In this document: positions 1-64,000 of the stretch, piece by piece | Layout: every line of letters starts with the position of its first letter | Numbering within the stretch: the first letter of the stretch is position 1 | Assembly: GCA_029834535.1 (NCBI GenBank) | Contig: JAQMWT010000025.1 | Location: 167,837-231,836, forward strand | Direction: 5' to 3' | Source: Chrysophaeum taylorii | Taxonomy: Eukaryota; Sar; Pelagophyceae; Pelagomonadales; Pelagomonadaceae | Length of the DNA stretch: 64,000 nucleotides | Notes under the pieces: model-generated | Databases searched by the model: none | What the model saw: the letters and a program-made list of their open reading frames with translations, nothing else | What the model was told of the DNA's origin: nothing | Translations under genes and position numbers: made by a program

Positions 1-690
1 CTTAAGCGATACAGGTTGGAGGAGCCTCGGTGACAACGACACGATCGATCATGTATCTGGTACCGTTGCAGTGGCCGTGCGACGGGTCGAGGTTGCGAAG
101 ACTTTAAGCTCGCGATCAAAGTCAGCATGCCGTTGGTTGTCAGGGAGTTGAAAACTCGACTGTAAAGAGCGAGGCGTCGTCTTCCGACCCAGCCTAGTCA
201 GCCGAAAAGAACTCCGACGCCTCGTCTCCGGGAAAAAAGGCCGCGGTCATGCGCGCGTTGTCAGCATCGACAACATCGTTTCGACGGGGCGTGAGAATGG
301 CGCGCTGAAAGAGCCGCCGCGGGTCGTGGAAATAGTCAACGACACGATCGATCATGTATCTGGTACCGTTGCAGTGGCCGTGCGACGGGTCGAGGTTGCG
401 AAGACATTAAGCTCGCGATCAAAGTCAGCATGCCGTTGGTTGTCAGGGAGTTGAAAACTCGACTGTAAAGAGCGAGGCGTCGTCTTCCGACCCAGCCTAG
501 TCAGCCGAAAAGAACTCCGACGCCTCGTCTCCGGGAAAAAAGGCCGCGGTCATGCGCGCGTTGTCAGCATCGACAACATCGTTTCGACGGGGCGTGAGAA
601 TGGCGCGCTGAAAGAGCCGCCGCGGGTCGTGGAAATAGTCTGCGAGGTCGCCGTAGACGGCTTGGAGGATCACTGTCTGGCTCTCGCGCC
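1..690 (-). mobile_element. Helitron helicase C-terminal remnant, copy A, with tandem duplication
   Basis: On the minus strand this encodes the end of a Pif1-type Helitron helicase; copy B shows the diagnostic motif more completely. A peptide like RAILTPRRNDVVDADNA, near the usual 'RAILTPRNEDV' block of Helitron helicases, is encoded around 570-620. A 303-bp unit (34-336) is repeated directly at 337-639 almost without change, so this copy has grown by tandem duplication. It ends at CTGATCCTTACCCT (about 690-705), the same breakpoint as in the other copies. No Rep domain is present, so the copy is non-autonomous. Confidence 0.6.
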
Positions 691-719
691 TACCTGATCC
701 TTACCCTAAATCGAGGGAC

Positions 720-1572
720 AAACAGTCTACGGCCGGTACCGAGGCAATCTCGCCCGACGTCAAGTCGTCCCAGACATCCTCACCACGCTCGACAACAAGG
801 AGCAACTCTACGACATCAAAACCCTCGCTTGGGGTTCGTTGTACACCGCCCACGCCCTCCATCCCTCCCACCCGTCGCCTGTCGATCGGCGCGCAGCGCA
901 AGTCCACTCCGAACACCTCGCTCACGCCCGCGGCATCGACGCCATCATCCCCCAGCCGGGTACAGCACCACCGCCTGGCTTCTTGGGCCCTGTCGAACAG
1001 CGGCTACGTAGCTACGGCACCGTCGCCGGCCTCGTCTTTGGTGCCTTCGGTGAGGCCAGCGCGGCGTGCCACGCTCTCTCCCAAACATGCGCAGAGCGCA
1101 TCGCTGCGCGAACCTGGGTGACAAGCGGCTGCGCCAACTTCACAGAGGCAAAGGCGGCCCAAACTCGCCGCATCTACCGTGAGTGGGGGATCGCCAACGC
1201 ATTAGGCCGGGCTCGCTGTGCCCTCACCGCCCTCACCCTTGTCGCCGCCTCGGGGAACCCCGCCCAGGCCGCCCGATCCCAGCAGGACGTCACCCTTCGT
1301 CGCACATACGTCCGGCGGCAGCATGCGTACGACCTACGGGCGGGGCCCGTCCTCTCTTCGCCTGCCCCACGCCTCGGCGATGACCCCGACTAGGTCCCGC
1401 GTACTTATCTCCGCCCGTCAGGCACATCCCTCATACCCCACAAACCCACCCACATCCTTCATGCTCCCCACACACACCCCCCCCTCTTAGCAGTCGACAT
1501 TTAAAGACAAACAGTCGACATTTAAAGACAAACAGACAAACAAACAGACAAACATCTGTCGATTAGTAGTTA
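720..1572 (+). pseudogene. RLE-type retroelement, 5'-truncated C-terminal endonuclease-like ORF plus 3' UTR, copy 1
   Basis: The reading frame to the TAG at 1393 encodes the C-terminal part of a protein repeated in this window (the fullest copy is at 34.0-35.2 kb). It contains VVPDILTTL followed 14 residues later by DIK, a PD-(D/E)XK-like pattern, and then the block GLVFGAFGEASAACHAL. Upstream domains are missing, as in a 5'-truncated non-LTR retroelement. The 3' UTR has a fixed layout: a C-rich stretch, CTCTTAGCAGTCGACATTTA, a run of ACAAACAG units, and the terminal block CATCTGTCGATTAGTAGTTA. I infer a restriction-like endonuclease domain; the family is not certain. Confidence 0.5.
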
Positions 1573-1575
1573 AGA

Positions 1576-1945
1576 CAAGTGAAGGCCAGTAAGTTCACCT
1601 AGTCCCAATCTCTAACCCCAGTAAGTTCACCTGGTCCCAGTGGTCCCGTCCCACTGACTCCCAGTAAGTTCACCTGGTCAGTAAGTTCACCTAGTCCAAA
1701 TCTCTAACCCCAGAAAGTTCGACGTAAACCCACTCGTGCTCACACCACTCCTTCTTCGAGCTCGTCGCTCTCGCCTCCGCCAATCTAAGCTGCTTTGATC
1801 CGCACACGCCGCTAACCTTTGAGTTTACTCTAAAAACCCCAGTAAGTTCACCTGGTCCCAGTAAGTTCACCTGGTCACTATATTCACCTAGTCCCAATCT
1901 CAAACCCCAGTAAGTTCACCTGGTCCCAGTAAGTTCACCTACAGT
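1576..1945. repeat. Array of AGTAAGTTCACCTGGTCCC units (Helitron 3' subterminal repeat)
   Basis: About ten degenerate copies of a 19-20 bp unit are interspersed with 'CCCAATCTCTAACC'. The array always lies just beyond the end of the helicase fragment, and its outer edge is always close to ACAAGTGCAGGCCAGTAAG. It is therefore probably the 3' subterminal region of the Helitron derivative read on the minus strand. No gene is seen here. Confidence 0.6.
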
Positions 1946-2577
1946 GCGCGCGTAGACGCCGGGAGGGGGCTTATCGGTATTGCGCAGCACGTGTGGGGTA
2001 GGGTGGAGTCGTCGACCAGAAGAGGATATCCTCGGGGTTGCCGATCGACAGAGAGCCACGTAGAGCTGGACGTGGCAGAAGACGGGCTTGGGCAAGAGGA
2101 CGCCGACCTCGCGGGGCGTCTGGCCCTGGCTCTTGGTGATCGTTTGGCGTCGGCGGGCCTTAAGGGATACAGGTTGGAGGAGCCTCGGTGACAACGACAC
2201 GATCGATCATGTATCTGGTACCGTTGCAGTGGCCGTGCGACGGGTCGAGGTTGCGAAGACTTTAAGCTCGCGATCAAAGTCAGCATGCCGTTGGTTGTCA
2301 GGGAGTTCAAAACTCGACTCTTGAGAGCGAGGCGTCGTCTTCCGACCCAACCTAGTCGGCCGAAAAGAACTCCGACGCCTCGTCTCCGGGAAAAAAGGCC
2401 GCGGTCATGCGCGCGTTGTCAGCATCGACAACATCGTTTCGACGGGGCGTGAGAATGGCGCGCTGAAAGAGCCGCCGCGGGTCGTGGAAACAGTCTGCGA
2501 GGTCGCCGTAGACGGCTTGGAGGATCAATGCCTGCCTGGCTCGCGGGCTTACCTGATCCTTACCCTAAATCGAGGGC
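1946..2577 (-). mobile_element. Helitron helicase C-terminal remnant, copy B
   Basis: The minus-strand frame ending near 1946 reads [17 protein letters not shown], then [11 protein letters not shown]. This matches the final helicase motif of Helitron/Pif1 proteins (usually KSQGQT...VFSHGQLYVALSR). The motif is split between frames from upstream sequence, so the copy is not functional. It starts and stops at the same internal breakpoints as the other copies, which suggests a family of deletion derivatives and not independent decay. Confidence 0.65.
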
Positions 2578-2810
2578 CCGTCCTCTCTTCGCCTGCCCCA
2601 CGCCTCGGCGATGACCCCGACTAGGTCCCGCGTACTTATCTCCGCCCGTCAGGCACATTCCTCATACCCCACAAACCCACCCACATCCTTCATGCTCCCC
2701 ACACACACCCCCCTCTTAGCAGTCGACATTTAAAGACAGACAGACAGACTTCATGCTCCCCACACACACCCCCCTCTTTGCAGTCGACATTTAAAGACAG
2801 ACAGACAAAC
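2578..2810 (+). mobile_element. RLE element 3'-end fragments in tandem
   Basis: This is a short piece of the RLE coding end (from GGGCCCGTCCTC to the TAG at about 2623), then two consecutive versions of its 3' UTR (CTCTTAGCAGTCGACATTTA and ACAG-type tail). The tail is interrupted at 2811 by a SINE-like insertion and resumes at 3099-3125 with the terminal block CATCTGTCGATTAGTAGTTA. Confidence 0.55.
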
Positions 2811-3098
2811 TAACTAACTAACTCCAGACCTCTCCCGAGCATGGGAGCCAGGCCGGACCGACAGGAGCCAGTCCGGAATCACGGGCCTGTAGACGAGGAG
2901 CGCCGAAAGGTCGGTCGGCGGAGAGTGACCATCAAGCTTGTCGCAATGCGACGAGGAGACCGCGATGTGACTGACAACCAACTCGCCGATAACCTTCCGT
3001 CTTCGCCCCCCGGCCATACCCCGTCCCACTGCGAACGTTCCGGCTGCCAACCGGCCCGCCCGGGAGGCGAATAGGTGCCAACCTACGCCGGGAGGGCG
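2811..3098 (-). mobile_element. SINE-like / internally deleted LINE derivative, 5'-truncated
   Basis: The sequence is the reverse complement of the full-length element at 44201-44567. It begins on the plus strand with the CTAA-type tail and runs into the 5' part. It is flanked by the 10-bp direct repeat ACAGACAAAC (2801-2810 and 3099-3108), a target-site duplication inside the RLE tail. There is no real coding capacity. Confidence 0.65.
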
Positions 3099-3125
3099 AC
3101 AGACAAACATCTGTCGATTAGTAGT

Positions 3126-3350
3126 TAGGACTACAGGCGGGCGCCTCCACACTGAAAGTTACTGTATTTAATGTTGCAAGGGCAGTACCATGGACCGATC
3201 TCGACCAACGAGCGATGTGAGACGCTCAGGAGTACTCCCGACCATTGTCCGAAAGTTTAGCGTGATCGTGGCATGGTGTGGGTGTAATGTCTAGCAGTAC
3301 CCGACACTAAAAATTACCAGGCATGAGGAAGGGGAGGATGGCGAGCCGCA
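3126..3350. other. Spacer without recognised features
   Basis: No convincing ORF, repeat or element boundary was recognised here. Confidence 0.3.
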
Positions 3351-4605
3351 CTAGGTGTCGAAATAAGCATTATGACCGTAGCTCCCGAAGTGTCGGTGGG
3401 GTCGCTGCTTTGGGCGGGTCTCAAGTAGCTGGTTGGTTCGTGGCTGGGGCCGCCATTGGCGGCGACGATCGTGACCGATCTCGCGCTCGAATTCGGCGTC
3501 GCTGTCCTCCTCCTCCTCCTCCTTCTCATCTTCAGCATCAGCATCATCCGGCACGGCAAATGCAAGATCCTCCAGCGCCTTTTTGCACGCCTCCTTACTG
3601 CACCGCTTCCGTTTGAGGTCCCCGCAGATCTCGCAGTACTCGAGTTTGCTGGCGTCGCACGCGGCGCCGTTGTCAAGGCCGCAGACGCACCCGCCCTTGC
3701 AGCGCTGCCACGCCTCAAAGCATGCCGAGAAAAAAAAGCCGCGTCCATCGCGGCCCGCACAGGCCCCAGCACATCATGACAGTGTTGCACTCGAGGTAGT
3801 CGTAGGCCTCGGCCCAGCAGATGAAGTCACACTCGCCGGGCCCCAAACTTCTTCTTGGAGTTCCCTTTGCTGTTGTCGGCGTAGTCCACGAACTGGGAGG
3901 TCTCGTCGAGGTTCAGGACAAGGCGGGGGTCCGATATGGCGCCGTGCTCGTCCATAATCCCCGCGGCCTCGATCTCGGCGCGAAGTGACTACGTGGATGC
4001 ATGATGATGAAGTACTCCCACCTCGACCATCTCGTCGCAGTTCACGGCGGCACGCTTCGCCTCGATTATTTTGCTTGATCTTCGTGCTGATCCGGTGCGA
4101 GTTGCGGGCGAAGAAACCTATGAAGAATTCTTCCACGAGGGCGGATAGCCGCACACAAGTTTGTAGTTGGCGTTGTTGAACGGGACTTTCTTGCGGCGGC
4201 CGCCGCGCCGGTTCTGAAGTCGATGATTGAGGAGTAAAATATGGCGCACTTTGACTCCGACTCTCCGCAGCTTGGCGCGGCGCGGGCCTTGTTGCTCTCA
4301 ACATTCCATTTCACAGACGCCTGCTCCTCCTTTGGCGTGAGCAACACCCGGTCCGAGTTGGAGTGTGCGTCGCGGCTGTTTCATCAAACAAAACACGCTC
4401 CTTCAGTCTATCGTCGAGCTGTCGTCTCCAGGTGATGATGAGCTCAATCCAGTCTGGGTGGTCAGTCATGCACTTCTTGGCCCCTACTCCTTCCTTCTCG
4501 CAATACGCTAAGGCCTCCGCGAAGAAAAAAAAACTTTCTGCTGTTGCTGGCGTTTCTTTTCCGCAGCCGTTTTCTTGTTGAAAACTCGCGTCTAAGGAGC
4601 CGTTT
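3351..4605 (-). pseudogene. Decayed transposase-like gene with cysteine-rich C-terminal region
   Basis: Read on the minus strand, consecutive frames give protein-like blocks: [20 protein letters not shown] (about 4400-4470), VEEFFIGFFARNSHR, then DPRLVLNLDETSQFVDYAD (about 3850-3940). The last resembles the 'NxDET' segment around a catalytic Asp in DDE transposases. A Cys-rich block (CEICGDLKRKRCSKEAC, about 3580-3640) and an acidic tail follow. At least three frame changes are needed to read it through. Transposase is the best guess; the superfamily is not identified. Confidence 0.4.
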
Positions 4606-4625
4606 TTTCTCGCTGCCGCTTCTCC

Positions 4626-4639
4626 CGGGCAGTCAGTCA

Positions 4640-4707
<68 letters not shown>

Positions 4708-4714
4708 GTCTGCC

Positions 4715-4783
<69 letters not shown>

Positions 4784-4812
4784 GCCTGTCTGTCTGTCTG
4801 TCTGTCTGTCTT

Positions 4813-4866
<54 letters not shown>

Positions 4867-4867
4867 A
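4626..4867. repeat. (TCTG)n tetranucleotide microsatellite
   Basis: About 240 bp of nearly uninterrupted TCTG/CAGA units with rare variants (TATC, TGCC, TTTC). The unit is the complement of the ACAG tail of the RLE elements, so the array may have grown from such a tail. Apparent Gln-Thr-Asp-Arg or Ser-Val-Cys-Leu reading frames here are artefacts of the repeat. Confidence 0.95.
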
Positions 4868-5213
4868 TAGGGGCCCGCCCAGGTTCCTTCCGTGCCTTGG
4901 GGCGCTTGCTTAGACCCACCATCGGCTTGGCTCTGGTGGCCTTCCTAGCTGCGGAAGCTGAGTTTCGAAAGAGCGGGTAATTTTTGTAGTGTCGGGTGAT
5001 TTTTAGTGTCGACCCGCCTGTATAAGGCATGTGTTAAACCAACCGGTTTAAACATCTTCTCGCATCGGAGTTGACACAGAAATGCTCATAGAAGAAGAAA
5101 AGAGTGCAGGACGTCAGTTTGCGGTTAGGGAGCATTTTCTATGCCACGCGCTCGCTGGCTCCTGTTAGATTTGCACACGCCGGTGGCTGTTACGGTGACC
5201 ATGTTCAATGGCG

Positions 5214-5308
5214 GACGGTACAGGAGTTTGGGGAATGACTACGTGATCACAACGCAACGGACGGCACAGGAGTTTGGGGAGTGACTACGTGATCACAACG
5301 CAACGGAC
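5214..5308. repeat. 46-bp tandem duplication
   Basis: Two copies of a 46-bp unit beginning GACGG[T/C]ACAGGAG (5214-5259 and 5260-5305), with one or two differences. They lie upstream of the hAT remnant. No gene is seen between 4868 and 5400. Confidence 0.85.
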
Positions 5309-5404
5309 GGCACGTTCGAATGGAAACGGGCGGCACGCGGCTGCACGCACTCAAGCACGGTTAAATACTTCAAGTCGGCTCATTGGGCTGAGCGGGCGCC
5401 ACTG

Positions 5405-5670
5405 TCATCGACGTCCAGATATGGAAGCAGGAGAAAATGACTTCCACTGCCTCCGACTGGGCCGTCCATGGCGCTGCGCAGTTCCCCCTTATCGCCCTCC
5501 GACTTGATTGCCTCGCCGTCCTGTCCGCCAACGTCGAGCGCTGCTGCTGCAAAAGGCTCACAGGGTCGTCCATACCAAGTCCCGACACTGCCTCCACAAC
5601 AAGAACGTTCATATCATCACCTACATCAACCTTCGCCTCCTCATCCAATGGGCGCTAGCGAGCTGACGTG
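5405..5670 (+). pseudogene. hAT transposase C-terminal dimerisation domain remnant
   Basis: Across two frames the stretch reads FPLIALRLDCLAVLSANVER, then a block like HTKSR and ITYINLRLLIQWA. This follows the hAT C-terminal pattern (FP..A.LAL..LAVPASSA..ER ... NL). The same block recurs at 44.8-45.2 kb. The remainder of the transposase is absent and the frame is broken after the VER motif. Confidence 0.5.
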
Positions 5671-5778
5671 GCGGTTCAAAACCTTAACCTTTTGTGTCAG
5701 TTTCTTACCGGATTAAAACTCATAACGTACATCGTGGCTGTCGTCCTCGGTCAACCGGGGGACAAGAACGACTGAGAG

Positions 5779-6097
5779 GTGCGCGGTAGATTTTTTGTAC
5801 TGGGGATGCATTATCACCGCGTGGAACTGGAGCTGCCCCGGCGTGTTTTTTTTTTTTTTGCAGACTCTCGTCGTTCGACGCGTTGCATCGAAATCGGTTC
5901 GGAAGAGGTCGGTGGCGATGATACGATCGTTACGGGTTTGAAGCCTGCTGAGATTATGAGTCGTACGACGGCGTGCTGTGAGGTCGGGCAGCACCGCTGC
6001 CGTTCGCCTGGTGACGTGTTTGTTCGTGGCCAGTACGCATCGTTCTTGGTCGCGTCCGCGCGCATCGCTAATCGCCGGCCCGTTGACCTCGTGGCCT
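5779..6097 (+). other. Unassigned open frame interrupted by a solo element
   Basis: A plus-strand frame of about 105 codons is open up to the insertion at 6098. If the 361-bp insertion and its 4-bp duplication are removed it stays open for about 35 more codons (6459-6560). Minus-strand frames are also open here, so the strand is undecided. No family is recognised. A T15-type homopolymer at about 5847 encodes Phe residues in this frame. Confidence 0.2.
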
Positions 6098-6458
6098 TGT
6101 AGTGGTTTTCTCAGATACCCGCCCCTCCTGGCCGGACCGGGGGCCTCAACAACCCTTCCTCCCAACCCGAACCGAACCGCGGGTGAAACCACCACACGCC
6201 CGATCTCAGCGTAATACCTCACGCCATCTCGAAAAAAATCGGACAATCAAAAAAGAGGGTAATAGCAAGAAGACAGCAAGAAAGCAACACAAACACCTGG
6301 TACATTGCGTTCAGTGGAAGCGCAGGTGAGGGTGTCAAGATGACAGACACCCCCCCCATAATTGCAAGGTCAGTACCAGGGCAACAAACAACCAGGGTAA
6401 GTCATGTGGCAGGCAGGCAGGCAGGCAGGCAAGTGGGGGAATGGGCGTTACTGCCACA
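6098..6458 (+). mobile_element. Solo TG..CA element (solo LTR or MITE), 361 bp
   Basis: It begins TGTAGTGGT and ends ACTGCCACA, so the ends are imperfect inverted repeats of about 9 bp and also have the TG..CA form of LTRs. It is flanked by the 4-bp direct repeat GCCT (6094-6097 and 6459-6462). Two other copies, each with its own 4-bp duplication, lie at 20312-20659 and 20803-21134. There is no coding capacity. Confidence 0.75.
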
Positions 6459-6660
6459 GCCTTGTTGGGACGAGGTGGTCTGTTCGCGTTCGACCGGCGG
6501 AAATTGCTCGATGGAGGACTTTCGACCTCCAACAGAAGTTGTCTTCCGGGCGTGACCATTTGAGCTCGCTCGTATGCTTGGAGCGAGGTCTCGCGGGTGA
6601 CTCCACAATACTGTATCGACACAAATTTAAATAGTAAGAAAGCTGGACGTCTTGCGAGTT

Positions 6661-7042
6661 ATGAAAGGCTTCCTCGTTGCGCTCGTGTGGCTTGCTTTGG
6701 GCGCCCCTGCCCGCAGACTCTTCCCATGCGGCTCGAAGGTAGAAGCGGCTTGTCCAGAAGCTGGACACATCGCCCTTTGTTTTAATGAAAGCATCGCGGC
6801 TCGGCAGCACATTTTTTTATGCGTCTCGCAGGCATTTTATTGGTGTCGGTCTGAGCGCCAACGATGGCTGCGAAGGCACAGAAGGCGACGCGCAGGAACA
6901 CCGAGCGCAGCTGGTCCCGGTCGTGGTCCTTGCCACTTGCCACCCTTCCGAGCCCCCACGACCGTCTTACGTAAGATATATGGCGACCGGCAAGTTGGTG
7001 GTGGTGGTGGTGGTGGTGGTGGTAAGAGCGAAAATGAGGTCA

Positions 7043-7086
<44 letters not shown>

Positions 7087-7131
7087 GTACTACTACTAGT
7101 ACTACTACTACTGAAAGTTTTTGCCCGGTAA
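6661..7131 (+). CDS. Possible small secreted protein gene (uncertain)
   Basis: An ATG at 6661 opens a frame whose first 17 residues (MKGFLVALVWLALGAPA) look like a cleavable signal peptide. The frame then runs into GGT and CTA trinucleotide repeats that encode poly-Gly and poly-Leu. The antisense strand is also open, encoding poly-Ser and poly-Pro. No family is recognised. It could be a real short secreted protein whose 3' end is repeat-derived, or a chance frame. Confidence 0.25.
7000..7112. repeat. GGT and ACT trinucleotide microsatellites
   Basis: A short (GGT)n run at about 7000-7022 is followed by a longer (ACT)n run at about 7043-7112 with two TAG variants. Confidence 0.9.
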
Positions 7132-7342
7132 TGATGTAGCAAAACCTGGAAGGAAGAAGAATTCATTCCTGCAAGGTAGCGATGTTTCTTGGCGGTTTGG
7201 TTTTAATCGTCGGATTCTTTATTATTTGGGCCGTTGTTTCAAAACCGCGGCAGAGCCGTGCACGCGGATCCGCACAGATATTTTTTAAGCAACAACAACA
7301 ACAACAAGAAGAGGCCGAAAGTCATGACATAAAAAAAAAAAT

Positions 7343-8113
7343 TCAGCGGTGCAGGAGGTCCTCCATGTCGTCGCGATTTTTCTGGTAGGGGTTGTAGTTG
7401 AGTTTAGGTCCGTCGATGTCGACGTGAAGATGGGCGTAAACCTTGGTCATGACGTCCGGGTCGGCGAAGATGCTTTCGGTAGTCACGAACAACCAAGATT
7501 CCGGGTAAAACCTGGAGTTGTCGCGCTGAAGACCGTACCAGGCTTCGAGCCATTCCTTATAGTGCTCGAAGGGAAATTCATTCTCTTTTTTAGCGAGTTC
7601 TTCGTCGGCGACGGTCCGGTCGCAATCCTTGCCGTAACACTTGGTGATGCTGGCCTTTCTCGAGCTCACGTATTGTCCGTACCGATCTTCTCGCTCCAAG
7701 ACGATCTTGCGGACGTGAGGCGACTCGACGAGACAACGGTACTCGTCAGCTTTGAGGTGAAACGAGAAGAACTTGAAACCTTCGGCGCGCTTGTTGGTAC
7801 GATGGAAGATGTAGTGCATGAAGTCGCTCCGGTTTTGCTCGCGTCGTTCCACGGACCATCCCTGGCGCACCGTTGGGGGCGGGACGTTGCGCGGATGAAA
7901 GGCCTCCGAAAGCGCGGAGACGTCAGGATGGCTGGATATGGTTATCTGCAAAGTTGAGCTCGCTGACCTCGCGCTGCTTATTATCACAAATTTCGTCTTG
8001 TTGTCGTCGGGCGGGCAATACGGCTCGACGGGGAAGGGCTTGTTCTTCCGGAACTCTGGCGTCTGCTCGTAGAACAAAGCCGTCGCCGCGCTCGCCACCA
8101 AAATCAATTTCAT
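7343..8113 (-). CDS. Sulfotransferase-like protein
   Basis: This intact 256-codon gene runs from an ATG at 8113 to a TGA at 7345-7343. The N-terminus (MKLILVASAATALF) is a probable signal peptide or membrane anchor, suggesting a Golgi or luminal enzyme. Residues 41-56 (KFVIISSARSASSTLQ) resemble the 5'-phosphosulfate-binding loop of PAPS-dependent sulfotransferases. Residues 133-151 (HVRKIVLEREDRYGQYVSS) resemble the 3'-phosphate-binding block with its Arg and Ser. The length is near the lower end for the superfamily; Stf0-like or carbohydrate sulfotransferases are the closest in style. The acceptor cannot be told from sequence. It is the best-preserved gene in its neighbourhood and shows no intron. 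Confidence 0.65.
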   Translation of the reverse strand: MKLILVASAATALFYEQTPEFRKNKPFPVEPYCPPDDNKTKFVIISSARSASSTLQITISSHPDVSALSEAFHPRNVPPPTVRQGWSVERREQNRSDFMHYIFHRTNKRAEGFKFFSFHLKADEYRCLVESPHVRKIVLEREDRYGQYVSSRKASITKCYGKDCDRTVADEELAKKENEFPFEHYKEWLEAWYGLQRDNSRFYPESWLFVTTESIFADPDVMTKVYAHLHVDIDGPKLNYNPYQKNRDDMEDLLHR

Positions 8114-8296
8114 CTTTTTCTCGCCACGTGGTCTGCACTCTAATTTTCCCTATACGCCCTAAAGATCCTCCTCCAAATCTTCAACAAGATACTTTTTTTT
8201 GGACCTTTTTGACGACAACTTCGCGCCAACCAGCCGTCGCATGGCGAATCTTCCTCTTCTTCTTCTTCTTCTTCTTCTTCTTCTCGAGCACACGGC

Positions 8297-9142
8297 TTGC
8301 CGCCTAAATCCTCGAAAGTCGTCGCCGAGTTTGGCGAGGCGTCCTCCATCAACTCGATCGATTCGATCGCGCGTTCTATAGAGCCATCGTCGTCGTTCGA
8401 CCGATCTCTTCGCGTCGCTGGCACTCGACCGCAAAACAAGCCACTCGTGGCGGCGCGGTCGCGGTCCCTTCGGCACGAGACGACGCTCTTCGAGGTGCTA
8501 CACTCGGGTTCCGTCGCGCGCCATTTCAAGGCAAGGCCCCCCCGAGCTGCGACGTCCGTCTGGTCGACCTCCGAGAGGTCGTCGCCAACCTCGTCGCGCG
8601 TGGACTACCCCCCCCTCCGACGCGCTGCCCCCGGAGCGCGTCGAGCGTATTCGTGTCGACGGAGAATCCGAGCGCTCCTAATCAACTTGAGCCGTAGGAT
8701 TCGTCGGCTCGCCGAACCGATCGGCCCTCGGCCCCCGACGCGACTGCTTAACGACGTTCGTGCCGAGGTTTCCGTCTCGCGAAAGACGCCCATCTCGGAG
8801 CGCAGCGTTCGGACGGAGGTCCGCGTCGCTTGCCGGCGATCGCCAACCGAGGACTTGAATTTGCGAACGCAACCCGAGCACTTTCGTACGCAGCGGCCTA
8901 AGCTTCTTCGAGTATCTTACCGCCCGCGTCGTCCGTCCTTCTCGCGAGGGCCCACCGCGGCAGCCGCGACTTTGCTTCGCCTCCTAGTTGTTGACGGCGG
9001 CGGCGGTAACTCGACGGTCGTTCCGAGCTTTTCGCGGTACTTCCGGAAGGGTCTCGAGACGCCCTGCCCTCGGGCGCGGAAAACTCCGTCGAGAGCCTCG
9101 GGTCCGGTCGCGCTCGACGGACTGCTGAGAGCAGGCTGTTGA
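8297..9142 (+). CDS. Unassigned long open frame between two host genes
   Basis: A 281-codon plus-strand frame rich in Arg and Ser fills the gap between the sulfotransferase (minus) and TXNDC9 (plus) genes. A CTT repeat at about 8240-8285 encodes poly-Glu on the opposite strand, where another frame (8140-8529, minus) is open. Neither frame has a recognisable domain, and in this GC-rich DNA a long open frame can arise by chance. The region could instead be a shared regulatory interval. Confidence 0.2.
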   Translation: MPPKSSKVVAEFGEASSINSIDSIARSIEPSSSFDRSLRVAGTRPQNKPLVAARSRSLRHETTLFEVLHSGSVARHFKARPPRAATSVWSTSERSSPTSSRVDYPPLRRAAPGARRAYSCRRRIRALLINLSRRIRRLAEPIGPRPPTRLLNDVRAEVSVSRKTPISERSVRTEVRVACRRSPTEDLNLRTQPEHFRTQRPKLLRVSYRPRRPSFSRGPTAAAATLLRLLVVDGGGGNSTVVPSFSRYFRKGLETPCPRARKTPSRASGPVALDGLLRAGC

Positions 9143-9430
9143 TGATATAGTCCTTTGGTCCTGCTTCCGAATTAACGGCCTGCCTGGGCACTTTTTGGTC
9201 GTTGAAGCGGGCGCCCTGTGTTTGTTTCTCCGCGCTCTGCCGGCCGAGGCCTAGGTCGACGGAAGGTTATCGACAACGTATTTTTCGACGATCACGGTAT
9301 CCGTCCCGTCCCGGGGTCTTCTGAAGAACAGTCCCAGCGCCCCAGGTCGAGCGGCTTCGCAACGACGAAAGGGATGATGAAGCGTCCAGACGTCTGTCTC
9401 TCTCTCAGAGCGGGGCTAGGGTTTCAACTG

Positions 9431-9438
9431 TTATATAA
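9431..9438 (+). promoter_or_regulatory. TATA-like box upstream of TXNDC9
   Basis: TTATATAA lies about 30 bp before the ATG chosen for the thioredoxin-like gene and stands out in an otherwise GC-rich stretch. It is followed by the short palindromic repeat CCTAGGCCTAGG (about 9440-9451). The role is inferred from position alone. Confidence 0.35.
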
Positions 9439-9466
9439 CCTAGGCCTAGGTTGTTGGAAGCAGCAT

Positions 9467-10105
9467 ATGGCTAGTTACCAGCACACGACGGGCTCCAAGG
9501 CGTCAAAGTTCTGCGAGACGAGCGTCCAGGAAGCGTTGAGCGAGGAGGTGGACAAGCGCATGAACCGCGCTCTTGATGAACTCAAAGACAAGTACGCATC
9601 GGGGAATGCGTCGCGGGAAAGGTCCGTTCGCGGGCCAACCGGACCAGCTTATCAAGCCCAAGCCGCCGTCCCGGACGAGGTGGCAGTGCTGCGCGAGAAA
9701 CGGCTCCGCGAGCTCAAGGCGTCATATGCCGAGCGTCGGGAAAATATTTTCAACGGTCACGGCCGCCTAGAGGAAATCGTCCAGGACGAGTTTTTGGCCA
9801 ACGTCCTAAAATCGAAGCGCGTTCTTTGTTTGTTTTACCACGACGATTTCCCAGATTCACGGATAATGGAACATCATCTCCGCACCCTCGCGCCAGCTCA
9901 TTTAGAAACTCGATTCCTTCGGATCAACGCTGCCAAGACGCCCTTTTTCGTGACCAAACTTCAGATCAGAGTCGTGCCGACGCTCGTCTTCTTTAGAGAT
10001 GGCGTTGCGACGGCGAGACTCGTCGGCTTCGACGGCCTCTCCGACGAGTCCCGCGAATTTCCGACGGCTAAACTCGCCTCCTGGCTCCTTCGCGCCGGCG
10101 CAATA

Positions 10106-10143
<38 letters not shown>

Positions 10144-10159
10144 TGATGATGATGATTAG
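9467..10159 (+). CDS. TXNDC9: Thioredoxin domain-containing protein 9-like (phosducin-like family)
   Basis: The frame from ATG 9467 to TAG 10157-10159 encodes 230 residues. The frame stays open upstream to 9218 but without family similarity, and the ATG follows a TATA-like box. After a helical N-terminal third comes the family block RLRELKASYAERRENIFNGH, then GRLEEI, DEFLANVLKSKRVLCLFYHD, HLETRFLRINAAKTPFF and IRVVPTLVFFRDG. This is the Cys-less thioredoxin fold of TXNDC9/PLP3. These proteins bind the cytosolic chaperonin CCT/TRiC and modulate actin and tubulin folding. The C-terminus is a run of 17 Asp encoded by GAC and GAT repeats (10109-10156). No intron is seen. It is a single-copy-type host gene and appears intact. 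Confidence 0.85.
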
Positions 10160-10381
10160 GGGCTCTTAGTTACTGTACTAGACACTTGGTGTCGTCGCGA
10201 TGGTATATACCAAGGTGGTGCCGTTTTTTCGGGCGCTGTCTCCGACGGTCGCGCTCAAAGTCAAAAGCCTTCGATTAACAACCATTTTTAGTTGCCCGCC
10301 CGCCGCCCACGCTCCTACTACTTATTCTCCAGGCGCACGAGTGAATGGATACAGTGCGGTACTAATAAGCTCCGTTCATTT

Positions 10382-10425
10382 CCGCAGCAGCAGCAGCAGC
10401 AGCAGCAGCTGCAGCAGCTGCACCA
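10382..10425. repeat. CAG trinucleotide repeat
   Basis: A (CAG)n run with CTG interruptions lies downstream of TXNDC9. No gene is seen between 10160 and 10436. Confidence 0.85.
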
Positions 10426-10436
10426 ATTAGATAATA

Positions 10437-10611
10437 ACAAGTGCAGGCCAGTAACTTGTTCACCTAGTCCCAATCTCTAACCCCACTAACTTCACCTGCG
10501 CCCAGTAATAATAAGTTCACCTGTTCGAAACCTGGTCACTAAGTTCACTTAGTCCCAGTCTCGAACCCCACTAAGTTCACCTGGTCCCACTAAGTTCACC
10601 TACAGTGCGCG
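10437..10611. repeat. AAGTTCACCTGGTCCC-type array (Helitron subterminal repeat)
   Basis: A degenerate array of the unit described at 1576, with the same outer edge (ACAAGTGCAGGCCAGTAA). Several units read CTAAGTTC instead of GTAAGTTC, so this copy is more diverged than the others. Confidence 0.55.
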
Positions 10612-10969
10612 CGTAGACGCCGGGAGGGGACTTGTCGGTATTGCGCAGCACTTGTGGGGTAGGGTGGTGTCGTCGTCGACCCAGAAGAGGATATCCTCGG
10701 GGTTGCCGACTCGACAGAGAGCCACGTAGAGCTGGACGTGGCAGAAGACGGGCTTGGGCAAGAGGACGCCGACCTCGCGGGGCGTCTGGCCCTGGCTCTT
10801 GTTGATCGTTTGGCGTCGGCGGGGCTTACGGGATACTGGTTCGAGGAGCCTCGGCGACACGATACGACACGACACGACACGACACGACTAGACACGATAG
10901 ATGATGTATCGGGTGCCGTTGTAGTGGCCGTGCGACGGGTCGAGGTTGCGAAGACTTTAAGCTCGCGAT
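10612..10969 (-). mobile_element. Helitron helicase C-terminal remnant, copy C, fused to Copia
   Basis: The minus strand reads [19 protein letters not shown], then [13 protein letters not shown], the clearest version of the Helitron helicase final motif. A short (ACACG)n expansion sits at about 10856-10890. The copy stops abruptly at GCTCGCGA (about 10969), where Copia-like sequence begins, so it lacks the right-hand breakpoint of the other copies. Confidence 0.65.
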
Positions 10970-13070
10970 TTCCGTACTGCGGGTGAAAATATCGCTAAGA
11001 TTGTCAAGACGGGGACATGCTGGAGGGCTATAATTTTGTTGCGGTGATAGTGGGCCACGGTGGTGCGGTTATTGACATACATAGGAACGTTCAGCAGTAG
11101 CAGTAGCCAGCGGTGGAGCGGCGATCATCGGGGTTCTCGGCCCAGCTGGAGACGGAATAATCACAGAGACGAAAGGTAGAATGGCGACCTAGAACAAGGG
11201 CAAGATCTTGACTACCATGGAGGTAGCGGAGCGTCGTGTCATAACAGAAATAAACAAGACGCAACCGACAATAAAAAAAAGGTGATCGGAGGAACCGTGT
11301 GCAGGACAGTCAGCCGCAGAAAGACGAAGACCGTTTGGAGCGGGTGTCAATTCGGGTTTACGTGCTCGATCACGCGCGAGGCGAAGACCAACGGAAGTGT
11401 GAAGGCTTTGGGGGAAAAAAAAAAAACGCAAAAGGAAAGCTTGGGGTAATGGCCAATGCAAGAACGGGGGTGCGCCACAAGAAGATCATCAACGACGAGA
11501 ACAAGGCACGACAGTAGACTTAAGCATGAGTTTGTAGCTGCAAGTGTGTGTCGCCAGATCCGCGGAGAAAGCTACAATCATTGACAAGGAAGCGTTCTAA
11601 GTAAAGCCACCAGTGGGGACATGCTTGCATGCAACCGTACCAAGAGCGACCGAGTTTGGAAATGAGCTTGGAGGTATCTTTCGGTTGGCTGGGAGCCGAG
11701 CCTTCGGGTGGCCAGACAGGGGCTTGTATGAAAGCAGAGATGACATCCAGCTTATGCTAATCCCAGTCATGAACGGCAACGAAGGTGAGAAAGAAGCGTA
11801 TAGGTTGGCTACAGGACTGTACGTGTCGTGGTAAGCAATGCCGTGAACCTGGATGTAACCGCGGACAACGAGACGAGCTTTGTACGATTTGAAGCGGCTA
11901 GATTCATACTTCCTGCGGAGGACCCACTTTAAAGTGCGGATGTTGCCAGAAAAAAGTAGAAGGAACGCGAAAGACATCCCAGCAACCGAGCTGACTGAGG
12001 GAATGATATTCTTTGGCGATGGCTTGTAACCGACGTGCAGGATTGGGATGGGCTAGAGCTTCGCGTAAATGAGTGGAAATGAGAGCGCCGTCATCAATGT
12101 AAGAATAGTGTGGCGAGTAGAGGACACGATGGGCTTCGACACATGGGGGGATCAACAAGGGTGTGGGCGAGACAGAGGGGAAGGAAGACATAATGAACTA
12201 ACAAACGAAAGCTAGCATAATTAACGTACAGGGAATGACAAGATGACACAGAATCGAAGGGAATGACAAGATGACACAGAATCGACATGAGATGACACAG
12301 AATCTTGTTTCTCCAGTTGTTTCTGAATAATGTGCGCTTTTGTCGACTTGGCGCGGTCGGCTCTGTTTGGCTCGACTTAGTTTTGCACTTTCCTCAGGAG
12401 GTTTTGGGCTCGTTGGTTTTGTCGGCTCTGGTTTGCTCGACTTTGTTGTGCACTTTTCTGTGGGGGTTGTTGGTTCTTCGGAGTTCATGAGCTCGTAGAA
12501 TGGTCGGTTCACGTGATGGGGTGATCTGTCCCAGTGAAACCGGCGCATTCTCATCAAACACAGGGGACAAGGGGCGGAAGAACAGGTGACAATCGGGCAA
12601 CAGCAGGAACAGGTGACAATGGGGCAACAGTAGACGATAGCTTGGAAGCGTGATTCGAGTCAGAACAACGTTGAAGTTCCTTCGGTGGTTGACTTTGCAG
12701 GAAATCTGAGAATCGAAACTATCAGCAAAATCGAGGTCTGAAGAACAATAGCGACAAAAGTGCCTGGGATGACGTGCGTTAGACGATTGTTGCCACTGAG
12801 AATCGCAGCGGGGTAAAGATAGCGGGAACACAGGCTGGTACATATGAGGGCAGTGTACCAGACGTCTGATGAGAACGTGGCCTTTGGGCAGATATGGTGC
12901 ATAGCGACCAGGTTATGAAGATGGTCGGAGTCGACAGAATCAAGTTGCCATGGGCACGACCGCGTCCTGTACGCGAAGATGGAAGACTTCTGACGCGCCA
13001 GCGTTGTAAGGAACGAACACGGGTAGACCAGGCTTGTGCAACGAACACCTGCTACCACGTGACAACTGGA
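10970..13070 (-). pseudogene. Decayed Copia retrotransposon
   Basis: The minus strand carries broken pieces that match the intact element at 28974-33158: TLKWVLRRKYESSRFKSYKA and YHDTYSPVANL of the reverse transcriptase (about 11800-11950), and the integrase-to-RT linker with its GATTCTGTGTCATC repeat (12230-12305). RNase H-like sequence is near 10970-11000. Every domain is frameshifted. The 5' end retains CACGTGACAACTGGAATGGG (about 13055-13075), equivalent to the LTR/primer-site junction of the intact copy. Confidence 0.65.
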
Positions 13071-13095
13071 ATGGGGCGTTACACTAGTTCTTCTC

Positions 13096-13535
13096 ACAGG
13101 GGTACATATAGCCCCGGGCACTCGCACGTACCAGGACCGGCATTCCTACCCTCACCTTTAGGTTATGGGCCCTTAAGGCGCTCGAGGCGGTTCGCGCGTT
13201 CGAATCCGCCCCACCGCTGCGCCGCAAGGAGTGTGTGAGTGCATTCGCGCAGCAGCTGCCGTCGCCAACTGCTGGAGCCCCATCGTCTAGAACACAGATT
13301 AGACCCCCCTCATCTGGGCGCTTTCACTTACCAGGACCGGATGTTCATCTCCGACGCAGATGTTCATCTTAAGCAGATGGCGTCGTCGTCTGCTGGGTCC
13401 CCACCGTCTCGCATACATGCTTGACTCGCCCCAGATGTTCACGTTTCACTATGATGGGGAAGCACAGGGGTATATATAGCCCCGGGCACTCACAGACACC
13501 AGGACCGGCATTCCTACCCTCACTTTTTGCTTCTT
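13096..13535 (+). repeat. Paired direct repeats with TATA box (promoter duplication or TRIM-like element)
   Basis: A segment of about 68 bp occurs at 13096-13163 and again at 13467-13534. It holds CACAGGGGTA[C/T]ATATAG, CCCCGGGCACTC and CCAGGACCGGCATTCCTACC. The second copy has a strong TATATATAG. Such a pair about 370 bp apart could be the LTRs of a very small element or a duplicated core promoter. No ORF is recognised between the repeats. Confidence 0.5.
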
Positions 13536-13713
13536 ACAATGTAGATAATCTCTCTCTCTCCCTTCTCAACGGAACGAACGCAACCTGATTTGCCTACATA
13601 CTACACTTGTACAAATGACGTACATCTAGACGAACTACTGCTGTGCGTTCTGGCGTGACGGGTTCGTCCGCTTGGAGCCCTCGGGCAGTCAAGCGCCCGC
13701 AAAGGTGTTGCGT

Positions 13714-14190
13714 TTAAGACGAGGCCATATCGACGTCGGAAGCGGTTGAAGGTGAGGTGGGCGGGAACGGTGCGGCGGGCGCGGGCGCGGGAGCGAACGG
13801 AGCGGGCGCCGCGGCTTTGGCCGAGGGGCGGAGTGTCCCGAGGAAAGCCTTGCGGAGCTCGGCGACTTTCATCTGGCGCGTGCCGGGCTTGCCGTCGGTC
13901 CTAGGGACTTGGAGCTTGAGGCCCATCAGCTTGGCCCTTCGCACGAGGTCCATCCTTTTTGCCGTCTCGATCGACGTTGGCGGCAGCTCCTCGCATAGGG
14001 CCGCGAGGGCATCACGTTGGGCATCTCGGGTGGCCTCCTGAGCAGCAAGCCGTTCGCCCGTCGAAGGCTGCGGCGCCGAGGGCTTGAACCACTTGATCCT
14101 GGCATACTTGTGTTCGAACTGGTCGAGGAAGGCGTCGAGCTTCTTCCAGCCGATCTCGACGTAGTTGACTGGTCGCTACAGCTGCTCACT
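13714..14190 (-). pseudogene. Fragment of an unidentified gene
   Basis: The minus strand reads in two frames: first a helical stretch (WKKLDAFLDQFEHKYARIKW, about 14080-14140), then MDLVRRAKLMGLKLQVP and a Pro/Ala-rich C-terminus ending at 13714. It has protein-like composition but no recognised family. It lies in line with the decayed minus-strand frames at 15.6-19.9 kb and may belong to them. Confidence 0.3.
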
Positions 14191-14314
14191 GCCGTTCAGC
14201 TGATTCTTGAACTTCATGACAAGCTGATTCTTGATATTCTCGCGGGTGTACTTTTGCTTCTCGCTCCTCGCGCCCTCCTCGTGTATCTGGCAGGTGTCAC
14301 CACTAACTAATAAA

Positions 14315-14800
14315 CTAAAGGCCGGCCCAATGCATGGGGCGTCGGCTATTTACTCCCAGCACCGTGGCGCGTGCAATCAGAGTCGCCGGGCGGTCAGAGG
14401 GCACGTAGATGGTCTGTCGCCAGTTGCCACGGTCTTGAGCGAGGGAGTACCATATTTCACACATATCTTCGTGCTTATGTGATATATTCGGAGTGCCTTG
14501 GTGAGACACGGCCGTACGTGAACTATCTTCGCCTCGTTTTTGAGACCACGGACATTCTGACTCACTGTCAACTTCGTCGTCAACTTCCTTCCTCGCTCCC
14601 CGGCCATACGTCGTCCCGCTGCGAACGTTCCGGAAGCCAACCGGCCCATTCGGGAGGCGAACAGGTGCCAACCTAAGCCGGGAGGACCGGTGCCCTCGCA
14701 AGGGAGGCGAACAGGTGCCAACCTACGCCGGGAGGACCGATTCCTTCACAAGGAGCGGGTTCAGAAGGCACCGTCCTCCATCGCGAAAAGTATGGCGCTA
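14315..14800 (-). mobile_element. Internally deleted LINE derivative
   Basis: The minus strand starts with the LINE/SINE 5' block (CGATGGAGGACGGTGCC, about 14765-14785) and contains a duplicated GGTTGGCACCTGTTCGCCTC segment. It then reads QNVRGL, as in the LINE endonuclease start, and jumps to SLAQDRGNWRQTIYVPS, similar to the LINE C-terminal LAQDRAQWRSAI. Both ends of a LINE are thus joined with the middle missing. It is diverged from the LINE at 53.9 kb. Confidence 0.5.
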
Positions 14801-14805
14801 TGAGA

Positions 14806-14905
14806 GACTTGAAGCAAGGGCTTATTGATAACCCCTTGCTTGAAGCATCAATAACCCCTTGCTTGAAGCAAGGGGTTATCAATAACCCCTTGCTTGAAGG
14901 TTGAG
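14806..14905. repeat. Palindromic repeats of CCCCTTGCTTGAAG
   Basis: Four partly inverted copies of a 20-bp unit lie here. The strongest hairpin is at 14851-14879: two 14-bp arms (ATAACCCCTTGCTT and its complement) around one central base. No gene is seen between 14906 and 15140. Confidence 0.8.
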
Positions 14906-15149
14906 AGTAGAATCAGGGTAAGGGTCAAGAGCGCGTCATTTATCATCTTTTTTGCCATCGCGTGCGGCGAGTCGCGAACGACAAGGTTCCCACAACCGAA
15001 GTCTCTAGACGAAAGGGCCCACAGGTAGCCCGTAAGGAAAGGGGCAAATGAATCCAATCTTCTAGAAACTCCGTGCCGCGCTTCGTGCCCCTTGGCGGCG
15101 CCGAGTCCGTGTTCTGTTTCGGAACGTGCTGACTCAGCAACAAAATCCT

Positions 15150-15336
15150 TCTTTAAACTTCTCAAAACTTCTCAAAACTTCTCAAAACTTCTCAGAACTT
15201 CTCAAAACTTCTCAGAACTTCTCAGAACTTCTCAAAACTTCTCTTCTCAAAAATTCTCAAAACTTCTCAAAACTTCTCAAAACTTCTCAGAACTTCTCAA
15301 TACTTCTCAATGCTTCTCAATACTTCTCATATTTTC
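15150..15336. repeat. 10-bp minisatellite (AAAACTTCTC)n
   Basis: About 18 copies of a decamer with AAAACTTCTC, AGAACTTCTC and ATACTTCTC variants. Because 10 is not a multiple of 3, all frames through it give quasi-repetitive peptides, which are not genes. Confidence 0.95.
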
Positions 15337-15366
15337 AACGGTCAAAATGTCTACCTAGTAAGTAGA

Positions 15367-15441
15367 AACTAGCGATAAGGGAATGACGTTAGGGGTACTG
15401 GATACGTGGTGCAGGGGTAAGTGTCATAGCTCACAAGTAGT
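15367..15441 (-). mobile_element. Copia LTR fragment
   Basis: About 75 bp closely match the 96-bp LTR at 28974-29069 and 33063-33158 (shared block ACTAGCGATAAGGGAATGACG, then GATACGTGGTGCAGGGGTAA). No adjoining Copia coding sequence is present, so it is a solo or truncated LTR. Confidence 0.7.
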
Positions 15442-15630
15442 AAGGATAACTAAACTTTTAACCTTTGAGTTTACTCTTAAACCCTTTATTTTGACCGATT
15501 AAGGGTAAAGATTCAGAGGAAGAGGTCCACAACCCAGTCTGTGTGACCCCAAGGTCTGAAACTAGGCCCTAATCTTGAAGTTCTGACTAGGTTCCCGACG
15601 AGCGTCACTCAAAAGCTTAAGTGTACAAGG

Positions 15631-16500
15631 TCAGTATATATCCTTCAACCAGTTACCCCTCGATTCCCCCGATAATTTTATCGAGCTCAAAGCATCGTCG
15701 GTGGGTGTGGTATCGGTATCGTCAGGCTCGTCATACTCGGCGAAGACGCCTTCGTTCCCAACGATTCCTTTGAAGTCACCTTTTCCCAGCTTGCGAATGA
15801 GATCGCCCACCTTGCCGTAGGAGCCCTTTGTCGTCTCCTGGATGATTTTGCGGCGGAGATGTGGGCGCGAGTTTCTTACGGCGGAGCGTCGCAAGCAACT
15901 CGCGCCCCGTCAGTCCGGCTGGCGGCTCGAAGTTGTGCTCGTATTGGCGCAGAGCAGCGACGAGAGCGGCGTGGTCCATCTGTGAGAGGGGGATCTTGTT
16001 GCCGGCTTCGTCGGTCTCGAAGAGCGTTTTGGTCGGGAGCTCGTTCTCGAGGCTCATGAGCTTCGCGATAGATTCAATGACGTTCTCCTTCTTCTTCTCG
16101 TTCGTGGCGGCCTCGTCCAGGAGCAAGCACTTCGGGATCGTGAAACTCCTCCTACCCAGGCCAGAGATGACGAGCCGCGAGTCATCGGCCACCATGTCGC
16201 CCCTTTTATTCTTCTTCTGCACTGGCGTCGCCGTCGTTTTCATTGCTTGGTCGACGACACCGCGGATATGGCGAGCGAGTCTGCCGATCAACTCGTCAGA
16301 TCCGAAGATGTCCGGGGTGTGGTACGTCGCGTTGAGCTGGGCGTCGTGGTTGATGATGAGGTAGAGAAGCTCGACGCCGCGCTCGATGCTCTCCATGCAA
16401 GCATGCTGCATGTTGATGCTCTCGACCGTGGAAATGCTGTGCGCTCGGCGAGTTCGCCGTGGATGTACTCGATGATCACGCCCACGAGCTTCGGCAGGTT
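15631..16500 (-). pseudogene. C-terminal part of a decayed gene of unknown family
   Basis: This continues the long frame described at 16476-18416 after two or three frame changes (near 16490, 16440 and 15880). The blocks NLPKLVGVIIEYIHGELAER, SISTVESINMQHACMESIE and NVIESIAKLMSLENELPTKT look like a folded helical protein. The last frame ends at 15631 with an acidic tail. No family is recognised. Confidence 0.4.
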
Positions 16501-18416
16501 CTCGTCGAGGTTGCGGCCGCGCTGAGATTGTCGACGTCGTGGATGAACTGGAGGAGCTCACCCGAATAGCCCAGCGCGCTGTAGCACATCGCCACGCGCT
16601 GGAACTGTGCCAGGACTTCGCGCGCGGTGACCGGGTCCATCTTGAGGCCGGGGATGTAGTAGACTGCGCACGCCAAGTCGTTCTCAAGGAAGTCGTTAAG
16701 GAGGCGGATGGGGCGCTTATCGAGGTTTGCCTGAAGGACCGGGAGGTAGGCCGGCCGAATAGCAAGCCACGCCATGTGGAGCACGAGGGTCGCATGGTAG
16801 TAGTCGACGAAATGGAACTGTCGCGAGATCTTCCCCCAGGGGACCTCCTCGTCTTCGCCCAAGTTGCGGTAGATGCGCATATACTCGTCGAAGAAAAGCG
16901 ACCGGACCCAGGACCACTAGTTATCGCTGTCGTGGCCCGACCCGATCACGAGCTTCTTGAGGACGGCCCCAGCGGCGTGCCAGAGTTTCGGGACCTGGAA
17001 GACGTAGTTGAAGGTATCGTACCCGGCCAAGCGGCTCATGAGAATGGGCGACTTGATCCGAGGGATTGTCTCGTGGTCGCCGGAAACGAAGTGGACACGT
17101 TTCATCTTCCAGGCCGGCTCGTCGCCCTGCTCGTTCGCATTGAGGTCGCCGTCCACTTTGGCGTCGCAGAAAATCTTGTGCACGTATGCTAGGGCCCGGA
17201 AATTGTCGAACTTGTCGCTTGACTTGGCGTCGATCGCGCCGGCGCCGAGGTGCTTTCGACCCCCGAGACCGAACTTCTGGTCGGTCTTCCGGCGGCGCAT
17301 GTCCTCGGGTTTCTTTTCCTCCTCCCTGTAGAACTGCTCACGGACAAGCTCCATGTTGGCCAGGACCTGGTTCTTCGCCAGTTGGTCCTTCCTTGTGAGT
17401 GCCGACCGAGGCCCGGCATTCTCCGCCGCGGCGGCGGCGGGGGGCTCGAGGTAACGCTCGTCCAGGTTGTAGGTGATGCTGCCGATGGACAAGCCGACGA
17501 GCCTTTCGAGCTTCAGGATGAAAGGCGTCGTGTCCAGGTTCATGATTTAACAGAGGCCGGCCTTGTAAAGGACGCCCGTCCACGCGACCTCACCCGCGCC
17601 GAGCTTCCAGCAGTCGGTCTGAGGCGGATACTGTAGGGTGGCGATTACGAAGTCGATGACGGGGGCTACCCGTGCGCGGTGTTCACTGCCATGCGACGCG
17701 GAACCCGCGCCCTGGCGTTGCTGCTGATAGTTGTCGAGGGCGACAAATTTGGGTTCCGTAGCGTTGAGCCGAAGGAACGTGGAGACGCGAGAGAAGAAGG
17801 TCGCGAGCTGCCTTTTGCGCTGGCGATCAAGCGATGACTGCGACAAGATGATGCCAACGGAAGCGTTGAGCAGATTCGAGACGGTCCGAGTGACACCGCG
17901 CGCAGCGAGCAACGGCGAGAGGACCCTCTGCGTGAAGTTCCAGTTGCGTTGGAAAGAGAACATGCCCATCTCGATCTGGAGCTGGACTACCGCGTCTGTA
18001 GGCACGTTGCCATCCATCTGCGTCAGCATGTTGCGCACAAAGCCCCAAAGTCGAGGGTGATTTTGCAGGACTCGGCGGGTCCTATGGTAGCGCTCGCCAA
18101 CATCGAGCTTGTCCTACCACTCGTTAGTCAGATAGGAGCGGTCGAGGCGCCGGTCGTGAAGCTCGAGCCCGACTTGTAGGAACCAGCCATTCCAGCCGTA
18201 GGCCGAGGCGAGAACAGCCTCTCGTGGATCTGGGGCCCTGCGCAGAAAATCGTGCACTGACAGCCGCTGACTGTCCTCGTTGCGCAAAGCCACGACGCCC
18301 ACCTTGGCGTCGCTCAGAGTAGCGTCGAGAGTTGCGAGCCTAGCGTAAGAGGTGGCCAATTCCGCTGCTACTTGGCTCCGAGCATCGTGCTCCCTCTGGA
18401 ATGCTTGCAAGTGCAC
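16476..18416 (-). pseudogene. Long minus-strand frame with three in-frame stops, unknown protein
   Basis: One reading frame runs 647 codons from 18416 to 16476 and is broken only by TAG (18114-18116), TAA (17547-17549) and TAG (16917-16919). Protein-like sequence continues on both sides of each stop, for example RLWGFVRNMLTQMDGNVPTD and FNYVFQVPKLWHAAGAVLKK. The content is mixed helix and loop without repeats. I recognise no family. A capsid- or gag-like structural ORF of a large element is possible but unsupported. Stop readthrough is conceivable, but frameshifts on both sides make decay more likely. Confidence 0.45.
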
Positions 18417-19030
18417 GCGGACTGCTGCTGCTCGGCGGTGACTTGCGCTTCCAGCCTAAAAGACCGCAGCTGGTCGGCGGCATAGGCCTCGGCCTTCTGG
18501 CGAGGGCGACGGCGTGTTGAGCTCGCTCGAGGTCGAGCTCCTGCGTCAGTCTCTTTATCTGATTGTTTTGGTCAACAAACCATTGATTATGCAGCTCGCG
18601 TTGGACACTGGCATAGTCGTGAGCGACCTTGAGACTGGCCTCCGCCTTCTTGCGGGCCTGACGGTCAGCGTCAGCCTGGCGGCGTCGCTCTTGCACTCGG
18701 GCCTCAGCAGACGCACGTGCAGCGGCGGTGGAAGCCTCGGCGCGGTCGTCGGCGACGGCAACGGCACGCGCAATGTCTGCTTCGGCGCGCGCGACTTCCG
18801 CCAAGAACCACGCCTGGGCCCCCGAGGCGCGGGCCTCGGCGTCCCAGGCGCGCACCCCCGCCGCCGAGGCGCGGTCCTCGGCATCCCGGACGCGCACCTC
18901 TGGCACCATCTCGACTCGGCGTCGAGCTTTATCAGCAACTCGACACAGCGCCTCGAGCTCGCACTCCTGCTTCTTTATCATGCTGGCGTTGAAGTTCACG
19001 AGCTCTCGATGCTGGCGTAGTTCGACTTGA
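18340..19030 (-). pseudogene. Ala/Arg-rich coiled-coil segment
   Basis: The minus-strand frame 18999-18340 encodes a long heptad-like coil (RASAEARVQERRRQADADRQ, VQRELHNQWFVDQNNQIKRL). It precedes the long frame at 18416 and shifts into it near 18400. It may be the N-terminal coil of the same decayed gene, giving an original protein of well over 1000 residues. A second coil-like stretch in another frame (19030-19130) links it to the ORF upstream. Confidence 0.4.
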
Positions 19031-19090
19031 AGATCGTCGACCTGGTGGTAGGCGGCTAGCTCGGTCTCAGCCTGCTGCAGCTTGGTCTTC

Positions 19091-19891
19091 TTAACGTCCT
19101 CTTTCTCGTACTCGAGGTGCCTGACGCGCGCTCTCAGCCTCGCGATCTCCGTTGAGTGATCCTAGGCTTCGAGCTTGGGCTTTTAAAGCCATGATGGCCT
19201 CGGGTTGCCGGTGCGGGGCTGGCGACGGCGTGTCGTCGTACTCCTCGTCCGACTTTGGCGGTGCTTTGCTCGGCGTCGACTGAGCCCGCCTCTTGTTGGT
19301 ACTCGGCACTGGGTCGACGTGGGTCTCGGTGGAGGCCAGGGCCGTGGCGAAGTCGGGGGCCGCGGCGGGGACTGGGGCCTCCACAGCACGCGGCTTGGGA
19401 TAGCCGCCGGCGCCGGCGCCGTACTCCGAGAGGATGGCCCACGTCGTTGGAATCGGCCAGTCCCAGGCATGACAGCTGCGTAGGTGGTTGGTCCCGCGGC
19501 TTCCGCCTGCGCCGCATTGGCAATGAATACGGCGGGGGTGGGTGAGGTCCGCGAATTTCGTCGGGTTACTGCAGTATGACCAGTGCCTCCGGCCAGCTGC
19601 ATCTTTGCGGTGGTACCTTCGAAGAGTCGGACCAAGATCTCTATTGAGCGCGGCGTTGAGTATTTCGTGGTCGACAGTGAGAATTAGACGACTCGCACCA
19701 TCGCGTCGTGCGAAGACAACGTCGATTTCCCACCAGCCTTGGGTGTCTAATGCCGTCGCTGCCGCCAAAATATCATCCGCAGCTGCTGCGAGAAGTGCCA
19801 TAAGGACGCGGCGACAGCACGGTCTGATTAGCACCGTGTGCCCGCCGGACTTTGACCGACAGATGAGGTCGTGAATTTTCCGTAGACGCAA
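19091..19891 (-). pseudogene. Unidentified minus-strand frame with Cys/His-rich centre
   Basis: A 266-codon frame has a globular N-terminal part (WWEIDVVFARRDGASRLILT), a Cys/His cluster (HCQCGAGG, LRSCHAW) and a Pro/Ser-rich C-terminal linker. It then passes into the coiled-coil region after a stop and frame change near 19160. The family is not recognised. Its position suggests it is the first module of the 13.7-19.9 kb decayed unit. Confidence 0.35.
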
Positions 19892-19924
19892 AGTCCGGCG
19901 TAGGTGACGCTCGTGCTTTCCGCA

Positions 19925-20052
19925 GACTCATGCACAAAACCACACACACCCTTTATGCACCACACACACACACACCCCCTCTTAGCAGTCGACCTTTAAA
20001 GACAGACTCATGCACCACACACACACACCCCTCTTAGCAGTCGACCTTTAAA
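19925..20052 (+). mobile_element. Two tandem RLE 3'-UTR pieces
   Basis: Two versions of the RLE 3' UTR core (CCCTCTTAGCAGTCGACCTT followed by AAAGACAG) stand back to back, both with C in GTCGACCTT where other copies have A. They lie just before the RLE copy at 20053. Confidence 0.6.
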
Positions 20053-20311
20053 GGCGGACTCCGAATACCTCGCTCACGCCCGCGGCATCGACGCCATCAT
20101 CCCCCAGCCGGGTACAGCACCACCGCCTGGCTTCTTGGGCCCTGTCGAACAGCGGCTACGTAGCTACGGCACCGTCGCCGGCCTCGTCTTTGGTGCCTTC
20201 GGTGAGGCCAGCGCGGCGTGCCACGCTCTCTCCCAAACATGCGCAGAGCGCATCGCTGCGCGAACCTGGGTGGCAAGCGGCTGCGCCAACTTCACAGAGG
20301 CAAAGGCGGCC

Positions 20312-20659
20312 TGTGGCAGTACCGCCCATTCCCCCCTACGTGCCTGCCTGCCACCTGACTTACCCTGATTGTTGCTCTGGTACTGACCTTGCATTTATGG
20401 GGGGGGTGTCATCTTGACATCTTGACACCCTCACCGGCGCTTCCACTGAGCCCAACGCACCAGGCATTTGTATTGCTTTCTTGCTGTCTTCTTGCTATTA
20501 CCCTCATTTTTTGATTGTCCGATTTTCGTGATGGCGCGAGGTGGTTGCGCTGAGATCGGGCGTGTGGTGGTGTCACCCGCGGTTCGGTTTGGGAGAAAGG
20601 GCTGTTGAGGCCTCTGGCCTGGCCAAGAGGGGCGGGTGTCTGAGAGAAAAACCACTACA
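20312..20659 (-). mobile_element. Solo TG..CA element, 348 bp, inside RLE gene
   Basis: Ends TGTGGCAGT and ACCACTACA; flanked by the 4-bp duplication GGCC (20308-20311 and 20660-20663). It is in the opposite orientation to the copies at 6098 and 20803. There is no coding capacity. Confidence 0.75.
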
Positions 20660-20802
20660 GGCCCAAACTCGCCGCATCTACCGTGAGTGGGGGATCGCCA
20701 ACGCATTGGGCCGGGCTCGCTGTGCCCTCACCGCCCTCGCCCATGTCGCCGCCTCGGGGAGCCCCACCCAGATCGCCCGATCCCAGCAGGGACGTCACCC
20801 TT

Positions 20803-21134
20803 TGTAGTGGTTTTTCTCAGATACCCGCCCCTCTTGGCCGGACCAGAGGCCTCAACAACCCTTTCTCCCAACCCGAACCGCGGGTGAAACCACCACACGC
20901 CCGATCTCCGCGCAACCACCTCACGCCATCACGAAAATCGGACAATCAAAAATGAGGGTAATAGCAAGAAGACAGCAAGAAAGCGATACAAATGCCTGGT
21001 GCATTGGGTTCTGTGGAAGCGAAGGTGAGGATGTCAAGATGACCCCCATAATTGCAAGGTCAGTACCAAGGCAACAATCAGGGTAAGTCAGGCGGTAGGC
21101 AGGCACGTAGGGGGGAATGAGCGGTACTGCCACG
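20803..21134 (+). mobile_element. Solo TG..CA element, 332 bp, inside RLE gene
   Basis: Begins TGTAGTGGT and ends ACTGCCACG; flanked by the 4-bp duplication CCTT (20799-20802 and 21135-21138). It is similar to the reverse complement of the element 144 bp upstream. Confidence 0.75.
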
Positions 21135-21474
21135 CCTTCGTCGCACATACGTCCGGCGGCAGCATGCGTACGACCTACCAAGGCGGGGCCCGTCCTCTCT
21201 TCGCCTACCCCACGACTCGGCGATGACCCCGACTAGGTCCCGCATACCTATCTACGCCCGTCAGGCACATCCCTCCTACCCCACAAAACCACACACATCC
21301 TTCATGCACCACACACACACACCCCTCTTAGCAGTCGACCTTCAAAGACAGACAAACATCTGCCAATTAGCAGTAAGGATTGTGCCGCGGATTTCCCCAC
21401 ACAAAGATACGGAGAGCCGACACGCAAGAGTTAGCATGCCAAAATAATGGCCCCAAATCGATGACTCAGATTAG

Positions 21475-22000
21475 TTGTTGAAGTTAGGGCCTAGTTTCAG
21501 ACCTTGGGGTCACGATGGATCGTGCAGACGGCGAAGCGATGGCGATCGGAATTGGCGCGTCGACGAGCCACCCTCTCGCCGTCTACAGATGGTAGACTGG
21601 CGCGTGTGGCGCAGCGATGATATCCGTGTTAGAGGAAGGAGGTGGGAGACGACAACAACGATTCAGAGGCGACGCGACGATTCGCCGTCAAGCAACGAGC
21701 GCCACCAAAGGCAAAACTGGTACGAAGACTCCCAGGACCGGCGTCGCGCCGATCGAGACCGAAGCCCTTCGCAGTCCTACGAATCCCTGACCGTTCGGAC
21801 GAAAAATGAACGTGCCGCCGCCGCCGCCGCCGCCACCACGAGGACTGGCTGCGCGACGGTCGAGACGCGGTGGATCGCTCTCGGTCGCCGAGGCGACAAG
21901 TGTCTGGCGCGAACGATGACCGGCGGCGTGACTGGCGACACTTGCGCCATTCTATAAAGTCGCCGGCGCGACGACGGGGGGTTTGAGCGCTGCGTTGACG
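21475..22000 (+). pseudogene. Arg/Ser-rich (RS-like) protein fragment
   Basis: A plus-strand frame contains RDDSPSSNERHQRQNW and RRRADRDRSPSQSYES. After a GCC/CGC repeat (about 21816-21835) a second frame reads DRSRSPRRQ, then SIKSPARRRGV to a stop at about 21985. Together they resemble the RS domain of a splicing-factor-like protein with a frame change at the trinucleotide run. No RNA-recognition motif is seen. Chance frames in Arg-rich GC DNA remain possible. Confidence 0.3.
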
Positions 22001-22103
22001 GTTGAAAAACGACGAGAGACGTGGCGTCGACGCTCGCTCGAGCCACACGCGAGCAAGCAGTGCCGAGGCACCGCGATGCCAACGAGTCATTTGGGGAAAG
22101 CAA

Positions 22104-23377
22104 ATGACGGGCCGCGGTGCGACTCCCGAGACGATTCTCTCACTCTTCGCATCTCGAGGCAACGAATTCAGCGAATTCAGCGCTCGGAGGAACTCGTCGA
22201 CTGCCGCGCACCGCGTTGCCAAGTTTGGAGGCCGAAACCGCGACACGCAAAAACGCGATCGCCGTGTGATGGCACTCGCAGCAGACGTTTTTCGGCGCTG
22301 CATTCGAGAGGTCGATCCACAACACGTCGCTAAAACGGTGCGGGCCTTGGCGACGGCGGGCATCGAGGCACCTCGGCAGCTTTTCGCGGCGATTGCCGGC
22401 GCGGCTCCCGCGCTGCTGGACGAGTTTAAGCCACAGGAGCTTGCAAATACAGCGTGGGCCTTTGCGACGGCGGGCATCGAGGCACCTCACCAGCTCTTCG
22501 CGGCGATTGCCGGCGCGGCTCCTTCGCTGCTAGACGAGTTCAATCCTCAGGGGCTTGCTAACACGGTATGGGCCTTCGCGACGGCGGGCATCGAGGCACC
22601 TCACCAGCTCTTCGCGGCGATTGCTGGCGCGGCTTGTTCGTTGCTGGACACTTTCAATCCGCAGGACCTCGCAAACACGGCATGGGCCTTGGCGACGGCG
22701 GGCATCGAGGCACCTCGGCAGCTCTTCGCGGCGATCGCCGGCGTGGCTTCTTCGCGGCTGAGCGAATTTAAACCGCAGGACGTCGCCAACACGGCGTGGG
22801 CGTTCGTTCGCCTGCGTCGACTGGAAAGAGGACCCTGAGTTTTTCGACAAGCTCGGCTTCATAGCTCTCAAAGATCTTGGTGCCATCGATAATCGTGATT
22901 TGTCGCAGCTCCACCTTGCTTCGCTGCACTTTCACCTCGAATGGCCCGAATACCGGAGCTCCCCGCTGTCAAAAGACCCGCAGATGCTCCTGGGGGCGTA
23001 TCAACGTCAGGACCCATCACCGTCCCAACTCGAGCGCGACGTTGCGACCGCGCTCGACCGAGTTGGCTGGACGCGCGTCTTCGAGTACGTGACCGAAGGG
23101 GGGTTGTCTGTCCCTCGACATGGCTCAACCTGACACCAAGCGTGCGGTCGAAGTTGACGGGCCATTCCACTACCTCAAAAGAACGAACGTTAAGAATATG
23201 GTCGTATAGTCCCGATTGTTGCGGCGGCTCGGTTGGGATGTTGCCTACATTCCATTTTTTGAGTGGGACGCTCTCGAGAGCGAGCATGAAAAGGACGCGT
23301 ACCTCCGGGCGAGGGTGCTGCAAGTGTTGTCCGCGGACAACAACGGCGCAAGCAATACGCTGCACGTGTTTAAATAA
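22104..23377 (+). pseudogene. OPR-repeat/RAP-domain protein gene, broken
   Basis: From an ATG at 22104 (or 22269) the frame encodes at least four 38-residue repeats of the type FKPQELANTAWAFATAG, IEAPHQLFAAIAGAAP. These are octotricopeptide-like repeats that bind organelle RNA. After a linker a RAP domain follows: SLDMAQPDTKRAVEVDGPFH and RLLRRLGWDVAYIPFFEW. Known OPR/RAP proteins act in plastid or mitochondrial RNA processing and translation. The frame is broken by a duplicated GTTC (22802-22809), an extra TCTG (23107-23110) and an in-frame TAG (23207-23209). All else reads through to the TAA at 23375. The repeats are near-identical at DNA level, implying recent expansion. Confidence 0.75.
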
Positions 23378-23830
23378 ATAAAATGCCGCCGACTGCAGGG
23401 TAGGTAGTAAAGTGCAGTGAGAGGGGATGTTTGTTGTTTTGTGCGTGAACACCCAACACGACCGGGGCGGATTGGGAACGGACGGACATTTCGCGGTTCG
23501 ACGATTTTCGCCTGCAGATTATTATTAGGCCAGACGGGCAAGGCGTGTGGCGTGAGCCGCGAGACTCGACCACCTTGTTGCGAGTGGCCTCTTAAGAAGG
23601 AGGTAAGGTCGCCTCCCTGTTGAAAGATGATGCCAACGTGTTCAAGGCACGTATGGTCAAGAAGTCAAAGAGGTCCACCACAAGGGAGGAGGAGGAGCTT
23701 GTTGTTTGGAGCATATGATGGCACATCCATCCAAAGAAAGATGTCTGTCTCAGGGAAAAATCTTGGAAAAGATACGAAACCACGTCGTCACCCCTGGCGT
23801 AATAATCGATCGCTCGCCGAATAATAAGAA
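23378..23830. other. Intergenic region between RAP and LRR genes
   Basis: No convincing gene, repeat or element was recognised. It presumably holds the promoter of the LRR gene, but no clear core motif was picked out. Confidence 0.3.
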
Positions 23831-25714
23831 ATGGTTGACCACGGGGACGCATTGGTGTGCTTCAGAGAGCTCAAGCGACGACAGGTCGTCGATACCGATG
23901 ATGATGATGAGTGTGTGGTATTGGACGAGATGTTCGAGGCCGCGTTCGAGGTGTTGTTTCGCGTGAAATTCGGAGCGAAGAGCAGGAAGAAGTTGTGCGA
24001 AGTTTTAGAGCGGAATCAGAATGGAATGGTTGGCCAAGCGGAATTTCGAGCCTTCCATAGGGAGTGGCGCGCTTCTGGAAAATCGATGAGCGAATTTCTC
24101 GAGATAGAGGAGGAGGAGGAGGAGGAGGAGGAGGAGGAGGAGGAGGAGGAAACAGCGTTGGGGAGGAGCTCCTCGACTTGGAATCATCACCATCACCACC
24201 ACCACCACCGCGGTCTGTTGCTCCTCGAAGGGAGCCTAAGACTCGCGTTTCCGATCGAGTTTTGTTGCCGCCTGCTGCGGCACGAAGTTCTTCAGTACGA
24301 GGAAGAAGATACGAAAAGGCAGTTGAAGATTTTCATCGCGGAAAAACTTTTGCCTTCCTTCTCGAATCTCCCGCTGTCGTCGGATCTGACTTCTTTGGTC
24401 AAAAAATACGATTACCTCGCTTTGTCGAAATTCGAGGAGGAGTTCAGGAACTCGGGGGACAAGTGGCGGCTCAACGCGGATGCGCGAAGATGTCGGGAAA
24501 AGGCCCTGGATTTGTTTCTGAGCGGCGGGAGCCACCGCGAGAAAGTGGAGTGCATCACGGTGGCGATGATCGCGACGGCTTTCGAAGGCGGGTTGGGTGC
24601 GTCGGCGGAATATGTACACATCGAATTGAAGGAGTTGGTGGAGAGATTGTTGCAGGACGCGATGATTTCGAGAGCGATTCAGAATCAGCTGAACGGAAAT
24701 TTTTTTGGCCGCGCGAGACGAGAAGACGTGGTGAGGTCAGTTCTGCTCGTCGCCGTCCGGGAGCACGCGTTCGCCGTGACGCACGCCCAGCGCGATCCGA
24801 CGAGGGAGGAGCCCCTCCTGCCGTCGGAGATTTTGTTTGAGCTTTTATCGCCCGGTTCTCGGGGGTATCTTCGGTCCTTAACCGCCCGAACCTTAGAATT
24901 AATTCCGGACGAGATCGACAAACTAGGCCGATTTTCTCTCTTTCTTCGGTTGAAGTATTACTTCGAAAAACTGAGCATTCCGGATTCGCAGAAAAGCGCG
25001 GCTATTCTCGCAGGCTTGGAGCCTGCTTCAAAGGTCCTGCGGTTGGACAACAAGGACATCTCCGAGGACGACTTTTTCGCTAAAATCGCCGCCGCTCTCG
25101 CGTCGAACTCGACGCTCTCTGAACTTTCGCTGCACGCGACGAATATGAGAGACCCGGGCGCAACGAGAATCGCGGCAGCCTTGGCCCGAAACTCGAGTTT
25201 GAGAGTTTTGTACCTTACGTCAAACAAAATCGGCTTGGACGGCGCGTCCAAGTTGGCCGCCGCCCTCGCGCTTTCCAAAAATGCGGGGCTCGAGGCGCTG
25301 TTTCTCGGGTCCAATAATATTGGCGACCTTGGTTGCGGGAAAATAGCGCGAGCCCTCGAATCCAACACCTCGCTCGAGAAATTGTATTTGTCTTACAACG
25401 ACATAGGCAACCTCGGCGCAAAAAATTTGGCTGCCGCCCTGCCCTCCAACGCTACCCTCCGGGTCTTGTCTCTCTTCAGGAACAACATAGGCGACGACGG
25501 CGCCGCCAACCTGGCTGCAGCTTTGCCATCCTCGTCTCTCAAGGAGTTGCATCTCTACAAAAACAAGATCGGCGACGACGGCGCCTCGAAACTGGCCGCC
25601 GCGTTCGACAATCTCGAGAAAATCGACCTCTCCCTCAACCCCATCACCGCCTACGCCCGTTCAAAACTCCGCGAAATGGCCGCCGAAAAGCACACCCTCA
25701 CCCTCTATATTTAG
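23831..25714 (+). CDS. Leucine-rich repeat protein (ribonuclease-inhibitor type)
   Basis: An intact 627-codon intronless gene runs from ATG 23831 to TAG 25714. Residues about 55-85 (RNQNGMVGQAEFRAFHREWR) resemble a degenerate EF-hand. A run of about 17 Glu (GAG repeat, about 24100-24150) and eight His follow. The middle 280 residues are helical and unassigned. From about residue 395 come seven or so 28-residue LRRs of the RI/NLRC3 type (LRVLYLTSNKIGLDGASKLA, LEKLYLSYNDIGNLGAKNLA). Such LRRs form a horseshoe for protein binding; the partner is unknown. A GGA repeat follows the stop codon. Confidence 0.75.
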   Translation: MVDHGDALVCFRELKRRQVVDTDDDDECVVLDEMFEAAFEVLFRVKFGAKSRKKLCEVLERNQNGMVGQAEFRAFHREWRASGKSMSEFLEIEEEEEEEEEEEEEEETALGRSSSTWNHHHHHHHHRGLLLLEGSLRLAFPIEFCCRLLRHEVLQYEEEDTKRQLKIFIAEKLLPSFSNLPLSSDLTSLVKKYDYLALSKFEEEFRNSGDKWRLNADARRCREKALDLFLSGGSHREKVECITVAMIATAFEGGLGASAEYVHIELKELVERLLQDAMISRAIQNQLNGNFFGRARREDVVRSVLLVAVREHAFAVTHAQRDPTREEPLLPSEILFELLSPGSRGYLRSLTARTLELIPDEIDKLGRFSLFLRLKYYFEKLSIPDSQKSAAILAGLEPASKVLRLDNKDISEDDFFAKIAAALASNSTLSELSLHATNMRDPGATRIAAALARNSSLRVLYLTSNKIGLDGASKLAAALALSKNAGLEALFLGSNNIGDLGCGKIARALESNTSLEKLYLSYNDIGNLGAKNLAAALPSNATLRVLSLFRNNIGDDGAANLAAALPSSSLKELHLYKNKIGDDGASKLAAAFDNLEKIDLSLNPITAYARSKLREMAAEKHTLTLYI

Positions 25715-25790
25715 GAGGAGGAGGAGGAGGAGGAGACAAAGAACATATCCTATCATATCATATCATATCATATCATATCGTCGAGGAGGC
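25715..25790. repeat. GGA and ATCAT microsatellites
   Basis: A short (GGA)n run at 25715-25735 and a pentanucleotide (ATCAT)n run at about 25751-25781, just after the LRR gene. No gene is seen from here to 26020. Confidence 0.9.
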
Positions 25791-26019
25791 CGTGCCCGAG
25801 CCGCCGCTCGGCGATGGCGACGAGGGGTGGGAGATTATTCAGCATAGCATACTTGGCTCCACCGCCATCCGGCGGATCTTCTCGAGACTAGTAGTACGGC
25901 TAGTTCTCGCCTTTTTTTGCTAGTAGATCGGGGCTGATTTTGTATCTAGAGGTTTAGGATGATTTACTAACTCGAGCGCCGATTGATTGGCTCGTTTACC
26001 TCGCTACACGTCAGCCAAT

Positions 26020-26158
<139 letters not shown>

Positions 26159-26231
26159 TCGGGTTAGTTCGCTACACGACGTCAGCAACAGTGCGCGAGG
26201 GTACGCGGTTTGGTAGCAGTAACCTCAGGAT

Positions 26232-26760
26232 GTGGTGCAAGCCCATCTTCAAGCTCCCGATCGTGAGGGCAGCTCTTCCTTCCGCGAGCTAGCTCGCCCT
26301 CCGCCGCTCGTCCGAAGCCCAATTGTCGAGCAACCAGCGCGCGAAGCTTCAGTCGACGACGCAAAACCGGTCCACAATACTGCGGACGACGATTTCGATC
26401 CGGTGACAACTGTCGAGGCCACCAACGACACTGTCATTCCTGCGCCCGCGCCTGCTCCTCGAGAGCCATTGTCTCAGCACTCGCGCCGCGCCGTCGTTCA
26501 CGACCTCCTGATCATCCACGCGCCCCCTGTAGACACGACACTCAGATCGAAACCGACTCAGGTCGACGCGCAACCGCAGCCCAACGCCCCGACCAGGCAA
26601 ATGAGGGAACACACGAAGACCCACGGTGCAAGCGCAGCGGTCGCTTGAAACAGAGCGATACGATTGCCACTAGCAAGCACGGGCAGCGCGTTAGGAAGAC
26701 GACGGCAGCCTACTGTCAATTGGACCCAGCTAAGTACTTGAACGCCAGGTTACCCGGAGC
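26232..26760 (+). other. Unassigned open frames, probable element remnant
   Basis: A 138-codon Pro/Ala-rich frame (26232-26648) ends at a TGA, and in-frame-like sequence follows (DTIATSKHGQRVRKTTAAYC). The composition resembles the linker of a retroelement polyprotein. No family is recognised. Confidence 0.2.
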
Positions 26761-26765
26761 CTGGT

Positions 26766-27602
26766 CCTTACTACTAATCGGCAGATGTTTGTCTGTCTGT
26801 GTGTCTGTCTGTGTGTCTGTCTGTCTGTTTGTCTTTAAAGGTCGACTGCTAAGAGGGGTCTGTCTGTTTGCCTTTAAAGGTCGACTGCTAAGAGGGGGGT
26901 GTGTGTGTGGTGCATGAAGGACGTGGGTGGTTTTGTGGAGTAGGAGGGATGTGCCTGACGGGCGGAGATAAGTATGCGGGACCTACTCGGGGTCATCGCC
27001 GAGTCGTGGGGCAGGCGAAGAGAGGACGGGCCCCGCCCGGAGGTCGTACGCATGCTGCCGCCGGACGTATGTGCGACGAAGGGTGACGTCCTGCTGGGAT
27101 CGGGCGGCCTGGGTGGGGCTCCCCGAGGCGGCGACATGGGTGAGGGCGGTGAGGGCACAGCGAGCCCGGCCTAATGCGTTGGCGATCCCCCACTCACGGT
27201 AGATGCGGCGAGTTTTTTTTGGGCCGCCTTTGCCTCTGTGAAGTTGGCGCAGCCGCTTGCCACCCAGGTTCGCGCAGCGATGCGCTCTGCGCATGTTTGG
27301 GCGAGGGCGTGGCACGCCGCGCTGGCCTCACCGAAGGCACCAAAGACGAGGCCGGCGACGGTGCCGTAGCTACGTAGCCGCTGTTCGACAGGGCCCAAGA
27401 AGCCAGGCGGTGGTGCTGTACCCGGCTGGGGGATGATGGCGTCGATGCCGCAGGCGTGAGCAAGGTATTCGGAGTGGACTTGCGCTGCGCGCCGATCGAC
27501 AGGCGACGGGTGGGAGGGATGGAGGGCGTGGGCGGTGTATAACGAAGCGAGGGTTTTGAGGTCGTAGAGTTGCTCCTTGTTGTCGAACTTGGTGAAGTCT
27601 GT
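26766..27602 (-). pseudogene. RLE-type retroelement, copy 3 (reverse orientation)
   Basis: This is the reverse complement of the RLE coding end and 3' UTR. The terminal block and CTGT-type tail lie at 26766-26850 with a second tail copy at about 26860-26895. The ORF runs from about 27600 to the stop near 26986 with one or more frame breaks (extra T run at 27211-27218). It is 5'-truncated at about 27600, where it joins the Helitron subterminal array through another tail-like piece (TCTGTTTGTCTTTAAAGG). Confidence 0.55.
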
Positions 27603-27615
27603 TTGTCTTTAAAGG

Positions 27616-27974
27616 TCGACAAGTGCAGGCCAGTAAGCTCACCTAGTCCCAATCTCTAACCCCAGTAAGTTCACCTTGTCCCAATCTCTAACCCCAGTAA
27701 GTTCACCTGGTCCCAGTAAGTTTCATATAAGTTCACCTGGTCAGTAAGTTCACCTAGCTCACACCAACTCCTTTGAGCTCGTCGCTCTCGCCTCCGCCAA
27801 TCTAAGCTGCTTCGATCCGCACGCGCCGCCAACCTTTGAGTGAGTTTACTCTAAAAACCCTTTGCTCTAAAACCCCAGTATGTTCACCTGGTCCCAGTTT
27901 CACCTGGTCACTAAGTTCACCTAGTCCCAATCTCACACCCCAGTAAGTTCACCTGGTCCCAGTAAGTTCACCTA
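27616..27974. repeat. AGTAAGTTCACCTGGTCCC array (Helitron subterminal repeat)
   Basis: The same repeat family and outer edge (ACAAGTGCAGGCCAGTAAG) as at 1576. It also holds the non-repetitive core 'TCTAAGCTGCTT[C/T]GATCCGCAC' shared with the copies at 1785, 33270 and 52850. Confidence 0.6.
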
Positions 27975-28625
27975 TAGTGCGCGTGTAGACGCCGGGAGGG
28001 GGCTTATCGGTATTGCGCAGCACGTGTGGGGTAGGGTGGAGTCGTCGACCCAGATGAGTATATCCTCGGGGATGCCGATCGACAGAGAGCCACGTAGAGC
28101 TGGACGTGGCAGAAGACGGGCTTTGCCAAGAGGACGCCGACCTCGCGGGGCGTCTGGCCCTGGCTCTTGTTGATCGTTTGGCGTAGGCGGGCCTTAAGGG
28201 ATACAGGTTGGAGGAGCCTCGGTGACAACGACACGATCGATCATGTATCTGGTACCGTTGCAGTGGCCGTGCGACGGGTCGAGGTTGCGAAGACTTTAAG
28301 CTCGCGATCAAAGTCAGCATGCCGTTGGTTGTCAGGGAGTCGAAAACTCGACTGTAAAGAGCGAGGCGTCGTCTTCCGACCCAACCTAGTCTGCCGAAAA
28401 GAACTCCGACGCCTCGTCTCCGGGAAAAAAAGGCCGCGGTCATGCGCGCGTTGTCAGCATCGACAACATCGTTTCGACGGGGCGTGAGAATGGCGCGCTG
28501 AAAGAGCCGCCGCGGGTCGTGGAAATAGTCTGCGAGGTCGCCGTAGACGGCTTGGAGGATCACTGTCTGGCTCTCGCGCCTACCTGATCCTTACTCTCGC
28601 GCCTACCTGATCCTTACCCTAAATC
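27975..28625 (-). mobile_element. Helitron helicase C-terminal remnant, copy D
   Basis: The minus strand has an unusually open 204-codon frame starting MILQAVYGDLADYFHDPRR and RAILTPRRNDVVDADNARM, the helicase block before motif VI. The final motif ([28 protein letters not shown]) is in a second frame. A duplicated CTCGCGCCTACCTGATCCTTAC lies at the right edge. Confidence 0.65.
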
Positions 28626-28839
28626 GAGGGACAAACAGACAGACATGACCCCGACTAGGTCCCGCGTACTTATCTCCGCCCGTCAGGCACATCCCTCATA
28701 CCCCACAAACCCACCCACATCCTTCATGCTCCCCACACACACCCCCCCCTCTTAGCAGTCGACATTTAAAGACAAACAGACAGACATCTTCATGCTCCCC
28801 ACACACACCCCCCTCTTAGCAGTCGACATTTAAAGACAA

Positions 28840-28870
<31 letters not shown>

Positions 28871-28897
28871 AACATCTGTCGATTAGTAGTTAAGATA
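28626..28897 (+). mobile_element. RLE 3'-end fragment, duplicated tail
   Basis: It starts at ACATGACCCCGACTAGG (the RLE stop region), then has two 3'-UTR/tail units and the terminal block CATCTGTCGATTAGTAGTTA at about 28872-28891. It sits between the Helitron right edge and the next Helitron array. Confidence 0.6.
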
Positions 28898-28973
28898 CAA
28901 GTGCAGGCCAGTAAGTTCACCTAGTCCCAATCTCTAACCCCAGTAAGTTCACCTAATCCCAGTAAGTTCACCT
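28898..28973. repeat. Left part of a Helitron subterminal array split by Copia
   Basis: The array begins with ACAAGTGCAGGCCAGTAAG and is cut after TTCACCT by the Copia element; it resumes at 33159. Confidence 0.65.
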
Positions 28974-29244
28974 TGTTACAACTGGAATGGGGCGTTAGAC
29001 TAGCGATAAGGGAATGACGTAGGGATACTAGATACGTGGTGCAGGGGTAAGTGTCATGGCTTCCTCACACAGGTGCTGGAAAAGAAAGAAAAGGAGGGGT
29101 AAGTGAGGTCCTCACACAGGTGCTGGAAAAGAAAAAGGAAGAAGGAAAAAGGGGTAAGTGAGACGCTCACAGAGGAGAAGCTTTGAGAGGAAGACGTCAA
29201 TAGAGGCATTGTGGCAGAAAGAAACAGGAGATATCAGGGCGACG

Positions 29245-29478
29245 TCACGAGGTGAGGTAACGAGCACGAAGCCGGAGAAAGGAAGGAGCTTCCGTACTGC
29301 GGGTGAAGATATCGCTAAGGTTGTCAAGGCGAGGAATGTGTTCGAGATCAATGATGTGGTTGCGATGATATTCGGCGGTGCTGTAAAAGCGAATGTCAAT
29401 ATGGCGTGTGCGCCGTGTAAGACATTGGATACGGACTTGGGTGACGGTGGTGCTATTATCGACATACATTGCTACCGT
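29245..29478 (-). pseudogene. C-terminal end of Copia RNase H, displaced by insertion
   Basis: The minus strand reads VAMYVDNSTTVTQVR, TRRTRHIDIRFYSTAEY and LDNLSDIFTRS, the standard end of Copia RNase H. It follows the main polyprotein once the 192-bp insertion at 29479-29670 is removed. Confidence 0.8.
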
Positions 29479-29670
29479 AAGGTTATCGACGAGTTGGTTG
29501 TCAGTCACATCGCGGTCTCCTCGTCGTATGGCGACAAGCTTGATGGTCACTCTCCGCCGACCGACCTTTCGGCGCTCCTCGTCTACAGGCCCGTGATTCC
29601 GGACTGGCTCCTGTCGGTCCGGCCTGGCTCCCATGCTCGGGAGAGGTCTGAAGTTAGTTAGTTAGTTAGT
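29479..29670 (+). mobile_element. SINE-like element (5'-truncated) inside Copia
   Basis: It matches the last 190 bp of the element at 44201-44567, ending in GAAGTTAGTTAGTTAG. It is flanked by a 12-bp imperfect duplication, CATTGCTACCGT (29467-29478) and CATTGGTGCCGT (29671-29682). Its minus strand happens to stay open and fuses with Copia frames. Confidence 0.8.
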
Positions 29671-32600
29671 CATTGGTGCCGTGTCACGAGGGAGATCAAA
29701 GTCATCAAAAAGTTTGAGAAGCCAAGAGAGCTCAGCAGTAGCGGCGTAAAGAGCGAGCAATTCAGCTTCAAAAGAAGAGCGTCTAAGGAGGTACTGCGAG
29801 CGGGAGCAGTAGGCTATCATAGAGCCAGCAAGGAGAAAACAAAAACCAGTTGTGGAGTGGCGGTCATCAGGGTCGTCGGCCCAGCTGGAGTCGGAATAAC
29901 CACAGAGACGAAGGGTAGAATCGCGACCAAGAATAAGGGCAAGATCCTGAGAACCGTTGAGATAACGCAGAGTGTGGGAAAAAGCGTGCCAGTGGGGTTT
30001 ACAAGGATTGTGTGAAAAACGCGCACACTGATTGACGGACCAAGTGATATCAGGGCGAGTCATAATGGAAATAATTAGGATACAGCCAACAATACGACGA
30101 AAAGGGATGCGCGCCATGAATATGTGATCTGGAGAACCAGGAGCAGGACAATCAGCCGCAGAAAGATGAAGACCTTTGGGAGCGGGAGTCAGTTCAGGTT
30201 TAGTGTTGATGAAGCGATGTTCGGTAAGGATTTCACGGATAGCATGGGATTGGTCAAGAGTGAGTGTTCTTCGAGGGCGATCACGCGTAATGCGAAGACC
30301 AACGTAAGTGGTGAGATCAAGCTCGTTGACGTCAGTGAAGGTTCTGAAACGGAGGAAGAAGGCTTGGTATTGGCCAAGGCAATGACGAGGGTGCGCCGCA
30401 AGAAGATCATCAACGACAAGAACGAGACGTAGGATAACGGTGGAATTAAGCACGAGCTTGTAATTGCAAGTGACACCAGATCCGCGGACGAAGCCACAAT
30501 CATTGACTAGGAAGCGTTCCAAATAATGCCACCAATTGCGACAAGCTTGTTTGCAACCATACCAAGAGCGACGGAGCTTGTAAACGATCTTGGAACCATC
30601 GGTGGGTTGGCGAGGAGCATAGCCTTCGGGTGGCCAGACATAGATGTCTTCGTCAATGGGAGCTTGGATAAAAGCGGAGCTGACATCCAACTTGTGCAAA
30701 TCCCAGTCATGAACAGCGACAAAGGTTAGAAACACACGTATTGTGACGATGTTGGCAACTGGCGAGTAGGTGTCGTGATAATCAACGCCGTGAACCTGGG
30801 TGTAACCGCGGACATCGAGGCGAGCCTTGTACGATTTGAAGCGGCCAGAGTCATACTTCTTGCGGAGGATCCACTTGAGGGTACAAATGTTCCCAGAAAA
30901 AGTCGAAGGAACGCGAACAACATCCCAGCAACCAAGCTGACGAAGGGAATGATATTCTTTGGCGATGGCGTGCAACCAGCCAGGACGCTCAGGATTGGTC
31001 TGAGCTAAAGCTTCACGTAAATGGGTGGAAGTAATGTTTGAGTCGTCAATGTATGAATACTGAGAGGTTTCTTCGGAAGCAGAGTAATAAACATGTGCAT
31101 GGGGATCAACAAGGGTGTTAGCCAAACAAAGGGGAAGGAAGACATAATGAACTAACAAACGGAAGCTAGAATAAGAGACATACAAAGAGTGACGGGAGGA
31201 AACAGAAACGACAGAGGAAACAGAATCGTCATTGTGACAGGAGGAAACAGAATCGACATTGCGTTGTTGACAAATGCCAGTATGAAAGTTTGTTGGTTTT
31301 TGTAATGCGCTTTGGTCGACTTTGCGCGGTCGGCCCCGTTTGGCTCGACGTAATGGTGCACGTTTCGTATTGTCCGTTGACGGTTGTGGTATTGTTTCAG
31401 GGGTGATCAGCCCCGATAAGGCCGGCTCCTGAGCATCAAAAACAGGAGACAAGGGAGCAACGGCGGAAGATAAACGAGGGTCATAATAAAATAAGTCAGG
31501 AAAACGAGAATCCACAAGAGGCGGAGGAAGGGGTTGGGAGGACAGAGACTTACGCATAGCAAAATTTTCGTCAAAAACAACGTCAATCGAGGTGTGGATG
31601 ACGGGACCAGTGGCGCGTTGAAGCAATATGCGATATCCAGGGCCGGCAGAGGGATACCCAATGAAGATACCTGTTATAGCTTTGGTAGGCCATTTGTCGC
31701 CAGTAAGAATTGCAGCAGGACAGCCCCAAACTCGAAGAAAATCGACACGGGGGAGAGTTTCAAGTAGCATTTCATATGGCGTCATATATCCAGGGTTAGA
31801 GGCGTTTGGCATGCGCTCAGAGATGAAGTCAGCCGTTTCCATGGCCCAACGCCAAAAATCAGGTGGACGGTGCGCCTGCACCAAAAGAGTGCGAGTAATA
31901 TCAGCAGTTGCGCGATGAGAGCGTTCCACAACACCAGAAAAAGCGTGCGCCTGTGAAGTTTTGGACTGAGCTGCAGGAGCACGTTTGAGAGCGATGTTGT
32001 TGCCCAGACAGAAGGTTTCGAATTGGCCCATAAGAGAGCGGTCACGATCTGTGTAGATGAGGGCATTGCGATATCCAAATGGGCGAACCACGGTAGACAG
32101 AAAAAGTTCGAGTTGACGAGCGTTCGTAAGTGCATCGTGTCGTGGAGCAAAGTAACGTGTGCGGCGGCGCGTATGATCATCGACAAACGTGAGGATTGCT
32201 CTGTCTTGATAAATCAAGGAAGGGGCGCCTGCGAACATGAGATCGGCGTGGATAATAAGATAGGGCGCAACGGCACGTGGACGAGACAAAGGCTCGGAGG
32301 CAGGAAGCAAGGTGGAAGTGGAGGCATGTGCTTTACGTTGGCCAACATGCGCAGCATGCATTTTACCTAGAGCACAAGCAGGACAAAAAGAAAGAGACGC
32401 GGAGCTCGGGAAAAGGGGTGCGCCAACAGCGAGAGAAGACAAACGTCGGATATAAGAGGGACTATAGTGACCAAGACGAGCATGCCAAAGGTCGAAGGTA
32501 AGTTGAGTGCGCTGAGACACAGCGGGAAACGCACAAGGGTCATGTACGCGAGGGCAAGAAGAAAATGCCACAAAAGGTGAAACGAAGTCCGCGTAGGGCG

Positions 32601-33063
32601 CAACGGTCGTATTGCCGATCCAACAGACGATCAAAAGAAGACCACAGCGACGAAGCAGGGGAATAACGTGATGCGTTTGACGGTGACGTAAAATGCGTTG
32701 CGGATGAGCAGGGCCAACAGCCTGAATCGTGTGACAATCGTAACCAACTTGCTCAAGGGCATGATCCGAAAGGATCCGTTTGTCACCAAGGCCAGGAGAA
32801 ATGAGGGTATGCGGGAACGCGACATGGATACCATGAGGGGCGGAAAGAGTGGGTGGAGGAGAAGGAAGACCACGATTGTCGAGAGGACCAATTGAAGGAA
32901 ACGTTAAGTGAGCAGTGCCAGAACCAGAAACAGTGCCAGTGCCGATAGCAGAAGTGATTGAATGCTGTTGAGTGTTGTCAAGGTCAGTGAAACCAGCAGA
33001 AGAATTGAAGCGATTGACGTTTGCGCCGGTATCGTGGACGACGAGGCGAACACCTGCTACCAT
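29662..33063 (-). CDS. Copia polyprotein (protease-integrase-RT-RNase H), interrupted at C-terminus
   Basis: The 1133-codon frame starts at an ATG whose A is the last LTR base. Domains in order: retropepsin DTGA at residues 11-14; integrase zinc motif WHARLGH...CPAC at 193-230; integrase core Asp274, Asp339 and Glu380 (IHADLMF, IYTDRD, SGVVERSH); a linker with a short tandem repeat and a hydrophobic stretch (620-655); RT with KLDVSSAF (Asp793) and VVDD at 883-886 in place of the usual YVDD; RNase H with YSDSSWADD and FEAELLAL. The order PR-IN-RT-RH identifies Ty1/Copia. The frame is cut at residue 1132 by a SINE-like insertion; the missing end lies at 29245-29474. Confidence 0.9.
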   Translation of the reverse strand: MVAGVRLVVHDTGANVNRFNSSAGFTDLDNTQQHSITSAIGTGTVSGSGTAHLTFPSIGPLDNRGLPSPPPTLSAPHGIHVAFPHTLISPGLGDKRILSDHALEQVGYDCHTIQAVGPAHPQRILRHRQTHHVIPLLRRCGLLLIVCWIGNTTVAPYADFVSPFVAFSSCPRVHDPCAFPAVSQRTQLTFDLWHARLGHYSPSYIRRLSSLAVGAPLFPSSASLSFCPACALGKMHAAHVGQRKAHASTSTLLPASEPLSRPRAVAPYLIIHADLMFAGAPSLIYQDRAILTFVDDHTRRRTRYFAPRHDALTNARQLELFLSTVVRPFGYRNALIYTDRDRSLMGQFETFCLGNNIALKRAPAAQSKTSQAHAFSGVVERSHRATADITRTLLVQAHRPPDFWRWAMETADFISERMPNASNPGYMTPYEMLLETLPRVDFLRVWGCPAAILTGDKWPTKAITGIFIGYPSAGPGYRILLQRATGPVIHTSIDVVFDENFAMRKSLSSQPLPPPLVDSRFPDLFYYDPRLSSAVAPLSPVFDAQEPALSGLITPETIPQPSTDNTKRAPLRRAKRGRPRKVDQSALQKPTNFHTGICQQRNVDSVSSCHNDDSVSSVVSVSSRHSLYVSYSSFRLLVHYVFLPLCLANTLVDPHAHVYYSASEETSQYSYIDDSNITSTHLREALAQTNPERPGWLHAIAKEYHSLRQLGCWDVVRVPSTFSGNICTLKWILRKKYDSGRFKSYKARLDVRGYTQVHGVDYHDTYSPVANIVTIRVFLTFVAVHDWDLHKLDVSSAFIQAPIDEDIYVWPPEGYAPRQPTDGSKIVYKLRRSWYGCKQACRNWWHYLERFLVNDCGFVRGSGVTCNYKLVLNSTVILRLVLVVDDLLAAHPRHCLGQYQAFFLRFRTFTDVNELDLTTYVGLRITRDRPRRTLTLDQSHAIREILTEHRFINTKPELTPAPKGLHLSAADCPAPGSPDHIFMARIPFRRIVGCILIISIMTRPDITWSVNQCARFSHNPCKPHWHAFSHTLRYLNGSQDLALILGRDSTLRLCGYSDSSWADDPDDRHSTTGFCFLLAGSMIAYCSRSQYLLRRSSFEAELLALYAATAELSWLLKLFDDFDLPRDTAPMTN

Positions 33064-33158
33064 GTTACAACTGGAATGGGGCGTTAGACTAGCGATAAGG
33101 GAATGACGTAGGGATACTAGATACGTGGTGCAGGGGTAAGTGTCATAGCTTCCTCACA

Positions 33159-33418
33159 CACCTAGTCCCAATCTCTAACCCCAGTAAATTCGGCGTAAAC
33201 CCACTCGTGCTCACATCCACTCACCCACTCTCCTTTGAACTCGCCGCTCCCACCCTCGCCAATCTAAGCTGCTTTGATCCGCACACGCCGCTAACCTTTG
33301 AGTTTACTCTAAAAACCCCAGTAAGTTCACTTGGTCCCAGTAAGTTCGCCTGGTCACTAAGTTCACCTAGTCCCAATCTCTAACCTCCGTAAGTCCACCT
33401 GGCCCCAGCAAGTTCACC
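33159..33418. repeat. Right part of the Helitron subterminal array split by Copia
   Basis: It continues from CACCT and TAGTCCCAATCTC with the same unit and core as the other arrays, up to the helicase fragment at 33419. Confidence 0.65.
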
Positions 33419-34045
33419 TACAGTGCGCGTGTAGACGCCGGGAGGGGGCTTATCGGTATTGCGCAGCACGTGTGGGGTAGGGTGGAGTCGTCGACCCAGA
33501 AGAGGATATCCTCGGGGTTGCCGATCGACAGAGAGCCACGTAGAGCTGGACGTGGCAGAAGACGGGCTTGGGCAAGAGGACGCCGACCTCGCGGGGCGTC
33601 TGGCCCTGGCTCTTGTTGATCGTTTGGCGTAGGCGGGCCTTAAGGGATACAGGTTGGAGGAGCCTCGGTGACACGACACGATCGATGATGTATCGGGTGC
33701 CGTTGCAGTGGCCGTACGACGGGTCGAGGTTGCGAAGACTTTAAGCTCGAGATCAAAGTCAGCATGCCGTTGGTTGTCAGGGAGTTGAAAACTCGACTGT
33801 AAAGAGCGAGGCGTCGTCTTCCGACCCAACCTAGTCGGCCGAAAAGAACTCCGACGCCTCGTCTCCGGGAAAATAAGGCCGCGGTCATGCGCGCGTTGTC
33901 AGCATCGACAACATCGTTTCGACGGGGCGTGAGAATGGCGCGCTGAAAGAGCCGCCGCGTGTCGTGGAAATGGTCTGCGAGGTTGCCGTAGACGGCTTGG
34001 AGGATCAATGTTCGCGCTCCTACCTGATCCTTACTCTGAATCGGG
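33419..34045 (-). mobile_element. Helitron helicase C-terminal remnant, copy E
   Basis: The minus strand carries the KSQGQT and QLYVAL motif region and the upstream RAILTPRRNDVV block. The right edge at CTGATCCTTACTCT (about 34023-34036) passes directly into the most complete RLE ORF. Confidence 0.65.
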
Positions 34046-35335
34046 GGGCGTCCTCGTCGACCCCACCATCTCGACGCCCGTGCTCATACCCCAACTCCAG
34101 CGTGCTCTAACCTCCCAGCGCGAGACAGCTCGGGCCATTGCACTCCGGCGCCTTGCGGCCACCCTTCCCATCACCGATGCACTTCGAGTAGCGGCGTCCT
34201 CATGGGATCGCTTCTCGACCACGTTCATCAGCTCGTGGCCCAGCTCCGCCCGTCAAATCCCCAACCGCTGCTGGGCTGAGATGTGTGCCCAGTACTTTGG
34301 CTACCCCTCTCCAGCTTGTTCGGGCCTCGTGGGCACTCGCATTCTGGGCACTGACGTCGTTCTCGACGCTCACGGCAAGGTGCTTCTCACGCAGGCCAAC
34401 CTTGTCAACCGCGGAGGAGCACGGACCACCTGGCATGACGGCCAGCTCGAGTGCGTCCTCTGCAGCCTCAAAGAGGCCGGCATCCCAGCCCTGTCCGAGG
34501 TTTTCGGCATCTTTGCTGACGTCGTCGCCCCTACCATTCGCACGCGCCTCTACGGCCGGTACCGAGGCAATCTCGCCCGTCGCCACGTCGTCCCAGACAT
34601 CCTCACCACGCTCGACAACAAGGAGCAACTCTACGACATCAAAATCCTCGCTTGGGGTTCGTTGTACACCGCCCACGCCCTCCATCCCTCCCACCCGTCG
34701 CCTGTCGATCGGCGCGCAGCGCAAGTCCACTCCGAATACCTCGCTCACGCCCGCGGCATCGACGCCATCATCCCCCAGCCGGGTACAGCACCACCGCCTG
34801 GCTTCTTGGGCCCTGTCGAACAGCGGCTACGTAGCTACGGCACCGTCGCCGGCCTCGTCTTTGGTGCCTTCGGTGAGGCCAGCGCGGCGTGCCACGCTCT
34901 CGCCCGTGCATGCGCAGAGCGCATCGCTGCGCGAACCTGGGTGGCAAGCGGCTGCGCCAACTTCACAGAGGCAAAGGCGGCCCAAACTCGCCGCATTTAC
35001 CGTGAGTGGGGGATCGCCAACGCGTTAGGCCGGGCTCGCTGTGCCCTCACCGCCCTCACCCATGTCGCCGCCTCGGGGAACCCCACCCAGGCCGCCCGAT
35101 CACAGCAGGACGTCACCCTTCGTCGCACATACGTCCGGCGGCAGCATGCGTGCGACCTACGGGCGGGGCCCGTCCTCTCTTCGCCTGCCCCACGACTCGG
35201 CGATGACCCCGACTAGGTCCCGCGTACTTATCTCCGCCCGTCAGGCACATCCCTCCTACCCCACAAACCCACCCACATCCTTCATGCCCCCCCACACACC
35301 CCTCTTGGCAGTCGACATTTAAAGACAAACAGAAA
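34008..35335 (+). CDS. RLE-type retroelement C-terminal ORF, longest copy, with 3' UTR
   Basis: A 402-codon frame (ATG 34008 to TAG 35216) starts within the Helitron edge; element sequence proper begins at about 34046. It has a helical N-terminal part, a region CAQYFGYPSPACSGLVG, then VNRGGARTTWHDGQLECVL and LKEAGIPALSEVFGIF, as seen before C-terminal nuclease domains of some non-LTR elements. A PD-(D/E)XK-like core follows (Pro196-Asp197, Asp210-Ile-Lys212), then GLVFGAFGEASAACHAL. No RT motif is present, so this is a 5'-truncated copy. The 3' UTR has the TTAGCAGTCGACATTT marker (misprinted TTGGCAG here). Endonuclease function is inferred from pattern only. Confidence 0.5.
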
Positions 35336-35478
35336 ATCGGACAATCAAATGAGGGTAATAGCAAGAAGACAGCAAGAAAGCAATACAAATGCCCGGTCCA
35401 TTGGGTTCAGTGGAAGCGCAGGTAAGGGTGTCAAGATGACAGGCAGGCAAGTGGGGTGGAATGGGCGTTACTGCCACA
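35333..35478 (+). mobile_element. Partial solo TG..CA element
   Basis: The right-hand 145 bp of the element described at 6098, from AAAATCGGACAATCAAA to GTTACTGCCAC, joined to the RLE tail. The left half is missing. Confidence 0.6.
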
Positions 35479-35723
35479 CCTCGCTCCCCCCTCGGGATGG
35501 CCCATCGACGCGGAGGCGACGGTCGATGAGCCTGCCCCGGACGACCATGAGCCGTCTCAACAGCAGCACGAGGGCGCAGTCGAGCTTGCTTCCCGTTTGA
35601 AGGTCATTCTGAAGGCGGTCATCAACGAGCGATCGCGAGACACACTCAAGATTACAGTATGAGTCTTGATAAGGGTTGTAGTATGCGGCAGGACAGCGTC
35701 GCCCCCCCCTAAACCACCACTTA
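35479..35723 (+). other. Short open frame remnant and C-rich repeat unit
   Basis: A frame reading DDHEPSQQQHEGAVELASRL and KVILKAVINERSRDTLKITV ends at 35662; it looks like the C-terminus of some protein but is not identified. The stretch GTCGCCCCCCCCCTAAACCACC at about 35700 resembles the units at 43940-44095 on the other side of the 8.2-kb element. Confidence 0.25.
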
Positions 35724-35891
35724 GAGAACAGTAAAAATCACTGTGCCTCTGGTAGAGAATGGTGGCAGTGGTTGTGCCACTCTTATCGCCCTGTCTCTAA
35801 CGACACAAAGAGCAGCACGGTGTTCGACACAGCGATTTTGGGTTGTTTAGTGTGAGTGTGATGTTAAGGGGGGGGGGTCCTAACCCTAAAT
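35724..35891 (-). repeat. 3' LTR of the 8.2-kb element
   Basis: It pairs with 43764-43932 and differs by scattered substitutions and the length of a G run. No clear target duplication was found, so the exact ends are uncertain by several bases. Confidence 0.75.
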
Positions 35892-38052
35892 AGAATTTCT
35901 ATCTCTACGCCCTCGCAGATTGAACTCGGTGATGAGCGAAATCTGGGACAAACAAAACAAATGTCTGGCCAGAGACAAATAGACGTTGAGTTGTGAGGAG
36001 GCGTTGAAGGAAAGTGTGCGAAGTGCATGAGAGAGATAGAGGAGAGGGTGAGAGCAGGTGAGTGTGAGTGAGAAAGGAGAAAGAGCGCGAAGTTGAACGT
36101 GGAATAGGTTGAGAGGGGAAGCAAAAAGGAGGTGGATGATCAAGGAAAAGAAAAAAAAGCATCGATCGTAAGGAAGGAGAAAAGTGGGGGAAGATGCTAA
36201 GAGGATACGTGGAGGAAAATGCTCGGTAGGCTAATGATGAAGTATGGCGAATTCTGTTCGAGAGACCAGATCATCATCTTGTTCAGTGACTGATGAGATA
36301 GGGGACGGTGCGTGCCGGTGGATAAATCCTAAGTGGCTGGGGGATCATCGGAGTAGAACGGGTGGTCTAACGAATAACAACAGGAGGGATCATGGGTCAG
36401 GCAGTCGGGAATTGTGCAGCAGACCAATGGTTGATCGAATGGCGAATAATGAGAGTGGCCGTAGGGATGAGATTCTATTGTGGCTAATGTAGGGCTAATA
36501 AAGGCTTGACGATATGACGGAGCGCCAGCATTGTCCCATGAAGAGATATGACCATTTAACCAAATCGGTTTCGACATGGTAAGGTAATCGTCGTAATGAG
36601 AGCGAGTAAGCCGGAGCTGTTCCTGGAAGATGAGACAACCAGAATTGCCTGTCACATACGCGTCGAAGCTGTCGTCCTGGGTGTTGCGTGGGACAGCTGA
36701 AGTTAGGCTATGAGCGTGCAAAGTAATATGCGGATAATCGTAGTGCGATTAGGATATCGAGATAAAGTTGTCTGGGGTTGGCCATAAATTTGAAAACTCT
36801 AAATTTGCTGTAGATTTGGGGTTGTAGTCTCGTGTAAGTCGCCAGTGGCTATCATCGAAAGATGATTGGGCGGAGACTGAAGTTTGCTAGTGTATCGCGT
36901 ATGATGGTGGATACGGGCGTGTGTCCTGTGCTGAAGAGTCGGTGCCCTGTGCAGAAAATGCAGAAGAGTTGGGCAACAGAAGGAAGTGCCTGAAGGCGAT
37001 GGACTGTTTGAAGATATTGTCCGTGCCAGGGGAAGAGTTGACTTCGAAGGTATGGTCAAAGTCGCATCTTTTGTGTTCTATTCTACAAAGTAATCCTGAA
37101 CTGTGACGATCGACGGATCCAGTATTCACTTCGTGTCCGGAGTCGTTTTCATCCGAATCAAACTTCCCTTGATGTACAAACGCGAGAGAGCGTGGTGCAT
37201 CCCTGGTGAATCGTGCAGTGACTGAAAGGTGAGACATTCGACAGAAGGGTGTTGTCGATATGCGAGAGCTGTACAGTATACAACGTGTAGGGAGCGTATG
37301 TTTCAAGAGAGGATTAATCTGTGGACGGGGAATGTTCGAAGAATGAACATGATGTGAGGTCCTGTCCATAATGCGAGAACTGTCCGATAATGTGTCATGC
37401 GATACTGTGACTAGCAGCGAGTGTGTGGGAATGAAGAAGTAGATAGGCATGGCAGTTAACTTCCCTTGATTCGTAACACAGCTGGGTGGGGCTAGCGGTG
37501 TGCGGCAGTGGCATTTGGTGGAATGCTGAGAGTAGAGCGCGTGTCCAACCCGTGGAGATCGGGGGTGTTATCCACGCGGGTGCTACGGAAAGCGTCGACT
37601 GGGTGCGAATTACAATGGCGGCTGTTGGGCTCAGAGTTCTGCAAGATGGAACCTGCAGTGTGAATGGAGAAGAGCGAACCGGGTACGTCGTAGGATCGTA
37701 ATACGCGAGAGTAGTCGGAGCTGTGTCCGAAGCATGATTCTGATAGCAATGTCGACAGATGCGAAATATGATCATAACTGGACGAGGATTTCGCGTGAAG
37801 TTGTGTTGTAACCGAACCATAGTGGTGCAGAGCTTCGACGTCAAGCATAGTGCTGGGAGGGACGTGAAAAGAGGTGAGCAAAGGGCTCTGCGTGCGGCTA
37901 TCATTTGGTGGCGGGCATTTATTGTGCGAGACTAGCGATAACTGCGACGTGTGGCTTTGGCGTGACAGAACTTCGTTTGCATATGGCAGCATGCTGGATA
38001 AAACCGAGCGAGGGTGGAATGCTGAAACTTGAGAGGTGTGACCTGCATTAGA
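35892..38052 (-). other. Internal 3' region of the 8.2-kb element, degenerate coding
   Basis: Several minus-strand frames of 80-190 codons overlap (36329-36721, 36887-37450, 37395-37904, 37492-37992) with protein-like but unassignable sequence. The stretch may be frameshifted coding sequence continuing the ORF upstream, or a long 3' UTR. No integrase, RT or RNase H motif is visible. Confidence 0.3.
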
Positions 38053-38862
38053 CTAACGGAAGAGCGTTGGAAGCTCTGAATTGCACTGATGACGGAACTT
38101 AATGTCATCACAAATCGTCGGGGATTTGGTCGTCGGGTGTCGCGTTGAAGCGGGGAGGAACGACGAATGCTCATCAGGTATTGGCGTGTGACAGAGGTCC
38201 TTAGAAAGAGGGACTTCGGTACGTGCCTTGAATTGAGTTCCGATGTAGCCAGAGTAGCCATCGGAGGCATGACTGATACGAATCGAAACGAATCTTGTCG
38301 TCGGTGGAAAATTAATGCGCCCTCGTAATTCGAACTGGGTGAAATCTTCGAATTGCCGGTGAGACGGAGAGACCATGGTTGCGAAACGATTGCAGAGCCG
38401 GGCGGCGGTCGGAGGAGGCGCTTGAGCGGTGGCTGAGACGACAGTGTCCTGCGTATCATGAATCAAAAGGTGTTCGGGCATCGTACTGTGCGAAAAGCGA
38501 GCGTGCGTCTCAGTTGACTGTGAGTGTACCATGGGTATGGCGCAAAGTTCGTAGTCTAAACCGAGAGGGGCGGTGAGCGTGCCGTCGCGAGTGCATAGGA
38601 GCCTGTGCGGTGTCTGAGCTGTAATCGGAATATGGCATATGACGTCATACAAAGCGATGGGAGCTGTATCAGACGTGATGGGACTGGCTAGTAGTGCCGG
38701 GAGCAGCATGTCGGGGGTAGTGCTCAGAGATGAGGGTGGAACGCAGTCCACTTCTATCTTGGTTGCCGTGTGTCGCGGTACTATGGGCGTAAACATCCGA
38801 CATGAGGTAAATGCTTGTGTCCCAAACGAGAATGCGAGTATAGTCGCATGGGAAGGTTGCAT
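38053..38862 (-). pseudogene. Downstream frame of the 8.2-kb element, unknown
   Basis: A 269-codon minus frame overlaps the end of ORF2 by 82 bp. It includes RINFPPTTRFVSIRISHASD and SKDLCHTPIPDEHSSFLP, which look like a folded domain. No family is recognised. Its overlap with ORF2 suggests a frameshift-linked continuation. Confidence 0.35.
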
Positions 38863-41800
38863 TTTGTCTCAGCTGCAGTCAAGAGCTTTGGAGGAAGCCA
38901 ATGGAGAAACCACGAGCACATGGGTGGCGTCTTGTGGCCAAAGTTCCTGTGGGACTGGTTGAGGTGACTCCAAAGTAGGATTCCTTCTTGGATATGACTC
39001 AAGCGTTGCAATGAGTTCATGCTCGAGATCATAGTCGTCCAATATATGACTTGAGGTGGTCGCGAATGAGCGATATGTCGACCTGGTGGGGAGACCGATG
39101 TGGTGCAGTGACCTGACTGGCTGAGGTAGCCGTGCTGGTAAGATTCCAGCGGGTGCGTTTGACTCTGCAGAGTGCTGACATTGGCTTGTGCCTGATCTGC
39201 AGTCGTGCAGGGAGGCGAGATCGTCTGTGCTAATGCGGATTGCAGCGTCAGGGAAGGGTCGGGTGCCTGGGAGGCTGAAAGGCGGCCTTTGTCTTCCAGA
39301 GGCGAAGGGAACAAGCAGAGCTGTAGCTTCGTCTCGTCGTGGTCGGATAGGCGCAATGAGCTTGTGCGCGTGATCGCGGTGCGCTTACCTGTGTCTTCCT
39401 GATGTACCTTTGTGTCTTGAGGTGGTGCTTCTGCGAGCGGGACATTTCTTAAGGATTGGTCCATCGGATGGGGTGCATCAGCTATGAATGAGACAGGAGC
39501 CAGTAGCAGTGCAAGGTCAGGTGACAGAACGTGCGCGTGGTCGAGTAATTGAGCGTTGGACCTGAGCATCGTCTGCATAGTCTGGAACCGTGCTGTGCAG
39601 TTGGTTTGCGTTGTCTCGTCTGCTACAGCAATGAGCTGGCTGGTGTAGCTGGCCGTTGTGGTCTTATCTTTCGTCTTGTCGTCCAATCGGGACTGCGAGA
39701 TAGTACTCGTTGCTATGTGCGAGACTACAAGTAGCTGTTGAGCAGCTGTTGAGAGTCGAGTGCTCTCTTGTCTGGCAGTTTCTGTGGTTTTGGAGTTCCA
39801 GAGACATGACTGCGCAGCTTCAGACGTCTTGGCGTTGGGGATTGCCTTAAAGTGACTCGTAAGTTCAAAGTCGGACGTCGGAAAATGCATCGATAGACCT
39901 GTGAGGTCACCAATTGAAATACGCCCTCGTAAGGCGTGCGCGACGTGGTGCGGGCGCGAGCGACTTATGTTGGTGATCTGAAGGTCGTGAGATACGTTGC
40001 GGCGCGGAGCGTCGGGGGAAATGACGAATGTCATGGTGTTAGAGGCGGTGACGCGGAGAGCATCGAAAAACGTGTCATGCTCCAAGAGCAAAAGCGCGTT
40101 ATGCGGGTGGTCCGAAGTCAGTGCAAAAAGGGGTGTGGCTCGCGGCTGACCTGTCTGCAAGGTAGGGCAGATGGGCGCGTGAGTTGAGATCCCGTGGTGG
40201 AGAGTATCCGGCCTGGAATGCTTGGGGTCCAGTGCGGGAATTCGAAAAGAGGGGTCGCCGAAGGAGAGTGCAGTAGAACCAAGGGCGATGTAAGGGTCAG
40301 TCCTGCTGGGTGCATCCTCAATAGCGGAGATGCTGGGACCAGAGCAGTGAGTGCCGTAGTGACCAGGGTTGCCCTTCGGCGTGTAGAGCATTCGAAGGTG
40401 CGGGCATGTGACATGCGTCCTCAAATGAGGAGTGACGTGCTGAGCGATAAGACGCTTTTGAGGGAGGCAACGTACGTGACTTGGGTGCATGTTTGTGGTG
40501 GAGCCGGCAGCTGGCGTGGAACGTTTGTCGTACATTCCAGTGATGCGAAAATGCTGACAGAAGCGGTTCAGGTGGAGCGAGTCTGTGCATAGTGCGCGGA
40601 GAATGTTTGCTGAGAGCGCAACGTCGATTTTCCGGAGGCAGCGCAAGTGTGTGGCGTCCAGAAGAGAGCTATGCAAGGGGACATAAAGGACCGAAGTGGT
40701 CGCAATGGAATCGTGCATAGTTTGCGGCTGATCGGGTCGTTCAGAACTCTCGAAATCTGTGTCTGTTACTGCAGCCATGGGGAAAGCTTTCCAGAAGCTT
40801 GGTCGCGGTGAGACATAAGGATGGGCAGCCGAACGGATTGCGCCCTCTGACTGAAAGTTGTGGAGCGGGTGATCAGGTGCTGCGACTGGTGCTCGTGCGA
40901 AAATATCCATCGAATCGTGAAATGGTGGTCGCAGATGGGTCCATGCAACCTGCTGAGCACTGTCATCCAGTGCATCCGGCCGAGAAGGTGGATGGTGGGT
41001 GCAGCAGCGAGCGCCGGTGAGCGGCAGTTCGCGCCTGTCTTCGGGGAGAGAAGGCGGTGAGGCGGAACCAGCTTCAAATCGATCGGGAGCTGCTGATCGA
41101 GAGATATCGAACAAGGCGGGAGTGCCTGGTGAATCTGAGCTGATACCTGCAGGTGCGGTGAGTGCCTGCGAGTATTTTGACCGTGGGACCGTTGACAGCG
41201 TGTCTTGTCCTTGTGGGTACGGCATTGCGGGGTCATTGATGGTGCTTGGATCAGGCGGCTGATCTGGAATGGTCGGGGAGACCATCTTCGAGACTAGTGA
41301 AGTGGGTCTTGCTTCTTCGCTGTATGCATCATACCAGGGGGCTGAATCCGAGGGGATGTTGTCAGTAGCCTGCGGCTCTTGTGCCTGGGGCATAGAGTAC
41401 GGCGGAGCCTTGGGTCCTTGAGTGTGGTTGCCATAGTCGATGTAGGCGCAATACTCGGGAACATCTCGAGGTGTCTTGTTCTTCGACTGGTCGAAAGTGG
41501 GAACGAGGTGGCTTGGTGTTTCTTCGACAAGATTGCTTCCTGGGCCGTTGTGCCCGAAGAGAGAAGAAGCCCTTATGTATGTCTTGGCAGCATGATGGTG
41601 AGCATGACCATCAGGCAAAGAGCTGTCTTTTGATAATTCGGAACTTGTCGACTCTTGATGTTGGTGGTCTTGTTTCTTGGTGGGACTTTGCACGTTGTGA
41701 TCGTCGCTGGTGGTAGGGGTACGGTCGCCGGTGTTGGATGGACGCCCTCGCAAGTCGGACGCGGGGATGTGGTCGAGTTGGGATGAACCAGGTGGCTGAG

Positions 41801-42083
41801 AAGGCGAGCGGGTGCAAAGGGGTTCAGGGGGTGCCAGAGAGGCGAAGAGTGATTTGGCAGAGGAGGAGGGGCCAGAGATGGCGGGGGGTTGAGAACTGAG
41901 AGACGGAGTGGGTGGTGAACCAGGAGAACCAGGTCCGGGGCATCCGTGGAGGTGGTGATGATACTCGGGGAGAGTCGGGGGAGAGGCATTGGAGGTTGGT
42001 TCGGAAGGGGATGAAGGTTGGTTGTGGATGGGGAAAGGAGGTGAAAGATGCGATGCAGCATCGTTGGTGGGGGGGGGTGGCAT
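38781..42083 (-). CDS. ORF2 of the 8.2-kb element, 1100 codons, unknown protein
   Basis: An uninterrupted frame runs from ATG 42083 to a stop at 38781, far longer than chance would allow. The first 450 residues are Pro/Ser/His-rich and probably disordered. The rest has more globular blocks (ISIGDLTGLSMHFPTSDFEL, TSQLIAVADETTQTNCTARF) and helical stretches. It lacks D[ST]G, HHCC, DDE and xxDD motifs. It starts exactly after the TAG of the upstream frame (TAGATG). The role may be structural or gag-like, but no function can be assigned. Confidence 0.5.
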   Translation of the reverse strand: MPPPPTNDAASHLSPPFPIHNQPSSPSEPTSNASPPTLPEYHHHLHGCPGPGSPGSPPTPSLSSQPPAISGPSSSAKSLFASLAPPEPLCTRSPSQPPGSSQLDHIPASDLRGRPSNTGDRTPTTSDDHNVQSPTKKQDHQHQESTSSELSKDSSLPDGHAHHHAAKTYIRASSLFGHNGPGSNLVEETPSHLVPTFDQSKNKTPRDVPEYCAYIDYGNHTQGPKAPPYSMPQAQEPQATDNIPSDSAPWYDAYSEEARPTSLVSKMVSPTIPDQPPDPSTINDPAMPYPQGQDTLSTVPRSKYSQALTAPAGISSDSPGTPALFDISRSAAPDRFEAGSASPPSLPEDRRELPLTGARCCTHHPPSRPDALDDSAQQVAWTHLRPPFHDSMDIFARAPVAAPDHPLHNFQSEGAIRSAAHPYVSPRPSFWKAFPMAAVTDTDFESSERPDQPQTMHDSIATTSVLYVPLHSSLLDATHLRCLRKIDVALSANILRALCTDSLHLNRFCQHFRITGMYDKRSTPAAGSTTNMHPSHVRCLPQKRLIAQHVTPHLRTHVTCPHLRMLYTPKGNPGHYGTHCSGPSISAIEDAPSRTDPYIALGSTALSFGDPSFRIPALDPKHSRPDTLHHGISTHAPICPTLQTGQPRATPLFALTSDHPHNALLLLEHDTFFDALRVTASNTMTFVISPDAPRRNVSHDLQITNISRSRPHHVAHALRGRISIGDLTGLSMHFPTSDFELTSHFKAIPNAKTSEAAQSCLWNSKTTETARQESTRLSTAAQQLLVVSHIATSTISQSRLDDKTKDKTTTASYTSQLIAVADETTQTNCTARFQTMQTMLRSNAQLLDHAHVLSPDLALLLAPVSFIADAPHPMDQSLRNVPLAEAPPQDTKVHQEDTGKRTAITRTSSLRLSDHDETKLQLCLFPSPLEDKGRLSASQAPDPSLTLQSALAQTISPPCTTADQAQANVSTLQSQTHPLESYQHGYLSQSGHCTTSVSPPGRHIAHSRPPQVIYWTTMISSMNSLQRLSHIQEGILLWSHLNQSHRNFGHKTPPMCSWFLHWLPPKLLTAAETKCNLPMRLYSHSRLGHKHLPHVGCLRP

Positions 42084-43541
42084 CTAATGAGGTGAGAATG
42101 GTGTGGAGGACGGCGTTGGTTTCAAAGTGGGAGTTGCGGATATCAGCGTGAGCAGTTTCGAGTGCCTTGAACTGGGTGTGGGTGAGATGGAGTTCCGCGC
42201 GGGTGTAGTCCAATTCGTCGGCTTGGATGGCGAGCTGGGCAGTGGCGAAAGCCAGGGCGGCGTCGGCGATGGTGAGTTTGGCGGCTGTGGAGGACAAAGC
42301 GTTGTCCTTGCGAATGAGCGTGGCCTTGGTTGCGGCCAAGTCAGCGCTTTGGGAGCGGAATGCAGCCTGAGTGGTGGCCAACTCGCGTTGGAGCGCAGAC
42401 GAGGGTGCATTGGAACTTTGAGAAAGGAGGTGAGTTTTTGCTTGGGTGGAGACGGAGGAATGGTCGTAGCCGTGGAGTGCGTAGTCACGCGGGTGGAGAT
42501 GAAAATGGGGGGAACAGCAACTTTCGAAAGGTGATGAAGGTCGGTCAGGATGGTCCGATGGTTGGGCGGCAGTAGCTTGAGCCGCGGAAGGAGCTGGGGT
42601 AGGAATGGAAGTGCCGGGGCCGTCGTGGCCGTAGGTGGCATGGTCTTGTGGATGGAGAGGAAAGTCCTGAGGAGAGCGACTTGTGGAAGATGATGGATAT
42701 CGGACAGGAGAATCCGACGGTGGGGCGGCAGGAGCTCGAGCCGCGGTGGGGGATTGGTCAGGGATGACGGTGCCGGGGCCGTCATGGCCGTAGGTGGCAT
42801 GATCATCAGGAAGGGGCTGAGTGGTGCGGCGAAAGGATTGACGAGGATGTTGGGGAACTTGAATAGATGGTGAAGGGAGAGTCGCCGATAGTGGGGAGTT
42901 AGGCTCCAGTGAAGGAGGTGGAGGCTCCGGTGGGGTTGGTGGAGTGAGGGAGTAATGTTTAGTGGTGGTGGTGGTGGAGTGTTCAACATTGCTGGTGCGA
43001 TATTCGAACAAGGTGGAGTGTCCTCGTGAATGTGGGGTGTGCCAGGTTGTGGAGTAACCTTGGCTATGCCTGGGTCCGGAGGGAAGGCAGTGGGGTCTGA
43101 GACTTTGCCGTGGGGTGTTTGACATCCTGTGGGGTTGTCGGCAGGAGGTGGGTTCTGTTCATGTTCGAGAACGTTTTGAACAGTAGGAGGGGGTGTGACC
43201 ATCGAGATGATCGGGTCTTGGGTCGCGACTTCGTGAGAAGTTTGCTTTTGCTTGAGGGGAGTTGCCGGAAGAACAGCTGGTTGGGGAGCTTGTTCAAATT
43301 GCTCGTCTTGATCGAGTTGCATGTCTTGATCGAGCTGCTCATCTTGAGCTGCGATTGCGGCAGCGAATTTTTCGGCGAGCGCAGCTCTTTCGGCTCTTAG
43401 ATTAGCGCAATCAGAGGTGATCCGACTATACAAATCATATAGGAGCTGTTCGAGCGGTTGCCTGAAAGCCTGGAGCTCTTGTGGTGTAGCGAATTGCTTT
43501 GCTGATTCCAGACTCGGAACTTGTCGGTCGTGAGTCGCCAT
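41824..43541 (-). CDS. ORF1 of the 8.2-kb element: gag-like coiled-coil protein (frame-shifted)
   Basis: It starts at ATG 43541 with a helical N-terminus (TPQELQAFRQPLEQLLYDLY, LRAERAALAEKFAAAIAAQD). It continues in that frame to a TAG at 42084, but after a CCA repeat (about 42964-42980) the better coding frame is the one ending at 41824. That frame holds repeats of DHATYGHDGPGT and a clear coiled coil (ATKATLIRKDNALSSTAAKL, LAIQADELDYTRAELHLTHT). A gag-like role is inferred from position after the 5' LTR and from the coil. Confidence 0.5.
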
Positions 43542-43763
43542 GTTGTCGGGGTTGCGTTTTGCGCGTTGTTGTTTGCCTTTCACACTTTTCACACTTTGTT
43601 CACCAGTAGCAAGCGATGGGACTTGACTACGGTCTTTTTGACTTCAGGAACTTCAGGAGATTGCTCTTACCTGGAAATCCTGGGTCTTTGTCCGAGACGT
43701 CGATCGAGACCGACGTCTTTCGGAGGACGTTCCTCTACCAGTACCGGACTGGGTCCAAACCTG

Positions 43764-43932
43764 GAGAACAGTAAAAACCACTGTGCCTATGGTAGAGAAT
43801 GGTGGCAGTGGTAGTGCCACTCTTATTGCCCTGTCTCTAACGACACAAAGAGCAGCACGGTGTTCGACAAAGCGATTTTGGGTTGTTTAGTGTGAGTGCG
43901 AGGTTAAGGGGGGGGGTGTCCTAACCCTAAAT
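43764..43932 (-). repeat. 5' LTR of the 8.2-kb element
   Basis: See the element entry. On the minus strand it runs from ATTTAGGGTTAGGACA to TTTTTACTGTTCTC and is followed by AGGTTTGGACCCAGTCCGGT, the candidate primer-binding region. Confidence 0.75.
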
Positions 43933-43939
43933 GGCATTT

Positions 43940-44095
43940 CACTTTTTCTACGGTCGCCCCCCAAAAAACAACATGTTATTAAGGTCGACCCCCCAAAATC
44001 ACCACTTTCTCTACGGTCGCCCCCCAAAACACCATATTTTCGAGGTACCCCCCCAAATACATATAGAATCCAACGTTGTCACCCCCCCAATTCCT
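43940..44095. repeat. Degenerate C-rich tandem repeats
   Basis: Four to five units of about 35-40 bp built on CTACGGTCGCCCCCCAAAA and ATCACCACTT. A similar single unit lies at the other side of the 8.2-kb element (about 35697-35722), so the element may have inserted into such an array. Confidence 0.65.
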
Positions 44096-44200
44096 GCATT
44101 TCCCCTTTTTTTTTTAGTTTTCGGCTCTGTTAACGGCCTTGCTTTAATTACTAGTACCGAAATCAATCACCGGTGACAAAGGTATTCGTCACCGGTGACT

Positions 44201-44567
44201 ATCCTTACCCTGATCGCCGACTGCTGTTGCGATGGAGGACGGTGCCTCATGAATCCTGAGCCTTGCGAGGGCATCCGCCCTCCCGGCGTAGGTTGGCACC
44301 TATTCGCCTCCCGGGCGGGCCGGTTGGCAGCCGGAACGTTCGCAGTGGGACGGGGTATGATGGCCGGGGGGCGAAGACGGAAGGTTATCGACGAGTTGGT
44401 TGTCAGTCACATCGCGGTCTCCTCGTCGCATGGCGACAAGCTTGATGGTCACTCTCCGCCGACCGACCTTTCTGCGCTCCTCGTCTACAGGCCCGTGATT
44501 CCGGACTGGCTCCTGTCGGTCCGGCCTGGCTCCCATGCTCGGGAGAGGTCTGAAGTTAGTTAGTTTA
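44201..44567 (+). mobile_element. SINE-like element, full-length copy with 13-bp target duplication
   Basis: It is flanked by GTCACCGGTGACT (44188-44200) and GTCACTGGTGACT (44568-44580). It starts ATCCTTACCCTGATCGCC, has GTTGCGATGGAGGACGG and a CGCCTCCCGGGCGGGCCGGT block shared with the 5' end of the LINE at 53.9-57.3 kb. It ends with CCCATGCTCGGGAGAGGTC and a GTTA tail shared with the LINE 3' end. The middle (about 44370-44500) is not LINE sequence. It is thus a non-autonomous element that borrows both LINE ends. Related copies lie at 2811, 14315 and 29479. Confidence 0.8.
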
Positions 44568-44834
44568 GTCACTGGTGACTAACTTTTTCACCGGACAATA
44601 ACCGCGATCAACCGCGATAAACCGGGATCAATCGGGGAAAACTCCACGATGGCTGTTGGCTCCCACAAAACGGCCATAGATCGTTCAGATTCGAGTTGTG
44701 TAGCCACATCGGGCTGTTGGGGGCCGCAGTGCAGCGTGACGACGCCGTGTCGATCGACGTGCTCGGATTTGGAGCACCCAGGGACATCATGAACAAGGGC
44801 GAGAGCTAGAGTGCAGAACACGCCCACGTGGGCA

Positions 44835-45255
44835 AGTCCGGCGCATCACCATGGTCGACTTGGAGATCTGGAAGGGAAATAAGACGACATCCTCCCTTGC
44901 AGAATGGCGCGTCGCCTGTCGTAACCAGTTTCCCAAGATCGCCCCCATTGCCGAGCAGCCTCCACGTGCTCGCTGTCCAGTCTGCCGATGTCGAGCGCGC
45001 CTGCAAGGCCCACGAGGTCACCCACACCAAGGCCCGCTCCTGCCACTATGCATACACGGTGTACATGCTTCTCTTCACGCAGATCAACCTCTGCCTCATT
45101 AACAATTGCACACCGCCGAGATCGGCGACTTCCTCCTGCAGTGCGTTACCGGCGAGGACGACCGCGCCACCGCCGACGAAGACAACGACGTTGAGATCGT
45201 CGACGACCCCGCCGCCACCCCTGCCGACGACGACGACGCCGGCGGCTGGATAAAA
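44835..45255 (+). pseudogene. hAT transposase C-terminal remnant
   Basis: Three frames in succession give SLAEWRVACRNQFPKIAPIA, then LHVLAVQSADVERACKAHEV and THTKAR...LLFTQINLCLINN, then an acidic C-terminus (VEIVDDPAATPADDDDAGGW) ending at about 45252. This follows the hAT C-terminal dimerisation pattern better than the copy at 5.4 kb. Two frameshifts disable it. Confidence 0.55.
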
Positions 45256-45711
45256 ACAAGAAAAGGCAAGTAAGATCGGCAAGCTCAACACCACCAAGCT
45301 CAACACCACCAGCCCCACTCTGTGTACCCCCTATGCCCCTCTCGCTCCTTTGTCTCCCCTTCCACGTTTCTTCCTTCTGGCTCTTTGAGCTTGGCAGTTG
45401 TGCTTTTTCTTCCTCTACGACCGTGCAGTCTGACTCTTTTTGCCTCGGAGTTGCACAGTTACATCAAAAATAATGAACCACGCGATGTGGCGGGACGAAA
45501 GTCGCGCGGCGAGAAGTCGCGCGGCGGGGGGGGGCGCTGGGTGAGCACCTGGAGCCAGGCGTGCGTAGTCAGGGCGGGGACGCGCGACGCACGAGCGGCC
45601 CGCACGAGCGAGCGAAAGGCAAAGAACGGCGGGCAGCAGCGCCGCAGACAGGCTCGTGATAGTAGGGGGGTAAGCTGACGTGGCGGCGAAAAACATAACC
45701 CCCCCCTGAGT
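45256..45711. other. Spacer without recognised gene
   Basis: Open frames exist on both strands, but none shows a known domain. Repeated AAGCTCAACACCACCA units lie at about 45283-45310 and a G-rich tract at about 45524. Confidence 0.25.
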
Positions 45712-45805
45712 TAGTCTTTAAATGTCGACTGCTAAGAGGGGGGGAGGGGGGGGGGGGCATGAAGGATGTTGGGTGGGTTTGTGGGGTAGGAGGGATGTGC
45801 CTGAG
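45712..45805 (-). mobile_element. RLE 3'-UTR fragment
   Basis: The reverse complement of the RLE 3' UTR: TCTTTAAATGTCGACTGC, TAAGAG, a G run expanded to about 25 bases, then the GTGGGGTAGGAGGGATGTGC block. There is no coding part. Confidence 0.6.
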
Positions 45806-45867
45806 TTAGTCACTAATGTATAATAACCGGATAATCCGTTTGTTAAAAAACTAGCCCTCTTAGAGAC

Positions 45868-46123
45868 AGGGTCGGATAAGAAAGTTCGTACGAGCCGTTA
45901 ACTATGTTTCAGTTTGTACTAAGACATACTCAACGGATCGCTGAGCTATGTTCATTTGTACTCAAGCAGTATGTGCCGCCACGCCGCGAGATCGTCGCGA
46001 TGGAACTAGTCCCCATAGTGAAGTCGGCATCCGTTCGTCCCCTCACGCAAAAAAAGGAAAAAGCCCACGCGTTGTAGGACCCGTCGTTGCGGCGCGGGCT
46101 AGTCTCGTTTTCTTATCCGACCC
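45868..46123. mobile_element. MITE-like element with 16-bp terminal inverted repeats
   Basis: The perfect inverted repeat AGGGTCGGATAAGAAA (45868-45883) and its complement (46108-46123) bound a 256-bp non-coding unit. The immediate flanks AGAGAC and AGAGAT look like a target duplication. It ends 17 bp before the LTR of the methyltransferase retroelement. Confidence 0.65.
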
Positions 46124-46140
46124 TAGAGATAGAAAATTTG

Positions 46141-46317
46141 ATTTAGGGTTAGTACCCCCCTATCCTAGGGTTAGCTCTCTTACTTCTATCACTTTTAAAT
46201 CAAAAAACGCTGTGTTATTCACACCGTGCTGTCCTCGTTGTTAGAGCACAGGACGAGGGCAGACTACCACTGCTCTCACTCTGCTGAAGGGTAACACAGT
46301 TGTGATTACTGTTCTCT
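46141..46317 (+). repeat. 5' LTR of methyltransferase retroelement, copy 1
   Basis: About 177 bp from ATTTAGGGTTAGTACC to TTACTGTTCTCT. It aligns along its length with the interrupted copy at 57437-58101, apart from the LINE insertion there. The following AGGTCACGGGCACCAGTCCG is the candidate primer-binding region. No matching 3' LTR of this copy survives before the Helitron at 52.7 kb. Confidence 0.7.
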
Positions 46318-46402
46318 AGGTCACGGGCACCAGTCCGGTCTCAGCAGAGTACCAGGATTTCCAGTCGAGTTCCGCTACCCGACGTTCCCGAACCAAAACA
46401 AG

Positions 46403-48574
46403 ATGCCGACAAATCAAGAACTCCAAAGGAGTTACAGCAACATGCTCGAGCATTGAAAGATCAAGAAGCTCGCTTAGAGGCAAAGCATCAAAGCGAGTTG
46501 CAAGCACAAGCTCAAGCAAACGACGCTCGCATCCAAGCACTCGAAGCAATGTTTAGTGCAATACAGCCACCACCTGCCGTCGCCGCAGCGACTGCTCCCC
46601 CACTCCAGCTCAACAAGACCCCAAGAACAAGGCCAACACATTCAGTGACCCGCCAAGCTCTGTCCTCAGGTCCATGGACGGCGCTCAAGTCACCCCCCAA
46701 ATGCTCTTGTTTCGCGTTATGCAGCTGTTCGTTGAACACCTCATGCCCGGAACCGGCATCACGCAATACTTCCTGCTAGGCTTCTACACATGGGAATCCG
46801 TCTTACGCGGATCTAACGATCTAGCAGACGCTCTCCTAAGCCACTGCATCAAGGAGTATGACAAGGACCCCGACAACTATGCCACAGCCGGCAATACTCA
46901 AGATTTCCAACGTCGCTTCGTCTACTACAAGGGCGTCTACCGCAAGTTCGGCAAACACTTCCTTGAGACTGTACACGACAAAAACTCCAAGAACTCAAAG
47001 ACCAAGACAAAGATACGGCCGATACAACGAACGGAAAGCTATATCCCATCACGCAACCCCACCTCCAAGGAAAAGAAGCCGACTTCATCGTGTACCTCCG
47101 CGAGACCGTGCACCCCCTCTTTCGCCGTTTCCTGCATGCCGGTAGCGACTCCGTCAAGCACCCAGCATACGACGAGATTGATGCACTCGGATCCTCCCAT
47201 CCGATAGGACTCGAATTCGTACTCCAAGTATGTCTCGCACTTGACAAGCACACGGGCCAGAACCACGTCCATCATGCGCATTATGTCTTCAATCCCTTCC
47301 TGGACACGCCGTTCAACCCGGAGATCCACGAACCAGCGCACTATATAGATTTTATGTGCCACGTTCAACAAAAGCTCCGTCAAACTACCGACGACACTTC
47401 TCTCCAACTCAGCGACAGCACGATACAACAAGAAATCCACAAGATGCTCCGCTTCAAGTACCTCCCAAGCTTACTTGACTCCCGCGCCCCAACCCACATA
47501 CTAGGCTTTGCACGTCTTGCAAGCTGACTTCGTGGCCCCAACGACTCGCTGTTACTCGACGAAGACAAGGAGGCTACAAGCAATTTACCCAAGTTGATCA
47601 CCCGCATCACGGTTATCTCGACCTTTGAGCGCAACTTTTGGGCTCACCTCGAGCCTCACCCCGCCCTCAACTTCAAGCCGTTGCGATTCGTCACTGACTT
47701 CGGTCGTCTGCCGACCAAAGATAAAGACAATCCACGTTTTCGCTCCCGCCGTCATGGCCTTAACCTCACCGAAGATGACGACGACAACTCCCCCTCTGAA
47801 GATGATATCCCTCCGGATCCTGATGAAGCACCCCCTGAAGACATCGACCCTGCTACCGTTTTTCTCACGGAAGCCAACCTCGATCCAGATGACGACACTG
47901 CTCTCATCCAACACCTTCACGCTTATCGCAAGAAGCACCTCTCACGCCACCCCAAGAAACCTCCACCCAAAAAGCCCCCCAATCCTCGCTCACCGTCCTA
48001 CTACGATATCAATGACTGCCCAAAGCCCAAGGCCACCCCTGTCACCCCAACCAAGAACAAACAACACCCCCCTGCTTCTCCCGTCACCCCTGACAAACGC
48101 GAGCACCCGCACCTCCGCAAAGTCACCTTTCCTACCCAAACGCACCCCCCAAAGCCATCCACTCCTGACCAACGGTTCAAGGTCCCCCTCCGTGATGTTC
48201 GTCGCAAGCTCCAGACCATCCGGAACCTTAGTCAAGCCGGCCGTCAACACACCTCCAACTCGGATCGTATGACCAAGCTCATCAACCTCATCACCACTAT
48301 CTCCGACGAGATACTCCTCTCCGAGGCTGATTCTGACGCCGCCGAGTTTCTTCCGTTGTTATCATCCGACCCGCAGGATGATCCACCAGATGAGGGCGAA
48401 GCCGACGACGCTGATGACCAAGGCCAACTCGGTTTTTACGATGATCATGGTCAACTATGCCTATACGATGGTCAAATCCCCGAAATCGAAGACGAAGACG
48501 ATTCCGCCGAAGACTACGCACAACGTCACCAATACTATATGCGCGCTCTACACCGGAGCCAGCTTTTTCGATGA
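46403..48574 (+). pseudogene. ORF1 (gag-like) of methyltransferase retroelement, copy 1, frameshifted
   Basis: ATG 46403 (MPTNQELQ) is followed by a coiled coil in another frame (LEAKHQSELQAQAQANDARI). A conserved central domain follows (GITQYFLLGFYTWESVLRGS, FIVYLRETVHPLFRRFLHAG in copy 2 terms), then an acidic/basic C-terminal third (47594-48574, intact). At least three frameshifts (near 46430, 46610-46680 and 47030-47090) and a TGA at about 47526 separate the pieces; copy 2 reads them as one 720-residue protein. There is no zinc knuckle. A nucleocapsid role is inferred from position. Confidence 0.65.
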
Positions 48575-49450
48575 AGGTTGACGACGACGCCTGTGCCGCC
48601 AACCGAACTTTACTAAATCCGGCACCAAGCCTCACGATTAAAAATTTCCCAGCATCATCGACACTTTCCCCCAGAGTCGCAGAATTTCTTTGTGCCACTT
48701 ACACCACAGGAATGGCCCCCACAAAGACCAACTCGCTGCGCGGACGCAATGGACCCGGCACTGTAGTTTCTTTAATTGACGGTGGCGCATCTTTTTGCTT
48801 CACGCGAACAATACAACATTTTGGTCCCGAGTCCATACGCAGGATTCCCGAACATACCATCCGCATGGGCAGAGGCACCTTAACCAGCCATTTCATCGGT
48901 GTCAAACCGCTGTACTTGCAGGCTGCATGTCTCTCCTCAAAGGATATCAAAGACTCCACAGGCTACGCATTATACTTAGTCTTTTTGGTCGTCCCGCACT
49001 TCAGGCCAGGTTTGCATTTTATAGCGACCTCTCAACTGAAAGCTCTGAACGTCCAAGCAACAGACCCACCGCTGCCGCACGAACCATACTTGTATGAACT
49101 TCCGACCACTTCCACTTCAGATCCTCATGATTACAAAACGCTTCTAGGCACAACCGCAGTAGTTCTCGCCAATCGCCAAACTAATGGTCTATTGTCCCTG
49201 CCATCCCATCAAAAGCAAACTTTCCATGCTGTGATCAGTTTCCACACCGGAGCAAAAATGTCCCTCAAAGATGAACTTACAAACATAACTCAGAAAGTAG
49301 CAAAGACGCGCTCGCAATCTCACCTCCTCGATTTCGCCAAACTGCAAAACCACTCTGCTTTCCTGACGGAATTAATAGGATTGCTGCGTACTTTCGTCCA
49401 ATATGCATTCACTGGCTCGGCGGACCTCTCTGTGCAAGCACAGCCCCCTC
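48571..49450 (+). CDS. Aspartic protease region of methyltransferase retroelement, copy 1
   Basis: ATG 48571 overlaps the TGA of ORF1 (ATGA). The frame contains SLIDGGASFCFTR with the putative catalytic Asp at 48778-48780, then GRGTLTSHFIGVKPLYLQA and YLVFLVVPHF, consistent with a retropepsin-like fold. The usual D-S/T-G is D-G-G here and in copy 2. It continues in frame into the methyltransferase start until a stop at 49674. Confidence 0.6.
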
Positions 49451-50404
49451 CGCTATGCACAGCCATTACTGCAGGTGGACTTCACCAAGTGGGCTTCGCC
49501 TCTTTTCGCCAACGCCTCGACAAACGCATCATTGTCGTTGCCACCTGTGAAATCAACCCAACTATGCGCGCCCGCGCGCAGCAACAGTTCCCGCACGCTC
49601 TGCATTATAAGGATCTCCGAAAACTCACTGCCGCCTTGCAAGCCGGCAAATTACGACAACATACCTCAACTTGACTTGGCTGTCTTCACCTTGCCTTGTC
49701 AACACGTGAAACGCCATGAAAGACTACGATGGCTATGCCACTCCAGCAACTGCCGACCTCTTCGTCAAAGAACAAATTCGCTTTGTTCGTTGCACGCTCC
49801 CGACATACACCATTGTCGAGAACGTACCACAAAACCCGAAAACCCACCAAGAGTACGTCCAACTCGCAAAATGCTATCAAAGCATGGGTTACTTCAGACA
49901 CTCCGGTGTCTACAATGCCTCCGCCCTTGGCGACGTCATAAGCAAGAATCGACACCTCGCTGTCTTCGCTCGGCACCCGCTAAACGGCTACAACCTCGAG
50001 AAAACCGCTTCTTCCTGGTTAATATCTCCTCCGAGCATGGTTCCCCTCCTGGATCCAAGTCACACTATCCCAGAAGATCTATGGATATCCAACCCCGCTC
50101 TTCGCGGCACAGTGACCCGCTCCACCTTGGATTACTATCAGGACAAAGCCACTTTCTCATATGCACCCGCCAATGCTGCCCAACTCTCGATTTCCGAGAA
50201 CGCACGCATCTGCCAAATGCTTGCACGCCTGAAGAAGCCCTTCACGGATTTAGGCCTGGACGCCGACGGCACCCCCTATGCCTCGATGACCACCATCCCA
50301 CATCTCTTGGTATTTACATTGCTGCACAATCATTTGTCGCAACACCCTACTCTCGCCGCCTGGAACACACTCCGCTGCTTTCACGCCTCCGAGTCACAGT
50401 GTGC
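49440..50404 (+). pseudogene. C5 cytosine DNA methyltransferase-like domain, copy 1
   Basis: The motifs appear in the order of C5-MTases. Motif I-like TAGGLHQVGF (about 49467-49497) is followed by an acidic residue in ATCEIN. Then come PCQ with the catalytic Cys (49694-49702), ENV of motif VI (49818-49826), and GDVISKNRHLAVFAR, like motif VIII. A target-recognition-sized segment follows, then LSISENARICQML, like motif IX. Such enzymes transfer methyl groups from SAM to cytosine C5. Frameshifts at about 49660 and 49715 break the frame before and after PCQ, so this copy is inactive as read. No CXXC, BAH, chromodomain or SNF2 region is attached. The call rests on motif order and on agreement with copy 2. 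Confidence 0.75.
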
Positions 50405-50506
50405 TTAAAACCTGGATGGAGCCATCTCCGGCACTGCCGCCACCGCCGTCGCATGTGACTACTTCCCGCGCGCATCCCTCACCTTGCATTCACGCCCCCT
50501 CAGATA

Positions 50507-51139
50507 TTGGACTGCTCACACCAACCCGCAGTCTTTTCCCCAACGCACACCTTCTCCCTGGATGTCCCCAAGGGCACCGCCTTTCTGGTCGTCGCCTACA
50601 CCAACTCCTTGGCCGCCGCTCACAGCTGCTCGGGCCCCTCCACGTGGGTCCACTACAGGAATAGCTCGCATCCCGGCTTTGCCGCGATCGATTCACGAGG
50701 GCGAATTACACTCGATGACCCCACGGGACTCATAATGTCCGAAGCACGTCCCACTTACGCGGACTATGTGGGCCACATCGGCGACACGCTCCAGAAAAGC
50801 ACCAAGTGCTACTCGGTCACTGGCTCTTACCCAACCAACGCGAGCTACTCCTACGCACTACTGCTGATCTCGCCCGACCACATCCGACACGCGACTCTCA
50901 ATGAAATCGCAAAATTTGGACACCACTCGGACCCGGAACTGCTTCGCTTGTTCCAACAGCACCCGCCGTACTTCGCGTTTAAGGCACTGGCCAGCGCCGT
51001 CCCGCACAACATGCTGCAGGCTAAGTGCAGCGCTGTCCTCGCACTCCACGAATCGCATCACCACGTGAATCTTCACATCGAATGGGCAACCGTACGCAAC
51101 GGCATCCCCGGTCCCGGAGACATCAATCAGGTTCCATAA
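50507..51139 (+). CDS. Unknown domain between methyltransferase and integrase, copy 1
   Basis: About 200 codons (GTAFLVVAYTNSLAAAHSCS, EARPTYADYVGHIGDTLQKS, NEIAKFGHHSDPELLRLFQQ) are conserved in copy 2 (62340-62800) but match no domain I know. A degenerate RNase H was considered but the Asp/Glu pattern is not convincing. It ends at an in-frame TAA (51137-51139); the integrase continues in the same frame. About 108 bp before the stop are absent from copy 2. Confidence 0.45.
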   Translation: MDCSHQPAVFSPTHTFSLDVPKGTAFLVVAYTNSLAAAHSCSGPSTWVHYRNSSHPGFAAIDSRGRITLDDPTGLIMSEARPTYADYVGHIGDTLQKSTKCYSVTGSYPTNASYSYALLLISPDHIRHATLNEIAKFGHHSDPELLRLFQQHPPYFAFKALASAVPHNMLQAKCSAVLALHESHHHVNLHIEWATVRNGIPGPGDINQVP

Positions 51140-51145
51140 TTCTTC

Positions 51146-52609
51146 TTGAACATCTCCAGCCGTCTCTTAGCAGTGGAGGACCTCCACCTCACCTCTCTCT
51201 TCAAAGCTTTTGCAGTGTATGCCCACCATGCTGCGATCCGCAAGCCACGCAAATCGAAAAACCTCGAGACGCTACTTGCCGATGCCACAGTTGCTAAAGT
51301 CAGAGTCGACAAGCGACCCAGCCCCCCTAGCGCTTCGACTGCAGCTCCGCCCCCCTTGCACAAGACTGGCACCACTCAGCACGCAAAAAGAGTGCTTCTG
51401 GTCACTCGCTGGCACCGCATTCACCACCAGCAACCCGAGATTCTTCGCCGCACGATTGCCGCTAACGTAACGAACCTCCGCCCAGGTGATGATCGGTATC
51501 TGAAAGACTGCAGCGAATGCAAGCGCTGTCAATCGCATGTCAGCTTCCGCCATAAGAACGCTTCCTGGTCACAGGATGAACTGGCATACGCTCCTGGCCA
51601 ACATCTCCACATGAATGTATCCTACCCGAGCATCAGCAAATGCTATGGTGGATTCGGCTACATAATGCACTTCGTGTGTGTTATTTCGGCGCACAAATGG
51701 GTATACTTCCCGAGGAAACTGGACGCACAGGACGTTCTTGCTGGCATCCTCTACGTGGTCAACGTGATTAAGGTCGAATTCGATGTAAGTGTGAAAACCA
51801 TCTCGTCTGATGCTTTTTCCACATTCCGCTCCGAAGCTTTTCACCCGCTCAAGGTGCAACTTGGTATCCAGCTTCAAATCATTGGTCGCCACCTACACCA
51901 GCGGAACTTAGCGGAAAACATCATCAAAGAAAATACCCGGGGCACTATCGTTCGCCTAATGAATCTGCGCAGCGTCCGCGTTGAAGGAAAGCCCATTAGC
52001 GCCGAGTATTACCGCCCGTTTGCTCTGCTGCATAAGATCCAAGCAGACAATCAGCGCTCTCTCATGGATTGCCCTCGAGACATGCCCTCCACCGTCCCCA
52101 GGCGCATTATGTCATCTACGGCACCACTCTTGAAGCTCCTCCCCTTTGGCGAGCCTGTCACATTCGTATACCCGCAAAGCCAAAAACTGGAACCCTCCAG
52201 CGTACCCGCCTCTTATCTTCATAGCAACAACCATCTACCGAATCTCCCTGGCACGGACCGATTTATCCGTGATGTTCACAGCTCTATCCTGCTTGTACAT
52301 CAAGGGCGATATGGAAAAATCGTCACCTCGAACGACTTCCACGTCGATGCGGACATGGTAGTCAATCGCAACAAGGAAATTGAGCGCATCAAAGCACAGG
52401 CGCAGTTTCCAGCAGAAGCACGGCAAGAGGACCCGCTTCCAGCTATAAGCGACCAGCCAATGCCGGAACTTAGACAGGAACCGCAAAAAGAGGGCGAGAC
52501 TCATGACAACAACCATGATGACAAACCCGATGACGAAGACAAGGGCAAGGAACCAGATCAAACCTCTGCTACTGGTCCAAGTCCCGTCAGCGACGAGACA
52601 CCTGAATAG
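51146..52609 (+). CDS. Copia-like integrase of methyltransferase retroelement, copy 1
   Basis: An open frame of 487 codons. It has a zinc-binding N-terminus (TRWHRIHHQQPEIL ... CSECKRCQ) and a core with HMNVSYPS, ISSDAFSTF (Asp 51809-51811) and NLAENIIKEN (Glu 51914-51916). The first catalytic Asp is Asn here (AAT 51614-51616) but Asp in copy 2. After the core comes VHQGRYGKIVTSNDFHVD, like the block after Copia integrases, then an acidic tail. No RT follows: the copy ends at about 52660, where a Helitron array begins. Integration would be impaired by the Asp-to-Asn change. Confidence 0.7.
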   Translation: MNISSRLLAVEDLHLTSLFKAFAVYAHHAAIRKPRKSKNLETLLADATVAKVRVDKRPSPPSASTAAPPPLHKTGTTQHAKRVLLVTRWHRIHHQQPEILRRTIAANVTNLRPGDDRYLKDCSECKRCQSHVSFRHKNASWSQDELAYAPGQHLHMNVSYPSISKCYGGFGYIMHFVCVISAHKWVYFPRKLDAQDVLAGILYVVNVIKVEFDVSVKTISSDAFSTFRSEAFHPLKVQLGIQLQIIGRHLHQRNLAENIIKENTRGTIVRLMNLRSVRVEGKPISAEYYRPFALLHKIQADNQRSLMDCPRDMPSTVPRRIMSSTAPLLKLLPFGEPVTFVYPQSQKLEPSSVPASYLHSNNHLPNLPGTDRFIRDVHSSILLVHQGRYGKIVTSNDFHVDADMVVNRNKEIERIKAQAQFPAEARQEDPLPAISDQPMPELRQEPQKEGETHDNNHDDKPDDEDKGKEPDQTSATGPSPVSDETPE

Positions 52610-52665
52610 GACTTCTCCTTCCTCAACAGGCCACCACCGCCGGATGGAAGCAATCTAGAGATAGA

Positions 52666-52973
52666 CAAGTGCAGGCCAGTAAGTTCACCTAGTCCCAATC
52701 TCTAACCCTAGTAAGTTCACCTGGTCCCAGTAAGTTCACCTGGTCAGTTAGTTCACTTAGTCCCAATCTCTAACCCGGCGTAAACCCACTCGTGCTCACA
52801 CCCACTCACCCCACTCTCCTTTGAGCTCGTCGCTCTCACCCCCGCCAATCCAAGCTGCTTTGATCCGCACGCGCCGCCAGCCTTTGAGTTTGAGTTTTCT
52901 AAAACCCTAGTAAGTTCACCTGGTCCCAATGTCTAGACCCAGTAAGTTCACCTGGTCCCAGTAAGTTCACCTA
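52666..52973. repeat. AGTAAGTTCACCTGGTCCC array (Helitron subterminal repeat)
   Basis: The same family as at 1576, again starting at ACAAGTGCAGGCCAGTAAG; it cuts off the 3' end of the retroelement copy upstream. Confidence 0.6.
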
Positions 52974-53606
52974 CAGTGCGCGTGTAGACGCCGGGAGGGG
53001 GCTTATCGGTATTGCGCAGCACGTGTGGGGTAGGGTGGAGTCGTCGACTCAGAAGAGCATATCCTCGGGGTTGCCGATCGACAGAGAGCCACGTAGAGCT
53101 GGACGTGACAGAAGACGGGCTTGGGCAAGAGGACGCCGACCTCGCGGGGCGTCTGGCCCTGGCTCTTGTTGATCGTTTGGCGTCGGCGGGCCTTAAGGGA
53201 TACAGGTTGGAGGAGCCTCGGTGACACGACACGATCGATCATGTATCTGGTACCGTTGCAGTGGCCGTGCGACGGGTCGAGGTTGCGAAGACTTTAAGCT
53301 CGCGATCAAAGTCAGCATGCCGTTGGTTGTCAGGGAGTTGAAAACTCGACTGTAAAGAGCGAGGCGTCGTCTTCCGACCCAACCTAGTCGGCCGAAAAGA
53401 ACTCCGACGCCTCGTCTCCGGGAAAAAAAGGCCGCGGTCATGCGCGCGTTGTCAGCATCGACAACATCGTTTCGACGGGGCGTGAGAATGGCGCGCCGAA
53501 AGAGCCGCCGCGGGTCGTGGAAACAGTCTGCGAGGTCGCCGTAGACGGCTAGGAGGATCAATGTCTGGCTCGCGCGCCTACATGATCCTTACCCTGAATC
53601 GGGGAA
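52974..53606 (-). mobile_element. Helitron helicase C-terminal remnant, copy F
   Basis: The minus strand has [29 protein letters not shown] and RAILTPRRNDVV as in the other copies, with the right edge at CATGATCCTTACCCTGAATCG. It joins an RLE 3' UTR. Confidence 0.65.
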
Positions 53607-53855
53607 CAAACCCACCCACATCCTTCATGCTCCCCACACACACCCCCCTCTTAGCAGTCGACATTTAAAGACAAACAAACTTATCTCCGCCCGTCAGGCA
53701 CATCCCTCCTACCCCACAAACCCACCCACATCCTTCATGCCCCCCACACACACCCCCCTCTTAGCAGTCGACATTTAGAGACAAACAAACAGACCAACAT
53801 CCTTCATGCCCCCCACATCCTTCGAGCACCACACACACACACCCCTCTTAGCTAA
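53607..53855 (+). mobile_element. RLE 3'-UTR pieces, interrupted by LINE
   Basis: Three successive RLE 3'-UTR units (ACCCACCCACATCC ... TTAGCAGTCGACATTTA), the last cut at CTCTTAGC by the LINE. The remainder (AGCAGTCGACCTTTAAAGAC, an ACAG array, CATCTGTCGATTAGTAATAA) resumes at about 57309-57425. Confidence 0.6.
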
Positions 53856-53934
53856 CTAACTAACTTCGGACCTCTCCCGGGCATGGGAGCCAGGCTGGGC
53901 CGGCAGTAGCCGGTCCAGGATCACAGAGCAAAAA

Positions 53935-56290
53935 TCACACAGTTGGGGTAGAGGCGAGGGATGAAAGTGCATGGATGGCGGACCGCCACTGCGCGCGGTC
54001 TTGTGCGAGGTCGTGCCACGAGTTGAAGGGGATGTCGCATTTCCGGAGTGCCTTGGCGAGCGACCTCCCGTACGTCATCTGCGGAGCCCCCGGTGGGTGC
54101 TTGGAGCGGACCCAAGACGAGAGCATCTTGCGAGGGAGTCGGGAGAAGGGCATGCGGGCGACGTGACCGGCCCAGCGGAGCTGGCGGCGCGTGACGTAGA
54201 CGTCGATGGACTCGAGGCCGAGGCGCCGCAGCAGGATCTCCGTTGAGATGTGGTGGAACCAGGTGTGTTTCCGGGTCACACGACACATGACGCGGGCGCA
54301 CTGCGCGTGGAAACACCGCAGCCGGCGGAACAGGACCTCGGTGAGGCACCACGATTCCGCACCGTGAAGGAGGATGGCCAGGACGAGCGAGACATAGACG
54401 AGGCGCTTGGCGCGAGCAGAGACGGACTTCGAGGCGAAGATGCAGTCCCGCAAGGCACCGAAGGCCTGAGACGCCTTCTTGATCCGCGCGTCGACGTCTG
54501 AGTCGTCGCGGCAGTCGCGCGAGAGGACCGAGCCGAGGTACTTAAACTGGTCGACGACCGGTATGAAGCGGCCGCGCCCGAGCTCGATGTCCGAGAGGTT
54601 CGTGTCGTCGAACGACTTTGGGTCGCCGTACAGGTGTGCCGGGCGAGCGACGAACAGCATCTCCGTTTTGGACGCCGCTTTCGTGTGTCGGTTGCCGCAA
54701 TGCACCTCCATGCCCCAGGCGTCGCAGTGTTCGATGAGGCGCGGTGTCTCGCTGGCGGCGATGTGGCGGTCCCAGAAGAGAAAGGCAACGTCGTCGGCGT
54801 ACGCCGATTCATCGAAGGGAAACTCGTCGCCGCGAGCGGACCAACCCCGGTTCGTCATCTGAAAGTCTTTCCGCGTACGGTAGACACACGGGGCGCGGCC
54901 ATGGCGTCGTCGAAACGACGTCGTCAGTGCCGCCATGAACAGCACGAACAGGACGGGGCCCAGGACGTCGCCCTGCTTGACGCCGATGATCGAGTCAACC
55001 GAGGCGACGACACCGCTGACCGAGAAGTGGACCTGGATTCGGTGGAGGCCCTTGATGACTTCGACGAGCTTCGGCGGGACGCCGAACTTCAGGAGCACCT
55101 CCCAGAGAAGCTCTCGCGGGACGCGGTCGAACGCCTTAACGAAATCGATGAACAGTACCCACGAGTCCTGACCGTGCTCACGCCGCTTCTTCAGCGCTAG
55201 CTTGAGCGAGAAGGTGGCGTCGGACGTACCGCGCTCGGGTCGGAAGCCACATTGGGACTCGTGATCGAGGGCCTCGCAGATGACGTTGAGTCGCGCACGG
55301 ACGATGTTCGAAACGATCTTCTGCGCGACCTCGAGCATCATGATCCCGCGGTAGTTGCCCGGCAGGGAGAGGTCCCCCTTTTTGGGGAGAATCCCGAGGA
55401 GGCCTACGTCCCACTCGGCCGGCTGGACTTCGGACTCCCAGAACTCGAGGACTACACGCTCCAACAGCGGGAGCGTGCGAGCGTCGGTGGCGAGCGCCTT
55501 CCAGACCTCCGCGCGCAGGCCCGATTCGCCGGGCGCGGTGCAGTTCAGCTGACCAACGGCCCGTTTTATCTCCTCCTGCATCGGTGGTTCCCCGAGTTCC
55601 GGACGGATCGGCAACTGGTCAACGTCGTTGATCACGGTGGGGTCGTAGCGAGCTTGTCGACTGTAGAGCTGCTTGAAGTGCGCCTTGAACACGTCGGCGT
55701 TCTCCTGTGGCGACGAGCACCTGCTACCGTCGGCCTTCGTCATCTGCACCTGCCTAGCCAATGTGGTCTTCGTGAGACCGCGTCGGAGCCGTCCGACCGT
55801 ATTCCAGTATTTCGAGGTGCCGCCGAGCGACTCGCTTCCCGCGTTGAGTCCGGCACACAGACGAGCAATCCATCGCTCTTTCGCCCGTGCTACGGCCTTC
55901 GCGAGCCGCGACTTGATCGCCCGAAGGTCGTCGAGGATCGTGGACGCCGAGCGAAGACGGCGCCGGGCACCGAGCGAGAGCACAAACGCGTGGAGGGAGT
56001 TGCGTCGCTCGATCAGAGGCTGGAGCTCTTCCGCCGCGTCCTCAAACCATCCGGGTCGGAGGCGTCGGGTCTTCGGCAGTAAGGCGTCAGAGGCCGAGGC
56101 CGCCACCCGCGCAAGGCGGGAGTACGGCGAGGACGGCGAGCCCTGGTCGGCGTCGGGTACCTCGTCCGTGGCGTCGGTCGGTGCGTCGTCGGTCGCGTTG
56201 TCATGTGACCCACGGCCCAAGCCGAAGATGTCGAGCACTTTCGAGCACCACCGGCGCCGGAATCCGAAGCGCGTGCTTTCTGAGCGCAGG
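53935..56290 (-). CDS. LINE reverse transcriptase
   Basis: An open frame of at least 767 codons to a stop at 53935. RT motifs: GILPKKGDLSLPGNYRGIMM, SQCGFRPERGTSDATFSLKL, VLFIDFVKAFDRVPRELL, IGVKQGDVLGPVLFVLF and the catalytic YADD (54790-54801, reverse). A thumb and C-terminal region follow (VTRRQLRWAGHVARMPFSRL) as in RTE/CR1-type LINEs. No RNase H is present. No ATG is near the frame start, in line with translation as a fusion to the endonuclease. Confidence 0.85.
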
Positions 56291-57160
56291 GGAGCGTAGG
56301 CGCGCCAGAGAGGGCCGTGTGCCAGGAGGCCGTGCGAGGCGGACTTTGACGCGCAGGATGCACTTGAGAGCGCGGTGGTCCGAGTCCACGAGGCTGCTGG
56401 TCAAACCCACATCAGCGAACCGGTGCACGTCGCGCCGCCGTGAGATCATGTGATCGAGCTGGTACGTTTTCCAGGAGCGCGGGTGCAGCCACGACGCGTA
56501 GGCGCGCTTGCGGAAGAACGTGCCGACCGACGCCAGACGCCGTGTTGCGAGGAACGTGTGGAGACGGCGGCCAGCGTTGTTGACGTAAGGCGCCCCGTAG
56601 GGCCCACAGGGGCCGTCGACGACGTACTTGGAGCGCACGCCGAGAGCCGCGTCCCCGTCCATCCCCAGGACGAGGATGTCATCCGGCCGCCGCGCTTGAA
56701 GCGCAAGGTCAATGTCGTCGAAGAACGCGTCCCACTTCTCGTCAGGCGCGGTTCCGACTGGAGCGTAAGCGCTCATGACGAAGAGGCCGAGGTCTCGATC
56801 GTCATCGTCCTGGACATCGAGTCGCAGCGCAATAACTCGCGCAGATGCGCGGATAACGGTGCTGCCGCTCGCGTGCCACGCCTGTTGCGCCGCAGGGGAC
56901 AGCACCACGGCCACACCCTGGCTGCCGCGGGAAGACTGCTCGGAGGCTGCCAAACCGGAACAAACAGCGACGTAGCCGTGTCGCTCGAGCGACTCGTTGC
57001 CGGTGAGCCACGTCTCCTGCAACGTGGCCGCGAAGATGTCCCGCCGCCGTAAAGATGCGAACAACTCTTCCTTCTTCTCGTCGCGTCGCAGACCGCGAAC
57101 GTTTTGGTCCACGAATAATCGACCCGTCCGTCGCGTTCTACCCAACCGAGCGAACCCCAT
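56201..57160 (-). CDS. LINE apurinic/apyrimidinic-like endonuclease
   Basis: ATG 57160 opens a 319-codon frame with the APE family signatures VDQNVRGLR, TLQETWLTG, VMSAYAPVG, LVLGMDGDAALG and VDSDHRALKC (catalytic Asp-His). This domain nicks target DNA to prime reverse transcription. It ends at 56201 and overlaps the RT frame, which is in a different frame, by tens of bases. Either a frameshift joins the two or an indel has split a single polyprotein. Confidence 0.8.
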   Translation of the reverse strand: MGFARLGRTRRTGRLFVDQNVRGLRRDEKKEELFASLRRRDIFAATLQETWLTGNESLERHGYVAVCSGLAASEQSSRGSQGVAVVLSPAAQQAWHASGSTVIRASARVIALRLDVQDDDDRDLGLFVMSAYAPVGTAPDEKWDAFFDDIDLALQARRPDDILVLGMDGDAALGVRSKYVVDGPCGPYGAPYVNNAGRRLHTFLATRRLASVGTFFRKRAYASWLHPRSWKTYQLDHMISRRRDVHRFADVGLTSSLVDSDHRALKCILRVKVRLARPPGTRPSLARLRSPALRKHALRIPAPVVLESARHLRLGPWVT

Positions 57161-57308
57161 CCCAGCGCAGACTTTCCGGGTGCTAACCGGCCAGCCCGGG
57201 AGGCGGGCAGGCACCGTCTCACTCCGGGACGGCCGGGGCCGCCGCAGGGAGCAGGCGTATTAGGCGCCGTCCTCCATCGCAACCATAAGGTTAACGATCG
57301 CAAGGGCT

Positions 57309-57324
57309 AGCAGTCGACCTTTAA

Positions 57325-57403
<79 letters not shown>

Positions 57404-57425
57404 ACACATCTGTCGATTAGTAATA
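57309..57425 (+). repeat. RLE tail remainder with (ACAG)n array
   Basis: The continuation of the RLE element cut at 53855: AGCAGTCGACCTTTAAAGAC, about 20 ACAG units, then the terminal block CATCTGTCGATTAGTAATAA. Confidence 0.75.
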
Positions 57426-57436
57426 AGGAAATCTGA

Positions 57437-57911
57437 ATTAGGGTTAGTACCCCCTATTCTAGGGTTTCCACGCGCAGTGCGCCCGCGTCATGTGTCGTGT
57501 GACCCGGAAACACACCTGGTTCCACCACATCTCAACGGAGATCCTGCTGCAGCGCCTCGGCCTCGAGTCCATCGACGTCTACGTCACGCGTCGCCAGCTC
57601 CGCTGGGCCGGTCACGTCGCCCGCATGCCCTTCTCCCGACTCCCTCGCAAGATGCTCTCGTCTTGGGTCCGCTCCAAGCGCCCACCGGGGGCTCCGCAGA
57701 TGACGTACGGGAGGACGCTCGCCGAGGCACTCCGGAAATGCGACATCCCCTTCAACTCGTGGCACGACCTCGCACAAGACCGCGCGCAGTGGCGGTCCGC
57801 CATCAACGCCTTTTCATCCCTCGCCTCTACCCCAACTGTGTGATTTTGCTCTGTGATCCTGGACCGGTTCCTGCCGGCCCAGCCTGGCTCCCATGCCCGG
57901 GAGAGGTCCGA

Positions 57912-57944
<33 letters not shown>

Positions 57945-58101
57945 TTATAGGGTTAGTTCTCTTAACTTTGCCACCTTTTGATTTAAGAAAACGCTGTGTT
58001 ATTCACACCGGCTGTCCTCGATTAGGAGACAGATTCGAGGACAGACTACCACTGTTCTCACGCTCTGCTGAAGGGTAACACAGTTGTGATTACTGTTCTC
58101 T
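57437..58101 (+). repeat. 5' LTR of methyltransferase retroelement, copy 2, split by a LINE fragment
   Basis: The LTR halves 57437-57466 and 57955-58101 together give about 177 bp, the same length as copy 1. The inserted 477 bp is a 5'-truncated LINE. The LTR is followed by AGGTATTGGGCACCAGTCCC, equivalent to the candidate primer site of copy 1. Confidence 0.7.
57467..57943 (+). mobile_element. 5'-truncated LINE inserted in the LTR
   Basis: It carries the last 117 codons of the LINE RT frame (MCRVTRKHTWFHHISTEILL to SLASTPTV, 57490-57843), the LINE 3' UTR and about nine GTTA units. It is flanked by ATTCTAGGGTT (57456-57466) and ATTATAGGGTT (57944-57954), an 11-bp duplication with one mismatch. 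It is very similar to the LINE copy at 53.9 kb. Confidence 0.85.
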
Positions 58102-58187
58102 AGGTATTGGGCACCAGTCCCGGTATCAGCAGAGCCTCAGGATTTCCAGGCAAGTCCCGCTCACTGACGTTCCTGAACCCAAGCAAA

Positions 58188-60359
58188 ATACCAACCAATC
58201 AAGAACTCCAAAAGGAGATGAAAGAACAAGAAGCCCGTTTCAAAAGAGACATGCAACAACAAGCTCAAGCGTACGAAGCTCGGCATCAAAAAGAGATGCA
58301 AGACCAAGAAGCTCGCTGGATGGCTCAATTAAGCGCGTTGGCCACCCAAGTGCAAGCAACGCAAGCACCACCACCTGCCGTCGCTGCTGCGGCTCCGCCT
58401 CCCACTCCGGCTCAACAAGATCCCAAGACTCAAATTAACACCTTTAGTGACCCACCAAGTGCCTTTCTCAAGTCCATGGACTCGGCGCATGTCACACCCC
58501 AAATGCTTTCGTTTCGCGTCATGCAGTTGTTCGTCGAACATGTGATGCCTGAAACAGGTATAACTCAGTACTTCCTACAGGGCTTCTACACGTGGGAATC
58601 CGTCCTGCGCGGATCTAATGATCTCGCTGACGCTCTCCTAAGCCACTGTATCGACGAATACGACAAGGACCCCGACCACCACTCTACCGCCGGGAACACG
58701 CCAGATTTCCAAGGCCGTTGCGTCTACCAAAAGGGTGTCTACCGCAAGTTCGGCAAGCACTTCCTGGACAACGTCTACGAGCCAAAGCTCCAAGAACTCA
58801 AAGACAAAGACAAGGACCCGACCGATATGACAAAAGGCAAGTTATATCCGATCACCCAACCCCACCTCCAAGGAAAAGAAGTCGACTTCATCGTATATCT
58901 CCGCGAGACCGTACACCCCCTCTTTCGCCGTTTCCTACATGCCGGTAGCGACTCCGTCAAGCACCCAGCATACGACGAAATCGATGCACTCGGATCCTCC
59001 TGCCCGATAGGACTCGAATTTGTGCTTCAAGTTCGCCTAGCACTCGACAAGCACACGGGCCAGAACCACATCCACCATGCGCATTGCGTCTACAATGGCT
59101 TTCTGGACACGCCGTTCAACCCAGAAATACATGAGCCTGCTCACTACATCGACTACATGCGCCATGTCCAGCAGCAACTGCGCCAGATAACAACCGACGC
59201 TTCTCTCCAACTTCCCGACGACAAGATCCTCGAGGAAATCCACCAAATTCTCCGCTTCAAGTACCCCCCAAGCTTGCTTGACTCCCGCGCCCCAACACAC
59301 ATCAAGGGCTTCGCACGTCTTGCTAACTGTCTGCGCACTCCCAACGACTCGCTGTTACTCGACGAAGACAAGGAAGCCATCCACCACCTTCCTAAGCTCG
59401 TCGCTCGCATCGCCGTCATTTCGACGTTAGAGCGCAACTTTTGGGCTCACCCCAAGCCTCACCCAACTCTGAACTTCAAGCCCTTGCGCTTCGTCACTGA
59501 CTTTGGTCGTCTGCCAACAAAGGACAAAGACAACCCCCGTTTTCGCTCCCGCCGTCATGGTCTCCACCTCACCGAAGACGATGATGACACCTCTCCCTCT
59601 GAAGACGATACCCCACCGGACCCCGTTGAAGACACCGACCCCGTCGCTGTTTTTCTCACGGAGGCCAACCTTGATCAAGATGAAGACAATGACCTCATTC
59701 ACCAACTCCACGCCTACCGCAAGAAGCAAATTTCGCGGCACCTCAAGAAGCCCCCTCCAAACAAAAAGCCTCCAAATCCTCGCTCCCCGTCTTACTACGA
59801 CATCAATGACAGTCCTAAGCCCGAGGCCACCCCTCTCACCCCACCGAAGAACAAGCAACGTCCCCGCGCTCCTCCTGTCACCCCTGACAAACGCGAGCAC
59901 CCGCATCTTCGCAAGGTCACCTTCCCCACACAACCTCATCCACCCAAACCATCTACTCCTGACCAGCGCTTCAAGGTCCCCCTTCGTGAAGTCCGTCGCA
60001 AGCTCCAAACCATGCGGAATCTTAGCCAAGCCGGTCGCCAACATACGTCCAGCTCCGAGCGCATGAACAAACTAATCAACCTCATCACCACCATCTCCGA
60101 CGAGATACTTCTCTCCGAAGCCGAAAACGCCTCCGCCGAATTCCGCCAGATGTTAACGTCCGATCCCCAGGAAGATCCACCTGATGAGGGCGAAGCCGAA
60201 ACCGATGAACATCTCGGTTTCTACGACGACAACGGTCAGATAGACCTCTACGACGACCTCATTCCCGAAACCAATGATGAAGATGACTCCGCCGAAGACT
60301 ACGCAAAACGTCACAGTGTCTACATGCGCGCTCTCCACCAGAGTCGGCTTTTTCGCTGA
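58188..60359 (+). CDS. ORF1 (gag-like) of methyltransferase retroelement, copy 2, intact frame
   Basis: A continuous frame (open from 58107) ends at TGA 60357-60359. By comparison with copy 1 the original start is at 58188, where ATG is now ATA; the next ATG is 58218. The protein of about 720 residues has an N-terminal coiled coil (KEQEARFKRDMQQQAQAYEA), a Pro/Ala linker, and a central domain (GITQYFLQGFYTWESVLRGS, VDFIVYLRETVHPLFRRFLH, PAHYIDYMRHVQQQLRQ). Its C-terminal part is Pro/Lys-rich and then acidic. No zinc knuckle is present. I infer a gag-type structural role from its place after the LTR. Confidence 0.7.
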   Translation: MPTNQELQKEMKEQEARFKRDMQQQAQAYEARHQKEMQDQEARWMAQLSALATQVQATQAPPPAVAAAAPPPTPAQQDPKTQINTFSDPPSAFLKSMDSAHVTPQMLSFRVMQLFVEHVMPETGITQYFLQGFYTWESVLRGSNDLADALLSHCIDEYDKDPDHHSTAGNTPDFQGRCVYQKGVYRKFGKHFLDNVYEPKLQELKDKDKDPTDMTKGKLYPITQPHLQGKEVDFIVYLRETVHPLFRRFLHAGSDSVKHPAYDEIDALGSSCPIGLEFVLQVRLALDKHTGQNHIHHAHCVYNGFLDTPFNPEIHEPAHYIDYMRHVQQQLRQITTDASLQLPDDKILEEIHQILRFKYPPSLLDSRAPTHIKGFARLANCLRTPNDSLLLDEDKEAIHHLPKLVARIAVISTLERNFWAHPKPHPTLNFKPLRFVTDFGRLPTKDKDNPRFRSRRHGLHLTEDDDDTSPSEDDTPPDPVEDTDPVAVFLTEANLDQDEDNDLIHQLHAYRKKQISRHLKKPPPNKKPPNPRSPSYYDINDSPKPEATPLTPPKNKQRPRAPPVTPDKREHPHLRKVTFPTQPHPPKPSTPDQRFKVPLREVRRKLQTMRNLSQAGRQHTSSSERMNKLINLITTISDEILLSEAENASAEFRQMLTSDPQEDPPDEGEAETDEHLGFYDDNGQIDLYDDLIPETNDEDDSAEDYAKRHSVYMRALHQSRLFR

Positions 60360-61150
60360 TGGTTGCCGACGACGCCTGTGCCGCCAACCACATCTTACTC
60401 CAGCAGGCACCAAACCTCAAGATGACGAATTTCCCGACATCATCAACCATCTCACCCAGAGTCGCAGATTTTCTTTGTGCAACTTACACTCCAGGAAAGA
60501 CATCAAAGAAGATGAACTCGCTGCACGGATGCAATGGACCCGGCACTAAAACCTCATTGATTGACGGTGGCGCATCTTTTTGCTTTACGCGCACAATACA
60601 AAACATTGTTCCTGAATCCATACGCCAGTTTCCCGAACACACCATTCATATGGGACGAGGCACCCTTACCAGCCACTTCATCGGTGTTAAACCGTTGTAT
60701 TTGCAGGCGGCAGGTCTCTCCTCCAAGGATACAAAAGACAAAACCGGTTACGCTTTATATTTCGTATTTATGGTCGTCCCGCAATTCAGGCAAGGTCTTC
60801 AAGTTATCGCAACATCTCAGCTCAATGCTCTGCATGTACAAGCAACAGATCCGCCACTGCCCCGCGAGCCATACCTTTGTAAACTTCTAAAGTCCTCAAC
60901 CTTCGACCCGCACGATTATACAACACTTCTAGGAAAGACCGCCGTCGTACTCGCCACTCGCAAACCAAACAGCCTGTTGTCCCAGCCGTCCCATCCAAAG
61001 CAAACATTCGCAACTGTGCTCAGTTCCACACAAGAAAACGAATGTCGCTCAAGGATGAGATTGCACACATCACACAGCATGTCGCCAAGACACGCTCAAA
61101 ATCGCACATGCTTGATTTCGCCAAGTTACAGAACCATTCCCTGTATCTAA
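60359..61150 (+). CDS. Aspartic protease region of methyltransferase retroelement, copy 2
   Basis: Its ATG (60359-60361) overlaps the ORF1 stop as TGATG. It contains SLIDGGASFCFTR (Asp 60563-60565), MGRGTLTSHFIGVKPLYLQA and YALYFVFMVVP, matching copy 1. The protease frame breaks near 61040 and continues in another frame (SLKDEIAHITQHVAKTRSKS). Confidence 0.6.
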   Translation: MVADDACAANHILLQQAPNLKMTNFPTSSTISPRVADFLCATYTPGKTSKKMNSLHGCNGPGTKTSLIDGGASFCFTRTIQNIVPESIRQFPEHTIHMGRGTLTSHFIGVKPLYLQAAGLSSKDTKDKTGYALYFVFMVVPQFRQGLQVIATSQLNALHVQATDPPLPREPYLCKLLKSSTFDPHDYTTLLGKTAVVLATRKPNSLLSQPSHPKQTFATVLSSTQENECRSRMRLHTSHSMSPRHAQNRTCLISPSYRTIPCI

Positions 61151-61195
61151 ACGAACTGCACAACCTCGAACATCCTGTCGTCCACTACGCCTTCA

Positions 61196-62170
61196 ATGGC
61201 ACCGCAGACCTCTCTGTGCAAACACCACCCCTACCTCATAGCAGCTATTATTGCAGGTGGACTCCACCAGGAAGGTTTCGACACTTTTCGCAAACGATTC
61301 GACAAACGCCTTACTGTCGTGGTCACCTGCGAAATTAACGATATCATGCGCACCCGTGCGCAACAACTCTTCCCGCACGCCCAGCACTATGCGGACCTAA
61401 GGAAACTCAATGCCGCACTCCAAACCGGCAAAATACGACTACCTACATTCGACCTGGCAGTTTTTACATTGCCCTGTCAACATCTGAGTGTAATGAAAGA
61501 ATACGACGGCTATGCCACTCCGGTCACCGCCGACCTTTTCGTCAAAGAACAAATCCGCTTCGTTCGTTGCACGCTCCCGACCTACGCCATTGTCGAGAAC
61601 GTACCTCCCAACCCACGAACTCACTACGAGTATGCTCAACTCGCCAAAGATTATCAGCGCCTAGGCTACTTCCGCCACTCCGGCGTCTACAATGCCTCTG
61701 CCTCTGCTTTTGGTGACGTCATCAGCAATACACGCCATCTCGCTGTGTATGTCCGGCACCCTCTCACCGGATACAACCTCGAGAAAACCGCCTCTACTTG
61801 GTTAACCTCGCCTCCGAGCATGGTTCCTCTCCTGGACCCCAGTCACACCATCCCTGACGATCTCTGGATCGCCAAACCCGCCCTTCGTGGTACAGTGCCC
61901 CGCTCCACCTTGGACTCCTACCAGCACAAGGCTACCTACTCCTACAAGCCCGCTAACGCCTCGAAACTCTCGATTCCGAAAATGCCCGCATCTGCCAAAT
62001 GCTCGCACGTCTCACCAAGCCCTTCGCGGATCTCGGTCTAGATGCCGACGGCACCCCCTACGCCGCAATGGCGTCCATATCCCACCTCCTGGTTTTCACA
62101 CTCCTGCACCACCATTGTCGCAACACCCCACTCTCGCCGCTTGGAACACCATCCGCTGTTTTCATGCCTC
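61196..62170 (+). pseudogene. C5 cytosine DNA methyltransferase-like domain, copy 2
   Basis: This copy reads motifs I to VIII in one frame: IAGGLHQEGF, VVVTCEIN, FTLPCQHLSV (Cys 61475-61477), AIVENVPPN (61595-61603) and FGDVISNTRHLAVYVR. Motif IX-like LSIPKMPAS is split by a frameshift at about 61975. The last part (FADLGLDADGTPYAAMASIS) is in the next frame. All residues expected for catalysis (Pro-Cys-Gln, Glu-Asn-Val, Arg of motif VIII) are present. It is more complete than copy 1 but still cut from the protease by frameshifts near 61040 and 61200. Confidence 0.75.
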
Positions 62171-62339
62171 AGAGTCCCAATGTGCTTACCATTTGGATGG
62201 AGCCATCAACGGCACCGCCGCTACTGCCGTCGCATGTGGATACTTCTCGCGCGCCTCCCTCACACTACATTCCAGGCCCCCTCAGATTTAGGACTGTGCC
62301 CATCAACCCGCAGTCCTCTCCCCAACGCACTCCTTTTCC

Positions 62340-62835
62340 CTGGATGTCCCCAAGGGCACCGCCTTTCTGGACGTCGCTTACACCACGCCTTGGCCGCCGC
62401 TCACAGCTTCGCGCCCGTCCACTTGGGTCCACTATATGAATCGTTCGCATCCTGGCTTTACCGCGATCGACTCACAAGGGCGAATTATCGATGACCCCAA
62501 GGGATTCATCATGTCCAAAGCACGTCCCACTTACGCGGACTACGTCGGCCACATCGGAGACACGCTTCAGAAAAGCACCAAGTGTTACTCGGTCACTGGC
62601 TCGTACCCAACCAACACGAGCTACTCCAACGCCTTGCTGCTGATCTCTCCAGACCACATCCGCTATGCGACCCTCAACGAAATCGCAAAGTTTGGACACC
62701 ACTCGGACCCGGAACTGCTCCGACTGTTCCAACAGCACCCGCCGTACTTCGCGTTTAAGGCACTGGCCAACGCCGTCACGCACCGTGGCAGGCAAAGTAC
62801 AGCGCTGTCCTCGTCTCGGCCATCTCCAGCCGTCT
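62340..62835 (+). pseudogene. Unknown domain between methyltransferase and integrase, copy 2
   Basis: It corresponds to 50560-51030 of copy 1 (SKARPTYADYVGHIGDTLQK, NEIAKFGHHSDPELLRLFQQ), conserved apart from a frame change near 62440 and a deletion relative to copy 1 at about 62810. Confidence 0.4.
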
Positions 62836-64000
62836 CTTAGCAGAGGAAGACCTGAACCTCACCTCCCTCTTCAATGCCGTCGCAGGTGCTCACCATGATG
62901 CGATCCGCAAACCAAGCAAATCGACAAACCTCGAGACGCTTCTTGCCGAGGCAACCGTCGCTAAAATCCGAGTCGACAAGCGACCCAGCCCCCCCAGCGC
63001 TTCGACTGCTGCTCTGCCTCCCTTGCACAAGCCCGGCACCATTCAGCACGCCAAAAGAGTGCTTTTGGTCACTCGCTGGCACCGCATACACCACCAGCAA
63101 CCAGAGATTCTTCGCCGCACGATTGCCGCTAATGTAACGAATCTCCGCCCAGGTGATGATCGGTATCTGCAAGACTGCAGTGAATGCAAGCGCTGCCAAT
63201 CGCATGTAAGCTTCAGTCACAAGAAAAATTCCTGGTCACAGGATGAACTGGCCTATGCTCCTGGCCAACACCTCCACATGGATGTATCATACCCGAGCAT
63301 CAGCAAGTGCTACGGCGGATTTCGCTACATCATGCACTTCGTGTGTATTATCTCAGCACACAAGTGGGTCTATTTCCTGCGGAAATTAGACGCACAGGAT
63401 GTTCTGGCCGGCATCCTCTATGTGGTCAATGTGATTAAAGTCGAATTCGATGTCAGTGTGAAGATCACATCGTCTGATGCATACTCAACTTCCCGCTCTG
63501 AAGCCCCCCCCCCCCCTCAAGGTGCATCTTGGCCTCCAATTTCAAATCCTTGGTCGCCACCTCCACCAGCGGAACTTTGCTGAGAACATTATCAAGGAAA
63601 ACACCCGAGGCACCGTAGTTCGTCTCCTCAACCTTCGCAGTGTACGCATCGAAGGAAAGTCTATTGCCGCTGAGTATTATCACCCATTTGCTCTCCTGCA
63701 TAAGATCCAAGCCGACAACCAGCGCTCTCATGGACTGCCCTCGCGCACACACATGACATGCACCGTCCCCCGGCGTATCATGTCACCCATGGCACCGCTC
63801 TTGAAGCTTATCCCCTTTGGCGAACCTGTCACTTTTGTCTACCCTCAAAGTCACAAGCTGGAACCCTCCAGCGTCTCCGCCTCTTACTTTCATAGTAACA
63901 ACTATCTCCCGAACCTCCCCGGAACGGACCGATTTATCCGAGATGTTCACAGCTCTATCTTGCTTGTACATCAGGGGCGATATGGAAAAATCGTCACCTC
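62836..64000 (+). pseudogene. Copia-like integrase of methyltransferase retroelement, copy 2, runs off the window
   Basis: It reads TRWHRIHHQQPEIL, CSECKRCQ, HMDVSYPS (first catalytic Asp at 63281-63283), ITSSDAYSTS and, after a C10 run at about 63507 that shifts the frame, NFAENIIKENTRGTVVRL. The block VHQGRYGKIVTS is cut by the window end. All three core acidic residues are present, unlike copy 1. Any RT should lie beyond 64000. Confidence 0.65.

Follow-up and report, generated by a model that had tools for sequence, protein, structure and literature searches.

Retrotransposons are normally on the receiving end of cytosine methylation. The locus described here raises the question why a transposon would methylate itself, as a copia clade carries its own C5 methyltransferase through a split into three families. 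The question can be tested in a single organism, in which methyltransferase-free copia families of the same genome serve as controls. In the host, the only C5 enzymes detected outside the elements are DNMT5, known as a maintenance methyltransferase from work in a fungus, and DNMT2, a tRNA enzyme. The window, that is the whole 64-kb stretch of DNA analysed, contains two degraded Ty1/copia copies, A at 46124-52652 and B at 57412-64000 (Table 1). Copy B stops at the window end because contig C25 ends there. A first-pass annotation had reported two copies with the same domain order, and this is borne out for both; its start at position 46141 lies 17 bases within the LTR of copy A, the true LTR start being 46124. 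The LTR limits of copy A were set from the LTR pairs and target duplications of other copies, its LTR end being a projection.

The motifs PCQ and ENV and the Arg of motif VIII, said to be kept in both copies, can indeed be read in both, but in copy A the stretch around motif IV contains a frameshift and a stop. In copy B the readable motifs are IIAGGL, CEIN, TLPCQ, VENVPP and the R of motif VIII. Likewise, a PF00145 search (cut-off 22 bits) gives a match over the cut-off in copy B (61322-61699, 30.9 bits, E 2.4e-7), while the 3' methyltransferase piece of copy A stays under it (15.9 bits, E 0.009). The gag-like and protease regions of the earlier description were called by similarity and motif, without a Pfam profile match. 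Between methyltransferase and integrase both copies have an unknown region. The integrase of copy B was called from similarity to other copies alone, with no rve match in the piece scanned. Reverse transcriptase (RT) and RNase H, which do not figure in the earlier description and are present in other copies, are missing from both as far as the window reaches; for copy A neither an RT nor a 3' LTR was found within the window by blastn and tblastn.

Table 1. Features of the window related to the methyltransferase element
Feature	Positions	Strand	Basis
5' LTR, copy A, starts TAGAGATAG	46124..46318	+	blastn to L013 LTR
gag remnants, copy A, several frames	46325..47944	+	tblastn of L011 gag, 78-79% in two main pieces
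Protease-like region, copy A (SLIDGGA)	48712..49224	+	tblastn and column view; limits are a projection; without profile match
C5 methyltransferase domain, copy A, frameshift/stop at motif IV	49450..50340	+	tblastn to L010 pol; limits are a projection
Integrase region, copy A	51236..52348	+	tblastn, L010 pol, 86%; sub-threshold rve match, E 0.056
LTR, copy B, first piece	57412..57466	+	blastn
LINE fragment splitting the LTR of copy B	57467-57942		blastn
LTR, copy B, second piece	57943..58101	+	blastn; end is a projection
gag ORF, copy B, open, 751 aa	58104..60359	+	ORF list; tblastn, 87% to L011 gag, residues 1-541
Protease-like region, copy B (SLIDGGASFCF)	60497..61009	+	tblastn/column view; without profile match
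C5 methyltransferase domain, copy B, frameshifted at end	61240..62130	+	PF00145 and tblastn
Integrase region, copy B, cut by end of contig C25	62906..63998	+	tblastn, 92-98% to L010 pol
Family D LTR element, related, no RT recognised	35724..43961	-	LTR pair 94%; shared 3' end

Better-preserved copies in the same 70.8-Mb genome have the organization LTR-gag-protease-C5 methyltransferase-integrase-RVT_2-RNase H-LTR, with LTRs of about 195 bp. Copy L010 is the reference here: protease through RT form a single frame of 1952 aa, which matches PF00145 with 32.1 bits (cut-off 22) and the RVT_2-type reverse transcriptase with 133.2 bits (E 1.6e-38, cut-off 31.6). Its integrase, upstream of the RT, reaches 17.2 bits with the core profile rve (E 0.0061), below the cut-off of 32.6, and its putative gag and aspartic protease have no Pfam profile match, the protease showing the SLIDGGA motif by eye. 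RNase H follows the RT in L022, L023, L018 and L013, as read by eye without a profile. Seven copies were viewed for target duplications and five judged (L018 and L021 were left unjudged): four, L010, L013, L016 and L022, have 5-bp duplications and L023 has none.

The window copies alone, both broken and one of them below the PF00145 cut-off, could suggest that the similarity arose by chance or that a host gene lies next to the element. Against this, all 57 PF00145 matches listed genome-wide are over the curated cut-off; by our reading 55 lie in the element and two are host genes, and a methyltransferase match is situated 2-7 kb upstream in 83 of 115 typed RT matches. Because the domain recurs together with the element and forms part of one pol frame, a neighbouring host gene can be dismissed, and we consider the probability of either explanation negligible. 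Neither of the two conditions under which the first-pass annotation would have been refuted holds: PF00145 is significant in copy B and in many copies elsewhere in the genome, and the domain belongs to the repeated element. Thus there is hardly any doubt that autonomous Ty1/copia elements carry a divergent C5 methyltransferase between protease and integrase in Pol.

How divergent this domain is becomes clear from its motifs. In this first family (family A; family letters are distinct from those of the window copies) the domain is about 330 aa long. PF00145 matches every one of the 12 domains aligned with E <= 1, the best value being 2.7e-10, and ten of these places are over the cut-off in the genome-wide search. 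TIGR00675 (NCBIfam dcm) also matches 12 of 12 at E <= 1, but in L010 with only 35.3 bits against a curated cut-off of 100.65; this far lower score and the divergent motifs I and X set the domain apart from the bacterial and phage PF00145 enzymes. The motif I pattern FxGxGG is not kept, reading IIAGGL in family A, LVCTGV in B and LLCSGM in C, and the GN of motif X is not recognisable in family A. On the other hand, the Cys of motif IV, Glu of VI and Arg of VIII are all kept in 30 of the 33 copies of family A that cover them; only 0.9% of random position triples are equally well kept.

Families B and C, two further copia families whose RTs share 43% and 34% identity with that of the first, have a divergent methyltransferase at the same place. 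Their domains are 17-25% identical to that of L010 and about 25% identical to each other. Neither has an NCBIfam match; PF00145 does not match family B and gives only sub-threshold values for C (E 0.086-0.26). By hhalign, profile A2 aligns with B at E 5e-9, while the direct comparison with C is not significant (E 0.17), therefore C is linked through B, position and motifs. In B and C neither the Gln of PCQ nor the Asn of ENV is conserved. Over 14 sequences from the three families the invariant columns are G21, V40, E45, F58, P59, D85, C93, F114, E133, G170 and R177, which include the motif I Gly, II Glu, IV Asp and Cys, VI Glu and VIII Arg.

The dN/dS of the methyltransferase domain is 0.19-0.23, compared to 0.17 for integrase, 0.19 for RT and 0.17 for protease in the same copies, and drops from 0.34 to 0.165 as divergence grows. 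Judged by these ratios, the domain is under purifying selection. The capture looks old, and is best explained by a single gain before the split of the three surviving families, followed by retention through selection.

Among the few enzymes compared, the domain appears closest to bacterial and phage-type ones and not to host DNMT5 or DNMT2. With profile A4, small and weighted towards family A, hhalign gave E 7.7e-9 (prob 95.8) for a Candidatus Megaera plasmid enzyme annotated as DNA methyltransferase and 9.2e-7 for a phage enzyme, versus 0.0019 for host DNMT5 and 0.1 for host DNMT2. Among the places listed, identity of the L033 query to bacterial and phage PF00145 enzymes is 24-30% over 40-54% of the query. 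The domain profile found one single chain among PDB sequences at E <= 10, 8yf3 (E 0.018). AlphaFold models were of poor confidence (mean pLDDT 33.8 and 42.3).

What, then, does the domain do? As a whole, the explanation we slightly favour, and the best one available, is a Pol-borne enzyme gained once, kept by selection and working on the element's own cDNA. The domain is probably a working methyltransferase; that own cDNA is its main substrate we regard as an even bet. The domain would be made as part of Pol, be released or stay tethered within the virus-like particle, bind AdoMet and methylate cytosines in new element cDNA, either ahead of integration or during it; new copies would then arrive in the genome already marked. 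Such a mark could be copied onward by host DNMT5. Counting against this reading are the altered motifs, the weak or missing profile matches of B and C, the poor structural models and the CpG-decay comparison given below, an indirect test of self-methylation with no signal above the control family. The fold might instead be non-methylating, retained because it binds nucleic acid or has a structural role in Pol. The altered motif I, motif X and residues flanking PCQ and ENV, most so in B and C, would fit this, as would the lack of a CpG footprint: the CG/CHH transition ratio is 1.18, compared to 1.17 in a methyltransferase-free copia family with a copy at window positions 29662-33153, hence no excess scar. 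However, a bare scaffold would need neither the invariant Cys, Glu and Arg, which are among the best-kept positions of family A, nor the motif II Glu and motif IV Asp, and we consider this reading rather improbable, if worth keeping in mind.

Another candidate substrate is RNA, either the genomic RNA of the element or its tRNA primer. An RNA target is raised in PMC5890265, where a LINE enzyme left yeast DNA unmethylated; human DNMT2 is the top row of a Foldseek search with a low-confidence model, and the missing decay scar in DNA is compatible with it. Yet the similarity to host DNMT2 is not significant, in contrast to that with the bacterial DNA methyltransferase, and the place beside the integrase in Pol associates the domain with cDNA; RNA as the substrate is thus unlikely. 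Beyond the cDNA reading preferred here, one may speculate, with still more reserve, that the whole copia clade inherited a functional methyltransferase module which its ancestor had acquired from prokaryotes or viruses. In a host whose only other DNA C5 enzyme is DNMT5, the elements would then supply the de novo 5mC, writing the first mark on their own cDNA, which DNMT5 would copy through cell divisions.

Two other algal groups are known to have captures of a similar kind; the present one is in a different element type. KnitGypsy-Dnmt3 of Klebsormidium nitens (PMC5890265) is likewise an LTR element with a C5 methyltransferase within the Pol ORF and under purifying selection. It is, however, a Gypsy element with a DIRS-like repeat layout and an enzyme of the DNMT3 clade, whereas ours is of the copia type and has ordinary LTRs, and its methyltransferase comes nearest, among four enzymes compared, to bacterial and phage ones. 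In Symbiodinium, SymbioDIRS-Dnmt3 and SymbioLINE-Dnmt (PMC5890265) are high-copy retroelements with a C5 methyltransferase, too, an orphan class in the latter, but belong to the tyrosine-recombinase DIRS and LINE classes; the same account describes Symbiodinium Copia without any DNMT domain. One sentence of PMC12344493 names 'LTR Copia' DNMT3 elements as previously reported in streptophytes, which would share the carrier with our element and differ in the enzyme, given there as DNMT3; that streptophyte element is called Gypsy in the 2018 paper cited there. The first-pass suggestion of an independent case or a new lineage is therefore strengthened by the superfamily, Ty1/copia with RVT_2 versus LINE, DIRS and Gypsy in PMC5890265, and by the depth, with the domain in three copia families.

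The window also holds an element of family D, which shares LTR start and 3' end with the methyltransferase element. Its decayed pol similarity covers the methyltransferase stretch (44.7 bits; the best of 200 shuffled queries reached 29.6), and it is found at 38 other places at 91-96% identity, among the 40 of 255 candidates that were scored.

The methyltransferase-bearing element is a Ty1/copia element with one additional domain. In L010, a better-preserved copy of the same family (family A) located elsewhere in the genome, a separate gag-like frame is accompanied by a pol frame of 1952 aa. The latter contains a protease-like SLIDGGA, the C5 methyltransferase domain (PF00145 at 32.1 bits), an rve match below threshold and, as its last domain, RVT_2 (E 1.6e-38); gag and protease of L010 gave no profile match. 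In copies extending far enough, an RNase H identified by eye follows the reverse transcriptase, TAKSTMEAELIAAS. The RT motif of family A is SVDD; its VDD is preserved in 10 of the 13 copies that cover it, and L010 has VDG instead. The protease-like site has DGG in most aligned copies and DSG in one (L020); in the related family B it is DTG. The LTRs are about 195 bp long, beginning with TAGAGAT and ending with TTCTCTA or TTTTCTA. Seven copies were inspected for 5-bp target duplications and, with L018 and L021 left out, four of the five judged have one: CTCAC (L010), GTCAT (L013), AGGAG (L022) and TATCC (L016, whose LTR has no clear first two bases). None was found in the fifth, L023.

Coordinates of features in the window
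Feature	Position	Strand	Remarks
8-base-period tandem repeat	4573-4914
Copia element, control family	29662-33153	minus	gag_pre-integrs, SH3, RVT_2; without methyltransferase
Family D element	35724-43961	minus	RT not recognised
Copy A, methyltransferase-bearing copia element	46124-52652		PF00145 15.9 bits, below cut-off 22
LINE	53935-57259	minus	reverse transcriptase ORF (RVT_1 E 2.9e-25 in 53935-56400), endonuclease-like ORF (sub-threshold)
Copy B, methyltransferase-bearing copia element	57412-64000		PF00145 30.9 bits, above cut-off 22; ended by contig end
LINE 3' fragment	57467-57942		in copy B LTR

Copies A and B are separated by the LINE and other repeats. The LINE fragment inside copy B is accompanied by a duplication of about 12 bases, and its arm 57464-57847 matches, at 98% and in inverted orientation, the end of the intervening LINE (53931-54314). 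The assembly, 70.8 Mb in size, holds 84 matches to light-harvesting proteins and hence is that of an alga; three of these presumably resemble the fucoxanthin type of red-plastid algae. Contig C521 shares elements with C25, the contig on which the window occupies 167837-231836, at matching positions (e.g. 52531/52527 and 198036/199057) and therefore probably represents the second haplotype of C25 or a duplicate of it. C521 terminates about 2 kb beyond a match to the family A domain.

The domain is repeated together with the element. At least 133 genome matches to the L010 domain were found (123 of 647 candidates scored), several being fragments of one copy. Among the 57 PF00145 matches listed (123 of 474 candidates scored), 50 coincide with family A places and two are host genes. 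Four of the remaining five are also matched by the family B domain at 23–24%, as other family A copies are, and the fifth, on C216, is followed by a family A RT some 3.9 kb downstream. PF00145 matches 12 of 12 aligned domains, 10 of which score above its cut-off in the genome-wide list. Conversely, a domain place was found 2–7 kb upstream on the same strand for 83 of 115 typed RT places (131 in total); the 32 without one may be truncated or unscored, or may lack the domain.

Motif IV Cys, motif VI Glu and motif VIII Arg are jointly present in 30 of 33 covering copies, from a set of 34 including the two of the window, and 0.9% of random position triples were as well kept. A diverged copy (L033, 66% identical) has 331 aa open with PCQ and ENV present. 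On shared copies, dN/dS of the domain was 0.189 vs 0.168 for the integrase (162 pairs), 0.226 vs 0.187 for the RT (59 pairs) and 0.226 vs 0.174 for the protease (129 pairs), so that the domain is slightly laxer in each comparison, the pairs being non-independent. Its dN/dS declines with divergence, being 0.34 for pairs of low dS and 0.165 for those with dS >1, the pattern expected where lineages remain active under selection and copies decay neutrally once inserted.

Family A RT matches have 68% identity and above; the sole listed match below these, at 43%, belongs to the family B element L053 (C560:48700-55700), in which a domain occupies the same place. It gave no Pfam match in the profile search and is matched to the family A domain by hhalign (E 5e-9), with AECT in place of LPCQ and LEEM in place of VENV. 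Thus in L053, the one family B element examined, Cys and Glu are retained and the PCQ/ENV context is gone. Family B also occurs at C681, C102 and C214, with few well-kept places. Its domain matches many genome places at about 25% identity, and 7 of 39 typed matches precede an RVT_2 match by 3.9–5.0 kb (78 typed among the RVT_2 matches listed). These seven places represent family C (L062–L064), with motifs CSGM, VESD, TSPCT and MEMTPP, a classical QARER as motif VIII and PF00145 at E 0.086–0.26 only; direct comparison with the A2 profile was non-significant (E 0.17). With one RT per family, identities are 43 (A–B), 34 (A–C) and 36% (B–C), and all three RTs are 26–29.5% identical to that of the window's copia element without a methyltransferase. 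Eleven columns are invariant over 14 domains (10 A, 1 B, 3 C), including what we take to be motif I Gly, II Glu, IV Asp and Cys, VI Glu and VIII Arg. The simplest reading of these sequences would be a single capture predating the split of the three families.

Regarding the origin of the domain, TIGR00675 (dcm) matches 12 of 12 domains at E <= 1 (best 2.4e-9), L010 scoring far below the curated cut-off. Profile comparison of A4 gave E 7.7e-9 against a Candidatus Megaera plasmid enzyme and 9.2e-7 against a phage enzyme, vs 0.0019 for the host DNMT5 and 0.1 for the host DNMT2. With A3 (families C and B), plasmid enzyme and DNMT5 were both non-significant, and the signal therefore comes mostly from family A. 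The two host genes are a DNMT2 (L001; match to 1g55, E 7.7e-39) and a DNMT5 (L002, listed as 'DNA repair protein Rad8'; match to 7r76, presumably Cryptococcus DNMT5, E 2.3e-130). No further host C5 gene was present among the 57 PF00145 matches listed (123 of 474 candidates scored), and a DNMT3 or DNMT6 might exist beyond these.

The first-pass annotation had suggested self-methylation; if directed at CpG, this should leave excess CpG transitions in old copies. None was seen: the CG/CHH ratio of family A is 1.18 (203 aligned stretches from 21 copies), compared with 1.17 (44 stretches from 9 copies) for the family lacking a methyltransferase, and a strong CpG scar is thus ruled out. CpG observed/expected is 1.05 vs 1.17, a difference which may be due to codon use. 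The absence of a scar may be compatible with other contexts, RNA as target or efficient host repair. As the best reading, judged by position in Pol and analogy with those DIRS enzymes for which CG methylation was demonstrated (PMC5890265), the predicted enzyme would methylate the element's own cDNA. Cryptococcus DNMT5 is described as a maintenance enzyme in an organism without de novo activity (PMC10538959).

LINE, DIRS and Gypsy methyltransferase cases are described in PMC5890265. Since that paper credits earlier DNMT-RT links to Iyer et al. 2011, and a single sentence in PMC12344493 names an LTR Copia with DNMT3, copia capture as such is not claimed here to be new. The available parts of PMC9998398 and PMC3145265 do not mention such elements, and a three-family methyltransferase-bearing copia clade was not found in the open-licence literature searched. 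A DNA transposon of Ectocarpus carries a different methyltransferase (PMC12477816).

Matches listed for the control copia family are 90–100% identical (40 of 575 candidates scored). Family D, a related LTR element which shares its LTR start and 3' end with family A, occurs in at least 38 other places at 91–96% identity (40 of 255 candidates scored) and probably depends on family A for mobilisation in trans. It has a strong GC skew (0.26–0.36), and a decayed pol-like stretch within it matches the methyltransferase region of family A.
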